64,000 bases of DNA, taken from contig CM056389.1 in the NCBI GenBank assembly GCA_029718625.1, positions 9,791,987 to 9,855,986 on the forward strand, given 5' to 3'. Within the stretch, counting starts at the first letter, position 1; each line of letters begins with the position of its first letter. Below are positions 1-64,000 of this stretch, one piece after another. The notes beneath the pieces are model-generated. The model saw nothing but the letters and a program-made list of their open reading frames with translations. It was not told the DNA's origin and searched no databases. Source of the stretch: Synaphobranchus kaupii (Eukaryota > Chordata > Actinopteri > Anguilliformes > Synaphobranchidae). A program made the position numbers and the translations under genes.

Positions 1-26
1 TATATATATATATATATATATATATA
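1..26. repeat. (TA)n microsatellite at window edge
   Basis: The window opens with an uninterrupted TA dinucleotide run. It is probably truncated by the window edge. Confidence 0.95.
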
Positions 27-2276
27 ATAATAGTGCTCATCGTCCTTAAATGAAATATACTCACCAGCTCCCTCTCTCTCTCCCTCTCTTTTCTCTTTCA
101 GATGGAAGCGAAAGTGATCCCTCGTTCTAAAATAAGTCTGTGACTTTGTTGCGTATGGCATATTGTCATATTTCACGGACATCCGCTTTCCCAGGAAAGC
201 GAAAATAATTTAGTGTATAAATATATACAAATTGTATATGTATACATATATATATCTAAGAAAAACCAAAATGACATTTATGGATGCATTCATATGTGTG
301 TATTGAGGCATTGCAGATGAAGATAGTCAAATATGGTTATTTATTTAATATGGTTATTTATTTAACTATGTGTATTAAGATGAGCTGTGTGCAGTGCACT
401 ACAGCAGCGTGTTGTTTGGGTTTTGGTTGCCTTTATTGAAGTGGGGGGGTTTACCTTATGAGCGCACTTTAACATACAGACACGTCTGTATTCAATCAGA
501 ACGAGGAACCCCTGCTACAAGACTGAATAAAAAAAATCTTTATTTAAAAAAAAAGCAACACTGCTATTTATGAATTTAAAAAATCACAAACATGTTTACT
601 GCTCCGTGTTTGTGATGCAGAGGCACAAACTTAAAGCGCTAAATATTTCTGAGGAAACTGGAAGCTGGAGGATTATTATTATTATTATTATCCAGCAGAA
701 GCTAACTAGCCCATCAATCTGAAAGATATTTACAAGGTTTTGGGGTGCTCTGGAAGACATTAACAAAGTTTTTTCAGGGGCGCTCTCCTTTCGTCACACG
801 ACCTTTAACCCCTCAAACATCCACCTTGTTCTTATCCAGTTTTCGCAGGATTTAAATAAAAAGTTTTGAGTTTTGAGTGTCTGCATCGCAATGAGTGGGC
901 ATTTATTTAAAACATGTTTGAAGCGCTGTAAACATTGTTCTTGCTGTACTTTTTTCCAGTTATAGAGGAGGCCTGGGGCTGTTTTTGTTAATATTCCCAT
1001 TGGAACACAGTGCTGGCCTCCTCTTCAGTTGTGGCCTATGGGTCTGCTATTGTGGTACATAGAGAATGGCGCCACCTGCAGCCCCTGTGTAGTACTGCAG
1101 AGCTTTCGAAGACGGCCATAGATTTATAGGTTGTCAAAGGGTGGCAGGCAAACTGGATTTAGGGGGCGTTATATCCCCCTAACTCTTGCCCACGCTTGTC
1201 AACCCAGTGGCCTGCTGACCTCTACTCTAGTTTTATTTTCAGGGGTCAGAATATTGGTCCAGTGGTTGGTTAATTAAAAAAATATATTTATTTATTTTTA
1301 AGAGTTGAGTAGATGAAAAAACGTATTCAATGTTGAGTAAAGAGTAAGTAAAAATAAAGAATGTATATTTTTATTAAATTTGTTTAATCATGTGACACAG
1401 ACTGAGAACGGTTTTAATTTTCTCACGGTGTCGATACGCTAACGTAGGGTAGTCTACGGTAAAAGTAAAGGATTGATTCCTGTGTTCGAGCTATTATAAT
1501 GCTACGTTTGATGAAAAAATGTTTACAAAAGTGTTATTCCTGTATGTGTGAAATTTTTAAATAACTGTCATTAAAAGTGAATACATATCTCTTTGGATAT
1601 ATGCATATGCACTAAAGTGATTCATGTATTGTGTAACCAAACTGTTGCTTAAATCGATATATTTATTGCTTTAGTAATGTCGGTCTGTATATAACAAGTT
1701 TTTTTATGTAAGAAAGAAATTATATATTTATGATATCGCGGGATATCGAGGAATGTGCATCGTGAAAATTTATCTTGTCATCGCTGATAAGTGTATTTGG
1801 GTGTCAATCAAATGCATTTATATTAAAGTGCACTTAAACTTGCTCTGTGTCTTCCTGTCCTTTGCGACGTTCTGTGATGTCACAATGGCCAGACGTCATA
1901 GTGCCGTTGTCTCGGTCCCTTTTCAGCTCTTTGTCATCATCTCTTCAATCGATCTCCATCCCTTCCCTCTCCCAATCTCACCCTCACACACACTCCGTCT
2001 GTCGCTCTGGTCTCCGGCTTGCTGTGATAGCGCTGACGTGCGCACTGACGCTTGCGCGAGACACGGTCGAATTCTCGCTGACGAGCTCGCGCCGCCTCGC
2101 AGGCTGTAACTGGCGTGTGCGCGCCCCCCCCCCCCCCCCGCCCCTCTCTGTGAAACACTCACGCCCACTCAGCGTACCTGCGATTTCCAAAGCACGCACT
2201 GCACTACGACGCCACGCTAACGCCATATACGGGCATTTCATCTTACGGCCAAAGCTTGTCTCCCTCCCGTCTTCTC
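27..2276. other. No gene identified; AT-rich intergenic DNA
   Basis: I see no convincing coding exon here. There are short A/T runs, an ATT triplet run near 674-690, and a C run near 2126-2139. Open frames at 1750-2370 read through simple pyrimidine-rich sequence and lack protein-like composition. A splice-acceptor-like tract at about 85-101 precedes a short open stretch, but nothing identifies it. Confidence 0.6.
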
Positions 2277-2745
2277 TCTCTCTCTCTCTCTTTTCCTCCC
2301 TCTCTCTTTCTAGCTCCCTCTCTCTCTCTTTTCCTCCCCCTCTCTCTAGCTCCCTCTCTCAGAACAGACACTGAAATTAATCTGTGTTGCTGTGCAGCCA
2401 AATCGTCACCCCCTGTCTCTCGTCTGTGTCTCTCCCCGGGTCCAGTCCCTGTCACCTACCATTTACACCCAAAATAACATCCACCTCTCAGTAAGAGACT
2501 CCTCCCCCTCTCTCTCCTTTCTCTCCCCACCCCTCCCTCTCTTTTTCCCTCTAACCCAGCCTCTCAGTAAGAGACTTCTTCCTCTCTCTCTCCTTCTCGG
2601 TCTCTCCCTGTCTCTCCCTCTCTCCCTCTCCCTTCCACTCTTTCTCTCCCTCACTCTCTCTCGCCATCTCTCTCTCTCCCTCTCTCTCTCAACATCTCTC
2701 TCTCTCTCTCTCCCTGTCTCTCTCTCCCTGTCTCTCTCTCCTACT
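2277..2745. repeat. CT-rich low-complexity tract
   Basis: Imperfect (CT)n/(CCCT)n sequence makes up nearly all of this stretch. It produces spurious Ser/Leu/Pro-rich or Arg/Glu-rich open frames on the two strands. Confidence 0.9.
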
Positions 2746-3575
2746 TATTTATATAGCGCATTTCACAACTAGTTGTCACAATACACTTCACAGAAAAACC
2801 CAGCCTAAACCCCCACAAGAGCAAGCCAAAGGCAACAGTGGCAAGGAAAAACTCCCTGGTGTAACTAGAAAGAAACCTTGGGAGGAACTAGACTCAAGGG
2901 GGGAACCCATCCTCCTCTGGTCGGCTCAGGGTCTAGGGCTTAATGACCAGCATGGTCAAAACAGCCAATGTCCATGTTAATAGAATTAGCAGCAGCTAGA
3001 TGACAGTCCAGATGTGGCGGCAATGATGGTGGGGAACCGGGCGCCGATGGCGGCGGGAGCAGCTGGCAGCGGTGGTAAGGAGGGAGGGGCAAGCGGCAAC
3101 GGACAGGAAGCCGGACAGCAACTCTCGAGATGCGGGGCATAAGCCCCGCCGGCAGAATGTGAAAAAAAGAGAGAGAGAAAACAGTTAGGGGAAGTGTAAT
3201 AGAGCAGCAGGAGCACCAACTGGAGGGGTGGGGGGTGGGGAAGGGGTGGGAGGGTTGGACAGGTGCCCCCGCCAGGAGTAATCTATGGCTGCATAGCTAT
3301 GAAGACAGAGTTTGAGAAACCATGCAGTCATGAGAGGGAAAACAATCCTACCCACCTATCAAGAGCCAGCCCAGGAAGATGGGGTCACAGCTGTTGACAG
3401 ATGACAGTAAGGAAAGGATGCCACCCCACATTACTCTATGGCTAAATGCTTATCTGGTCCTGTCTCCGGACTACAACTAGTTATAAGCCTGATCATAAAG
3501 GTACGTTTTTAATCTAGACTTAAATATTGAGGCTGTGTCTGATTCCCTTATAATCAGGAGGAACAGGGGAAGCTC
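2746..3575. repeat. Dispersed fish repeat (unclassified)
   Basis: Sequence around 2815-2910 (GGCAAGGAAAAACTCCCT, then GAAACCTTGGGAGGAACTAG and a CATCCTCCTCTGG block) has the look of a dispersed repeat seen scattered through ray-finned fish genomes. I recognise the motif but cannot name the family. No coding sequence is visible, and the boundaries are approximate. Confidence 0.45.
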
Positions 3576-3690
3576 CTAACTTTTAGGACGCCGCTGTCGG
3601 GGGAGGTTGACGCTGTGAGTAAGAGGGCGCTGTACACTGTGCGTGTAAAGGCTTGGCACCTTCTTTCCCTGGGAGAGGTGAGGGCAGAGG

Positions 3691-4866
3691 TTGGGCCAAA
3701 ATGTTACGCCTGCTTTTGAAAAATCTGACCCTGCACTGGGGGAGGATTGCCCCCTCTGTGAGGAGGGCAAAACTGTGCCATCTGTTTGTGCAATACGACC
3801 GGTGGTCTGCCTCGTTTGCATTGTGCCATTGTGCCATCTGTTTGTGCAATACGACCGGTGGTGCCTCGTTTGCATTGTGCCATCTGTTTGTGCAATACGA
3901 CCGGTGGTCTGCCTCGTTTGCATTGTGCCATCTGTTTGTGCAATACGACCGGTGGTCTGCCTCGTTTGCATTGTGCCATCTGTTTGTGCAATACGACCGG
4001 TGGCCTGCCTCGTTTGCATTGTGCCATCTGTTTGTGCAATACGACCGGTGGTGCCTCGTTTGCATTGTGCCATCTGTTTGTGCAATACGACCGGTGGTGC
4101 CTCGTTTGCATTGTGCCATCTGTTTGTACAATACGACCGGTGGTCTGCCTCGTTTGCATTGTGCCATCTGTTTGTGCAATATGACCGGTGGTCTGCCTCG
4201 TTTGCATTGTGCCATCTGTTTGTGCAATACGACCGGTGGTCTGCCTCGTTTGCATTGTGCCATCTGTTTGTGCAATACGACCGGTGGTCTGCCTCATTTG
4301 CATTGTGCCATCTGTTTGTGCAATACGACCGGTGGCCTGCCTCGTTTACATTGTGCCATCTGTTTGTGCAATACGACCGGTGGTCTGCCTCGTTTGCATT
4401 GTGCCATCTGTTTGTACAATACGACCGGTGGCCTGCCTCGTTTGCATTGTGCCATCTGTTTGTGCAATACGACCGGTGGTCTGCCTCGTTTGCATTGTGC
4501 CATCTGTTTGTGCAATACGACCGGTGGTCTGCCTCGTTTACATTGTGCCGTCTGTTTGTGCAATACGACCGGTGGTCTGCCTCGTTTGCATTGTTGAGGG
4601 ACCTGCGTGAGAGGCTTGAGTTGGTTTTGGATTTGCAGGGTTTTCATTCTGGGTCCGGGGTACACTGCAGTGCACAAACAAAGACTATCGTTGATCAACT
4701 TCTTGTTGGGCAGGCTAAGCTCGCGGTTTGGATCATGAGAAGGAACAGGATCCAAGAGGGGCAGGCAACTGATCCCGTGCTAATTTTAAGGGGGATGGTT
4801 TTACAGCGACTCCATATACAGTTTGTGTTTTTTAGTCTCTGCAACAACATAGACAGTTTTATGTAA
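3691..4866 (+). mobile_element. 3' end of a non-LTR retrotransposon ORF2 (LINE), interrupted by a minisatellite
   Basis: An open frame begins with a Cys-rich segment (CPLCEEGKT) and ends with LLVGQAKLAVWIMRRNRIQ, LRGMVLQRLHIQF and a terminal SLCNNIDSFM. This resembles the C-terminal part after the reverse transcriptase in fish LINE ORF2 proteins, where a zinc-knuckle-like Cys/His segment precedes a QAKLAI.RR-type tail. The Cys motif is followed by HLFVQYDRW, and that segment has been tandemly amplified (separate entry). No reverse-transcriptase core is visible upstream, so this is a 5'-truncated dead copy. The family assignment is from memory of conserved tail motifs and is moderately sure. 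Confidence 0.5.
3772..4597. repeat. 48-bp minisatellite (about 17 units) inside the LINE ORF
   Basis: The unit starts GTGCCATCTGTTTGTGCAAT and continues ACGACCGGTGGTCTGCCTCG; the usual period is 48 bp, with some 44-bp units that lack TCTG. A period of 48 keeps all frames open, which explains long but meaningless open frames on both strands. Scattered variants (GTACAATACG, TTACATTG, CTCATTTG) mark individual units. Confidence 0.95.
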
Positions 4867-4869
4867 ATC

Positions 4870-5180
4870 TGGTGTGTAAATGAGGCTATCTGTGTTGTCG
4901 ATAACGATGGGGGCTATATGGAGTGTTTTTAAACTGTTCTTGTAAGTTTTAATGTTTTACTGGAAGTCTGTGTTTTGATGGTTTTATAGTTTCGTATTGG
5001 TTTTATTGTGGTGCTGCTATTTATTTATTTATGTTTTTACTCTTTTGGCATATTGTCCCTTTATATTCCTTTTAAATACATTTTGATGGATCGGAAGTTA
5101 TAGTATTTTAGTTCTTCTATAATAAATGTTCTGTAAATACTTTTTTTGCAATTTTAAATAAAGGTTACATAAAAAATTAA
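4870..5180. other. AT-rich DNA, probably LINE 3' UTR
   Basis: T-rich sequence follows the LINE stop codon and ends in AATAAAG near 5157. It is plausibly the 3' untranslated tail of the element. No gene is seen. Confidence 0.4.
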
Positions 5181-5184
5181 AAAA

Positions 5185-5318
5185 TCTCCCTCTCTTTCTC
5201 TCTCTCCCTCTCTCTCCCTCCCTTTCTTTCTCTCCCTCTCTCTCTGCCTCCCTCTCTTTCTCTCCCTCTCTCTCCCTCTTTTTCTCTCCCTTTCTCGCTC
5301 CCTCCCTCTCTCTCTCCG
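5185..5318. repeat. CT-rich low-complexity tract
   Basis: Imperfect CCCTCTCT repeats; no gene. Confidence 0.9.
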
Positions 5319-5483
5319 AAAGCCGGATGTTCTTTAAGAACTAAAGATGGGTAAAAATAGAAAAGATGTGAAAAGGGAAAATCTTCCACAAAAGAGCGCT
5401 GGTGTTAAAGTCGTTTACACAAGGAGCATCTTCCTGTGTTCCATGGCCTACCTCCCACACACCCCCCTCTCTGTGTGTGTGTG

Positions 5484-5515
<32 letters not shown>

Positions 5516-5586
5516 TCATCTCTATCCCTCTGCATGCCCTAACGCACGCATGACGTTAAAACGGCCCCTTCTCTCTCCTCTCTCTC

Positions 5587-5700
5587 TCAATTCAATTCAA
5601 AAATGCTTTATTGGCATGAATGTTTCAAAACAATATTGCCAAAGTAGGTAACTGATAATATTGTAAACTGCATTTACAATCTAAATAAAGAAAATAAAAT
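5587..5700 (-). mobile_element. LINE 3' tail, reverse orientation
   Basis: On the - strand this ends with the tail AATAAAGCATTTTTGAATTG followed by AATTG repeats, as in many fish LINEs. The same sequence recurs at 9712-9830, where it joins a longer - strand LINE. Confidence 0.6.
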
Positions 5701-5899
5701 AAATACATTCACAAATTAGGACCAGGTAGACATAATGATAATGTACATACATACTGTACATACATAAATACATACATAGTGCTTTTCCCCTATGCCTGAC
5801 CCATCTTCATCTTCATCATCATCGTCATCGTAATCACACCTTTACTCCGTCCTATTGCCTCTGTTTTCTCTCGTTCCCAGGTCATCCTGCTCCTGCTTT

Positions 5900-6075
5900 A
5901 CATCCCTCTCTCTTCCTCCCTCCATCCCTCTCTCTCTCCCTTCCTCTATCCCTCTCTTTCTCCCTTCCTCCATCTCTCTCTCTCCCTCCCTCCATCCCTT
6001 TCTCTCTCCCTCCATCCCTCTCTCCCTCCACCCCTCTCTTTCTCTCCCTCCCTCCATCCCTCTCTCCTCCATTCA
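5900..6075. repeat. CT-rich (CCCTCCAT)n tract
   Basis: Low-complexity CCCTCCATCCCTCTCT repeats; no gene. Confidence 0.9.
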
Positions 6076-6544
6076 CACATGACTCTCATACCCCCTCTCC
6101 CCTGACTCAGTGTGATGTAATTTCCTCTCCGTTTTACAAAAGCGTATTTTTCAGATCCCCCACCGTGACACCAGCCAGGTGTACAAAAATAACAAAGTGA
6201 ATACATAAACTGCACGATTTATGCTCCAAGTTAAGCTTTTCCCTGCGGTCAGTCAAATCCCAACTCAAATTGACAGAAAATTAACGGGTTTTCTACAGCT
6301 CTGGGAGTGGCTTAACTGTGTGTGATTTCTGCACTTCCAAGCTGGATAACACATCCATTCTTAAATAAGAGTTTTGGACAAAACCTCAAGAAAATCATTT
6401 GCAAATCGTGCTTTAAAAGAAAGAAACTAAAGCATTGATCCACAGTGTGCGGTAGCCCTATACTAGTGTGGGTCCTTCGTCTGTTAAATTGCTCGTCTTG
6501 CTCAGGTGTCAGGCTGGAACTGAATTGGTAGAAATGACACAGTA

Positions 6545-7981
6545 AATGGCGCCACCCGGTGGTTCAGTACAAGTACAGCAAACGCACACTCCACAGAGGT
6601 CGTGACCGAATTCGATCCCTTCGCCCCTTTGGGGCGCATATTTGAGTCAACTTCGTCAAAAGGCTTTTGAGTGGGCGATTTTTTCTCACAAATGGGGGTA
6701 CTTAACACATCAGGATGAACCCCTTATTTCCAGGGTTTTGTTGAGGGAATTCAGGAGCACACTCATCTGCAGGGCCGTGTCCGAATGCGACCCCTGTTCC
6801 CTGTCCACTGTCCCCTGTCCACTCAGACCCCTGTCTACTATGTACCCTGTCCCCTCACATTGCAAGCAGTGTGTGAACGAAATCCAGCAAAACTCTTTCC
6901 AAAGTAGTGAGGAAGTAGTTTGTAATATTTATTTTAAATTTTTTATTTTTATTGAGAATATCAATCAGTTAACATATGATGATTGTTACAAAGTGCAGAT
7001 TATGAATGAAGATTGAATTAACAAAAATTAAAAAAAGAAGTAGTTTGTAATATGAGCCTATCTTGTACCATAGATATGCATATACGTTTTTACTTACTGA
7101 AATTGTTGGATGAGTGCGCCGTTCTGCAGATGACTGCTCCTGAATTCCCTCAACATATAATAAGGGGTTCATCCTGGTATTTTAAGTGCCCCCATTTTTG
7201 AGAAAAGTCACCCACTCAAAAGGTTTTTGACAAAGTGGACTCAAATATGCGTACTCAAAAGGGTGTAGGGGTCGTATTAGGACACAGCTGTGCACTCATC
7301 CGACAATTTCAGTAAGTAACCAGGAAGTAAAAACATAAAAGACGTAGAGCGTATATGCATATAGAAGAGTGGGTCATATTACAAACTATTCTTTTTTTAT
7401 TTTTGTTAATTTAATATTCATTCATAATCTGCACTTTGTAACCATCGTCATATGTAAACTGATTGATATTCTCAATAAAAAAAAATAAATAAAAAAAATA
7501 TTACGAACTACTTCCTCACTAGTTTGGAAAGAGTTTTGCAGGATTTCTTTCGCACACTGCTTGCAATGTGAGGGGACAGGGCACATAGTAGACAGGGGTC
7601 TGAGTGGACAGGGGACAGTGGACAGGGGTCCTATTTGGTCACGGCCAGAGATGTGGCTCCTCACCCATGTGAAAAGCAAGGCCTTGACTGAATATGATCC
7701 CTTCACCCCTTTGAGGGCGCATATTTGAGTCAACTTCATCAAAAAGTTTTTGAGTGGGCGACTTTTTTTTCACAAATGGGGGCACTTAAAATCCCAGGAT
7801 GAACCCCTTATTTCCGGGGTTTTGTTGGTGGGATTCAGGAGCACACTCATCTGACAATTTCAGGAAGTAACCCGGAAGTAAAAACTACAACTTGTAGTAC
7901 AAAAGCGGGACATATTACAAACTATTCTTTTTATTTGAGTTAATTCTATCTTCATTCATAATCTACACTTTGTAACCATTG
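6545..7981. mobile_element. Cluster of inverted copies of a non-autonomous DNA transposon (element X)
   Basis: The most complete copy runs about 6775-7290. It starts near GGGCCGTGTCCGAATGCGAC and ends near GGGGTCGTATTAGGACACAG, which are roughly inverted termini. Flanking pieces at 6545-6775 and 7291-7981 repeat its ends in opposite orientation. A further copy lies at 37487-38846. No transposase frame is present. The short TGTCC-type termini suggest a hAT-like MITE; the family is inferred. Confidence 0.6.
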
Positions 7982-8174
7982 CAGAGGTGGAAATCCAGGG
8001 GACATAAAGTAAAAGTTCTCCCCAGTATTTTGCTCCAATCACCTGGATTTGCTAATTAACAAAATTCTTCAGCGAGGAGGTAGAACTAATTAGTGAAATC
8101 AGCTGGCTGAGTCTATGGATGGAAGAAACACATGGTAGGACTTTTACTTTATGTCCCCTAGATTTCCACCTCTG
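7982..8174. mobile_element. 193-bp hAT-like MITE with 8-bp target duplication
   Basis: Termini are CAGAGGTGGAAATCCAGGGG and its near-exact reverse complement. The element is flanked by AACCATTG on both sides (7974-7981 and 8175-8182), an 8-bp target-site duplication as made by hAT transposases. It sits inside an element X fragment. Confidence 0.85.
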
Positions 8175-8182
8175 AACCATTG

Positions 8183-8539
8183 TCATATGTAAACTAATTT
8201 TAAAGAAACAGGATAAAAAGACAGGATATAAATTCTGATCCACTCCTGTTCAGTAGGTGGCGGTAATGTTCCGCAAAACAGTTTCATCCGCCAGTAAATT
8301 CTACTACCAACAAACCAACGTCATCAAGAAGCGCCAGGAGGAGAGTAAAGCGTGAGGATAACTTGCTTTACGACTTAAACTAAACTCTTCCTTAATGACA
8401 TTTATATCTAAAAATATATAAATTCAAGATACATCATAACATCACAACAGATAGAAGAGTCCAGAGATTTTGGTAGTAGCGTTAGCTCCAGATTGCTTAG
8501 CTAGAGAGACTGAGACTTGAGCAAGGTGACCTGCGCGAG
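8183..8539 (+). promoter_or_regulatory. mrps12: Probable mrps12 promoter and non-coding first exon
   Basis: The mrps12 start codon at 8786 is preceded by a splice acceptor (TATTTTTCAG ending at 8774), so a 5' non-coding exon must lie upstream. Candidate donors are GCGAG|GTAACT near 8539 and CAAG|GTGACC near 8526. No TATA box is obvious, as is usual for housekeeping promoters. The exact start is not determinable here. Confidence 0.4.
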
Positions 8540-8785
8540 GTAACTTGTCGTGTTAGTTAGATAACCTATAATAATGTAATTCCCCGATGTCTTGCATTAC
8601 ATTAGGGAGCTTTTCGCTTATCTGTCGATATTTCAGTTTGATGTTTAAGCTTTTTTCTATATTGTGTGTGTTTATCTCACAACATAGGGTAGTGCTTGGT
8701 AGCTAACGTTAGCTAGCTCGCTGTATAATGTGGTTTCGAGTTGACATTTTATTGTATTGCCTGCTATTTTTCAGGAGCCGACGCG

Positions 8786-11700
8786 ATGACTTTCCTCGGA
8801 AGTTTGGGACCGCTGATGTCGTCTCTAATGCAGGGTGGGTTACGCTGAACGAGCATCCCTGTCGCATCCCAATGGCATCGCTGCTGTGATGGCTGGTGAT
8901 GACAGTAGGCATGCTAGTATGCGATAAATTTAAATTTAATTGCTCAAATTCAGTCATGCTTTTATAAGCAATTTCATTAAGGTGGTCTATTCTTCAATGT
9001 CATGATGTATAACGTCAGTGCTACAAATTCAGTTAATTAAATTTTAATAACGTGTGATCAAACATAATTTCTCGTAGGAGAGACAGTTTATCCACGTGCA
9101 GCTTGGACAGCAATGGTTTCCCAGTAGATAAACCAATTCATTTAAAGTGTTACTGCCTTTTTAACAAAACCTGAATCAGTAAAAATTAATATGATATAAA
9201 AAGACAGTATAATACTATTCAAGTGTAATTAAAGATGCTGTGTACAGCACTGGCCATCACTACCTTATTACCTTACCTGGGTAGTATTTATATTTCATGC
9301 ATTGTTAAAAATGCAAATCTGTTCACTTTTAATTGTCGAGAACCTTGCAGAAAGTTATGTAAAAACAAACAGTAAAGAAAAATCCAGTCAGAACCAATGT
9401 GTCAAAAGAGCTGATCGGGGTGATTCAGTGGTATGGACTCACTGATTCAGTGGTATTGACTCACTGATTCAGTGGTAGCGTAAGGATCTTAAACCTGTCA
9501 ACCTGCATGAGAACTGAACCAGCTGCTCCTAAGCTGTGAGTGAACGGAGCCCCATTGAGCTCAGCAAACTGTCCAAATGGGGAAAATACAAACGAAAAAA
9601 GCCAACAGAACATTGAAAGCTTTTGAAAGTAAGACTATCGTCTGCATGCAGACGGCCACAATGCACACATGCCCTGTTAAAACGGCCCCTTCTCTCTCCT
9701 CTCTCTCTCTCAATTCAATTCAAAAATGCTTTATTGGCATGAATGTTTCACAACAATATTGCCAAAGCAGGATAACACTGTAAACTGCATTTACAATCTA
9801 AATAAAGAAAATAAAATAAATACATTCACAAATTAGGAACAGGTAGACAATAATGAGAATGTACATACATACATACATACATACATACTGTACATAGTGC
9901 TTTTCCCCTATGCCTTTGGTTCTAACAGGTTGTCCCTCAGGTTGTGGCAGGAGGCTACATATCTGGCAGCCAGCACTGCACATGCAGGTCGCTCTCCTAG
10001 AATATAGGGGAGTCTTTCCTCTTCTGTGAGGCTGTGGAACTCTGGGGGGATTGGGATACAATTTATTCCTTATGTTTATATATTTTTTATATTTTGTGGG
10101 GCTGATATTGCAGCCCTGTTTCACCCCGTGCCCCTGTTTGCTTGTTTCCAATTTTTACCGCAAATTTATTATTTGTGTGCATTGTTTTGATTACATGAAA
10201 ATATTTTCCCCCTACACCACTTTCAATAGGTTCAAGGAAACGGCCTTCATGCCAAATAGAGTCAAATGCTTTTTTTGGTTTACATATTTATCTATTAGGG
10301 TTTCTATAAGTCTAAAATACTACAAAAAACCTTCCCCAGGTTGCTGCTTACACAGATGCCTCTGTAATTATTAGGGTCGAATTTGTCTCCACTCTTAAAT
10401 ATAGGGGTTATTAATCCTTCATTCCTGATTTTAGGGAAATGGCCTACACTGAGAACAAAATTGAACAGTTTTAGTATGGCCTATTTAAATTTGTGGTTTG
10501 TGTGTTTTAGTATTTCGTTCCGCTGGCTCTTCTGGGCTTTTAGTTTGTCTTCTAATTCCGTCTCTGTAATGGGGTAATCCAGTGGATTTTGGTTCGATTT
10601 TGAAAGTTATTTCATTTTTCACATTATTTAAGTTTTAGTTTTTTCTTGTTCTAATTTTTTGTTTTTGTTTTACTATATGTTTTTAAAATGATTGTTCCAT
10701 ATATCTCCATTTTGGAATGCCAGTTCATCATAATTTGTTTTATTTAATGAATACCAATTTTCCCAGAACTTATTTGAGTTAATAGATTCCTCAATGTCTT
10801 GTAGTTGATTTTGGAGGTATTGTAGCTCTTGACTTTCTGGTTGCTTGTGTTTTTGTTTGGATCATTTTGTGAGAGTTTTTCTTATTTGCTTGCAATCCGA
10901 ATCAAACCATTTTTCATTAATCGCTTTCTTTGGTTTATTTTTTGAATTATGTTAAATTTGATATTGATGCCAAATTATTTAAAAAATGTTGTTGATGTTC
11001 TCTACTGCTAGGTTTACACCTTCTTTGTTGTGAGGATATACACTACTCACAAAAAGTTAGGGATATTTGGCTTTCGGGTGAAATTTATGGAAAATGTAAG
11101 TTCACGCTACAGTGATATTATACGTATCATGAAAGTAGGGCATTTAAGTAGAAGCATGCAATGGTGATTTCCTCATCTCAAACAATTTATTGAAACAAAA
11201 GCCAACAACAGTGGTGGGTATACCACAACAAAAATGTCAATGTCTCAATAACTTGTCATGTGCCCTTGAGCATCAATTACAGCTTGACAACGACGTCTCA
11301 TGCTGTTCACAAGTCGACTTATTGTCTGCTGAGGCATATGGCATCCCACTCTTCTTGAAGGGAGGCCCTCAGGTCATTGAGGTTCTGGGGTACAGAGTTA
11401 CGAGCCTCTACACGGTGAGTCAGCTGATCCCATAGGTTTTCTATGGGATTCAGGTCTGGAGAAAGTGCAGGCCACTCCATTTGAGGTACCCCAGTCTCCA
11501 GCAGCCTTTCCCTAATGATGCGACCTCGATGAGCTGGAGCATTGTCGTCCATGAAGATGAAATTAGGCCTGTGTTGTTCATGCAGGGGCACAATGACTGG
11601 ATTAATGATGTTATTCAGGTAGTATGGGCTTGTCACTGTACCACTCACAAAGTGTAGGGCAGTTCTGTATTGACTAGACACACCTGCCCACACTGTAACA

Positions 11701-13969
11701 CCGCCACCACCGAAGGGTCGTCTGGTGACAACAGTGGCTGATGCATAGCGCTCTCCTTGACGTCTCCAACATCGTTGGCGGCCATCATTTCTGCTCAACA
11801 TGAATCGACTTTCATCAGAGAACAGCACTGAGGCCCACTGGTCCCTCGTCCAGCGTAAATGCTCCCTGGCCCATGCAAGACGATGACACCTGTGCCTGGT
11901 GGTGTGGTGGTACCCTTGCAGGTCGTCTAGCACGCAGACCACGCTGATGTAAACGGTTTCGAATGGTCTGACGTGACACTTGGGTGCCTCTCACCTCCCT
12001 TAAATGTGCCTGGAGTTGAGTGGCATTCATCATCCGGTTCCGCAGGGCACTGTTCACAATGAAGCGGTCATCAGTGTGGGATGTGGCCAAAGGACGTCCA
12101 CTTCTATGCCTTTCTGTGACTCTTCCAGTCTCTCTGTATCTCTGTTGCAACCTGCCGATGACACTCTGTGACACTCTAAGCTCAGTGGCCACTTCCCTCT
12201 GAGAACATCCTGTTTGAAGCCTCGCAATGGCGAGGTACTGTTGATCAATTGTTAGGTGTCGTCTTGGTCTCATGATGTCAAAATGTGAACAGCATGATGA
12301 AGAGGACTGTTTAAATACCAATTCTAATTGAACCAGGAAATGTATTGGTCGATAAATGGATCAAACACCTGTTGTGAATTTTGCCGTTCAGCTCCTTGTT
12401 AGAGAACAGCAAGTTGTGCAAAAAGTACTGAAACATTGAATAGTTGGACATGTGCATTCAAAAGTTTAGAGAAGGTCAAATTAATTTCACCTGTAAAGGT
12501 TATAGTGCATTTTAGGTTCATCCTGAAATTTCACCCGAAAGCCGAATATCCCTAACTTTTTGTGAGTAGTGTATATTGACCAGAAAGGAATCGAGAAGTG
12601 ACTGAATTTCTTGATTGTTAATTGCATTCTCTTTGCTATTTTGGGCCCATCTGTAAGGTTTTTATTACTGTATAGTTTATTGGGCTCTGTCTGTGTGTTA
12701 TTATCTGTTCGTTTCAGAAACACAGTAATTTGACTGTGACCTGGTAGTGGTGTTATTTGTTTCTGTTCGTTTCAGAAACACAGTAATTTGACTGTGACCT
12801 GGTAGTGGTGTTATTTGTTTCTGTTCGTTTCAGAAACACAGTAATTTGACTGTGACCTGGTAGTGGTGTTATTTGTTTCTGTTCGTTTCAGAAACACAGT
12901 AATTTGACTGTGACCTGGTAGTGGTGTTAGTTGTTTCTGTTCGTTTCAGAAACACAGTAATTTGACTGTGACCTGGTAGTGGTGTTATTTGTTTCTGTTC
13001 GTTTCAGAAACACAGTAATTTGACTGTGACCTGGTAGTGGTGTTATTTGTTTCTGTTCGTTTCAGAAACACAGTAATTTGACTGTGACCTGGTAGTGGTG
13101 TTATTTGTTTCTGTTCGTTTCAGAAACACAGTAATTTGACTGTGACCTGGTAGTGGTGTTAGTTGTTTCTGTTCGTTTCAGAAACACAGTAATTTGACTG
13201 TGACCTGGTAGTGGTGTTATTTGTTTCTGTTCGTTTCAGAAACACAGTAATTTGACTGTGACCTGGTAGTGGTGTTATTTGTTTCTGTTCGTTTCAGAAA
13301 CACAGTAATTTGACTGTGACCTGGTAGTGGTGTTAGTTGTTTCTGTTCGTTTCAGAAACACAGTAATTTGACTGTGACCTGGTAGTGGTGTTATTTGTTT
13401 CTGTTCGTTTCAGAAACACAGTAATTTGACTGTGACCTGGTAGTGGTGTTATTTGTTTCTGTTCGTTTCAGAAACACAGTAATTTGACTGTGACCTGGTA
13501 GTGGTGTTAGTTGTTTCTGTTCGTTTCAGAAACACTGTAATTTGACTGTGACCTGGTAGTGGTGTTATTTGTTTCTGTTCGTTTCAGAAACACAGTAATT
13601 TTACTGTGACCTGGTAGTGGTGTTAGTTGTTTCTGTTCGTTTCAGAAACACAGTAATTTGACTGTGACCTGGTAGTGGTGTTAGTTGTTTCTGTTCGTTT
13701 CAGAAACACAGTAATTTGACTGTGACCTGGTAGTGGTGTTAGTTGTTTCTGTTCGTTTCAGAAACACAGTAATTTGACTGTGACCTGGTAGTGGTGTTAG
13801 TTGTTTATGTTCGTTTCAGAAACACAGTAATTTGACTGTGACCTGGTAGTGGTGTTATTTGTTTCTGTTTGTTTCAGAAACACAGTAATTTGACTGTGAC
13901 CTGGTAGTGGTGTTAGTTGGTTGACCGTGAAGGCTCTCAAAGAGTTTGGGTCTAGGTCTGTAATTGCAT

Positions 13970-14002
<33 letters not shown>

Positions 14003-14409
14003 AACGTCTCTCTCTCCCTGCAGTGTCCCAGTGTCTCACGCCCCTATGGGCGCGGCCCGCCCTCCGCAGAACCATGGCAACGCTGAACCAGATGCACCGC
14101 AAGGGCAAGCCCTCGGCCCCGCCCCCGCGCCCGGGCGCCACGTTCGGCCGACCCCAGCTCAAGGGCGTGGTGCTGAAGACCATGATCCGCAAGCCCAAGA
14201 AGCCCAACTCCGCCAACCGCAAGTGCGCCCGCGTGCGCCTCTCCAATGGCAAGGAGGTGGTGTGCTTCATCCCCGGGGAGGGACACAACCTGCAGGAGCA
14301 CAACGTGGTTCTGGTGCAGGGGGGGCGCACTCAGGACCTGCCGGGGGTCAAGCTCACCGTCGTCAGGGGGAAATACGACTGCGCCCACGTGGTGAAGAAA
14401 AAACAGTGA
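8786..14409 (+). CDS. mrps12: Small ribosomal subunit protein uS12m (mitochondrial), two coding exons
   Basis: Coding exons are 8786-8834 (49 nt, [16 protein letters not shown] plus one base; donor G|GTGGGT) and 14024-14409 (acceptor CCCTGCAG; stop TGA at 14407-14409). They join in phase 1 into 144 residues, against 138 in human. The protein is the mitochondrial S12 of the decoding centre. The first about 33 residues look like a mitochondrial targeting peptide (Leu/Ser/Arg-rich, no acidic residues). The mature part begins near [11 protein letters not shown] and carries the two S12 signatures, [11 protein letters not shown] and [11 protein letters not shown], then [10 protein letters not shown]. 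All conserved positions look intact. The 5.2-kb intron holds a LINE, a Tc1-like element and a 58-bp minisatellite. The codons are very GC-rich. Confidence 0.93.
9708..11038 (-). mobile_element. Degenerate LINE, 3' portion (reverse strand)
   Basis: Read on the - strand, this has a broken reverse-transcriptase segment with NNYRGI.VSS.LGK-type residues near 10310-10380, an upstream linker with [18 protein letters not shown] residues near 10880-10930, and a 3' tail ending in AATTG repeats at 9708-9730. Stops and frame breaks interrupt it. It continues upstream beyond the Tc1-like insertion, at 12574-12704 and 13919-13970. Confidence 0.7.
11041..12571 (-). mobile_element. Tc1/mariner-like transposon, about 1.53 kb
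   Basis: Inverted termini CACTACTCACAAAAAGTTAG / CTAACTTTTTGTGAGTAGTG lie at both ends and are flanked by TA (11039-11040 and 12572-12573), the Tc1/mariner target duplication. Longer inner homology extends through GGGATATT and TTTCACCCGAAAGCC. The transposase is encoded on the - strand and is broken. The element sits inside the LINE fragment and inside mrps12 intron 1. Confidence 0.93.
11245..12273 (-). pseudogene. Broken Tc1-like transposase
   Basis: It begins [19 protein letters not shown] and has paired helix-turn-helix DNA-binding regions ([32 protein letters not shown]). The DDE catalytic region follows with FSDESRF (first D), [11 protein letters not shown] (second D) and [11 protein letters not shown] (E). 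The frame shifts near 11880-11940 and again near 11340, where the C-terminal segment ending QGHMTSY moves to another frame. The family is about 340 residues, so the length fits an intact ancestor. This copy cannot make full-length protein. Confidence 0.88.
12574..12704 (-). mobile_element. LINE fragment upstream of the Tc1-like insertion
   Basis: On the - strand it reads through VFLKRTDNN and TEPNKLYS, the region after the endonuclease domain in fish LINE ORF2. It is continuous in origin with 9708-11038 before the Tc1-like element inserted. Confidence 0.6.
12704..13918. repeat. 58-bp minisatellite, about 21 units, grown from LINE sequence
   Basis: The unit begins CTGTTCGTTTCAGAAACACA and continues GTAATTTGACTGTGACCTGG, TAGTGGTGTTATTTGTTT. 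Units are nearly identical; single-base variants include TTAGTTG/TTATTTG and one TTTATGTTCG. On the - strand a unit encodes the end of a LINE endonuclease ([15 protein letters not shown]), and flanking LINE sequence continues on both sides. On the + strand each unit contains a pyrimidine-rich CTGTTCGTTTCAG that resembles a splice acceptor. Confidence 0.95.
13975..14003. repeat. (CT)n microsatellite at the mrps12 exon 2 acceptor
   Basis: A pure CT run lies about 20 bp upstream of the CTGCAG acceptor of mrps12 exon 2 and extends its polypyrimidine tract. Confidence 0.9.
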
Positions 14410-14551
14410 GGGGGTTGGGGCGGCCTGACCCCCTCGTTCTGAGGGGTGGGGGCGGCGTGACCCCCTGGTTCTCTGGATTTCCTGAAAAACTTTCTGTTAA
14501 CATCACTGGTGTGTGTGCTTGGGCAAAGTGGACCTTGGCTTTCAGCCTGAA

Positions 14552-14552
<1 letters not shown>

Positions 14553-14598
<46 letters not shown>

Positions 14599-14600
14599 TC
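14553..14600. repeat. (CA)n microsatellite in mrps12 3' UTR
   Basis: A CA run follows the mrps12 stop codon, inside the likely 3' UTR. Confidence 0.9.
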
Positions 14601-14681
14601 TCCCTCACACAAACACACACACAACACTCTTTCGCACACGCTCACACGCAGTGATTTTCCATCATGTGTACCGATTTATTT

Positions 14682-14687
14682 AATAAA
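14682..14687 (+). terminator. mrps12: mrps12 polyadenylation signal AATAAA
   Basis: AATAAA lies about 270 bp after the stop codon and is followed by a T/G-rich stretch. It is the best candidate for 3' end formation. Confidence 0.7.
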
Positions 14688-14709
14688 AAGGTCTTTATTT
14701 TAACATTGT

Positions 14710-15235
14710 CTTCATGTTCTTTTAACATTAATTTCACTACTTTACGGTCCTTCGAATATAATTGATGGGATAAAATTTAAGGACTGTCCGTTTGTCCAGT
14801 CCTGAAAAATGTTGCCATTTTATTAATTGTTTGTAATTCCCATCATGACTACAGTGGAATCACATGAACAATGATGGCCGTTTTGAAAATGTAAAGTTAA
14901 TTTCACAGTAAAAGCATGCAGACATGGTAGTGTATCAGTTTCCCAATGGTCTTTATGATCCAAAATATATTTTCAGCGACTGCTGACACAGCTGGGCAAT
15001 ACTGGTCCTGGATTGCCTGAAATTGAGTTTTTTGCAGTTAATGTCAGTTTAAATGTGTTGGTTTGAACTGTGAACACGGGTATTAGTTGGACAGCATGCA
15101 CAACACACGTGCTGTTTTAAATGGCCCTGTTGACACTTCGGTTTCCTGTTGTCATTTCTCACCTCGCGCTGCGCTCCTTTTGCTGGAAAAACTTGCGTGA
15201 AAAGGCACGCGCCCATTTCCTGTGGTGTCACCAGT
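14710..15235. other. Intergenic mrps12 to her7-A; no gene seen
   Basis: AT-rich unique-looking sequence without coding signal. It leads into the regulatory module at 15240-15282. Confidence 0.5.
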
Positions 15236-15239
15236 TCTG

Positions 15240-15282
15240 TGTCGCAGACAGATAGGATCAAAGCCACAGTCCGCCGTGGGAA
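15240..15282 (+). promoter_or_regulatory. her7 distal module, upstream of copy A (TCF/LEF-like + RBPJ-like)
   Basis: GTCGCAGACA is followed by ATCAAAG (15257-15263, TCF/LEF consensus) and, 11 bp later, CGTGGGAA (15275-15282, a strong RBPJ/Su(H) match). The arrangement and spacing recur between the other her7 copies although the surrounding sequence has diverged, which suggests constraint. Confidence 0.6.
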
Positions 15283-15289
15283 CGAATGG

Positions 15290-16200
15290 AATGAAAGCGC
15301 GAGGTGAGAGGAGCAAAGCGTGTGTGGCAGAAAATATCCAAAAATGTTTTTAAAAAATCTAAAATATATTTAATTTAGAAATAACACAATTCAACCTCTC
15401 CCAATTTATACACAATGACTCATTTAAGAAAAATAAATATTTTCGCTGTCTCATTCAACTTAAAATGTTAACACATCCATATGCATAGCCTGTGCATTTA
15501 GCAAACTGGTCTTTAGTTATTACATTCCAATAATATTAAACATTTAAACCATGAACTCTGCTTTTGCGATAAACATTTTTATTATATCAGTTATTCTCAG
15601 TTGCTCTGTGCGCGTGGGATAGGATGTGGCGCTCGGGTCCCTATGTTCAGTTACATATGTTTCCTCCGTTTTATTAATTTATTATGTGTTAAGGAGGCTG
15701 AACAAACCACCGTTAAAGAGATGGAGCCCAAAGGAATTGCTGCCGACTGTGCACGCGTTCATACTTCAAAGTTCAGTGGCGTTCACACCAGGCCTCCACG
15801 TGCACAAGGTGTTACAGTGCACAAGGTGTGTGCTTTCACACTCATTCCAAACATCGCGCGTGCCTAGTGTTTAGAAACCACGGCTTTGTTTTAAAACGAC
15901 TATTTCAGAAACTGCTAGTAGCCTAGCTTAGGTATGGAAAAAAAAAAAAAAAGGGTGTGGTGAAGAAACAAATTCACGATTTTTTGTTGTTGTTGTTATA
16001 ACCAACATTGCATTGAATTCCAAAACACGAAGCCATTTTTAAAGAGCAATACAGTGTTTAACTACAGTGCTTCGTGTAGGCCTACACCTATAGGGTAATC
16101 TGTCATTCTTGATAAAGAAGAAATGTATAAGCTTTGCTGGCGCAAATTAATAACCAGTCGTGTCTAGGGGGTGGAGCTTTCGGGGCAAATGGGCGGAACC
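15290..16200. other. her7-A upstream region
   Basis: No coding signal. There is an A run near 15940-15953. The region is not obviously homologous to the sequence just upstream of copies B-D, so copy A has its own older promoter. Confidence 0.5.
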
Positions 16201-16207
16201 GTGGAGT

Positions 16208-16217
16208 CATAATAAGG
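16208..16217 (+). promoter_or_regulatory. her7-A TATA-like box
   Basis: CATAATAAGG lies about 190 bp upstream of the copy A start codon, after a GGGTGGAGC block that also precedes the core promoters of copies B-D. Confidence 0.4.
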
Positions 16218-16401
16218 TAGCTGTCTATTTTAGGGCAGCTGAGCGGACGCGATTCGCACTACCAACAGTGACAAGAACCAAGAATCACCGAGTTACAGTA
16301 ATGAAATGGTTTTATTTTAAAATGACATTCAAAACCAATAAAAGACAATTTTACACCAGATACACTATTCTTTCAGATCTTCAGTCAAATTGCAGCCAAA
16401 G

Positions 16402-18308
16402 ATGAAACTGTTGAACGGAAATGAGTCTGAGACCAAATTAATCTCCAAAAAGGTAAAAAGAAAAGAGAAAAAAAATGTAAAATATAGATTACTGTATATA
16501 TCTGTTTATGTGCGCATCAAGAAACCTGTAAGCGCAATAAACTCTCGTGTCAAAGGAATCACATGAGTGTAGTTTGATAAATTGGTGGTTGAGTTAATGA
16601 CAAAACTATTCTAATTTTTTGTCCCATATCTGTCCAGTGACAGTCCCTTTTGAGTGAGCTGTTTTATGTGATGTCTTGTTAATCTGCAAAGACAAGTGTC
16701 TATGATGTGTGAGAAGCAGAAACAGAATACATTGAAAATATTTGACGGCTGTATTCACAAATAACAAAGCTAATTTTGTACTATGTTTGTTTGTGCAGCT
16801 CCTCAAACCCCTGGTGGAGAAGCGTAGGAGGGAGAGAATGAACCGCAGTCTGGAGAGTCTGAGAGCACTGCTGCTGCAGCGGTCCCAGCACCAGGTGAGC
16901 ACCAGCGCCCCCTGTCTGCCTCTCAGTGCTACTGCCACTGTGTGCCCAAACTCTCAATATACACCTTTACCTGTTTACCAACATATACCTGCCAATAAAC
17001 AGCTTAACTGTCTCTCACAAACTATAGTGTATGTGTGTAGTAACCCTCTCTCTCTCAGTGTAGTGTATGTGTGTAGTAACCCTCTCTCTCCCAGTGTAGT
17101 GTATGTGTGTAGTAACCCTCTCTCTCCCAGTGTAGTGTATGTGTGTAGTAACCCTCTCTCTCCCAGTGTAGTGTATGTGTGTAGTAACCCTCTCTCTCCC
17201 AGTGTACTGTATGTGTGTAGTAACCCTCTCTCTCACAGTGTAGTGTATGTGTAGTAACCCTCTCCCAGTGTAGTGTATGTGTGTAGTAACCCTCTCTCTC
17301 CCAGTGTAGTGTATGTGTAGTAACCCTCTCCCAGTGTAGTGTATGTGTGTAGTAACCCTCTCTCTCCCAGTGTAGTGTATGTGTAGTAACCCTCTCCCAG
17401 TGTAGTGTATGTGTGTAGTAACCCTCTCTCTCCCAGTGTAGTGTATGTGTAGTAACCCTCTCTCTCCCAGTGTAGTGTATGTGTGTAGTAACCCTCTCTC
17501 TCCCAGTGTAGTGTATGTGTGTAGTAACCCCTCTCTCTCCCAGTGTAGTGTATGTGTAGTAACCCTCTCTCTCCCAGTGTAGTGTATGTGTGTAGTAACC
17601 CTCTCTCTCCCAGTGTAGTGTATGTGTGTACTAACCCTCTCTCTCCCAGTGTAGTGTATGTGTATAGTAACCCTCTCTCTCCCAGTGTAGTGTATGTGTG
17701 TACTAACCCTCTCTCTCCCAGTGTAGTGTATGTGTATAGTAACCCTCTCTCTCCCAGTGTAGTGTATGTGTGTAGTAACCCTCTCTCTCCCAGTGTAGTG
17801 TATGTGTGTAGTAACCCCTCTCTCTCTCTGGTAGGCGCTGGCGAGTGGTAGAGTGGAGAAAGCAGAGGTCCTGGAGCACACAGTCCTCTTCCTGCAGAGC
17901 GCTGGTCACAGAGGGGCAGCAGAAGGCAGGCAGCAGCAGGACTTCCAGGACGGGTTCTCCACCTGCCTGCAGCGAGCTGCGCGCTTCCTGCGGGACGACA
18001 GGGAGGGGCGGCGGGTGGAGGCAGCGCTGAGCGTCACCCTCTCCCGTCACCTGACACACCCTGGCCAGGTCACCAGAGCTCCCATCAGCCCCCACTCTCC
18101 CCACACTCAGCCCAAGGGACAGTGTGCCCAGCTGGGGAGTCAGAACTGGCACTGCAGCCTGCAGCATGGAGCCGCCCTCAGGAGTAACCCCTCCCATCAA
18201 CGCACTGCGCCCCTGGCACAGGGACACCCCAACCTTCCCCAGCGCCCCCAAAGAGAGGCTCTCACATCCCCCACAAACAGCCAGTCACTGTGGAGACCCT
18301 GGCCCTGA
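16402..18308 (+). CDS. her7: her7-like bHLH-Orange repressor, copy A (3 exons, 206 aa)
   Basis: Coding exons are 16402-16452 (MKLLNGNESETKLISKK), 16799-16894 and 17835-18308; all junctions are phase 0. Exon 2 gives the basic region and helix 1 ([15 protein letters not shown], with the Hes-type proline), and exon 3 the loop and helix 2 ([16 protein letters not shown]). An Orange-type segment follows ([16 protein letters not shown]), then a Pro/Ser-rich linker and a terminal WRPWP, which recruits Groucho/TLE. Such proteins bind CACGNG/E-box sites as dimers and repress clock genes, including their own. Length and the FSTCLQRAA block fit fish Her7; another Hes7-class name is possible. Exon 1 resembles that of inverted copy E rather than copies B-D. 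Intron 2 is 940 bp because of a large minisatellite. Confidence 0.85.
17025..17830. repeat. 36-bp minisatellite in her7-A intron 2, twenty-odd units
   Basis: The unit is CCCTCTCTCTCCCAGTG plus TAGTGTATGTGTGTAGTAA; some units are shortened to about 26-34 bp. Each full unit contains a splice-acceptor-like tract (CTCTCTCTCCCAG). The array stops just before the true exon 3 acceptor (CTCTCTCTGGTAG). A period of 36 keeps frames open, so long open frames here are artefacts. Confidence 0.95.
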
Positions 18309-18738
18309 AACTGGCCTCTAGATGGACTCTGCCTTCTGATTGGACTGGACAATGAAGTAAAGATTATGTCATTCAGGAATTCTGCTGTATATTGTGATAT
18401 AATGTACAAGCTCTTATTATGATATTATAATGTTTAGCTCTTATTGCCAAACAGGCGCTGGTTTGTACACTGGTGCTGTGTTGAAGCATCATTACACAGT
18501 ATAGCTCACATGATTGTGTGTGATTCACATCAGAGACTGCATCTTAATATTTCAAGAGGAAAATTATTATATAACTGAAATGTATTTTCTAAAAGAAGAT
18601 TTTGAAGTCTTTGTAAATAATTTTTAAATATATTGTGTGTATATGAATTTATATATTTTTTTATTCTTTAATTTCAATATTTATTATATGATTTAATCCT
18701 CTAAATGATCCATTGCACTTCTATATTTTGGAGGTTAA

Positions 18739-18744
18739 AATAAA
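18739..18744 (+). terminator. her7-A polyadenylation signal
   Basis: AATAAA about 430 bp after the stop codon. The same position is conserved in copies B and C. Confidence 0.6.
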
Positions 18745-19000
18745 AAACTGTCAAAATATTCTTGGCTTCTTTCACTTCATTTGAATATGGGAGAAAATCA
18801 TACTGTTTATAAGAACACGCAGCATATTACGTCATTGTGCTCGCCCGCTATTTGAACAGCACCTTTGACAACTCAGTTTGAGATTAACGGTCCCCATTGT
18901 CTGTTGTCAATCGCGATCTCGTGCCGCATAAATGAGAGGAAAAGGTGTGGAACGGGCACGCGCCAGGTCTCCACACTTCCAGCGGTCGCGCCTGTTTGAT

Positions 19001-19041
19001 GTCGCAGACAAGAGGATCAAAGGGCCTGACTGCCATGGGAA
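19001..19041 (+). promoter_or_regulatory. her7 distal module between A and B (ATCAAAG + CATGGGAA)
   Basis: GTCGCAGACA, ATCAAAG at 19016-19022 and CATGGGAA at 19034-19041 are separated by 11 bp. The sites match TCF/LEF and RBPJ (YRTGDGAA) consensus. The module lies 3' of copy A and 1.9 kb 5' of copy B, and could serve either. Confidence 0.6.
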
Positions 19042-19129
19042 CGAGGTGGTCACAACGACGGAAGTAAGACTTTTCAATTCATTTGATGTGTTTATTTTGA
19101 CTTACGGACACATTTGCCTGTGTTAAAGC

Positions 19130-20010
19130 CCCCCTAGCCGTCCAAAGCATGTATGGAACATATTCATCTAAATACCAAATAATCCTACACAATGCAGGCC
19201 ATCAATTTGTCAGTCACTGAAGAGTCTGACAACACGCTAAAATGCACAGTTAATTTCCGTTGTGTTTTATTTACTATAAAAATTAAGCAGACTTACTTAG
19301 GCCTATCTGCTAATAACTTCTTTTCTTCATAACATCCACAGAGTACATAATATGTTCATCATTAAATCAACTTTAACAAGCTATATTTTTCTCTGGTAAG
19401 TGTTTGATCCCTGTTTGGCGAAAAAAACTTTGTTAGAGATCAGTTCACACTGGACATTTTATCCGTTTTATTTTATTTACTATATTAGACAGAATTACTT
19501 ATCTGCTTACAACTCCAAAATAATAACCAATTTTTCTTCATAATATCCACAGAGTACCTAATATGTTCATAATTAAATCAACTTTAACAAACTATATTTT
19601 TCTCTGGTAAGTGTAGGCAACTTTTGATCCTTGTTTGAGGAAAAAAAACTGTTAGAGATCATTTCACACTGGACATTTTGTCCTATGGTCTCCTTTAAAT
19701 GTATTATTGTTTTGAATGATTTTGGCTATTTTCTCAACCAAACCGTTTATTTAATTTGCAGGGGCAAATTTTGGAATATGCTTTGCAGGCAGATCTAATA
19801 TTTCCAAGTTCCAACTCCAACAGAAAAACACGCAATTCATAAGCATAAAGTAGAGTTGCATCAATGAAGTTCTTAAATATTAGAAATATATTTGTAAAGG
19901 TCATCGCGGGGAAAAAAAACATTACACGAATCAGAATTCAATCTGAAAATATTTTCCTTTAGTTCGTAATAACCTCGTAAATATCCGTCACCAGATGCAA
20001 ACATATGCGC
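19130..20010. other. Unit B upstream spacer
   Basis: AT-rich sequence conserved in units C and D but without coding capacity. It contains an internal partial duplication: 19385-19440 resembles 19590-19650. Confidence 0.5.
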
Positions 20011-20027
20011 ACTGCTCTGCGTGTGAG

Positions 20028-20272
20028 CGTGGGACCTGATACGGAATTGTGTTCCCGTTGTTCGTGGGAAAGGAGCAATTAATTCATTCTTTCTGCGTTT
20101 TAACGTTTCGTGACCTGTTAGAATTAACTCGCAGTTGGTGATAGAAAGAGTTCAAAGGAATTATTTGGCAGCCGCTGTTCTCACAGTCCCAGGCACGCGC
20201 GCCTTACCATGGGAACTGATTCTCTCAGGTGTAGGCGACAGCAACACGCGTTCAGTGTTCACACCTATAAAG
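20028..20272 (+). promoter_or_regulatory. her7-B proximal enhancer: RBPJ-like, T-box-like and TATA-like sites
   Basis: CGTGGGAA lies at 20063-20070, TTCTCACA (RBPJ, reverse) at 20178-20185 and CATGGGAA at 20208-20215. AGGTGT at 20227-20232 and TTCACACCT at 20258-20266 match T-box half-sites. The second overlaps TATAAAG (20266-20272). CACGCG motifs suit Hes/Her binding. This combination is what Notch- and Tbx6-driven clock genes use; binding itself is inferred. Confidence 0.55.
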
Positions 20273-20762
20273 CATCGGCCCGCTCCCTCGTATTCGCAAC
20301 ATGTTATTAGGCGACACGAAATTAGTTTCTCTTCAATTAATTCAACTCTTATGGCCAACGGAACGAAATGTGCCGTTAATGGCTGCATTGGGGACCTTTT
20401 TATCTGAAGCTGTTTTATTGAACAGAGAGCGTGTCAATTAATCAGAAAGAGACAGACTGGACCTTTCCTGATGGATGAAGGATAAACGTCTGTTTTGAAT
20501 GTTCTGTCATAAAAATAAAGTTTATTCAAAAACGTTTTTAGAATGCTACAATCCCTTTTCGTCATGTAACTAAACTCCACCTCGCTGTCACATTCCTTCG
20601 TTAGATTGCTCAGCAGTCTTACTGTGTGACAATTCTTCGTTTCCCATAGGCGCGTGTGGCTGGTTTTATTACCGCAATTTCAAGCGTTTATTGGCGCCAT
20701 TAGAAGTGAATTCGGGGTTCGTTCTTGAAGGCGGGGCGCGAGGCTGCTGGGTGGAGCCACAT

Positions 20763-20771
20763 AGAATAAAG
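20763..20771 (+). promoter_or_regulatory. her7-B core promoter candidate (AGAATAAAG)
   Basis: A TATA-like AGAATAAAG about 125 bp upstream of the start codon follows a GC-rich block (GGCGGGGCGCGAGG). In copies C and D the motif is split by an extra TGTCTCA. Confidence 0.35.
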
Positions 20772-20896
20772 ACACGCTAAATAGACACTCCTCAAACTCC
20801 ACAGAGAGACACAAGATCTAAACAGCGACGGTCGGGATAACAGTGGATTCGATACTGAACTCTTTTCCTCTTGCTGATCAATCAAAAGACGCAGTG

Positions 20897-22113
20897 ATGG
20901 AGGTGATAACGACGCCCAGTGGGGCCAACCTGAAGCTGGACTTAAAAACAACAAGAAAGGTAAAAACATTCAGAATAAAAGCGGATATTTGTTGAATGCA
21001 GAAATTATTTATCTTAGCTGACACAAATTTCGAATGGCACTTTCATATACCTGAAGTGATTAGAGAAAGACATTAATGTTGCCTTTGTCCCATATCTGTC
21101 CAGTGACAGTCCTTTTTGAGTGAGCTGTTTTGTGTGATGTCATGTTTATCTTCAAAGACAAGTGTCTGTAATGTGTGAGAAGCAGAAACAGAATACATAG
21201 AAAATGTTTGACGGCTTTAGGCACAAATACCAAAGCTAATTCTGTACTATGTTTGTTTGTGCAGCTCCTCAAACCCCTGGTGGAGAAGCGTAGGAGGGAG
21301 AGAATGAACCGCAGTCTGGAGAGTCTGAGAGCACTGCTGCTGCAGCGATCCCAGCACCAGGTGAGCACCAGCGCCCCCTGTCTGCCTCTCAGTGCTACTG
21401 CCACTGTGTGCCCAAACTCTCAATATACACCTTTACCTGTTTACCACCATACACCTGCCAATAAACAGCTTAACTGTCTCTCACACACTATAGTGTATGT
21501 GTGTAGTAACCCTCTCTCTCCCAGTGTAGTGTATGTGTGTAGTAACCCTCTCTCTCGCAGTGTAGTGTATGTGTGTAGTAACTCTCTCTCTCCCAGTGTA
21601 GTGTATGTGTGTAGTAACCCCTCTTTCTCTCTGGTAGGCGCTGGCGAGTGGTAGAGTGGAGAAAGCAGAGGTCCTGGAGCACACAGTCCTCTTCCTGCAG
21701 AGCGCTGGTCACAGAGGGGCAGCAGAAGGCAGGCAGCAGCAGGACTTCCAGGACGGATTCTCCACCTGCCTGCAGCGAGCTGCGTGCTTCCTGCGGGACG
21801 ACCGGGACGGGCGGCGGGTGGAGGCAGCGCTGAGCATCACCCTCTCCCCGTCCCCTGACACACCCTGGCCAGGTCACCAGAGCTCCCATCAGCCCCCACT
21901 CTCCCCACACTCAGCCCAAGGGACAGTGTGCCCAGCTGGGGAGTCAGAACTGGCACTGCAGCCTGCAGCATGGAGCCGCCGTCAGGAGTAACCCCCTCCC
22001 ACCAACGCACAGCGCCCCTGGCACAGAGACACCCCAACCTTCCCCAGCGCCCCCAAAGAGAGGCTCTCACATCCCCCACAAACAGCCAGTCACTGTGGAG
22101 ACCCTGGCCCTGA
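20897..22113 (+). pseudogene. her7: her7-like copy B: frameshifted, no in-frame WRPW
   Basis: Coding exons are 20897-20959 (MEVITTPSGANLKLDLKTTRK), 21265-21360 and 21638 onward. The bHLH and Orange-like segments match the other copies. In exon 3 an extra C in the run at 21846-21849 shifts the frame after [12 protein letters not shown], and translation stops at 21989-21991 after about 170 residues. A second extra C near 22000-22004 shifts again, so WRPWP (ending 22113) is present but out of frame. The product would keep DNA-binding and dimerisation parts without the Groucho-binding tail. Because both changes are +1 in C runs, sequencing error must be excluded before calling this a pseudogene. 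Confidence 0.7.
21490..21628. repeat. 36-bp minisatellite in her7-B intron 2, about 4 units
   Basis: Same unit as in copy A, with only about four copies. Intron 2 is 277 bp. Confidence 0.9.
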
Positions 22114-22542
22114 AACTGGCCTCTAGATGGACTCTGCCTTCTGATTGGACAATGAAGTAAAGATTATGTCATTCAGGAATTCTGCTGTATATTGTGATAT
22201 AATGTACAAGCTCTTATTATGATATTATAATGTTTAGCTCTTATTGCCAAACAGGCACTGGTCTGCACACTGGTGCTGTGTTGAAGCATCATTACACAGT
22301 ATAGCTCACATGATCGTGTGTGATTCACATCAGAGACTGCATCTTAATATTTCAAGAGGAAAATTATTATATAACTGAAATGTATTTTTAAAAAAGAAAA
22401 TTTTGAAGTCTTTGTAAATAATTTAAAAATGTGTTGTGTATATATGAAATGATATATTTTTATATTCTTTAATTTCAATATTTATTATATTATTTAAGCC
22501 TCTAAATGATCCATTGCACTTCTTCTATATTTTGGAGGTTAA

Positions 22543-22548
22543 AATAAA
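22543..22548 (+). terminator. her7-B polyadenylation signal
   Basis: AATAAA at the position equivalent to that of copy A. Confidence 0.55.
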
Positions 22549-22805
22549 AAAACTTTCTAAATATTCTTTGCTTCTTTCACTTCATTTGAATATGGGAGAA
22601 AATCATACTGTTTAAAAGAACATGCAGCATATTACGTCATTGTGCTCGCCTGCTATTTGAACAGCACCTTTGACAACTCAGTTTGAGATTAACGGTCCCC
22701 ATTGTCTGTTGTCAATCGTGATCTCGTGCCGCATAAATTAGAGGAAAAGGTGTGGAACGGGCACGCGCCAGGTCTCCTCACTTCCAGCGGTCGCGCCTGT
22801 TTGAT

Positions 22806-22853
22806 GTCGCAGACAAGAGGATCAAAGGGCCTGACTGCCATGGCCCATGGGAA
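22806..22853 (+). promoter_or_regulatory. her7 distal module between B and C, spacing altered
   Basis: ATCAAAG at 22821-22827 and CATGGGAA at 22846-22853. A 7-bp extra segment (TGGCCCA-like duplication) widens the gap from 11 to 18 bp. Confidence 0.55.
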
Positions 22854-23433
22854 ACGAGGTGGTCACAACGACGGAAGTGAGAGGTTTCAATTCGTCTGAC
22901 GTGTTTATTTTGACTTATGGACACATTTGCCCCCCCTAGCCATCCAAAGCATGTATGGAACATATTCATCTAAATGCCAAATAATCCTACACAATGCAGG
23001 CCATCTATTTGTCAGTCACCGAAGAGTCTGACGACACGCTAAAATACACAGTTAATTTCCGTTTTATATTATTTACTATAAAAATGAGGCAGAATTACGT
23101 ATGTGATAATAACTCCAAATATAATAACCCATTTTTCTTCATAATATCCACAGAGTACCCTAATATGTTCATGAGTAAATCAACTATAACAAAGCATATT
23201 TTTCTCAGGTAAGTGTAGGCTACTTTTGATCCCTCTTTCGGAAAAAAAAAACTCTGTTAGAGATCAGTTCACACTGGACATTTTGTCCGATGGTCTCCTT
23301 TAAATTGATTATTGTTTTGAATGATTTTGGATATTTTCTACAGCAAACCGTTTATTTATTTTGCAGTGCAAATTTGGGAATATGTTATGCAAGCAGATCG
23401 AATATTTCCAAGTTCCAACTCCAACAAAAAAAC

Positions 23434-24166
23434 GAGCCTGATCTCATGAAATTCGGCAATATGTACCGATTGTTAGTGTCTCAAAAAACGGTACCTGTTT
23501 CCGAATTTTGCACAAGCGCCCCCTGAGCCTGTACTGGGAACTACTGACTAAAGGCTGTGATAGGCCGAAAACATCACGTGTGAGGGTAGTAGTATATGAC
23601 GTCACGCGTCCCACTGCTTTTCTTGGCAAGACTTTTTTGTCAAAAAATTTTTCTTGGCAAAAATTGTTTTTCTTTTTTTTTCGTGATTCCCGTACCCCAC
23701 CCACAACCCCTAAACATAACCTCACAGGAGTTCACGTAACTCGGGCTCATGCCCGAACTGTTAAGATAGTGTCCCTTTTTGCTACCATATTGTTACCAAC
23801 AATTTTGAAATAAAATAAATTATAAAAAATAAAAAAATTATTAAAAAAATAAAATTAAAATAAAAAAATGTCCCAGGGTCCCGCCCAACCCCTAAACATA
23901 ACCTCATAGGAGTTCACGTAACTCGGGCTCATGGCCGAACTGTTAAGATTTAAAGAATCTATATTTGCACAACTATATTTTTCTATCACAAGCTTCTCTC
24001 GCATTATATATCTTTCACGAAATCTCCTTACAGTCTACAACTGAGCATTAGTCAGTAGTTCCCAGTACAGGCTCAGGGGGCGCTTGTGCAAAATTCGGTA
24101 ACAGGTACCGTTTTTTGAGACACTAACAATCGGTACATATTGCCGAATTCACATGAGATCAGGTTG
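23434..24166. mobile_element. 733-bp MITE inserted only in unit C, 8-bp target duplication
   Basis: Inverted termini of about 110 bp begin GAGCCTGATCTCATG on the left and end CATGAGATCAGGTTG on the right. Inner parts (GGCAATATGTACCGATTGTT; CCCCCTGAGCCTGTACTGGG) are mirrored. AAAAAAAC flanks both sides. Units B and D have the uninterrupted site. No transposase is present; the 8-bp duplication suggests hAT. Confidence 0.85.
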
Positions 24167-24367
24167 AAAAAAACACTCAATTAATAAGCATAAAGTAGAG
24201 TTGCATCAATTAAGTTCTTAAATATTAGAAATATACTTGTAAAGGTCGTCGTGGAAAAAAGAAACATTACACAAATCAGAATTCAATCTGAAAATATTTT
24301 TCTTTAAGTCGTAATAACCGCGTAAATATCCGTCACCAGGTCCAGACATATGCGCACTGCTCTGCGT

Positions 24368-24617
24368 GTGAGCGTGGGACCTGATACAGAATTCTGTTCC
24401 CGTTGTTCGTGGGAAAGGAGCAATTCATTCATTCTTCCTGCGTTTTAACGTTTTGTTACCTGTTAGAATTAACTCGCAGTCGGTGACAGGAAGAGTTCAA
24501 AGGAGTTGTTTTGCATGCGCAATTTTCACAGTCCCAGGCACGCGCGCCTTACCATGGGAACTGATTCTCTCAGGTGGAGGTGAGAGCAACACGCGTTCAG
24601 TGTTCACACCTGTAAAG
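24368..24617 (+). promoter_or_regulatory. her7-C proximal enhancer, TATA-like site lost
   Basis: CGTGGGAA lies at 24408-24415, CATGGGAA at 24553-24560 and TTCACACCT at 24603-24611. The TATAAAG found in B and D is TGTAAAG here, and the AGGTGT site is AGGTGG. Confidence 0.5.
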
Positions 24618-24793
24618 CATCGGCCCGCTCCTTCGTATTCGCAAAGTGTTATTAAGCAAAACGAAATTAGTTTCTCTTTTTAATTCTCAATTAATTCTTC
24701 TCTTATGGCCAACTAGACGAATTGTGCCGTAAATTGCTGCATAGAGACCTTTTTAGCTGAAGTTGTTTTATTCAACAGAGAGCGCGTCAAGTA

Positions 24794-24979
24794 GAGTATT
24801 CTGGGGGCAATTGTATCAGGGGGCAATTGCAACACCATAAAATGGCACCAATCTGAAACAAGCTAGAGCTGAGATTCTATCCAGCAAGCTAGCTAGTTGC
24901 ATGTGTTCAGGGTTGGGGGCAATTGTAACAAAAAATTGTATTACAATTGACCCCTGTTACAATTGCCCCCAGAATACTC
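24794..24979. mobile_element. 186-bp MITE inserted only in unit C at TA
   Basis: Inverted termini GAGTATTCTGGGGGCAATTG / CAATTGCCCCCAGAATACTC are flanked by TA on both sides, as for Tc1/mariner-type elements. Units B and D lack it. Confidence 0.85.
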
Positions 24980-25450
24980 TAATCAGAAAGGCACATACTG
25001 GTCCCTCCCTGGTGGATGAAGGATAAATGCCTGTTTTGAATGTTCTGTCAAAAAAAAAAAAAGTTTATTCAAATACGTTTTAGTAGGTTACAACAAGCCC
25101 ATTTCTTCATGTAACTAAACTCCACCTCGCTGTCACATTCCTTCGTTAGATTGCACACAGTAGGCTCATGTGTAACAATTCTTCGTTTCCCAGAGGCGCG
25201 TGTGGCTGGTTTTATTACCGCAATATGAAGCGTGTATTGGCGCCATTAGAAGTGAATTCGGGGTTCGTTCTTGAAGGCGGGGCGCGAGGCTGCTGGGTGG
25301 AGCCACATAGAATAATGTCTCATAAAGACACGCTAAATAGACACTCCTCAAAGGCCACAGCGACACAAGATCTAAACACCGACGGTCGGGATAGCAGTGG
25401 ATCCGATACTGAACTCTGTTCCTCTTGCTGATCAATCAAAAGACGCAGTG

Positions 25451-26592
25451 ATGGAGGTGATAACGAAGCCCAGTGGAGCCAACCTGAACCTGGACTTAAA
25501 AACAACAAGAAAGGTAAAAACATTCAGAATAAAAGTGAATATTTGTTGAATGCAGAAATGATTTATCTTAGCTGACACAAATTTCGAATGTGACTTTCAT
25601 ATACCTGAACTGATTAGAGAAAGACATTAATGTTGCCTTTGTCCCATATCTGTCCAGTGACAGTCCTTTTTGAGTGAGCTGTTTTATGTGATGTCTTGTT
25701 AATCTGCAAAGACAAGTGTCTATGATGTGTGAGAAGCAGAAACAGAATACATTGAAAATGTTTCACGGCTTTAGTCACAAATAACAAAGCTAATTTTGTA
25801 CTATGTTTGTTTGTGCAGCTCCTCAAACCCCTGGTGGAGAAGCGTAGGAGGGAGAGAATGAACCGCAGTCTGGAGAGTCTGAGAGCACTGCTGCTGCAGC
25901 GATCCCAGCACCAGGTGAGCACCAGCGCCCCCTGTCTGCCTCTCAGTGCTACTGCCACTGTGTGCCCAAACTCTCAATATACACCTTTACCTGTTTACCA
26001 ACATATACCTGCCAATAAACAGCTTAACTGTCTCTCACAAACTATAGTGTATGTGTGTAGTAACTCTCTCTCTCCCAGTGTAGTGTATGTGTGTAGTAAC
26101 CCTCTCTCTCTCTGGTAGGCGCTGGCGAGTGGTAGAGTGGAGAAAGCAGAGGTCCTGGAGCACACAGTCCTCTTCCTGCAGAGCGCTGGTCACAGAGGGG
26201 CAGCAGAAGGCAGGCAGCAGCAGGACTTCCAGGACGGGTTCTCCACCTGCCTGCAGCGAGCTGCGTGCTTCCTGCGGGACGACAGGGACGGGCGGCGGGT
26301 GGAGGCAGCGCTGAGCGTCACCCTCTCCCGTCACCTGACACACCCTGGCCAGGTCACCAGAGCTCCCATCAGCCCCCACTCTCCCCACACTCAGCCCAAG
26401 GGACAGTGTGCCCAGCTGGGGAGTCAGAACTGGCACTGCAGCCTGCAGCATGGAGCCGCCGTCAGGAGTAACCCCTCCCACCAACGCACTGCGCCCCTGG
26501 CACAGGGACACCCCAACCTTCCCCAGCGCCCCCAAAGAGAGGCTCTCACATCCCCCACAAACAGCCAGTCACTGTGGAGACCCTGGCCCTGA
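25451..26592 (+). CDS. her7: her7-like bHLH-Orange repressor, copy C (3 exons, 210 aa)
   Basis: Coding exons are 25451-25513 (MEVITKPSGANLNLDLKTTRK), 25819-25914 and 26119-26592; all junctions are phase 0 and the frame is open to WRPWP. Exon 2 gives [15 protein letters not shown] and helix 1. Exon 3 gives helix 2, the [16 protein letters not shown] Orange-like segment and the tail. Intron 2 is the shortest of the five (204 bp, two minisatellite units). Two MITEs sit in its upstream region and its far-upstream TATAAAG is mutated, so expression may differ from D. The coding sequence looks functional. Confidence 0.85.
26045..26112. repeat. 36-bp minisatellite in her7-C intron 2, about 2 units
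   Basis: Two units only; the smallest array among the copies. Confidence 0.85.
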
Positions 26593-27018
26593 AACTGGCC
26601 TCTAGATGGACTCTGCCTTCTGATTGGACTGGACAATGAAGTAAAGATTGTGTCATTTAGGAATTGTGCTGTATATTGTGATATAATGTACAAGCTCTTA
26701 TTATGATATTATAATGTTTAGCTCTTATTGCCAAACAGGCGCTGGTCTGTACACTGGTGCTGTGTTGAAGCATCATTACACAGTATAGCTCACATGATCG
26801 TATGTGATTCACATCAGAGACTGCATTTCAAGAGGAAAATTATTATATAACTGAAATGTATTTTAAAAAAAGAAAACTTTGAAGTCTTTGTAAATAATTT
26901 AAAAATGTGTTGTGTATATATGAAGTGATATATTTTTATATTATTTAATTTCAATATTTATTATATGATTTAAGCCTCTAAATGATCCATTGCACTTCTT
27001 CTATATTTTGGAGGTTAA

Positions 27019-27024
27019 AATAAA
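27019..27024 (+). terminator. her7-C polyadenylation signal
   Basis: AATAAA at the position equivalent to that of copy A. Confidence 0.55.
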
Positions 27025-27280
27025 AAACTGTCAAAATATTCTTTGCTTCTTTCACTTCATTTGAATATGGGAGAAAATCATACTGTTTAAAAGAACATGC
27101 AGCATATTACGTCATTGTGCTCGCCCGCTATTTGAACAGTACCTTTGACAACTCAGTTTGAGATTAACGGTCCCCATTGTCTGTTGTCAATCGCGATCTC
27201 GTGCCGCATAAATTAGAGGAAAAGGTGTGGAACGGGCACGCGCCAGGTCTCCTCACTTCCAGCGGTCGCGCCTGTTTGAT

Positions 27281-27321
27281 GTCGCAGACAAGAGGATCAA
27301 AGGGCCTGACTGCCATGGGAA
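27281..27321 (+). promoter_or_regulatory. her7 distal module between C and D (11-bp spacing)
   Basis: ATCAAAG at 27296-27302 and CATGGGAA at 27314-27321, with the same spacing as the modules before copies A and B. Confidence 0.6.
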
Positions 27322-28084
27322 CGAGGTGGTCACAACGATGGAAGTGAGAGGTTTCAATTCGTCTGACGTGTTTATTTTGACTTATGGACACATTTGCCCC
27401 CCTAGCCGTCCAAAGCATGTATGGAACATATTCATCTAAATACCAAATAATCCTACACAATGCAGGCCATCTATTTGTCAGTCAACGAAGAGTCTGACAA
27501 CACGCTAAAATGCACAGTTAATTTCCGTTTTATTTTATTTACTATAAAAATGAGGCAGAATTACTTATCTGCTTACAACTCCAATATAATAACCAATTTT
27601 TCTTCATAATATCCACAGAGTACCTAATGTGTTCATAATTAAATTAACTTTGACAAACGATATTTTTCTCTGGTAAGTGTAGGCTACTTTTGATCCCTGT
27701 TTGGGGAAAAAAACTCTGTTAGAGATCATTTCACACTAGACATTTTGTCCGATGGTCTCCTGTAAATGTATTATTATTTTGAATGATTTTGGATATTTTC
27801 TCAACCAAACCGTCTATTTATTTTGCAATGCAAATTTGGGAATATGCTCTGCAGGCAGATCGAATATTTACAAGTTCCAACTCCAACAAAAAAACACTCA
27901 ATTAATAAGCATAAAGTAGAGTTGCATCAATTAAGTTCTTAAATATTAGAAATATACTTGTAAAGGTCGTCGTGGAAAAAAGAAACATTACACAAATCAG
28001 AATTCAATCTGAAAATATTTTTCTTTAAGTCGTAATAACCGCGTAAATATCCGTCACCAGGTCCAGACATATGCGCACTGCTCT

Positions 28085-28338
28085 GCGTGTGAGCGTGGGA
28101 CCTGATACGGAATTCTGTTCCCGTTGTTCGTGGGAAAGGAACAATTAATTCATTCTTCTTGCGTTTTAACGTTTTGTTACCTGTTAGAATTAACTCGCAG
28201 TCGGTGATAGGAAGAGTTCAAAGGAGTTGTTTGGCATGCGCAATTTTCACAATCCCAGGCACGCGCGCCTTACCATGTGAACTGATTCTCTCAGGTGTAG
28301 GCGACAGCAACACGCGTTCAGTGTTCACACCTATAAAG
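28085..28338 (+). promoter_or_regulatory. her7-D proximal enhancer
   Basis: CGTGGGAA lies at 28129-28136 and CATGTGAA (still YRTGDGAA) at 28274-28281. AGGTGT at 28293-28298 and TTCACACCT at 28324-28332 overlap or adjoin TATAAAG (28332-28338). Confidence 0.55.
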
Positions 28339-28949
28339 CATCGGCCCGCTCCCTCGTATTTGCAACGTGTTATTAGGCGACACGAAATTAGTTTCTCTTC
28401 AATTAATTCAACTGTTATGGCCAACGGAACGAAGTGTGCCATTAATGCCTGCATGGGATCCTTCTTATCTGAAGCTGTTTTATTCAACAGAGAGCGCGAA
28501 AAAGTAATCAGAAAGGGACATACTGGGCCCTCCCTATTGGATGAAGGATAAACGTCTGTTTTGAATGTTCTGTCAAAATAATGAAGTTTATTCAAAAACG
28601 TTTTAGAAGGCTACAACAAGCCCATTTCGTTAACTAAACTCCACCTCGCTGTCACATTTCTTCGTTAGATTGCTCAGTAGGCTTACTGTGTGACAATTCT
28701 TCGTTTCCCATAGGCGCGTGTGGCTGGTTTTATTACCGCAATATGAAGCGTTTATTGGCCCCATTAGAAGTGAATTCTGGGTTCGTTCTTGAAGGCGGGG
28801 CGCGAGGCTGCTGGGTGGAGCCACATAGAATAATGTCTCATGAAGACACGCTAAATAGACACTCCTCAAACACCACAGCGACGGTCGTGATAGCAGTGGA
28901 TCCGATACTGAACTCTGTTCCTTTTGCTGATCAATCAAAAGACGCAGTG

Positions 28950-30245
28950 ATGGAGGTGATAACGAAGCCCAGTGGAGCCAACCTGAACATGGACTTAAAA
29001 ACAACAAGAAAGGTAAAAACATTCAGTATAAGAGTGGATATTTGTTGAATGCAGAAATTACTTAGCTTAGCTGTCAATACTTTCTAATGTTACCATCATA
29101 GTCCTGAAGTTGTTAAAGGAAGACATTACTGTTGCCTTTGTCCCATATCTGTCCAGTGACTATGCTTTTTGAGCAATTGTGTGTCATGTCAAGTCAATCT
29201 TCAAAGACAGTTGTCCTTTATATGTGATACAAACAGAAACGGCAAATGAACAGAATGCATAGAGTATGTTTGACGGCTTTATTCACAAATACCAAAGCTA
29301 ATTTTGTACTATGTTTGTTTGTGCAGCTCCTCAAACCCCTGGTGGAGAAGCGTAGGAGGGAGAGAATGAACCGCAGTCTGGAGAGTCTGAGAGCACTGCT
29401 GCTGCAGCGATCCCAGCACCAGGTGAGCACCATCGCCCCCTGTCTGCCTCTCAGTGCTACTGCCACTGTGTGCCCAAACTCTCAATATACACCTTTACCT
29501 GTTTACCAACATATACCTGCCAAAATACAGATTAACTGTCTCTCACACATTATAGTGTATGTGTGTACTAACCCTCTCTCTCCCAGTGTTGTGTATGTGT
29601 GTAGTAACCCTCTCTCTCCCAGTGTAGTGTATGTGTGTAGTAACCCTCTCTCTCCCAGTGTAGTGTATGTGTGTAGTAACCCTCTCTCTCCCAGTGTAGT
29701 GTATGTGTGTAGTAACCCTCTCTCTCCCAGTGTAGTGTATGTGTGTAGTAACCCCTCTCTCTCTCTGGTAGGCGCTGGCGAGTGGTAGAGTGGAGAAAGC
29801 AGAGGTCCTGGAGCACACAGTCCTCTTCCTGCAGAGCGCTGGTCACAGAGGGGCAGCAGAAGGCAGGCAGCAGCAGGACTTCCAGGACGGGTTCTCCACC
29901 TGCCTGCAGCGAGCTGCGCGCTTCCTGCGGGATGACAGGGAGGGGCGGCGGGTGGAGGCAGCGCTGAGCGTCACCCTCTCCCGTCACCTGACACACCCTG
30001 GCCAGGTCACCAGAGCTCCCATCAGCCCCCACTCTCCCCACACTCAGCCCAAGGGACAGTGTGCCCAGCTGGGGAGTCAGAACTGGCACTGCAGCCTGCA
30101 GCATGGAGCCGCCGTCAGGAGTAACTCCTCCCACCAACGCACAGCGCCCCTGGCACAGAGACACCCCAACCTTCCCCAGCGCCCCCAAAGAGAGGCTCTC
30201 ACATCCCCCACAAACAGCCAGTCACTGTGGAGACCCTGGCCCTGA
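28950..30245 (+). CDS. her7: her7-like bHLH-Orange repressor, copy D (3 exons, 210 aa)
   Basis: Coding exons are 28950-29012 (MEVITKPSGANLNMDLKTTRK), 29327-29422 and 29772-30245, with phase 0 junctions and an open frame to WRPWP. bHLH, Orange-like segment ([16 protein letters not shown]) and tail match copy A. Intron 1 has diverged somewhat from B and C. Intron 2 is 349 bp with about six minisatellite units. The 3' UTR loses similarity to the other copies at about 30430, so I cannot point to the shared AATAAA. The upstream enhancer is complete; of copies B-D this one looks best preserved. Confidence 0.85.
29553..29765. repeat. 36-bp minisatellite in her7-D intron 2, about 6 units
   Basis: Same unit as in copy A; about six copies. 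Confidence 0.9.
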
Positions 30246-30769
30246 AACTGGCCTCTAGATGGACTCTGCCTTCTGATTGGACTGGACAATGAAGTAAAGA
30301 TGGTGTCATTCAGGAATTGTGCTGTATATTGTGATATAATGTACAAGCTCTTATTATGATATTATAATGTTTAGCTCTTATTGCCAAACAGGCGCTGGTC
30401 TGTACACTGGTGCTGTGTTGAAGCATCATGATTAAGTCACTCAAGATTTTTCACGATTCATCTTAAAAACTACATGTAAATATTTAATGAGAAAAATAGT
30501 TATATCTAAAAAAATGTTAAGTTGTAAGTAATTAATCTAATATATTGTGTATTTATAAAATAATAGCATTTAAATATTCTTTATTTTGTCCTATTTATTA
30601 TCTGCATATATTATATTACATGTCTTTTCTTACATAGGAATACATTTCGATGTTAAAAAAAAAATCTCTAATTTTTGTCAAATTGTTTTGTTGCTTTTGT
30701 AACGTATATCACAAGCTAAAACTGTTAAAATTAGAATATATATTTAAAAAGAACATGCAGCATTTTCTC

Positions 30770-31150
30770 GTGTTTATTCTCACTCTCTCACTCACATCAG
30801 TTTACGGCTCAGAAATCCCTTATTTCTGTTTTCAATCGTGATCCTCGTGCTCATGAATGCAGGGAAATGTTCATTCCAATCGCTTATTTTCACTCTATGC
30901 ATCCTTTCCTCGCGTCCTTTCCTCGCTCCTTAGCTCCGTCCAATGGAGGATGCGAGGAAAGGATGCAAGGATCAGATACTTTTTAAGAGCTTCCCAGTTT
31001 AACATTCACAGATCCCCTCTCTCGCTCTGGTGGGCTTTCCCTAAATTAGAGGAAAAATGTTCGTAAAAGCCACGCGCCTCACCCTCTCACGTCGAGCGGT
31101 CTCACCTGTTTGATGTTGGTGACGAGAGGTGGCGAACGCCATGGGAACAA
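30770..31150 (+). promoter_or_regulatory. Diverged orphan copy of the her7 distal module
   Basis: CCTGTTTGATGTTGGTGACGAGAGG and the following CGCCATGGGAACAAGG match the other modules in part. The RBPJ-like CATGGGAA is at 31140-31147, but ATCAAAG is not preserved. No her7 exon follows on the + strand. Confidence 0.5.
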
Positions 31151-31159
31151 GGTCAGCGC

Positions 31160-32225
31160 GTGGTTTCTCTTTACTTCCTTGAATATAAAAGGGTATTTTA
31201 CATTCTGAGCCAGGCTGAAGCATACGGCCATACAACAACAAAAAATGTCGTAGCCTTCTGTTTTACTTTCAATCGGCACAATATGCAATGCATTTTTGGA
31301 ATTATCTTTTAAAACACGTTGTTACTTCATAGCAATCGAAAATGAATTTGAACAAATTTAGTTCAAAGTTCGTCATTTACTTTTTGCTCAACAGTTTAGC
31401 CTATAGGCTAATGAGCCGGAATGGAATTGAAATGTATTCTTTTGCTCTGTCGTTTCTTTCGGTCCATTTGAAACTTTGATTATGCTATACATATTTTTCC
31501 ACGGTAGGAACTATTTACATGCCTATTGAATGAAGGGCAGGTAGTCGGCTTATTGCCTTCTGGGTGGACTGTGATCGGTGGGACATCCTGTTCGAGCCAC
31601 TTCTCTGTGGCCGTGGGAAAGCCTAAATTACGGCCTTCCCTGTATCTGGGCTTATTTAGCTGGCTAAATTAGCCCGTGCGTGATGACAGGGGGATCCGCA
31701 GCTTTGGTCTAGCGGACGCCGGTCTCTCACCTTGAGGTTTTATGGCTCCCAGCGTCATTTGCTGTAGCTTTCATATGCAATGGGTGTACTCGCTGTGCAA
31801 CGTCGAATTTAAAGCTATATCCCCTGACCCATTTGCTTCTTAATAATACATATTCAATTTTCATATTGCACCCACGATGCCATCTAACTTTGTGTTCTAA
31901 GAATATGTGTGAATATGTGTTTACTATCGACTGTGACCCTGATGTCATAGCATCCCCACTCGCTGCATAACAGACTTCATGCAGGCATTTGTTTATGTAG
32001 GCTAAGTTGTCCTGGAGAAGAGCGTCCGCTAAAAACCTTCCGGAGAATGTCGTGGAAGTAAGCCGTCAACAAAGGAATCCTCCTCTGCGCGTAATCTGTG
32101 CGTAATATCCCCAAACCCCAGTGCACTGTTGTCTGCGAAGTGCGAATTTTCTGGAGGAAACATAAAGCTTGCCGTTGAGAAGAGATTCTTTTTAGAAGCT
32201 GTAATAGCTGTAAACTAAGCGGGTT
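31160..32225. other. Inversion-junction region; no gene
   Basis: Between the + strand array and the - strand copy E lies non-coding DNA. A tail-like GTCCTGGAGAAGAGCGTCCG near 32010 and a tRNA-like TGTTCGAGCC near 31590 hint at an old SINE. Confidence 0.4.
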
Positions 32226-32233
32226 GCGCGCGA

Positions 32234-32310
32234 CTTTGATCTCTACAACTGCGACTGCGACATCAAACAGGCGCGGAAGTGAAGAGTCATGACACGTGCC
32301 GTCCTCACAC
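32234..32310 (-). promoter_or_regulatory. Inverted copy of the her7 distal module, 3' of copy E
   Basis: CTTTGAT (32234-32240, reverse ATCAAAG) and GCGACATCAAACAGGCGCG match the reverse complement of the other modules. The RBPJ-like half is not preserved. It follows copy E in the same relation that modules follow A, B and C. Confidence 0.55.
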
Positions 32311-32471
32311 CTTCTCCGACACAGCGCCCAAGGCTCTAAAATCTTTCAGAAACTAATACCAAAAGTTTGGGAGGAACAACAATCATTTTCTAAGGAGCAT
32401 GAGCTGTTAGAATTCGAAAATACAGTTCTATCAGTGCATACACAAAACACAACAAATATTGAGGAAGAACT

Positions 32472-32477
32472 TTTATT
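32472..32477 (-). terminator. her7-E polyadenylation signal candidate
   Basis: AATAAA on the - strand about 520 bp past the stop codon. Confidence 0.45.
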
Positions 32478-32999
32478 TTTTTATACAAAATATATAAAAT
32501 TGTAGCAGGGAAAAGGATGAGAAATTGTTCAAATAAATAGTAGTGTAAAGAGAGGGTATAAATATTGCTACAAAAAGGCATTTTTTTAAAGTGACTAAAG
32601 CTTAAGTTCATTGTATACACATTTGTTATAAATAAGCTGTCTATTTGAATGTAGTTCAGAAATACAAAATGGTTATATTACACAGTGAGAAATGTCTTCT
32701 TTGAAGACTGCAGACTACATCAATGCCAATAATGTTTAGCAGTTTGTGGTGTCTCTGGATTGATTTATCATTGCACATTATAATACAGGAGGAAGCAATC
32801 TTCATGCCAGTACAGGTTTTAAAAACCCATCAGTCAGTGAGGAAGTTTTAGAACATCTCATCCATTGTGGCAGTTTTGGCCTGAACGGGGAGTGAGTGTT
32901 AAGGAGAGCGAATAGCAGGTCATAATTTATCTATTTACATAAGAATTTCTAATCAGTGTCCAGTCCAATCAGAAGGCAGAGTCCATCTAGAGGCCAGTT

Positions 33000-34513
33000 T
33001 CAGGGCCAGGGTCTCCACAGTGACTGGCTGTTTGTGGGGGATGTGAGAGCCTCTCTTTGGGGGCGCTGGGGAAGGTTGGGGTGTCCCTGTGCCAGGGGCG
33101 CAGTGCGTTGATGGGAGGGGTTACTCCTGAGGGCGGCTCCATGCTGCAGGCTGCAGTGCCAGTTCTGACTCCCCAGCTGGGCACACTGTCCCTTGGGCTG
33201 AGTGTGGGGAGAGTGGGGGCTGATGGGAGCTCTGGTGACCTGGCCAGGGTGTGTCAGGTGACGGGAGAGGGTGACGCTCAGCGCTGCCTCCACCCGCCGC
33301 CCCTCCCTGTCGTCCCGCAGGAAGCGCGCAGCTCGCTGCAGGCAGGTGGAGAACCCGTCCTGGAAGTCCTGCTGCTGCCTGCCTTCTGCTGCCCCTCTGT
33401 GACCAGCGCTCTGCAGGAAGAGGACTGTGTGCTCCAGGACTTCTGCTTTCTCCACTCTACCACTCGCCAGTGCCTACCAGAGAGAGAGAGAGGGGTTACT
33501 ACACACATACACTACACTGGGAGAGAGAGGGTTACTACACACATACACTACACTGGGAGAGAGAGGGTTACTACACACATACACTACACTGGGAGAGAGA
33601 GGGGTTACCACACACATACACTACACTGGGAGAGAGAGGGTTACTACACACATACACTACACTGGGAGAGAGAGGGTTACTACACACATACACTATAGTG
33701 TGTGAGAGACAGTGAAGCTGTATATGGGCGGCAGTGTAGTATAATGGTTAAGGAACTGGCCTTGTAACCAAAAGATTGCAGGTTCGATTCCCAGGTAGGA
33801 CACTGCCGTTGTACCCTTGAGCAAGGTACTTAACCTGAATTGCTTCAGTATATATCCAGCTGTATAAATGGATAATATGTAAAAACATGATTAAAAAAAA
33901 GTTGTGTAAGTCGCTGTGGATAAGAGCGTCTGGTAAATGCCTATAATGTAATTTATATATTGGCAGGTGTATGTTGGTAGACAGGTAAAGGTGTATATTG
34001 AGAGATTGGGCATACAGTGGCAGTAGCACTGAGAGGCAGACAGGGGGCGCTGGTGCTCACCTGGTGCTGGGACCGCTGCAGCAGCAGTGTTCTCAGACTC
34101 TCCAGACTGCGGTTCATTCTCTCCCTCCGACGCTTCTCCACCTGGGGTTTCAGGAGCTGCACGCGCACACAAACACAGAGCAGGTGATTAGGAGATATAG
34201 ATTACTTTTTCTTCATGTGCCTTTACAATCCCTCCGAAACAACCAGCCGCAACCACTGTAATGTTCGCCTTTTTTAACGAAGCCTCATGATATTTTCCAT
34301 GCAAACTGGCATTGACGTTCAATTAAAGCCATTTAAACATGACCGGAATAATCCAATATATTTCACAGGCTGCATAAAATAATTGCATTAAAGGAATCGG
34401 GTGATTCCCATTCCGCGTATATATCTTTGAATTCATCGCAAAAAAGTAACTATTATTCTTACCTTTCTGGCATCTTTCGCGTTTCCAGTTTCACTTCCAT
34501 CAAGCAACTTCAT
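33000..34513 (-). CDS. her7: her7-like bHLH-Orange repressor, inverted copy E (3 exons, 206 aa)
   Basis: On the - strand the coding exons are 34463-34513 ([17 protein letters not shown]), 34061-34156 and 33000-33473; all junctions are phase 0. It is divergent from her1, which is the usual her1/her7 arrangement in fish, so this is the best candidate for the ancestral her7. Exon 2 differs from the other copies at LLKPQVEK (Q for L) and LRTLLL (T for A). The exon 3 product from VEKAEV to WRPWP is identical to that of copy A, although the 3' UTRs diverge within about 50 bp of the stop. Intron 2 (587 bp) has about six minisatellite units and a tRNA-SINE. Confidence 0.88.
33483..33700. repeat. 36-bp minisatellite in her7-E intron 2, about 6 units
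   Basis: The reverse complement of the unit seen in copies A-D, in the same place relative to exon 3. Confidence 0.9.
33727..33952 (+). mobile_element. tRNA-derived SINE in her7-E intron 2
   Basis: A tRNA-like head carries an A box (TAATGGTTAAGGAACTGG) and a B box (GGTTCGATTCC, 33781-33791). It is followed by a body ending GTCGCTGTGGATAAGAGCG and TAAATGCC, a tail common in fish SINEs. Copies A-D lack it. Confidence 0.85.
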
Positions 34514-34670
34514 TTTTCTAATCCTTTTCTTGTGGGTAAAACAGAAGAGCCGGCAGTCCAGTCTGGTCTGGTAATCGGCTGTTGTTGTGGTCACGAGACT
34601 GTATCCTTGAGGTCTTCTCTGATAACGCTCGTTAAGTGTGTCTGAAATAAACCGCCCTCGCGGTCGCTTC

Positions 34671-34677
34671 TTTTAAA
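34671..34677 (-). promoter_or_regulatory. her7-E TATA-like box
   Basis: TTTAAAA on the - strand about 160 bp upstream of the copy E start codon. A GTGTGGCTGG block just beyond it also occurs upstream of copies B-D. Confidence 0.55.
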
Positions 34678-34689
34678 GCAGCAAGGCAC

Positions 34690-35570
34690 AGCGTGTGGCT
34701 GGCCACTCCCACGCGCCTGCCCCCAATCGCGTATACGTTGGCTATAGGGAAACCTTTTACTTATTTACAAAGTCTCGTTATGAACAGTAATGAAACAAAT
34801 CAATAAAATGCAAACTGCAAAAAAAAATATTTTCCTTAAATTAATTCCTGGGTTGGAGAAAAATCTGAAAGAGCGTCAAATAGATACTGGGAGGAGTAAA
34901 ATGAAACTAGATAACACAGAATAAATATAAATGGAGCTAAATATAAATATTTAATAGGCCTATTGAAACTTTTAGCCCACTGCTTTTCTCAAATATTGAT
35001 ATTTTAAGGACATATGTTTTCCGCAAGCTCGTTGCGGACTTTAAATGAAATTTACAGATCAAAAGGGACGTCACGGCGCGAGGCACAAGTTTTCTGGCAG
35101 GCATCTGACACGACTACTTCCGTAGGCACGTGGAGAGGAATGCAAAACACTTCTCCGTGACACCTCGGGTGTTAAGTGGGCTGTGGGCTGCGCGCAGAGG
35201 GCGCCCCGCTGGAGTTGGCACGTGGAGGCTTCCCAGCACGAGCCTGGCCACAGGTGTCAATACTAGCGAGGTTTGGGGTGGGCGCGCGTGTGCAGTGTCA
35301 TGACAAACCTCCCAGAACTCTTTTGATTGTAAATTTGGCGATTTTACGCGTGATCGTTTTATCTGCTTCACGGACACAAATTACGGCCTAACACAAAGTG
35401 TTGAAGTTTGTGGGTGCTTTTGAAAAGACTCATGTTTGTATAGATGTTATTTACGCTGTTGTTGGCTGTGTTGCTAGGTTTGCTGTTATTGGTATTTCTT
35501 ACTCCTGTCGTTCCAGGTGTATAGGTCAGATATAAACTCGTCATTTAATAATTTAACAAACACTTTAGAT
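34690..35570. promoter_or_regulatory. her1/her7 intergenic region, her7-proximal part
   Basis: Two CACGTG motifs (35127-35132, 35219-35224), which Her dimers can bind, and an AGGTGTC T-box-like half-site (35252-35258). No coding sequence. Function is inferred from motif content and position. Confidence 0.4.
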
Positions 35571-35571
35571 C

Positions 35572-35755
35572 AGGGCTGCCCAACCCTGTTCCTGGAGATC
35601 TATCTTCGGTTTTCATTTCAACCCTAATTTGGCACACCTGATTCTACTAATTGGCAGCTCAAATAGATCTCTAGCTGTTGAATGAGGTGTGCTTTGTTAG
35701 GGTTGGAGTGAAAACCTACAGGACGGTAGATCTCCAGGAATAGGGTTGGGCAGCT
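35572..35755. mobile_element. 184-bp foldback MITE
   Basis: The left end GGGCTGCCCAACCCTGTTCC is mirrored by the right end GGAATAGGGTTGGGCAGC. Inner blocks (GGAGATCTA, CAACCCTAA) are also mirrored. No coding capacity. Confidence 0.8.
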
Positions 35756-35838
35756 AGATGTTGCGCACTGGTTTCAATTTTATCAACAAAAGGTGAACCA
35801 GTTTACATTATTTGATTAGCAATACGATGGCGTTTGAG

Positions 35839-36110
35839 CGTGGGAATCGACGTGGTCATCAGTTCCTGCGCGTGCCTATCATTTGAACGCCAACGAACAC
35901 GTACTTTGTTCCGTTTGTTCCCAAGTTGTGTTACTTGAGCTATAAAAAAATCAGTTCCCAGAACCCAATAGCGTGGGAGCGACTGGAGTCGTTGATTTTC
36001 TCTCCTTGACCAATTCACAGGGCAATTCATACGGACGTGACAAATGTTTTCTGACTCGCTTCATGCTTCGTTATGGCACATGCGCGCATGGGTAGCACAA
36101 TCTGGACACC
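35839..36110. promoter_or_regulatory. RBPJ-like sites in the her1/her7 intergenic region
   Basis: CGTGGGAA at 35839-35846 is a full RBPJ match, followed by further TTCCCA-type sequences. Similar strings occur in the her7-B to D enhancers (GAGCGTGGGA). Confidence 0.4.
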
Positions 36111-36566
36111 ACAACGACGCATTTGGTGTTGAATGAAAAATGAACCCTGCTAACATCCCTATATTGAGGTCCAGTTATAGACTCGTGTCTTTGCACTCGG
36201 AAGTGGGCTACCGTGACACCCAGAGCTTGTCAGCCTTCTGCAGTGTCCGCTTACATTGCCATGCGCGAGCCATTAACCCGTTTAACAACCACGGTGAGCA
36301 GAACTGAAGCTACCCATCCCGCAAAGTGCGCTCATTTGCAATGGAGTGAATGCAGTCTAATACCTAACATTACTGATCTGCAGAGGAATACGTAGGCCTA
36401 TTAACAAACATGATGCACTTTGGATTGTAGTAGAACACTTAGTTCAGATTTCTTTACATATATTTGGATGATCAGTTATTTTATTTATTAACATTTTTTG
36501 TACATGTAGACTTTTGTGAGGTTGTGAGGTTTGGAGTTAACTAAATCACATCGAACACTTCATGGC

Positions 36567-36761
36567 CACGTGACAGTAACCCCGCAGTGTTCAATATTGA
36601 ACTGACCTTCGTCGGTACCCGCTGTGATATTGTTCATTTTAGGTTGGACAAACGGTTTCTGTTTCTGCAGTTAAGAAAATTAACACGTCTCATCGTTCCC
36701 ACGACGACGGGAGGCAAAGCGCGAGCGCGTTCACGTGGGAAAGCGGTTTCGTGACTTTGAT
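36567..36761. promoter_or_regulatory. CACGTG / RBPJ / TCF-LEF cluster
   Basis: CACGTG lies at 36567-36572, TTCCCACG (reverse RBPJ) at 36696-36703, a fused CACGTGGGAAAG at 36732-36743 and CTTTGAT (reverse TCF/LEF) at 36755-36761. It is the densest clock-type site cluster between her7-E and her1. Confidence 0.5.
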
Positions 36762-36979
36762 GTTTGGCCCCGCTGCGTATCAATTCTAACAGGTTATAAA
36801 ACGTGTAAGGTGTGTATATTCGCCGTTCCGTTTTTTTCCCAGGCTGACACAGGCAGTTTTAAGCGCTCTCCCACACTCACACTTGCTGAAGCATCTTCTC
36901 TTGACACAACTGCAAACGCAAATATAAGGCACAGGATGACCCAGGTTTATAAGCTTCTATTTGCACAATTGTTTTAACC

Positions 36980-37480
36980 TTGTTGGTAAATATCAATTAA
37001 ATTATTTTCAAGAAAAAAAATCCCTGCTATAATTAGGTGAGCACTTTTAGTCTTTAGAATACAGCAATATACCGTAAATACACTGAATATAAGTGAAAAA
37101 GAAACATGCACGTGCATATACGTTCACAGATGCGTACATGTAGATGTCTTTAAAATGGTTCACATTGCTTGGTGTGGCTAACAACTTTAAGTGCCTCCAA
37201 AATCACAGCCCTGAGGAAGATGAGCAGATAAGGTTGTATTAAATAAACAGGACAGGTAACAAGCTATATTGCACGTTGAAAAAAATGGGGAAAGTGTATT
37301 CGCTTATAGAAATATAATTGCTCAGAGAAAATAATTTTGTTTACAAAGTAATACAGAATCTTTAAACTTCCTCCGGATTGTTTGGTCTGTGCTTGTGGCC
37401 TGCCGTCTTCAATTCAAACTACATTTCCCATCATGGTTAAGTACGGAGACTGAGTTGGCCATTATAGGTATTCTTGGGGG
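36980..37480. other. Intergenic; no gene seen
   Basis: AT-rich unique-looking sequence without coding signal. Confidence 0.5.
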
Positions 37481-37644
37481 TCATTGGCTGTGTCCGAATC
37501 AGAGCCCTGTTCACTGTCCCCTGTCCACTCAGACTCCTGTCTACTATGTGCCCTGTCCCCTCACTTTGCAAACAGTGTGCGAAAGAAATCCCACAAAACT
37601 CTTTCCAAACTAGTGAGGAAGTAATTTGTAATATATACTGTATA

Positions 37645-37948
37645 CAGTGAGCACCATAATTCATTGGACAGTGACACATATTTTGTTATTTTGGTTCTGT
37701 ACTGTAGCACTTTGAGTTTGAAAGGATACACTGACAATGAGGTTGAAGTGCAGACTGTCAGCTTTAATTTGAGGGGATTTTCATCCATATCGGATGAACC
37801 GTTTAGAAATTATAGAACCTTTTGTACATAGTCCGCCCCATCAAAAAATATTGGACAGTTTAATATAATGTATACTAAAGTAAAGACATCAGGAAGTCAT
37901 GGTATGCAAAGGATATGCGACCAAATATTAAAATTATGGTGCTCACTG
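37645..37948. mobile_element. 304-bp Tc1-type MITE
   Basis: Inverted termini CAGTGAGCACCATAATT / AATTATGGTGCTCACTG are flanked by TA. No transposase. Confidence 0.85.
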
Positions 37949-37956
37949 TATATATA

Positions 37957-38462
37957 CAGTGCCCTCCACTATTAGTCAGGAGAAGAAACCCTTAAAGTGA
38001 TCCATCCATATCTACTGCATATCTGGCCGTAGAGTGATGGTTTGAGGCTCGTTTGATACCTTAGTCCCTTGATGACTTACAGCAATTTTGCCAGTCATGT
38101 GTTCCATACTGTACCAGTGTAATTTACAGCTAAATCTAGTCTCACCCCCCAATTCCCATAGCGATCCATTTAAATGCAGAGAGGTTATAGTATCGTTTGT
38201 AACAGTACCTGAAAATAAGATATTGAGAGTCTTTTGATGTTGATGGGTCACAGACTTGAATACTGACTTTGAATACTTATGCACATGAGAGATTTCAGTT
38301 TTAGATTTTTAATACATTTGCAAAAATGTATTACTTTGTCATTATGGGTTATTGAGTGCAGATTGATGGGCAAAAATGGCAATTTTATCCATTTAAAATT
38401 AAATCTACAACACAATAAAGCGTGCAAAAAGTGAAGGGGGTTGAATAATTTTGAGTGCAACT
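37957..38462. mobile_element. Second Tc1-type non-autonomous element
   Basis: Starts CAGTGCCCTCCACTATTA and ends TAATTTTGAGTGCAACTG, next to TA. The interior shares long blocks (GTGATCCATCCA, TCTAGTCTCACCCCCCAAT) with the large palindrome at 57424-58592. Confidence 0.65.
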
Positions 38463-38849
38463 GTATATTTTTTTTTTATTGAGAATATCAATCAGTTAAC
38501 ATATGATGATTGTTACAAAGTGAAGATTATGAATGAACATAGAATTAACAAAAATAAAAAAAAGAATAGTTTGTAATATGAACCTATCTTGTACCATAGA
38601 TATGCATATACACTCTACGTCTTTTACGTTTTTACTTCTGGGTTACTTACTGAAATTGTCGGTGCACCGTTCTGCAGATGAGTGTGCTCCTGAATTCCCT
38701 CAACAAAACCCCGGAAATAAGGGGTTCATCCTGTTAAGTTAATTGCCCCCATTTGTGAGAAAAAGTCGCCCACTCAAAAGCTTTTTGACGAAGTGGACTC
38801 AAATATGCGCCCTCAAAAGGGTGTAGGGTTCGTTTTCGGACACAGGCAT

Positions 38850-40140
38850 TGTCTCGCTGGAAGATCCATTTTGTGCAATATTTCAGCTTCCCTGAAGGAA
38901 CCAGCTTCCAACACATCACATTCTTTTCAACATGAGCATCCTTCTGACGTCAAGTCCACTGCTGATCTGCCCAGCCAAAAAGTTCATTCTGGTCTCATTT
39001 GACCATAATGCATGGTTCCAAGTAAAGTTGCGATACCTTTAATCAAACTCCAGGAATGTTATTTTGTTTTGAAGAAGTCTCCTTGTTTCTCGTCTATTCT
39101 ATTATCAGAAAATATTTTAAAAGCAGCAGTGAGATTGACACTAACACATTTTCTCATATCTGCCTTTGTCAGTGTGACTACAGGTGTGTAGGGTAACCTG
39201 TCGAGGGCAATTTCAAAGGCCCACGGAGGACCGCACTCCACTGTAACCTCAATTACTGTTTTATTGATTTACTGTTATGAGGAGGCTGTCAGTGACCGTC
39301 CTTTTGGGTTTGGAATCTCTAAAATAAACTGATTTTCGCACCCAACACCCCCCCCCCCCCCCCCCCCACTCCCCCCTCTCTCTCTCTCCGTCGCTGCGCC
39401 TGGATTGCCGCGCCACGCTTCTCACCTCGTGACAGCGGCACCCAGGGGTTGTAAAATCGCCAGGAGCTACAGTGCGTAATTCGGGAGCGCGTGGCAAACA
39501 GGGGGCCATTTGCCCGCAAAAAGAAAATAACAGAGCAGTAGCCAGATGACCACATTTTGGACAGGGTGCCCGGGAAAATAATGATGATGATGGAAATACA
39601 ACGGCCTCTTGCCCCTCACCCGCTCCCAAACGCTGAAATCCTCGAGCTTTTCAAGAGATTCCCACGCTCGTGCTGCGTAGCCTATGTATAGGTTGTATTG
39701 TAGGTTTACAGTACATGGGCAAGCAAGCGTGAAAGTGACCCTTTGAGAACGAGAGAAGGACCTATACCCTTCCCTTGCACGATCTTCAACACAATTCGGA
39801 AAACAACTGACAGTGTAGTTTTAGCGGTGTGGGTGGGTGCACAATAACACAAAATTAAGTGGCAGCTTTGTAAACGATTCAAACGTGTGGGAAAACTAAA
39901 CGAATGTCTCAGCGTGACGTTAAATAATGTTACTAGGCAGCATCCGCAAATCAATTCCTCATTCGATGCATTTTAAACTTTTTAAACTAACACAAAATTA
40001 GTTTGCCATAAAATTATAAAAACGTAAAAGAGTGCAATTGTGTTGATACTCTTGACAGATACAATAAGACGATCAGATAAGCAAATGCATCCGCATTTTC
40101 CTCATCCTTCGCTTTCATAAACGTATAGCCTACACACACT
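38850..40140. other. her1/her7 intergenic; no gene seen
   Basis: No coding signal. Contains a C run at about 39350-39367 and a CT run near 39375-39388. Confidence 0.5.
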
Positions 40141-40149
40141 CGCGCACAC

Positions 40150-40176
40150 TTCACACCGAGGTGCAACTTCACACCC
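40150..40176. promoter_or_regulatory. Clustered T-box-like half-sites
   Basis: TTCACACC (40150-40157), AGGTGCAA (40159-40166) and CTTCACACCC (40167-40176) are adjacent; the first two form a near palindrome. Tbx6-type factors bind TCACACCT/AGGTGTGA and drive her1/her7 in fish. Confidence 0.45.
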
Positions 40177-40764
40177 ACGCGCAGTGGACTCTTCACTCCG
40201 CTATAGGCCACTCTACAGGGACTCCGCTATAGGCCACTCTACAGGGAAGCCATTAAACCCCTGACCCCCTTATCACGTATTAATGGTTCAAACTTTACTT
40301 TGTAAAGGTAAACTGCCTTTACTCGAAGAAATTTAGGTATTAGGTCTGCAGTTTTTTTTTCCAGATCCCGTTCAATTAATTTCCATTCAATTTATGACTA
40401 CATTTCTCCCTCGAATCGTAAAATAGTCATGTTTTGCACACGTAGGGCTACTGTTCTCCTACCTTCCTGTAAATATTAGTGATAACCAGTATCCAACTAT
40501 GCAGACGTTTAACAAGGTTAACCGGAACATTCACACGCTAATGTTCAAGTCCAAAGTTGTAGACTATATCTGTGTGTTGCATGAACAGATGGTCGATCTG
40601 CACGAGGTGTTCGTTACAACGTGGACAAATGTATGGAAGATTCGCACTAGCGCGTGCATCGTTAAAGCCTGTTGTCTGGGTTTCAACAGGTAATGGTGCG
40701 ATTGTGCGTTTTCTGTCACTTCGATTGAACACTTCAACTCTGCTCCCACGAGAAAGTTCTGACC

Positions 40765-40801
40765 TTCTCACGAGGACACTTTTCAGATTCATTCGTGGGA
40801 A
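40765..40801. promoter_or_regulatory. Paired RBPJ-like sites
   Basis: TTCTCACG (reverse, 40765-40772) and CGTGGGAA (40794-40801) lie in opposite orientation 1.4 kb upstream of her1. Confidence 0.4.
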
Positions 40802-41300
40802 TTTAAACGCGTCAGACAACATTTTTACACTTATTATGTGATGCTATTTTAAAGTTTGATTCTATACAGAATGACCACCATATATAACCAAACCATAAAA
40901 TATGGCTTACTATGTATCTCACATGCACTGTAAAATACCCAGTGTTAATTCAACGCTAACAGAGTACACATGAGTCCAATAGGGAGACCACATGTACTCT
41001 GTAGTAGTTTATTTAACACTGAACATTTTACTGTGTAGAAATACAAGATCTTACAATAGAAAAAATGCAGAGAAGCCAAAGCTTGTATGGGCATTGCAAG
41101 GAAGTTCTTTTTTTGCAGTTATTCCAATTTATATGATACGCCATAAACAGCAACTAGTGCAATTATTGCAATTATTTAGTTCCCACCGATAGTTACAAGT
41201 CATGCGAAAGGTCCGCAAGACGAGGGGGATGGGCCAATCGAGGAAGACACATTTGCGACGAACTTTAAATTTTATTGATCTTGGACTCATTTTGTCGAGC

Positions 41301-41308
41301 AGGTGTGA
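41301..41308 (+). promoter_or_regulatory. T-box half-site AGGTGTGA
   Basis: An exact T-box consensus about 860 bp upstream of the her1 start codon. Confidence 0.4.
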
Positions 41309-41955
41309 TATGCGCGTGGCCAAACTCTGAAAAGGCCGAGGTGCCAGGTGGTACTTGTGGATCGAAAAGGTGTTAGATGCTCTAAACCTGTAAAGGCCAA
41401 ATTGACCATCATATTTAAATTACATGAATATCTGTTTGCTCTGGTCGATTGAAGATCTCAATAAAAGTATAATAGTATTATTACTTTACAGTTGTTTCAA
41501 AATCCCGGTCAAAGGGTTAGGTTAGGGTTAAATGTACACAGCAAAGACAAACTGTAGCGCACACCACATAGCAGCCTGTTTTATCGTCCATTCCAGTGTC
41601 ACGATCATTTTTACCAGTTTAAATCAATAAGTACGATGGTGTGCCTGGTGAAAATACAACAATTTGCTACAGTATTACTTGTACATATTTTTATTATTAT
41701 CATCACGTTGAATTGTTTTTAACCCTTCATGTGAACTTTAAACTGTTGGTATACATTCTCATGTCCCCATGACAACTGTCATATTGCAAGATAATAGAAA
41801 TAACAACACAAAAGAGCAAAGGTTGGACAATTAACTTTTTTGATTTTCCCTTAAAAATTAAACTAAGCCAATCTACATTTACACAAAACGCCTCCCCTGA
41901 TGCTAACCAAAAAAGTTGTGAACATACGGTTGTCTACGTCACTGTCACCTCTCAA

Positions 41956-41990
41956 CCAATGGCAGACCTGTCCGACTGCAGCATAAATAG
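41956..41990 (+). promoter_or_regulatory. her1: her1 core promoter: CCAAT and TATA-like boxes
   Basis: CCAAT at 41956-41960 and CATAAATAG at 41982-41990, followed by about 170 bp to the start codon. Spacing is standard for a TATA promoter, with transcription start expected near 42012. Confidence 0.65.
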
Positions 41991-42160
41991 AGGTCAAGGG
42001 GCTTACCGCCCTCAGATTGCTTCACCTTCGTGTTGTGGATACATTTTTCCTGCGGTTATTTTGGACGCACGGACCTTGGAAAGTTTTTTTGTGCACTAAT
42101 AATCTAAGAACTTTACCTTGCTTTACCCTCCTCTGGGTTATACTTAAGAAGACAACCACG

Positions 42161-43217
42161 ATGAGTTCCAAACGGGATATTTCAAAAGGGACAAACAGAG
42201 TGAGTTTTTGAATCGGATTATACAAATTAGTCGTACAAAATTGTTTTATGAAAGTTTCCAGAAACGGTAACCCACATCTGGAATGTATCGATATTTTGTC
42301 GTTTCTTGAGTTTATCTCAGATGTAATTGACGATTTCAGTATAATTTCGGGCATTGTAATTTCGGACGAAAATTACAATGGAAAACCTACAGTGGAAAAC
42401 CTAGCCTTCAAAATACTAACTTTAATATATTATATCTCTTTCTACCACACACATATACGCTTACAGATAGAGAGAGAGCGTTATCCACTGTAATTACATG
42501 TAGCCTTCTCTTAAAAGTTGATGACTAGTTTTTTTCTGCATGTTTCTAACGGTCCGTGTCTTTCTTTGCAGGCCCTGAAGCCGGTGATAGAGAAGAAGAG
42601 GAGAGACCGAATAAACCAGAGTCTAGACGAGTTGCGAACACTGCTTCTGAGCCACACACTGGACACGGTCAGTTTGCATCTTTTTTCGTCTGATTACTTG
42701 TCCATAGGTCAAACGGTACTGCGCAGGCGCGGTAACGTGCTGGAAAGCGATTCCACCAATGCTGCAGTTTCACGGGCTTTATGCGTAATGTAGTGGCCTG
42801 TTCATGTATTTGAACGAGTGTTAGCAGTTTGATGATCAATCGACGTTTTAGCGATCAGTTTTCCTATTACGGTTAATTTACTGCATTCGTATCACTCAAA
42901 AAAATAAAAATAAAATGTGTATCAATATTGCCACCCTGTATTTCTTATAATTGCCATTGTTCTTCAGTTCGTCCATTGGCTCAATACGTGTAAAGGCCGC
43001 ATTATGGAAAATGTGTAATTATCCGTAAGCATGTTAGTTTACACCCGGATTTGCTCCCGTTCCACAGCGGCTACAGAACCCCAAGCTGGAGAAAGCAGAG
43101 ATCCTGGAACTTACTGTAGAGTACATCAGAAACAAAACTAACAGAGAAACAGCCAGCTGCAACAGAGGTACCTATCTTACCTGTGTGTGTGTGTGTGTGT
43201 GTGTGTGCAAGCATACA

Positions 43218-43260
<43 letters not shown>

Positions 43261-43347
43261 ACAGGTGTGATGTATATTGTGCTCTGGTATGATGTAACGG
43301 CTCAAATTCTAATTTATGTTCTAATGTTTTCCCTCCCAAACCTCTGT

Positions 43348-43441
<94 letters not shown>

Positions 43442-44567
43442 TCTCTCTCTCCTTCCATCCTCCATATTCCCTTTCTGTTTTATTTCTCTGTATTTCACTT
43501 TCACGCCTCCTGTCCCACCACTACCTCACTACCATCCCCTCTTCTTTCCTCCTCTCGTTTTCTGTCCCCGGCACTGCTTCTCCCTCTTCCCTCTCTCTTT
43601 CTTACTTTGTTCCCTTTCTTCTTCTCTTTTTTCACTCTCTCTTTCTCTGCCTCCCTTTTCTTTGTTCAACCACTTCATCTGTTTTCCTCCCACTCTCCTC
43701 CCCCTTTTCTTTCTCCATCCATCATTCTCCCTCTCTATCTCTTTCTCTTCTTCCCGCTCTCCCATTCTTTCAATCCTTTCCTACCCCTCCATTTCTCTCT
43801 CTCTCTCTATCTCCCTTTGCTTTCCCTCTCTGTCGCCTCCCCCTTTTTGTGCTGCAGATACAGGGGTTAAGGCTCAGTCCAGTGATGGGGTCCCCCAGAA
43901 GAGGCCCCATTCAGAGGGTGGGCCCCCTGCCTCTGGCTCCCTGTATTCTGCTGGTTTCCAGCAGTGCGTCTCACGCCTCAGCACCTTCATGGACTGCGTT
44001 AACCCTGCCCAGAGGCGGAGCCTCGTCCGGGGTCTCCAGAACTACCTGGGGCCCCCCAGCCCCCCTTATCAGGGGACCCACCCAGAGACGCCGTATCACC
44101 CCGAAACCGCCCAGAATGGCGGCGGCGACGTTTCGGCCTGGCTGGAGTCCCAGGCGTACCCCCACACCTCTGTCCCTCTGTACCCCAATCCTTTAGTCCT
44201 GCACCCGCTGCCCAGCCAAACCCTGGCCCACCCGTTTCCCTCTCCACCTTACTCCCTGTCTCCTCCCCCCTCCCCTTGCTACACCAACGCCTCGCCCACT
44301 TTCCTGTCCGCCACGGGTCACTTCCTGTTCCCCCCCGCCCTCTCCCCTCTCTCTTCTGACTCCTCCTCCTCTTCACCTCAGCCCCCCCCGAGCCTCTGCC
44401 CCGCCTTCCCCTTATTGGTCGCCCCGCCCCTTCCCTCGCGGGCCCCGCCCACTCCTCACCGGCCCACCGCGCTCCTCTCTCCGGCCAAGAGGGGGCAGCA
44501 GCGGGAAGTCCTGAGACGGGAGCTTTTCCCCCTGCCGTCCGATGCCATGTGGAGGCCGTGGTCCTGA
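42161..44567 (+). CDS. her1: Her1-like bHLH-Orange-WRPW repressor (4 exons, 314 aa)
   Basis: Coding exons are 42161-42199 (MSSKRDISKGTNR), 42572-42667, 43068-43167 and 43858-44567; junction phases are 0, 0 and 1. Exon 2 gives the basic region and helix 1 (ALKPVIEKKRRDRINQSL). Exon 3 gives loop and helix 2 (RLQNPKLEKAEILELTVEYI), and exon 4 the Orange domain (SAGFQQCVSRLSTFM ... RSLVRGLQNYL). A long Pro/Ser/Leu linker leads to a terminal WRPWS. LQNPKLEKAEILEL and GFQQCVSRL are typical of fish Her1. The protein dimerises with other Her/Hes proteins, represses clock genes and recruits Groucho through WRPW. Intron 3 is almost entirely GT and CT microsatellite. Divergent from her7-E, 7.6 kb away. 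Confidence 0.9.
43180..43260. repeat. (GT)n microsatellite in her1 intron 3
   Basis: Two GT runs just after the exon 3 donor. Confidence 0.9.
43351..43850. repeat. (CT)n microsatellite and pyrimidine-rich tract in her1 intron 3
   Basis: A pure CT run of about 85 bp grades into mixed C/T-rich sequence up to the GTGCTGCAG acceptor of exon 4. Confidence 0.9.
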
Positions 44568-45133
44568 ACCCCAGGATCCCCGCCGGTTCTCCCCAAGACC
44601 CGTCCAGCTCCAGCCAGCCCAGCCCTGATCACGAGTTGTCGACGGGGGGCTGCATCCTGTCCTCCCCGGCCCTTCCGCGATGATCTACGCCTCGGAATGT
44701 TCCAGAAGGACAGGCAATCCGGAGGAGGAGGAAAAGGTGACTTCCGCCCGGCAACAGGAGGAGAGAAAACCGGGTGTGAACGCAACTGTAACACGGCAGC
44801 GACTGCAAACCGCCAACGAGCAGGTCTGATACTGAGGGCCTAGCAGGGCGTGGCACTACAGCCTGACTGCTGAGCCTCTCACAGAGCACCCCCCCCCCCC
44901 CCCCACCACCAAGGCCTCATGGCTGTAGGAGAGACGGACAGAACCTCAGGACAACACTGTACCTTGCACAAGTCTCTGTCCATCCCACCTGTCTGTCTGT
45001 CTGTCTGTCCGTGGGGCTTCACCAGAGAAAATGACTGATTATACTTGCCTATGCTGTAAATAAGCACACAAATCTATATCTGTATATATTATATTTAAAA
45101 GAGTAAACTTGTAAATGCCTTGTAAATAGTTCC

Positions 45134-45139
45134 AATAAA
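45134..45139 (+). terminator. her1: her1 polyadenylation signal
   Basis: AATAAA about 570 bp after the stop codon, followed by T/G-rich sequence. Confidence 0.7.
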
Positions 45140-45186
45140 TTTATATTTTTTGTTATATTTGTTGTCTCTTTTGTGCTTGGCTCAGT

Positions 45187-45189
<3 letters not shown>

Positions 45190-45218
<29 letters not shown>

Positions 45219-46170
45219 ATCAGCCACACCACACAGTAATACACATCTGCACACAGGTATAAAAATGTCAGTTAACCAGCACTGTGTTCTTATCCTCATC
45301 CTAATGTATTATATTGTCTTCAAAGTCAAATTTAACAATGTTGATATTTAAATGCACGGTACACATTCTTTAGCTTTTTCCCTGTGATTAATGATGATTT
45401 TCTGTTCATTTGCTTTGGATGTTGTTGGGTATTCTGCTCTATATATACATGATCTAAGAACTATTTCCATTAATAAAATATGTAAAAAAGAGAATAATGA
45501 TTTAAGGTATTCCAAAATTATCACAATCTAATCGTAAATGAACAAGACTGGAGTTAGTTCTAAGGCCTAATAAATAAACTTAAATATGAAGTCAAATTAT
45601 GCACGTAGCTAAAAATACAACACACACGCCTTAGAAATCCTGCAAAAGCAAGGTTAATGGACATAACACAAGGCCTATCCTGTATCCTGTACAAAATCGG
45701 CTGGTAAATACACAGATAATCTCCAGCAGGAATAATACATTGAAATCATGCTAAAATCAGTTAATTATTAATCATTACTATTGCTATTATTACAGATAGA
45801 TGAATGGGCTTCTTAAAAATGTTGTAAAGTACTGAACTGTCTGCAAATACTCACTGTTTATCAGAGTTAATTAGACAACACAGCAGGGCATCTACCCATA
45901 GGGGTGTAAACACATATGTATGAGATACAGTTTATTTGCTCTACTCTAGTGGTGTATGCAGGCTGCTTACCTTTCCAATCTCATGTTAGACATGCACACG
46001 ATTTCTGTTTTGGAACTTCCTATATTTTCAGTTTTGGAATTTCCTATATTTTCAGTTTTATGACCTTGGGATAAAGAACACGGTATTTTTTCCCCGCATC
46101 CAGAGTATGAGTTAAGTTACGTCGATCACACAACGATGTTACTTATGTTTGCACGAGACACGGTCAAGCA
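45190..46170. other. Intergenic her1 to tRNA; no gene
   Basis: A GT run at 45188-45215, then AT-rich DNA without coding signal. Confidence 0.5.
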
Positions 46171-46179
46171 AAAACGCCA

Positions 46180-46272
46180 CGACTCTGGTGGGACTCGAAC
46201 CCACAACCTTTGAATGACTCCACATTGTCACGGTCTAGAAGTCCAATGCGCTATCCATTGCGCCACAGAGCC
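46180..46272 (-). tRNA. tRNA-Arg(TCT) with a 20-nt intron
   Basis: On the - strand it reads GGCTCTGTGGCGCAATGGAT at the 5' end and ends GTTCGAGTCCCACCAGAGTCG. The acceptor stem pairs, and the A box (GTGGCGCAATGGA) and B box (GGTTCGAGTCC) are intact. The anticodon TCT is at 46237-46239. A 20-nt intron (46216-46235) starts one base after the anticodon, the canonical position; vertebrate tRNA-Arg(TCT) genes normally have such an intron. The 3' exon begins ATTCAAAGGTT. It should be transcribed by Pol III and charged with arginine. Confidence 0.95.
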
Positions 46273-46279
46273 CCTGCCT

Positions 46280-47830
46280 GCTATCGCGTTCATTACATGA
46301 TGTAGGCTACAGGGTCACGTAATGTAAGTTAGTAAACAGCTCACCGACCGTATTGTTATGTCGGCCTACGTGCTTGGTATGTAGGTCTATTTATTCAGAT
46401 AAATACGTAGCATACACTGTAATTTCCCCGTCTGTTTATTTAAAAAAACACAATCAAGCGTACATTGCGTCGTAAAAAAAATATTATATTTAATATACAG
46501 TTGCTACTTATTTTTGTATGTTAGTTAAACAGAGTAGCCTAATAATAAAAATCTGTAATAATTCCAATTTACCATTATGCTACTGGTATTAACTAAGTCC
46601 TGAAGCTTTAAATTGAACGACTTAAAACTTGATCCACCGCCGTGAAACGTGGACATTCGGTCGGGTGATTAAACCACTAAGACATTCTCATGTTACTTGT
46701 CGATGTTTAGTTTTTATATTTAATAAAGCGTATTTGGATTTGAGAGTGTGAAAAATATTATTCTGACTTTGAAAATGCCCAAAAGCTGCAAAAAAAAACA
46801 ATTGTCACTCCACGAGAATTGTCACTCTACGCCCACTGGTGGTTAACCGTTGAACTGCAGATAGAAAAAAGAACAGTTTATTCCAGTAACCTCGTTGCTT
46901 TTTAGTGGCCAATGAAGTCTGGAATGGAATGTTGCAATACTCTCATTTATTGGAATGTATGTTTTTTTGAAATCTAGAATTTATATGATGTAACATATTG
47001 CAATAATAAAATGTCAGACGTACACGGAAACCATTAAATACAATTTAAATTAAATATTATGATTGAGCTGCTACTACTTCAAATGAACTTCAATTAAAAT
47101 GTAAATAAATAAATACAAAGGTAACATTGCTTAATGCTCGGGGGCTTGCGAAATGTGTGATTAAATTAAATTGTTCTTACATTTTACAGTCCCAGTTAAG
47201 GTAAAGGATGAATGGATAAATCGTTGTATAAATGATCTAAGGAGACGGAGAAATGCATAAAAGAAATGTACGCCTACATTTACTAGAAGAAACCATAGAA
47301 AACACCATATCCCATAAGCACGACCGCCTTTCAAAGCCCCTTGCCCGAACACATGTTCGAGTCAGGGCGGCAGAGGGGGCGGGACCGAAACAAACTTAAC
47401 CATACAGTTTCCCATTTACACTTGTCTAGAAATACAACTTTCGTATGCATGTACTTTCCCTCCCGACTATCGTTACTGTCGATAAAACATAATTAAATTA
47501 ATCGTTTCACAGAAAACGTCCGCACAACCTCGAAGGTTGTTTACACGGGTAGTGGTGGCCTGAACAGATGCCTGTCCGCCCAAAAATCAGCGGACTTCAT
47601 AGTCATGCGCAGTTGTTCGAAAAACACGTAACTTTTTTCTGCATCATTGGACAATTTTATTTTTGTTACAATAGTGAGTTTATTTAATTATTATCATAGC
47701 TTGGATTGGGAAAGGCTCCAATCAGGCGGAGTGCTGGGTACCCAACGAGTAACAGACTCAGAGGAGGTATCTAAGCAAGCGTAAAGGACGGTTTCATTGG
47801 TGCACGAGCATCAGAAGCGTTTTGTAATTG
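46280..47830. other. Intergenic tRNA to mepce; no gene
   Basis: AT-rich sequence with no coding signal. The last about 100 bp contains ATTGG (reverse CCAAT) motifs near 47795 and 47828 that belong to the mepce promoter. Confidence 0.5.
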
Positions 47831-47873
47831 GTTAGGAGGGCAGTCGATCCGCGTTTAAGCATTCCACTGGGCA

Positions 47874-48375
47874 TATAAAGACCTGGCAGACCTTAAAAAC
47901 GTTGAGCGAGCTAGAGCGGAGCGGCCAAGAAACTTGGTTACTCATTACGTGAGAGCTGAGAGCAGTTTGAGAGGGAACAAGCTCTCCGACATACACACTT
48001 ACACACAGACTGACTGCGAGATTTTGCCATTTTATACGTTTCAACGAATTTTCTTTTTCTTCCAAGGGGTGTGTCCCTCCAGTTTGACTATTTCGTTCCG
48101 CATCAGTCCTGCTAACTTACAACATTAGCTTGCTAGCCACCTTGCTAGGCAGCTACATATTTAGCTAGCTAGCCAGGAAACTTAGCGACGGGTATACTGT
48201 AAAAAAAATGTCTGTCGCAAGGTCAGTTATTGGCTGGATTTAATTATTTGTTTTTTCTTTCTTTGTAGAAAATAAGTCGGGAGAGAGGGAGGCTGGGTCT
48301 ACTCTGTTGAGGAGAAGGCGGAGAAATCGACAACTGGATAGTGTTGTGTATTTGCGAGCCCTGACGAGTGTGACT
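47874..48375 (+). promoter_or_regulatory. mepce: mepce TATA box and probable 5' UTR exon
   Basis: TATAAAG at 47874-47880 with upstream ATTGG boxes points to transcription start near 47905. A donor-like GACT|GTGAGTG at 48375/48376 could end a non-coding first exon. The coding exon's acceptor is TTGGCTTCCCAG (ending 49030). A short upstream ATG at 48208 opens an 11-codon frame. Exon limits are inferred. Confidence 0.5.
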
Positions 48376-48714
48376 GTGAGTGATTGAACGCATTCTTCTT
48401 TCTCCATCAAGCTCTCATTGCTATTTCATTATTCATGAGCACGGGAACACAGGGAGGCTAGGAGGCGGGTTTACGCAAATAAGTTTCCTCATTGCAATTT
48501 AGAGGAAGCGGGTCCACGCACGGCACGCAGGCAAGAGGTGGGTTCACGTTTTTTAAACGCACATACAACGTATAGGCCGGCTGGTTTGTCTTGCTTTCAC
48601 CGGAGTGTAACTATATAGCTCGGTGAGTGTAACGCATGGTTACTAGAACAGTATCATGTAGCCACTGTTGTTAGTAACCTAAGATTATCTATGCCGTTTA
48701 AACGGCGCTTGCTC

Positions 48715-48734
48715 TTCCCCCCCCCCCCCCCCCT
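48715..48734. repeat. Poly-C tract
   Basis: A near-pure C run in the mepce 5' intron. Confidence 0.9.
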
Positions 48735-49075
48735 TATAGACATTCCACAGGGTAGGAATTCAGCTACTGTTGATGTTTATATGTGAAAGTTTGAGTACCT
48801 TATTTTGGTAGACTTGTGAAAAGGGAATCTCTAAAGTAAGTATATTAAAAAAAAAAAGTACATAAACAATGTGGCCATGTTTTGTCTGTGCTCAGAGAAG
48901 GTAGTTTCTGTTAGTTGGATTTAAATCCACAAAGATTCATCAGATCTTAAAAACTGACTGTAATTTAAATATTTTCTATTGTTATTGATGATATTGTGAA
49001 TGATGTTCGTGTTTGTATTTGGCTTCCCAGATCCATGCCAGCTCCCACACCAGCTGTGCTCGTTTCGGGAGGAAG

Positions 49076-51060
49076 ATGATAGAAATGTCGGTTGACAAAG
49101 AGACCGTTTTACCGCGGGACGGTCACACGGAACCCCGGGGACCGGCGGAATGCGCTGGAAACTGCAGCGGGAGTGAAGGCGCGGGGACAACGGCGGTCAG
49201 CTCCGCCGCCCCCCCAGGGGCTCCGTCCCGCGCGGAGGCCGCGTTCGCAGGAAGCGTGGTTCTGGCGGAGCGCCCGGCCCAAACCGAGCAGGTCGCCAGC
49301 GGCAGTCGTCAGGCAGAGGGGACGGGGCAGGCGGATGGGACCGGGTGTGACAACGGCAGCCACAAAAACGCCACGCCGACCGTCCCGGCGCAGAAACAGG
49401 CGCCGCAGGCGGGCCAACTGCGGCAGAATAAGCGGCGGTACACGGCGGGAGCCAGCTTCAAGCACCCAGGACCCGGAAAACGGCGCCGGCGAGCCAACTC
49501 AGAGAGCGACCCGGTGCTGCCCAGCAACTTCCTGTTGGGCGGGAACATCTTCGACCCGCTGAACCTCAACAGCCTGCTGGACGAGGAGGTGAACCGCGCC
49601 ATCAACGCCGAGACTCCCGAGTCCTCGCCGCTGCCCGCCAAGAGCCGCGATCCCGTGGAGATCCTGGTGCCGCGCGACATCACCGACCCGCTCAACCTCA
49701 ACAGCGACGGCGGGATCCTGGTGTCGCCGCATCGGAGCGGCGGGAGACGGCGGCACCGTAACCGCCATCACACCGGGACGGGGGGCGGAGCCGGCCAGCT
49801 CCACCCCGCAGTGTCCGTGGGTGGGCGGAGCATCCCGGCCCAGCCTTCTTTGCCGTTGCCGCCTTCGTTGCCGGGCGCTGTCCCGGAAGCCCCCAGGGAG
49901 GGGGCGGCGTCACCCGTCTCACGGTCCCCCGCCCAAAAATGAGCTCGGCGCCTCCGCCGAGGTAGCGGCCCCGCCCCTCCCTCCCTGCAGCTCCGCCCCT
50001 TTGCCTCAGACCCTCACCGCCTCGGGCCCCGCCCCTGCCACGCCCACGGTCGCCCAGCAACGCAAACGCAAATGCCCCTCCTCCAGCAGGTGTGACCTTT
50101 CCGCCGCTCCGCCCGGCAACTCGTATAAAAAGGCGCAGGGCCCAGGGGCGGGGCCAGGGGGCAGGGCCTCCGGGCAGCCACACCCCCAGCAGGGCCAACG
50201 CCGCCCCCCCCCACCAGCAGAAAAAGTTCCAGTTCGGCAACTACAACAAGTACTACGGCTACCGGAACCCGGGGTGTAGCGAGGACCCCCCGAATCCGGG
50301 TCATGAGGCCCGATTGGTTCCGGGGGGAAGAGCGTCCTTGACCTGGGCTGCAACACAGGCCATCTCACCCTCTACATCGCCCAAAACTGCCGCCCCGCCC
50401 GCATTGTGGGGCTGGACATCGATGGCGGATTGGTGCACGCCGCCCGGCAGAACGTACGGCACTACCTGTCCCACCTGCAGGCTCAGGAGGCACGCCGGGG
50501 CCCGGGCGGGGGAGGGTCCCGGGGGCGGGGGGGAGGGGGAGGGGGAGGAGCAAGGCGAACGCGAGGAGGAAGGCCAGCGCAACGACGGCAAACCTGAGAT
50601 GAGACAAGAGGCGGAGATGCATGAAGAGGGAGGGGCAAAGGAGAAGGGGCGGAGTCAGGAAGAGGGCGTGGCTGTGGAGGTGCAGGGCAGGGGTGCAGAG
50701 GAAGGAGGAGGAGGAGGTGCAGAGAGTGTGACGGACCCCACGGCGCCCCCTGCTGGTACTGCGGAGGATGACACCCAGTTCCCTGTGTCTCTGAGGATCT
50801 CCAGGGGCCCAATCGCTGCGCCCCCTCTCCCCGACACGCTCCCCGCCCCGCCTGGAGACTTCCCCGCCAATGTCTCATTCATCAGGGTAAGAGCCCCGTG
50901 TGTGTGTGTGTGTGTGGGTGGGAGAGTGCGTGTGTGTGTGTCTGTATTTCTGTCTGTCTGTCCATCTGTGTGTGTGTGTGTGTATGTCTGCATCTGTCTG
51001 TCTCTGTCTCTGTGTGTGAGTGTGAGTGTGTGTGTGTGTCTGTCTGCGTGTGTGTGTCTG

Positions 51061-51104
<44 letters not shown>

Positions 51105-51122
51105 CGTCTGTGTGTGTCTGTC

Positions 51123-51154
<32 letters not shown>

Positions 51155-53239
51155 TGAGTGTGTGTGAATGAGCTTGTGTATGCAGGGGGTTCCCCAAATT
51201 TCTGAGTAGCCAGGCAGGTGAGAGAAGTAGCCAGGCAGGTGAGAGAAGTAGCCAGGCAGGTGAGAGAAGTAGCCAGCCAGGTGAGAGAAGTAGCCAGCCA
51301 GGTGAGAGAAGTAGCCAGCCAGGTGAGAGAAGTAGCCAGCCAGGTGAGAGAAGTAGCCAGGCAGGTGAGAGAAGTAGCCAGGCAGGTGAGAGAAGTAGCC
51401 AGGCAGGTGAGACAAGTAGCCAGGCAGGTGAGAGAAGTAGCCAGGCAGGTGAGAGAAGTAGCCAGGCAGGTGAGAGAAGTAGCCAGCCAGGTGAGAGAAG
51501 TAGCCAGGCAGGTGAGAGAAGTAGCCAGGCAGGTGAGAGAAGTAGCCAGGCAGGTGAGAGAAGTAGCCAGGCAGGTGAGAGAAGTAGCCAGCCAGGTGAG
51601 AGAAGTAGCCAGGCAGGTGAGAGAAGTAGCCAGCCAGGTGAGAGAAGTAGCCAGGCAGGTGAGAGAAGTAGCCAGGCAGGTGAGAGAAGTAGCCAGGCAG
51701 GTGAGAGAAGTAGCCAGCCAGGTGAGAGAAGTAGCCAGGCAGGTGAGAGAAGTAGCCAGGCAGGTGAGAGAAGTAGCCAGGCAGGTGAGAGAAGTAGCCA
51801 GGCAGGTGAGAGAAGTAGCCAGGCAGGTGAGAGAAGTAGCCAGGCAGGTGAGAGAAGTAGCCTAGCAGCTAGTGGTGTTGGCAGTGAGGAGGCGCATTGT
51901 TCAGAATCCCTCAGCAGGGCTCTATGCTTACTTTTTTTCAGGAGCACATGTTAAAGGTTGTATCAGCGATTTTGGGTGGAAACATAAATGATCACATTCA
52001 TCTGATTTTTCCTCACGATCCGCTAGCTGCCCGCCCCATAAGCAGGCCGTCAAAAAACCGCGTCTCTGTAGGCAGCCTATGCTCCGAGATCGTACACAAA
52101 AACAATGGTACTACCAACTACTCAAAACCAAAATAAACAGTATTCCAACCAATCACAATGATCTGCACAAACGTGACGTCACTTCTGAAGCGAAATCCCA
52201 AGCAAACATACTTATGAATAATTATGTTATGTTTTAAAAAATAGTGTTCAAGCATCCAGAATTATAACCACGTTAATAACGTTTGTAAGAAACCAAACCG
52301 TTTGTAAATCCGTCAAGATTTCAGCGAGATAAGAGTATTAGCGTTTGTGCAGATCATTGTGATTGGTTGGAATACTGTTTATTTAGGTTTTGAGTGGTTG
52401 GTAGTACCATTTGTTTTTGTGTACGATCTCGGAGCATAGGCTGCCTACAGAGACGCGGTTTTTTGACGGCCTGCTTATGGGGCGGGCAGCTAGCGGATCG
52501 TGAGGAAAAAAAAAAAAAATTTATGTTTCCACCCAAAATCGCTGATACAACCTTTAAGTAAAAAAAAGAAATAATAAAAATTAGAGGCACAGTCAAAGTA
52601 ACTATCTTTTCTGGTCGTAGTCCTCTTCAAAGGACCACAATGTTTTTATTTGTTTATGTATTTATATAATATAGCCGAATATATATTTATATAATATATA
52701 CATTTAAAATAAAAATGAAGTTATATCCAAGAGTTTCCTTGTGCAACACTGACAAAAATGGCAGGCTATTAACTTGACATGGCCTGATTTCTACAATAAT
52801 TTACACAAGGCTGATATTACCTGCCTTTAATTACCATGAGAACTTCATGCACTATAATTTTCTAGCGTTGGCTGGTTGCAGTTCTATGCCAAGCTCAAAA
52901 GGAAATGGGTATTCACGTGACTTGGACAGGTACTCATTTTCCAGCTTTGTTTCACAGTTCAGTGCTTACGAGCGTTAGCCGTGGTACATTTTGAAAAACG
53001 TCTTTAACACGACCAAGTTAATTGGGGTGAGCACAGGTTAAAAAATTTTAAAAAACGAGCACCATTGACTCGCTGACGAGATTTGAACAGTTGAGATTTG
53101 AACTTTGTGCCCTCTTATAGATAACCATAGAGGTTTTATTTCTATGCGTTGTAAACACTAAGGGCCTGATTTACTAAGACCTTTAGCACCTGAAAAACCT
53201 TTTAGTACACGCAAAGCCAATGATTGGTGTGCGTGTGTG

Positions 53240-53278
<39 letters not shown>

Positions 53279-56200
53279 AAGTAAGTGTACGGTCTGTGAG
53301 TGTGTTTCCGTTCTTGTTGCTGTACGCTTGCTCTCTGCTTTCTGCTTTATTTGATGTTTGTGTTGCTGAGTCGGTGGTTAACAGGAGGAACACGCACCTG
53401 AGCAGTCATCTCAGAGATGACGTGTTTCCGTTAGGCACGTGCTCACAGCAGGGTACGAAATTAGCTTTTATTTGCCCCCCTTAACTGACTTTCGAGGGCA
53501 TTTTTTCACATTTCGGGGGCACTGACATGTTATGATGAAAAAGGTAATTAAACAGCCTGATTGTTTAAAAAAAAAAAAAAAATTTATAATTATAATACAA
53601 CTCAATCAATGGCATCCAAAATACTTTATTTCATTTCATTTAATCATTAAATTCACATTTAGCTCACATTTTTTTCTCATAGATTTCCTGGAAATAACAT
53701 ACAGTAGGAAAAAATTAACGAGAAAATTCTAAGAATGAGATGACAGACCAACAGTATTATGTTCACTTTTAAGCCTCCATTACCTCGTCCTACCTCGTTC
53801 CGCTGACAAAAACAACCACCGCCACGGATCCTCTCACACTAGCCATGTTTGCTGCTGGGGTCTATCGGCAAGCTTTACAGTCGCCTACAACCACTGTTGT
53901 AAAAAGTATTCAAAATTCATACTTAAGTGAAAGTAAAGATACCTTGCTGGAAAATTACTCAAGTAAAAGACTACCAAAATGTCAGCAGGTCAGACCATAG
54001 ATATATACTGGTACTAGTACTTGTGTATCTATGGTCCGACCTGCCGACATTTTGGTAGTCTTTTCTGATAGCTTGCTAACAACATTGAAGAAAATAGTAT
54101 AGGCTACTTTATAAATAATTTTAATTACACAAAAAAAAAAACGTACGAATCCACTTCTTTCGTGGTCGTATGCGTGCTAGAAGTGTCATTTTGAGACCGT
54201 TTTAGCTGCCTCATAGAAGTGAATGGAGAGCGACAAATACCCTATTCTGGATTATCACCCCAGGGGAGCACAGAGCAACTAACGAACATATTTCGCCACC
54301 ATTTGGACTCATATCATGGCCAGCTAACTACACAACCCAAAGTTCAACCAAAGTTTAGTTGTGCTTTAATTGATTGTCGAGGGCATCTTTGCCCCGAGCC
54401 CCTCCTTTAATTTTGAACCCTGGCTCACAGTATACCAGAGTTTATTTCACTACTTTCTGTGATGTATAAGAGGTGATATAGTGTAGGGCAGTGGTTAGGT
54501 AACTGGACTTTCTATGATATTTTAGAGGTGATGGAGTGTAGTGCAGTGGTTAGGTAACTGGGTTTGGCTGTGATGTTTTAGAGGTGATGTAGTGTAGTGC
54601 AGTGGTTAGGTAACTGGGCTTTCTGTGATGTATTAGAGGTGATGTAGTGTAGTGCAGTGGTTAGGTAACTGGGCTTTCTGTGATGTATTAGAGGTGATGT
54701 AGTGCAGTGCAGTGGTTAGGTAACTGGGCTTTCTGTGATGTTTTAGAGGTGATGTAGTGCAGTGGTTAGGTAACTGGGCTTTCTGTGATATTTTAGAGGT
54801 GATGGAGTGTAGTGCAGTGGTTAGGTAACTGGGTTTGGCTGTGATGTTTTAGAGGTGATGTAGTGCAGTGCAGTGGTTAGGTAACTGGGCTTTCTGTGAT
54901 GTATTAGAGGTGATGTAGTGTAGTGCAGTGGTTAGGTAACTGGGCTTTCTGTGATGTATTAGAGGTGATGTAGTGCAGTGCAGTGGTTAGGTAACTGGGC
55001 TTTCTGTGATGTTTTAGAGGTGATGTAGTGCAGTGGTTAGGTAACTGGGCTTTCTGTGATGTATTAGAGGTGATGTAGTGAAGTGCAGTGGTTAGGTAAC
55101 TGGGCTTTCTGTGATGTTTTAGAGGTGATGTAGTGTAGTGCAGTGGTTAGGTAACTGGGTTTGGCTGTGATGTATTAGAGGTGATGTAGTGTAGTGCAGT
55201 GGTTAGGTAACTGGGCTTTCTGTGATGTATTAGAGGTGATGTAGTGTAGTGCAGTGGTTAGGTAACTGGGCTTTCTGTGATGTATTTGAGGTGATGTAGT
55301 GTAGTGCAGTGGTTAGGTAACTGAGCTTTCTGTGATGTATTTGAGGTGATGTAGTGTAGTGCAGTGGTTAGGTAACTGGGTTTGGCTGTGATGTATTAGA
55401 GGTGATGTAGTGCAGTGCAGTGGTTAGGTAACTGGGCTTTCTGTGATGTATTAGAGGTGATGTAGTGCAGTGCAGTGGTTAGATAACTGGGTTTGGCTGT
55501 GATGTTTTAGAGGTGATGTAGTGTAGTGCAGTGGTTAGGTAACTGGGCTTTCTGTGATGTATTAAAGGTGATGTAGTGCAGTGCAGTGGTTAGGTAACTG
55601 GGCTTTCTGTGATGTATTAGAGGTGATGTAGTGTAGTGCAGTGGTTAGGTAACTGGGCTTTCTGTGATGTATTAGAGGTGATGTAGTGTAGTGTAGTGCA
55701 GTGGTTAGGTAACTGGGCTTTCTGTGATGTATTTGAGGTGATGTAGTGTAGTGCAGTGGTTAGGTAACTGGGCTTTCTGTGATGTATTAGAGGTGATGTA
55801 GTGTAGTGCAGTGGTTAGGTAACTGAGCTTTCTGTGATGTATTTGAGGTGATGTAGTGTAGTGCAGTGGTTAGGTAACTGGGCTTTCTGTGATGTTTTAG
55901 AGGTGATGTAGTGCAGTGGTTAGGTAACTGGGCTTTCTGTGATGTATTAGAAGTGATGTAGTGCAGTGCAGTGGTTAGATAACTGGGTTTGGCTGTGATG
56001 TTTTAGAGGTGATGTAGTGTAGTGCAGTGGTTAGGTAACTGGGCTTTCTGTGATGTATTAGAGGTGATGTAGTGCAGTGCAGTGGTTAGGTAACTGGGCT
56101 TTCTGTGATGTATTAGAGGTGATGTAGTGCAGTGGTTAGGTAACTGGGCTTTCTGTGATGTATTAAAGGTGATGTAGTGCAGTGCAGTGGTTAGGTAACT

Positions 56201-58586
56201 GGGCTTTCTGTGATGTATTAGAGGTGATGTAGTGTAGTGCAGTGGTTAGGTAACTGGGTTTGGCTGTGATGTATTAAAGGTGATGTAGTGCAGTGCAGTG
56301 GTTAGGTAACTGGGCTTTCTGTGATGTATTAGAGGTGATGTAGTGTAGTGCAGTGGTTAGGTAACTGGGCTTTCTGTGATGTATTAGAGGTGATGTAGTG
56401 TAGTGCAGTGGTTAGGTAACTGGGCTTTCTGTGATGTTTTAGAGGTGATGTAGTGTAGTGCAGTGGTTAGGTAACTGGGCTTTCTGTGATGTTTTAGAGG
56501 TGATGGAGTGTAGTGCAGTGGTTAGGTAACTGGGCTTTCTGTGATGTTTTAGAGGTGATGTAGTGCAGTGCAGTGGTTAGGTAACTGGGCTTGGTTGTCG
56601 TTGTGGCCTCTGCTGTTGTGCTCTTTAGGAATGTGCTTAACCTCACCACTGCTTCAGTAAATATCCAGCTCTATAAATGGACTCTGTGTAGGTCACTCTA
56701 GATAAGAGTGCGCTCGGTGGCAGAATAAATGTAAAAAAAAATGTGAAAGTAAAATAAGAGTCAAATTTCTGACCATGAAAGCTACTTCGATCAATCTCTA
56801 AAGGTCTAACAATAGTACAGTCTGTACATTTGTTAAACGCCTACTTTCTCTATGTATTTAAGGACAAATAATTAATTACAAACAGATATAATTCTGGGCG
56901 ATATCTCTTCTTTGATAACCCCACCATGTGGCTAATAATAGGCAATAATAAGGTAAACATTAAACAGGCCAGCTAGCAAGCTAATATGAGTTTACTTAAG
57001 ATTTATAGCCTCATTTTCTGAGTTAGTTTTTGTATGTAGTGTGTGTGATGTTGTGTTCTCTTTATCTCCAGGGTAATTGTGTGTGTGTGTGTGTGTGTAT
57101 GTGTGTGTATATGATGTGTGTGCGCATGTTTGTGTATATGGTTTGTGTGCGTGCGTGTGTGTGTATATGATGTGTGTGTTTGTGTTTATGTGATGTGTGT
57201 GTGCGCGCGCGCACGTGTCTGTGTGTGTATATGATGTGCGTGTGTGTTTGTGTGTGCATGTATTGTGTGTGTGTATGTGTGTGCGAGCGCGCACGCGCGT
57301 GTGTTTGTTTGTGTGTGTATATGATGTGTTTGTGTGCGTGTATTGTGTGTGTGTATATGTATGGTGTATGTGTGCATATGGTGTGTGTGTATAACGTTGT
57401 GCTCTCTGTCTCCATGGTAACTACAGTGCATCCGGAAAGTATTCACAGCGCTTCACTTTTTCCACATTTTGTTCTGTTACAGCCTTATTCCAAAATTGAT
57501 TAAATTCATTTTTTCCCTCAAAATTCTACACACAACACCCCATAATGACAATGTGAAAAAAGTTTTTTTGAGATTTTTGCAAATTTATTAAAAATAAAAA
57601 AAATAAAATTTCTCATTTACATAAGTATTCATACCCTTTGCTTTAACGTATTTTTAAAGTGTCATATTTCATATTTGGTCGCATATCCTTTACATGCTGT
57701 TACTTCCTGAAGTCTGTGACCATCAACATCAAAAAACTGTCGATATCTTATTTTCAGGTACTGTTACAAGCGATACTATAACCTCTCTGCATTTGAATGG
57801 ATCTCTATGGAAATTGGGGGGTGAGACTAGATTCAGCTGTAAATTACACTGATACAGTATGGAACACATGGCTGGCTAAATGGCTGTAAGTTATCAAGGG
57901 TCTGAGCTATCAAACGAGCCCCAAACCATCACTCTGTTGCCAGATATGGAGTAGATGTGGATGGATCACTTTAAGGGTTGTTTCTCCTGACTTTTTTCCC
58001 CATAGAGTTCTATAGGAAAATGAGTCCGGAGAAATAACCCTTGCAGTGATCCATCCACATCTACTCCATATCTGGCAACAGAGTGATGGTTTGGGGCTCG
58101 TTTGATAGCTCAGACCCTTGATAACTTACAGCCATTTAGCCAGCCATGTGTACAGCCATACTGTACCAGTGTAATTTACAGCTGAATCTAGTCTCACCCC
58201 CCAATTTCCATAGAGATCCATTCAAATGCAGAGAGGTTATAGTATCGCTTGTAACAATACCTGAAAATAAGATATCGACAGTTTTTTGATGTTGATGGTC
58301 ACAGACTTCAGGAAGTAACAGCATGTAAAGGATATGCGACCAAATATGAAATATGATACTTTAAAAATACGTTAAAGCAAAGGGTATGAATACTTATGTA
58401 AATGAGAAATTTTATTTTTTTATTTTTAATAAATTTGCAAAAATCTCAAAAAAACTTTTTTCACATTGTCATTATGGGGTGTTGTATGTAGAATTTTGAG
58501 GGAAAAAATGAATTTAATCAATTTTGGAATAAGGCTGTAACAGAACAAAATGTGGAAAAAGTGAAGCGCTGTGAATACTTTCCGGA

Positions 58587-58629
<43 letters not shown>

Positions 58630-58653
58630 ATGAGTGCACCTGTGTTTATATGA

Positions 58654-58691
<38 letters not shown>

Positions 58692-58963
58692 ATGTGTGCG
58701 CGTGCGTGTGTGTAAAGTTGTGTTCTCTCTCTCTGCGTCTCCAGGGTAACTATGTGCTGGAGTCGGACGCCCTGTTGCACACGCAGCGAGCGGAGTATGA
58801 TGTCATCCTGTGCCTCAGCATCAGTAAGTGGGTGCATCTGAACTGGGGCGACGCCGGACTGCAGCGCCTCTTCAGGAGGGTCTACAAACACCTGCACCCC
58901 GGGGGCATCTTCATCCTCGAACCTCAGCCCTGGACCTCCTACGGGCGCCGGAGGAAACTCACC
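49076..58963 (+). CDS. mepce: 7SK snRNA methylphosphate capping enzyme, partial (C-terminus beyond window), frame broken
   Basis: The enzyme adds the gamma-methyl phosphate cap to 7SK RNA and stabilises the 7SK snRNP with LARP7. Coding exon 1 is 49076-50886 (starts MIEMSVDKE; donor AGG|GTAAGAG) and exon 2 is 58745-58963 (donor ACC|GTGAGAG). Conserved blocks in order are [72 protein letters not shown], the SAM-binding motif [45 protein letters not shown] and, in exon 2, KWVHLNWGD and [12 protein letters not shown]. Exon 1 needs about five +1 shifts: near 49900-49935, in C runs at 50204-50212 and 50286-50291, in the G run at 50322-50327, and at about 50511-50597. Assembly error or a decayed gene are both possible. 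The final exon(s) are not in the window. Confidence 0.88.
50896..51178. repeat. GT-rich microsatellites in mepce intron
   Basis: Runs of GT, (GTCT)n and (GTGC)n right after the exon 1 donor. Confidence 0.9.
51206..51864. repeat. 21-bp minisatellite, about 31 units
   Basis: The unit is GCCAGGCAGGTGAGAGAAGTA, with GCCAGCCAGG variants. Every unit on the gene's sense strand holds CAGGTGAGA, a near-perfect 5' splice-site sequence. A period of 21 gives long open frames on both strands that are artefacts. Confidence 0.95.
51951..52556. mobile_element. About 606-bp foldback element (215-bp arms)
   Basis: The left arm begins TTAAAGGTTGTATCAGCGAT and the right arm ends ATCGCTGATACAACCTTTAA. The arms mirror each other through the GATCTGCACAAACG / CGTTTGTGCAGATC blocks. 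The centre is about 170 bp of AT-rich DNA. No coding capacity. Confidence 0.85.
52560..53960. other. mepce intron; no gene
   Basis: AT-rich intronic sequence with a (GTGC)n run at 53233-53278 and A runs near 53567-53582. Confidence 0.5.
53965..54064. repeat. 100-bp palindrome
   Basis: AAAAGACTACCAAAATGTCA at the left is mirrored by TGACATTTTGGTAGTCTTTT-like sequence at the right, with about 42-bp arms differing at a few bases. Confidence 0.8.
54455..56590. repeat. About 54-bp minisatellite derived from a SINE head, about 39 units
   Basis: The unit is AGGTGATGTAGTGTAGTGCA, GTGGTTAGGTAACTGGGCTT, TCTGTGATGTATT. Variants include GGGTTTGGCTG and extra or missing GTAGT blocks. GTGCAGTGGTTAGGTAACTGG resembles the A-box region of the SINE at 33727-33952. 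Confidence 0.95.
56591..56742 (+). mobile_element. SINE body at the 3' edge of the minisatellite
   Basis: GTGCTTAACCTCACCACTGC, TTCAGTAAATATCCAGCTCT and GTCACTCTAGATAAGAGTGC follow the order of the SINE body at 33815-33935. The B box region has diverged. Confidence 0.75.
57078..57400. repeat. GT-rich microsatellite tract in mepce intron
   Basis: Interrupted GT/GC runs; no gene. Confidence 0.9.
57424..58592. mobile_element. 1.17-kb palindromic Tc1-type foldback element
   Basis: The left end CAGTGCATCCGGAAAGTATT is mirrored at the right end (AATACTTTCCGGATGCAGTG). Mirroring continues through arms of about 560 bp, including blocks such as GGTCGCATATCCTTTACATG and GATCCATCCACATCTACTCC. The loop is about 60 bp near 57975-58035. 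TA precedes the left end; the right flank has become GT repeat. No transposase. Confidence 0.9.
58591..58690. repeat. (GT)n microsatellite before mepce exon 2
   Basis: GT runs directly abut the foldback element and precede the exon 2 acceptor (GCGTCTCCAG). Confidence 0.9.
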
Positions 58964-59250
58964 GTGAGAGAGGGAGACGGGAACGAAGGGAGGGAGGGAG
59001 AGCGGGAAAAGGAGAGAGGGAGGGATGAGTGGAGAGAGAGAAAGGGAGGGAGAGAGAGAGAGAGGGAGCAGGAAGAAAGAGGGAGAGAGTGAAGGAAAGT
59101 AAAGTGTAGAGTCTGTCAGGGAGGAAGCCTGAAAGAGAGAGAAGGATAGAGAGAATAAGGAGAGGGAGTTAAGCGCATACATATTTTGGTGATTTGTAAT
59201 ACTCACGGGGCTGAGTGAAGCTCTGGGTGCTTTTCTGGTTTCTGTAATTG

Positions 59251-62200
59251 GCAGGGTACGGCTGAAAGCGTATGTATGCAGGTAGTGGCAGGGTACGGCT
59301 GAAAGCGTATGTATGCAGGTAGTGGCAGGGTATGGCTGAAAGCGTATGTATGCAGGTAGAGGCAGGGTAAGGCTGAAAGCGTATGTATGCAGGTAGTGGC
59401 AGGGTACGGCTGAAAGCGTATGTATGCAGGTAGTGGCAGGGTACGGCTGAAAGCGTATGTATGCAGGTAGTGGCAGGGTACGGCTGAAAGCGTATGTATG
59501 CAGGTAGTGGCAGGGTACGGCTGAAAGCGTATGTATGCAGGTAGTGGCAAGGTATGGCTGAAAGCGTATGTATGCAGGTAGTGGCAGGGTATGGCTGAAA
59601 GCGTATGTATGCAGGTAGAGGCAGGGTACGGCTGAAAGCGTATGTATGCAGGTAGTGGCAGGGTACGGCTGAAAGCGTATGTATGCAGGTAGTGGCAGGG
59701 TACGGCTGAAAGCGTATGTATGCAGGTAGTGGCAGGGTACGGCTGAAAGCGTATGTATGCAGGTAGTGGCAGGGTACGGCTGAAAGCGTATGTATGCAGG
59801 TAGTGGCAGGGTATGGCTGAAAGCGTATGTATGCAGGTAGTGGCAGGGTAAGGCTGAAAGCGTATGTATGCAGGTAGTGACAGGGTATGGCTGAAAGCGT
59901 ATGTATGCAGGTAGTGGCAGGGTATGGCTGAAAGCGTATGTATGCAGGTAGTGGCAGGGTACGGCTGAAAGCGTATGTATGCAGGTAGTGGCAAGGTATG
60001 GCTGAAAGCGTATGTATGCAGGTAGTGGCAGGGTATGGCTGAAAGCGTATGTATGCAGGTAGTGGCAGGGTATGGCTGAAAGCGTATGTATGCAGGTAGT
60101 GGCAGGGTATGGCTGAAAGCGTATGTATGCAGGTAGTGGCAGGGTACGGCTGAAAGCGTATGTATGCAGGTAGTGGCAGGGTACGGCTGAAAGCGTATGT
60201 ATGCAGGTAGTGGCAGGGTACGGCTGAAAGCGTATGTATGCAGGTAGTGGCAGGGTATGGCTGAAAGCGTATGTATGCACGTAGTGACAGGGTAAGGCTG
60301 AAAGCGTATGTATGCACGTAGTGACAGGGTAAGGCTGAAAGCGTATGTATGCAGGTAGTGGCAGGGTACGGCTGAAAGCGTATGTATGCAGGTAGTGGCA
60401 GGGTACGGCTGAAAGCGTATGTATGCAGGTAGTGGCAGTGTATGGCTGAAAGCGTATGTATGCAGGTAGTGGCAGGGTACGGCTGAAAGCGTATGTATGC
60501 AGGTAGTGGCAGGGTATGGCTGAAAGCGTATGTATGCAGGTAGTGACAGGGTAAGGCTGAAAGCGTATGTATGCAGGTAGTGGCAGGGTATGGCTGAAAG
60601 CGTATGTATGCAGGTAGTGACAGGGTACGGCTGAAAGCGTATGTATGCAGGTAGTGGCAGGGTATGGCTGAAAGCGTGTGTATGCAGGTAGTGGCAGGGT
60701 ATGGCTGAAAGCGTATGTATGCAGGTAGTGACAGGGTAAGGCTGAAAGCGTATGTATGCAGGTAGTGGCAGGGTATGGCTGAAAGCGTATGTATGCAGGT
60801 AGTGGCAGGGTAAGGCTGAAAGCGTATGTATGCAGGTAGTGGCAGGGTATGGCTGAAAGCGTATGTATGCAGGTAGTGGCAGGGTACGGCTGAAAGCGTA
60901 TGTATGCAGGTAGTGACAGGGTATGGCTGAAAGCGTATGTATGCAGGTAGTGGCAGGGTATGGCTGAAAGCGTATGTATGCAGGTAGTGGCAGGGTATGG
61001 CTGAAAGCGTATGTATGCAGGTAGTGGCAGGGTAAGGCTGAAAGCGTATGTATGCAGGTAGTGACAGGGTATGGCTGAAAGCGTATGTATGCAGGTAGTG
61101 GCAGGGTACGGCTGAAAGCGTATGTATGCAGGTAGTGGCAGGGTACGGCTGAAAGCGTATGTATGCAGGTAGTGGCAAGGTATGGCTGAAAGCGTATGTA
61201 TGCAGGTAGTGGCAGGGTATGGCTGAAAGCGTATGTATGCAGGTAGTGGCAGGGTATGGCTGAAAGCGTATGTATGCAGGTAGTGGCAGGGTATGGCTGA
61301 AAGCGTATGTATGCAGGTAGTGGCAGGGTACGGCTGAAAGCGTATGTATGCAGGTAGTGGCAGGGTACGGCTGAAAGCGTATGTATGCAGGTAGTGGCAG
61401 GGTATGGCTGAAAGCGTATGTATGCAGGTAGTGGCAGGGTATGGCTGAAAGCGTATGTATGCAGGTAGTGGCAGGGTATGGCTGAAAGCGTATGTATGCA
61501 GGTAGTGGCAGGGTATGGCTGAAAGCGTATGTATGCAGGTACTGGCAGGGTACGGCTGAAAGCGTATGTATGCAGGTAGTGACAGGGTATGGCTGAAAGC
61601 GTATGTATGCAGGTAGTGGCAGGGTAAGGCTGAAAGCGTATGTATGCAGGTAGTGGCAGGGTACGGCTGAAAGCGTATGTATGCAGGTAGTGGCAGGGTA
61701 TGGCTGAAAGCGTGTGTATGCAGGTAGTGGCAGGGTATGGCTGAAAGCGTATGTATGCAGGTAGTGGCAGGGTACGGCTGAAAGCGTATGTATGCAGGTA
61801 GTGACAGGGTACGGCTGAAAGCGTATGTATGCAGGTAGTGGCAGGGTACGGCTGAAAGCGTATGTATGCAGGTAGAGGCAGGGTACGGCTGAAAGCGTAT
61901 GTATGCAGGTAGTGGCAGGGTATGGCTGAAAGCGTATGTATGCAGGTAGTGACAGGGTAAGGCTGAAAGCGTATGTATGCAGGTAGTGGCAGGGTATGGC
62001 TGAAAGCGTATGCATGCAGGTAGTGGCAGGGTATGGCTGAAAGCGTATGTATGCAGGTAGTGACAGGGTAAGGCTGAAAGCGTATGTATGCAGGTAGTGG
62101 CAGGGTATGGCTGAAAGCGTATGTATGCAGGTAGTGGCAGGGTATGGCTGAAAGCGTATGTATGCAGGTAGTGGCAGGGTAAGGCTGAAAGCGTATGTAT

Positions 62201-64000
62201 GCAGGTAGTGACAGGGTATGGCTGAAAGCCTATGTATGCAGGTAGTGGCAGGGTATGGCTGAAAGCGTATGTATGCAGGTAGTGGCAGGGTATGGCTGAA
62301 AGCGTATGTATGCAGGTAGTGGCAGGGTAAGGCTGAAAGCGTATGTATGCAGGTAGTGACAGGGTAAGGCTGAAAGCGTATGTATGCAGGTAGTGGCAGG
62401 GTACGGCTGAAAGCGTATGTATGCAGGTAGTGGCAGGGTATGGCTGAAAGCGTATGTATGCAGGTAGTGACAGGGTAAGGCTGAAAGCGTATGTATGCAG
62501 GTAGTGGCAGGGTATGGCTGAAAGCGTATGTATGCAGGTAGTGACAGGGTACGGCTGAAAGCGTATGTATGCAGGTAGTGGCAGGGTATGGCTGAAAGCG
62601 TGTGTATGCAGGTAGTGGCAGGGTATGGCTGAAAGCGTATGTATGCAGGTAGTGACAGGGTAAGGCTGAAAGCGTATGTATGCAGGTAGTGGCAGGGTAT
62701 GGCTGAAAGCGTATGTATGCAGGTAGTGGCAGGGTAAGGCTGAAAGCGTATGTATGCAGGTAGTGGCAGGGTATGGCTGAAAGCGTATGTATGCAGGTAG
62801 TGGCAGGGTACGGCTGAAAGCGTATGTATGCAGGTAGTGACAGGGTATGGCTGAAAGCGTATGTATGCAGGTAGTGGCAGGGTATGGCTGAAAGCGTATG
62901 TATGCAGGTAGTGGCAGGGTATGGCTGAAAGCGTATGTATGCAGGTAGTGGCAGGGTAAGGCTGAAAGCGTATGTATGCAGGTAGTGACAGGGTATGGCT
63001 GAAAGCGTATGTATGCAGGTAGTGGCAGGGTACGGCTGAAAGCGTATGTATGCAGGTAGTGGCAGGGTACGGCTGAAAGCGTATGTATGCAGGTAGTGGC
63101 AAGGTATGGCTGAAAGCGTATGTATGCAGGTAGTGGCAGGGTATGGCTGAAAGCGTATGTATGCAGGTAGTGGCAGGGTATGGCTGAAAGCGTATGTATG
63201 CAGGTAGTGGCAGGGTATGGCTGAAAGCGTATGTATGCAGGTAGTGGCAGGGTACGGCTGAAAGCGTATGTATGCAGGTAGTGGCAGGGTACGGCTGAAA
63301 GCGTATGTATGCAGGTAGTGGCAGGGTATGGCTGAAAGCGTATGTATGCAGGTAGTGGCAGGGTATGGCTGAAAGCGTATGTATGCAGGTAGTGGCAGGG
63401 TATGGCTGAAAGCGTATGTATGCAGGTAGTGGCAGGGTATGGCTGAAAGCGTATGTATGCAGGTACTGGCAGGGTACGGCTGAAAGCGTATGTATGCAGG
63501 TAGTGACAGGGTATGGCTGAAAGCGTATGTATGCAGGTAGTGGCAGGGTAAGGCTGAAAGCGTATGTATGCAGGTAGTGGCAGGGTACGGCTGAAAGCGT
63601 ATGTATGCAGGTAGTGGCAGGGTATGGCTGAAAGCGTGTGTATGCAGGTAGTGGCAGGGTATGGCTGAAAGCGTATGTATGCAGGTAGTGGCAGGGTACG
63701 GCTGAAAGCGTATGTATGCAGGTAGTGACAGGGTACGGCTGAAAGCGTATGTATGCAGGTAGTGGCAGGGTACGGCTGAAAGCGTATGTATGCAGGTAGA
63801 GGCAGGGTACGGCTGAAAGCGTATGTATGCAGGTAGTGGCAGGGTATGGCTGAAAGCGTATGTATGCAGGTAGTGACAGGGTAAGGCTGAAAGCGTATGT
63901 ATGCAGGTAGTGGCAGGGTATGGCTGAAAGCGTATGCATGCAGGTAGTGGCAGGGTATGGCTGAAAGCGTATGTATGCAGGTAGTGACAGGGTAAGGCTG
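59251..64000. repeat. 37-bp minisatellite, about 128 units, running off the window end
   Basis: The unit is GCAGGTAGTGGCAGGGTA, then C/T/A, then GGCTGAAAGCGTATGTAT. The main variable sites are GTAGTGGC/GTAGTGAC and GGTACGG/GGTATGG/GGTAAGG. The reverse strand has no stop in any frame, so frames of up to 948 codons with a 37-residue period appear; they are artefacts. It lies in the mepce intron after exon 2. Confidence 0.97.

What the first reader, a model, noticed from the sequence alone, without database searches (positions are those of the whole stretch)
16402..34513. Five-copy her7 array: four direct tandem copies plus one inverted copy facing her1
Seen: five genes with the same three-exon structure and a WRPWP tail (A-D on +, E on -), four with an intact frame. 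Known: fish typically carry one her7 next to her1, and clock period and noise depend on Her dose. Inference: copy E is ancestral and the array is a recent lineage-specific expansion of a core segmentation-clock gene. I do not know of a described five-copy her7 locus.
Basis: partly seen in the sequence, partly recalled or inferred. Interest (0 to 1): 0.9.

Follow-up and report, generated by a model that had tools for sequence, protein, structure and literature searches.

The report
Five her7 clock genes, exons homogenised
A deep-sea eel carries five neighbouring copies of her7, a gene of the embryonic clock that cuts the body into segments; the copies keep different front ends but appear to have overwritten one another's rear exon, and signs of the same habit show up in other fishes.

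Summary
Five her7 genes lie at 16402-34513: A-D on +, E on -. All have three exons; A, C, D and E are open to WRPWP, and B is frameshifted. E faces her1 (42161-44567). The source is Synaphobranchus kaupii.

Exon 1 of C and D is shared with Anguilla, Conger and Gymnothorax; A and E have other exon 1s. The 5' ends are therefore probably as old as crown eels. Yet exon 3 differs by only 2-8 of 474 bases among A, C, D and E, while E's flanks are mostly unalignable with the others. This is gene conversion; A is a hybrid; only the B-C-D tandem looks lineage-specific.

Many fishes have more than one her7: I found 29 acanthomorph species with two types, 22 on one contig. Their exon 1-2 tree sorts by type (100/99); the 5' half of exon 3 does not (16 type changes, p-AU 6.6e-08). 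Exon-3 conversion thus looks recurrent.

H-boxes are enriched around every copy. Raised Her7 dose is inferred; no expression data were available.

The parts
16402..18308 (+). her7 copy A: exons 16402-16452, 16799-16894, 17835-18308; 206 aa, WRPWP; hybrid gene (own promoter, exon 1 and 5' part of intron 1; body like C)
20897..22113 (+). her7 copy B: exons 20897-20959, 21265-21360, 21638-22113; frameshifted in exon 3, product 170 aa without WRPWP
25451..26592 (+). her7 copy C: exons 25451-25513, 25819-25914, 26119-26592; 210 aa, WRPWP
28950..30245 (+). her7 copy D: exons 28950-29012, 29327-29422, 29772-30245; 210 aa, WRPWP; identical to P0001 / SKAU_G00322240
33000..34513 (-). her7 copy E: exons 34513-34463, 34156-34061, 33473-33000; 206 aa, WRPWP; head-to-head with her1
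42161..44567 (+). her1: exons 42161-42199, 42572-42667, 43068-43167, 43858-44567; 314 aa ending WRPWS
32957..33473 (-). core of the conversion tract in E: exon 3 plus the first 43 bases after the stop (2 differences from A in 517), then abruptly unalignable
17025..17826 (+). 36-bp minisatellite in intron 2 of A (22.8 units); the same array in B (21477-21629), C (26025-26108), D (29539-29763) and E (33484-33709)
33754..33948 (-). insertion in intron 2 of E only, looks like a tRNA-derived SINE (name recalled, strand not tested)
20063..20266 (+). proximal module upstream of B: RBPJ-type site 20063, H-boxes 20194 and 20245, T-box-type TCACACCT 20259; same order upstream of C (24408-24611) and D (28129-28332)
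18929..19047 (+). conserved non-coding element 0.6-0.8 kb past the stop of A; others at 22734-22820 (B), 27209-27327 (C), 31042-31153 (D), 32317-32255 on - (E)
15146..15311 (+). orphan sixth copy of that element upstream of A, perhaps the trace of a lost copy
34514..42160 (.). E-her1 intergenic region, head-to-head: 13 H-boxes (2.8 expected) and 6 RBPJ-type sites (0.45 expected)
23434..24166 (.). insertion with inverted ends (62 of 67 aligned columns), in the C unit only

Best explanation
The locus is an expanded her1-her7 clock locus. E is the ancestral her7, head-to-head with her1. Older duplications produced further her7 copies with different 5' ends (promoter plus exon 1). In the Synaphobranchus lineage one of these, the MEVI type, was duplicated in tandem to B, C and D, and an exchange in intron 1 made the hybrid A. 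The copies are kept alike from exon 2 through exon 3 by gene conversion, which also crosses the inversion to E; the intron-2 minisatellite may help start it. Shown: copies, frames, mosaic identity, H-box enrichment, and the same kind of exon-3 homogenisation in acanthomorph her7 pairs (protein level). Inferred: four or five separately driven promoters make nearly one Her7 body (second helix, Orange region, WRPW), so the array raises Her7 dose, and hence the Her7:Hes6 part of the feedback, while conversion keeps partner choice and repression uniform. The 5' ends can drift and so may change timing or strength of expression.
For: Five gene models, four open. Exon 3 differs by 2 (A-E), 4 (A-C), 6 (A-D, C-D, C-E) and 8 (D-E) of 474 bases; synonymous differences are 1-5 of about 118 sites (B left out for its frameshift). 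Yet A-E promoter, intron 1 and 3' flank beyond +43 are at or near chance identity and exon 1 is 57-60%, while intron 2 before the SINE, which is non-coding, matches at 104/112, so selection on protein alone does not explain it. Exon-3 protein is 118-125 of 146-156 identical to Anguilla or Conger but differs by at most 4 nonsynonymous changes among A, C, D and E. Exon 2-3 tree: A, C, D, E group together (88/99), apart from Anguilla, Conger and Gymnothorax, whereas exon 1 of C and D goes with those eels. A is hybrid: from the 3' half of intron 1 to the 3' flank 90-100% like C, upstream 38-54%. Parallel in 29 acanthomorph species (first run with 27). H-boxes enriched upstream of all five copies, not in three control stretches.
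Against: No expression data and no reads. B is frameshifted, so at least one copy may be decaying. RBPJ-type and TCF-type sites are not enriched over shuffles in the stretches beside A-D. Regulatory sites of B, C and D are copies of one another, not independent. D has no A(A/T)TAAA signal in the 797 bases searched after its stop. Hairy_orange is below Pfam's cut-off. The age of the 5' types is not settled: no A/E-type exon 1 was seen in Anguilla, Conger or Gymnothorax (annotation only), and similarity of exon 1 to outgroups does not separate the types (Albula: E 10, A 7, C and D 9 of 17; Megalops: C and D 8, A 7, E 4). The S. kaupii clade in the exon 2-3 tree has 88/99, short of the program's mark for safe branches.
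Confidence: 0.7

Rival explanations
1. Plain recent tandem expansion: E duplicated within this lineage, and all copies are alike because they are young.
For: Coding identity of 97.5-99.6% in exon 3 over all ten pairs; aligned blocks of the B, C and D units 87-93% alike.
Against: Flanks, promoters, exon 1 and most of intron 1 of E and the upstream of A are unalignable with the rest, not expected if whole copies were as young as exon 3; exon 1 of C and D is shared with three other eel families.
Confidence: 0.12
2. Functional decay with incidental conversion: only E (perhaps with one more) drives the clock, and the array is tolerated, with conversion a by-product of nearby repeats.
For: B is frameshifted; zebrafish with one her1-her7 locus deleted show normal clock expression and no segmentation defect (PMC9250017, passages), so copy number may be nearly neutral; intron 2 carries a minisatellite in all five copies.
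Against: A, C and D are open to WRPWP with GT-AG introns and keep H-boxes and the 3' element.
Confidence: 0.3
3. Assembly artefact: haplotypes or repeats falsely expanded.
For: The region is rich in tandem repeats; no reads were seen; B's two extra C's lie in C-runs; the 3' halves of A, B and C are 90-100% alike.
Against: Aligned blocks of the B, C and D units differ by 7-13%, and C and E have private insertions; consecutive tags ANANG_G00166380 and ANANG_G00166390 suggest neighbouring her7 copies in Anguilla too.
Confidence: 0.06
4. Strong protein constraint rather than conversion keeps exon 3 alike.
For: Her7 is a core clock protein (PMC10859470, passages).
Against: Synonymous sites (1-5 changes of about 118) and intron 2 are about as conserved as amino acids, while exon 3 has diverged about 20% in protein between eel families; 43 bases of 3' UTR are identical between A and E, then identity stops.
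Confidence: 0.03

Closest known systems
Zebrafish her1-her7 locus (chromosome 5)
   Same: her7 head-to-head with her1; H-boxes CACG[T/C]G at the locus (PMC3404119 and PMC10859470, passages)
   Different: one her7 there (recalled), five here, four of them in direct orientation beyond an inverted one
Type I / type II her7 pair of acanthomorph fishes (from database annotation)
   Same: her7 genes on one contig with distinct exon 1-2 and within-species homogenised exon 3
   Different: two or three copies listed; types differ already in exon 2; the homogenised part is mainly the 5' half of exon 3, nearly the whole of it in Centroberyx and Myripristis
hes5/her4/her15 clusters and the several hes7 paralogs of frogs
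   Same: clusters of hes/her genes; [quoted passage not shown] laevis (PMC8320183, passages)
   Different: the clusters described there are of hes5 class; the passages seen do not describe a her7 array or gene conversion
Concerted evolution of tandem genes (recalled: rDNA, opsins, globins)
   Same: within-species homogenisation with sharp tract ends
   Different: here a segmentation-clock repressor, mostly its 3' part, while promoter and exon 1 stay distinct

Membership tests
her7 / Hes7-class repressor | bHLH domain with Pro in the basic region | tested here: met
   PF00010 above cut-off in E, B and C; LLKP[LQ][10 protein letters not shown] in A-E (meaning of the Pro recalled)
her7 / Hes7-class repressor | Orange domain | tested here: inconclusive
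   PF07527 at 16.3 and 13.5 bits against a cut-off of 25.3 in E and C; no match in B
her7 / Hes7-class repressor | C-terminal WRPW | tested here: met
   A, C, D and E end in WRPWP; B does not
her7 / Hes7-class repressor | closest relatives are her7, and linkage to her1 | tested here: met
   [quoted passage not shown] her1 at 42161-44567, best named hits 'hairy-related 1'
segmentation-clock gene | oscillating transcription in the presomitic mesoderm | not testable with these tools
   no expression data; clock-type sites only
concerted evolution by gene conversion | paralogs within a species closer than orthologs between species in the tract | tested here: met
   eel exon 2-3 tree (88/99); acanthomorph exon 3 5' half, own I-II 0.853 against same-type 0.799, 0 of 10000 permutations, p-AU 6.6e-08
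concerted evolution by gene conversion | tract ends beyond which divergence is high | tested here: met
   A-E: 43 identical bases after the stop, then 98/202 in +61..+300; intron 1 near chance, exon 1 57-60%
simple recent tandem array | copies equally alike in coding and flanking DNA | tested here: not met
   roughly so for B against C; not for A, D or E

The most novel reading that the evidence does not exclude
Across teleosts, neighbouring her7 genes show modular concerted evolution: the dimerisation/Orange (and at times WRPW) exon is repeatedly overwritten between neighbours, while promoter, N-terminus and the first part of the bHLH keep distinct ancient types. The clock repressor would thus exist as several separately tuned promoter and N-terminal modules feeding one shared effector, with the eel's five-gene array as the extreme.
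Probability: 0.6. Interest if true: 0.75.

Novelty: new variant of a known kind. Interest (0 to 1): 0.62.

Why it matters
her7 is a core gene of the somite clock, mostly studied as a single gene paired with her1. Natural loci with two to five copies give a ready experiment on how clock dose, promoter number and noise relate to period and vertebral number, in long-bodied eels in particular. Exon-3 conversion would also mean that phylogenies or dates taken from whole her7 proteins can mislead, and that probes or CRISPR guides placed in exon 3 may hit several genes at once.

Tried and rejected
Own-genome search for other bHLH genes: not completed, machine busy. Recent-expansion reading: rejected for A and E. 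Protein constraint as the cause of identity: rejected. Correspondence of the eel exon-1 types with acanthomorph types I and II: not supported by eye, since eel exon 2 reads LLKP[LQ][17 protein letters not shown], nearer type I, while type II reads [14 protein letters not shown]; no tree was made of this. Dose effects on period: not testable here. Papers: eight searches bear on her7 copy number, linkage or conversion and one on eels and the clock. No listed title or abstract start named a multi-copy her7 locus or her7 gene conversion; ('her7' with 'gene conversion') found 0 papers; two searches listed 12 of 183 and 12 of 68. The library is open-access only, so absence from print is not shown.

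Correction made on the way: the 110/130 identity of A-E at the start of intron 2, and the Fisher values that use 20/130 or 21/130, are distorted by an insertion in E; with it excluded the match is 104/112. Those Fisher values are not used. Acanthomorph pairs: picked by eye from the listed rows (120 of 396 and 120 of 342). Of 32 candidates (29, 3 added on re-checking the lists), 3 were dropped because both proteins were type II (Archocentrus, Monopterus, Maylandia); 29 kept. Extra copies P0057, P0068, P0072, P0073 and the Scomber pair (both type II) were not used.
Full report
Observation. All have three exons and GT-AG introns. A (206 aa), C (210), D (210) and E (206) run to WRPWP. B shifts frame in exon 3 and stops after 170 aa, keeping the bHLH but losing WRPWP; its two extra bases both lengthen C-runs, so sequencing error is possible. 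Copy D equals P0001 (SKAU_G00322240) letter for letter, and P0008 (SKAU_G00322220) carries the last 130 aa of B's product. The gene at 42161-44567 has as best hit SKAU_G00322260 (100% over 74% of the query; its annotated C-terminal part differs from my model, which ends WRPWS) and among the next named hits 'hairy-related 1' of Anguilla and Megalops: it is her1. Source species: Synaphobranchus kaupii, Anguilliformes.

Not five equal repeats. Compared piece by piece, B, C and D share promoter and exon 1 (93.7-98.4%), and B and C share everything downstream (93-100% windows). D leaves the others in intron 1 (80.8-83.2% in its last 180 bases) and again about 200 bases past the stop, but is 100% alike to B and C in exon 2 and 98.3-98.7% in exon 3. 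A has its own promoter and exon 1, becomes 92-97% like B and C in the last 180 bases of intron 1 and stays so into the 3' flank: a hybrid. E shares little alignable with the others outside the stretch from 18 bases before exon 2 to 43 bases after the stop, except the 3' element below; inside, exon 2 is 94.8-95.8%, intron 2 before its insertion 104/112, exon 3 97.5-99.6%. A and E are identical for the first 43 bases after the stop and then not alignable (98/202 in +61..+300).

Gene conversion rather than youth or constraint. Synonymous differences in exon 3 among A, C, D and E are 1-5 of about 118 sites (B left out for its frameshift), while E's neighbouring DNA has diverged beyond alignment. 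Constraint is not the reason: between eel families the exon-3 protein is about 80% identical (125/156 for Anguilla, 120/146 for Conger against A) and 80/130 for Gymnothorax, whose model looks truncated. In the exon 2-3 tree the four open S. kaupii copies group together (88/99) within an eel clade (99/99). Exon 1, by contrast, of C and D is 14-17 of 21 identical to Anguilla, Conger and Gymnothorax, and A and E match those at only 3-6 of 17 (B was not run, its exon 1 is 60/63 bases like C). So the 5' ends and the 3' exons have different histories. The simplest account is that at least two 5' types existed before crown eels, which PMC4981956 dates at about 99 Ma (passages), and that exon 3 has been overwritten since. 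Weak points: an A/E-type exon 1 was not seen in the other three eel families, where annotation and 90% clustering may hide it, and exon-1 similarity to Albula, Aldrovandia and Megalops does not cleanly side with one type. Exon 1 of A and E is itself only 60% alike in DNA, so they too look old. The intron-2 minisatellite (36-bp unit, in all five copies) lies inside the homogenised block and may promote exchange; this is inference.

A wider pattern. The hit lists (120 of 396 and 120 of 342 rows shown) contain acanthomorphs with two her7 types that differ in exon 1-2 (MKLLQDSEDAK...LKPQVER and MKLLQETEDAT...IKSQVEK). With 29 species: exon 1-2, own I-II identity 0.610, same type between species 0.825, one change of type on the tree, support 100/99. 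Exon 3, 5' half: own I-II 0.853, same type between species 0.799, own pair above that mean in 24 of 29, 0 of 10000 label permutations reach the observed mean; the tree needs 16 changes of type, a type II clade is rejected (p-AU 6.6e-08), and 7 of 29 own pairs are sisters, four of them with 98/84 or better (Centroberyx, Myripristis, Siniperca, Trachinotus), the other three (Lates, Seriola, Toxotes) with weak second support. Exon 3, 3' half: own I-II 0.493 against 0.630, so there conversion is the exception (Centroberyx 0.97, Myripristis 0.95). A first run with 27 species gave the same picture (16 changes, p-AU 0.00013, 22 of 27). Against: own-pair identity in the 5' half is not above the same-type mean in 5 of 29 (in the first run Chaetodon, Pampus argenteus, Pempheris, Eleginops and Cynoglossus), and exon 1-2 and the tail also show a slight own-pair excess (130 and 1 of 10000 permutations reach it).

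Regulation. The H-box, in practice CACG[T/C]G, was measured for Her1 homodimers and Her7:Hes6 heterodimers (PMC3404119, passages). H-boxes number 6, 4, 6, 4 and 3 in the stretches upstream of A, A-B, B-C, C-D and D-E, where dinucleotide shuffles give 0.6-1.0 (0, 0, 0, 1 and 4 of 100 shuffles reach the count), and 13 against 2.8 between E and her1 (0 of 100); three control stretches show 1, 0 and 2 against 0.9, 1.1 and 1.2. RBPJ-type sites are enriched only between E and her1 (6 against 0.45); one in each other stretch is within chance, and TCF-type sites are nowhere enriched. TCACACCT sits at the same place upstream of B, C and D (2, 10 and 2 of 100 shuffles) and once in D-E, but not upstream of A or in the first 2.5 kb upstream of E; the shorter ACACCT is enriched upstream of E (6 against 1.35) and also somewhat high in one control (8 against 4.3, 7 of 100). 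A second element, 70-120 bases in most alignments, lies 0.6-0.8 kb past the stop of every copy, E included and in the same orientation, and once more upstream of A. For A against E it is the only clearly alignable part of the 3' flank beyond +43 (a 77% window). All six copies hold an H-box at the same columns, CACGCG in five and CACGTG in that of E. I take it for a her7 enhancer; the orphan upstream of A may mark a lost copy. Both are inference.

How it works, most likely. her7 oscillates through negative feedback: Her1 homodimers and Her7:Hes6 heterodimers repress her1 and her7 (PMC3404119, passages). Copies A, C, D and E would each be switched on by clock inputs and repressed through their own H-boxes, all making nearly the same effector body. 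The expected effect is a higher Her7 dose. In zebrafish, removing one her1-her7 locus lowers RNA and correlated variability without segmentation defects (PMC9250017, passages), so extra copies may change burst size more than period. B, if expressed, would give a bHLH protein without WRPW and could act as a titrator (inference). None of this was tested.

Copy number beyond the locus. S. kaupii also has a second her7-like gene on another contig (P0023, SKAU_G00370500), grouping with Anguilla P0015 and Aldrovandia P0010 (100/100), so probably a genome-duplication partner kept in elopomorphs.

Verdict. The five-gene array is real in this assembly, was not met in the paper searches I could make, and is more interesting for its mosaic history than for its count. 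New variant of a known kind.

Noticed in passing
window 14005-14409 (+): Probably the last exon of a mitochondrial ribosomal S12-type protein gene (PF00164; name MRPS12 recalled), directly left of the array.
   Followed up: partly
window 49076-59090 (+): Bin3-type methyltransferase piece at 58634-59090 (PF06859), probably MEPCE (recalled), right of her1; the frame at 49076-49942 gave no Pfam match.
   Followed up: partly
window 11319-12360 (-): Tc1/Tc3-type transposase in two overlapping frames (PF13358, PF01498), so probably dead.
   Followed up: partly
window 59249-64000: 37-bp satellite of about 128 units running off the window's end; other long arrays at 3827-4594 (48 bp), 12704-13919 (58 bp), 51205-51862 (21 bp), 54453-56592 (55 bp).
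   Followed up: no
   Followed up: partly
P0023, P0015, P0010: Second her7-like gene on another contig in S. kaupii, Anguilla and Aldrovandia, ending MWRPWS: a probable genome-duplication partner kept in elopomorphs.
   Followed up: partly
window 24794-24982: Short insertion with inverted ends in the C unit only.
   Followed up: partly
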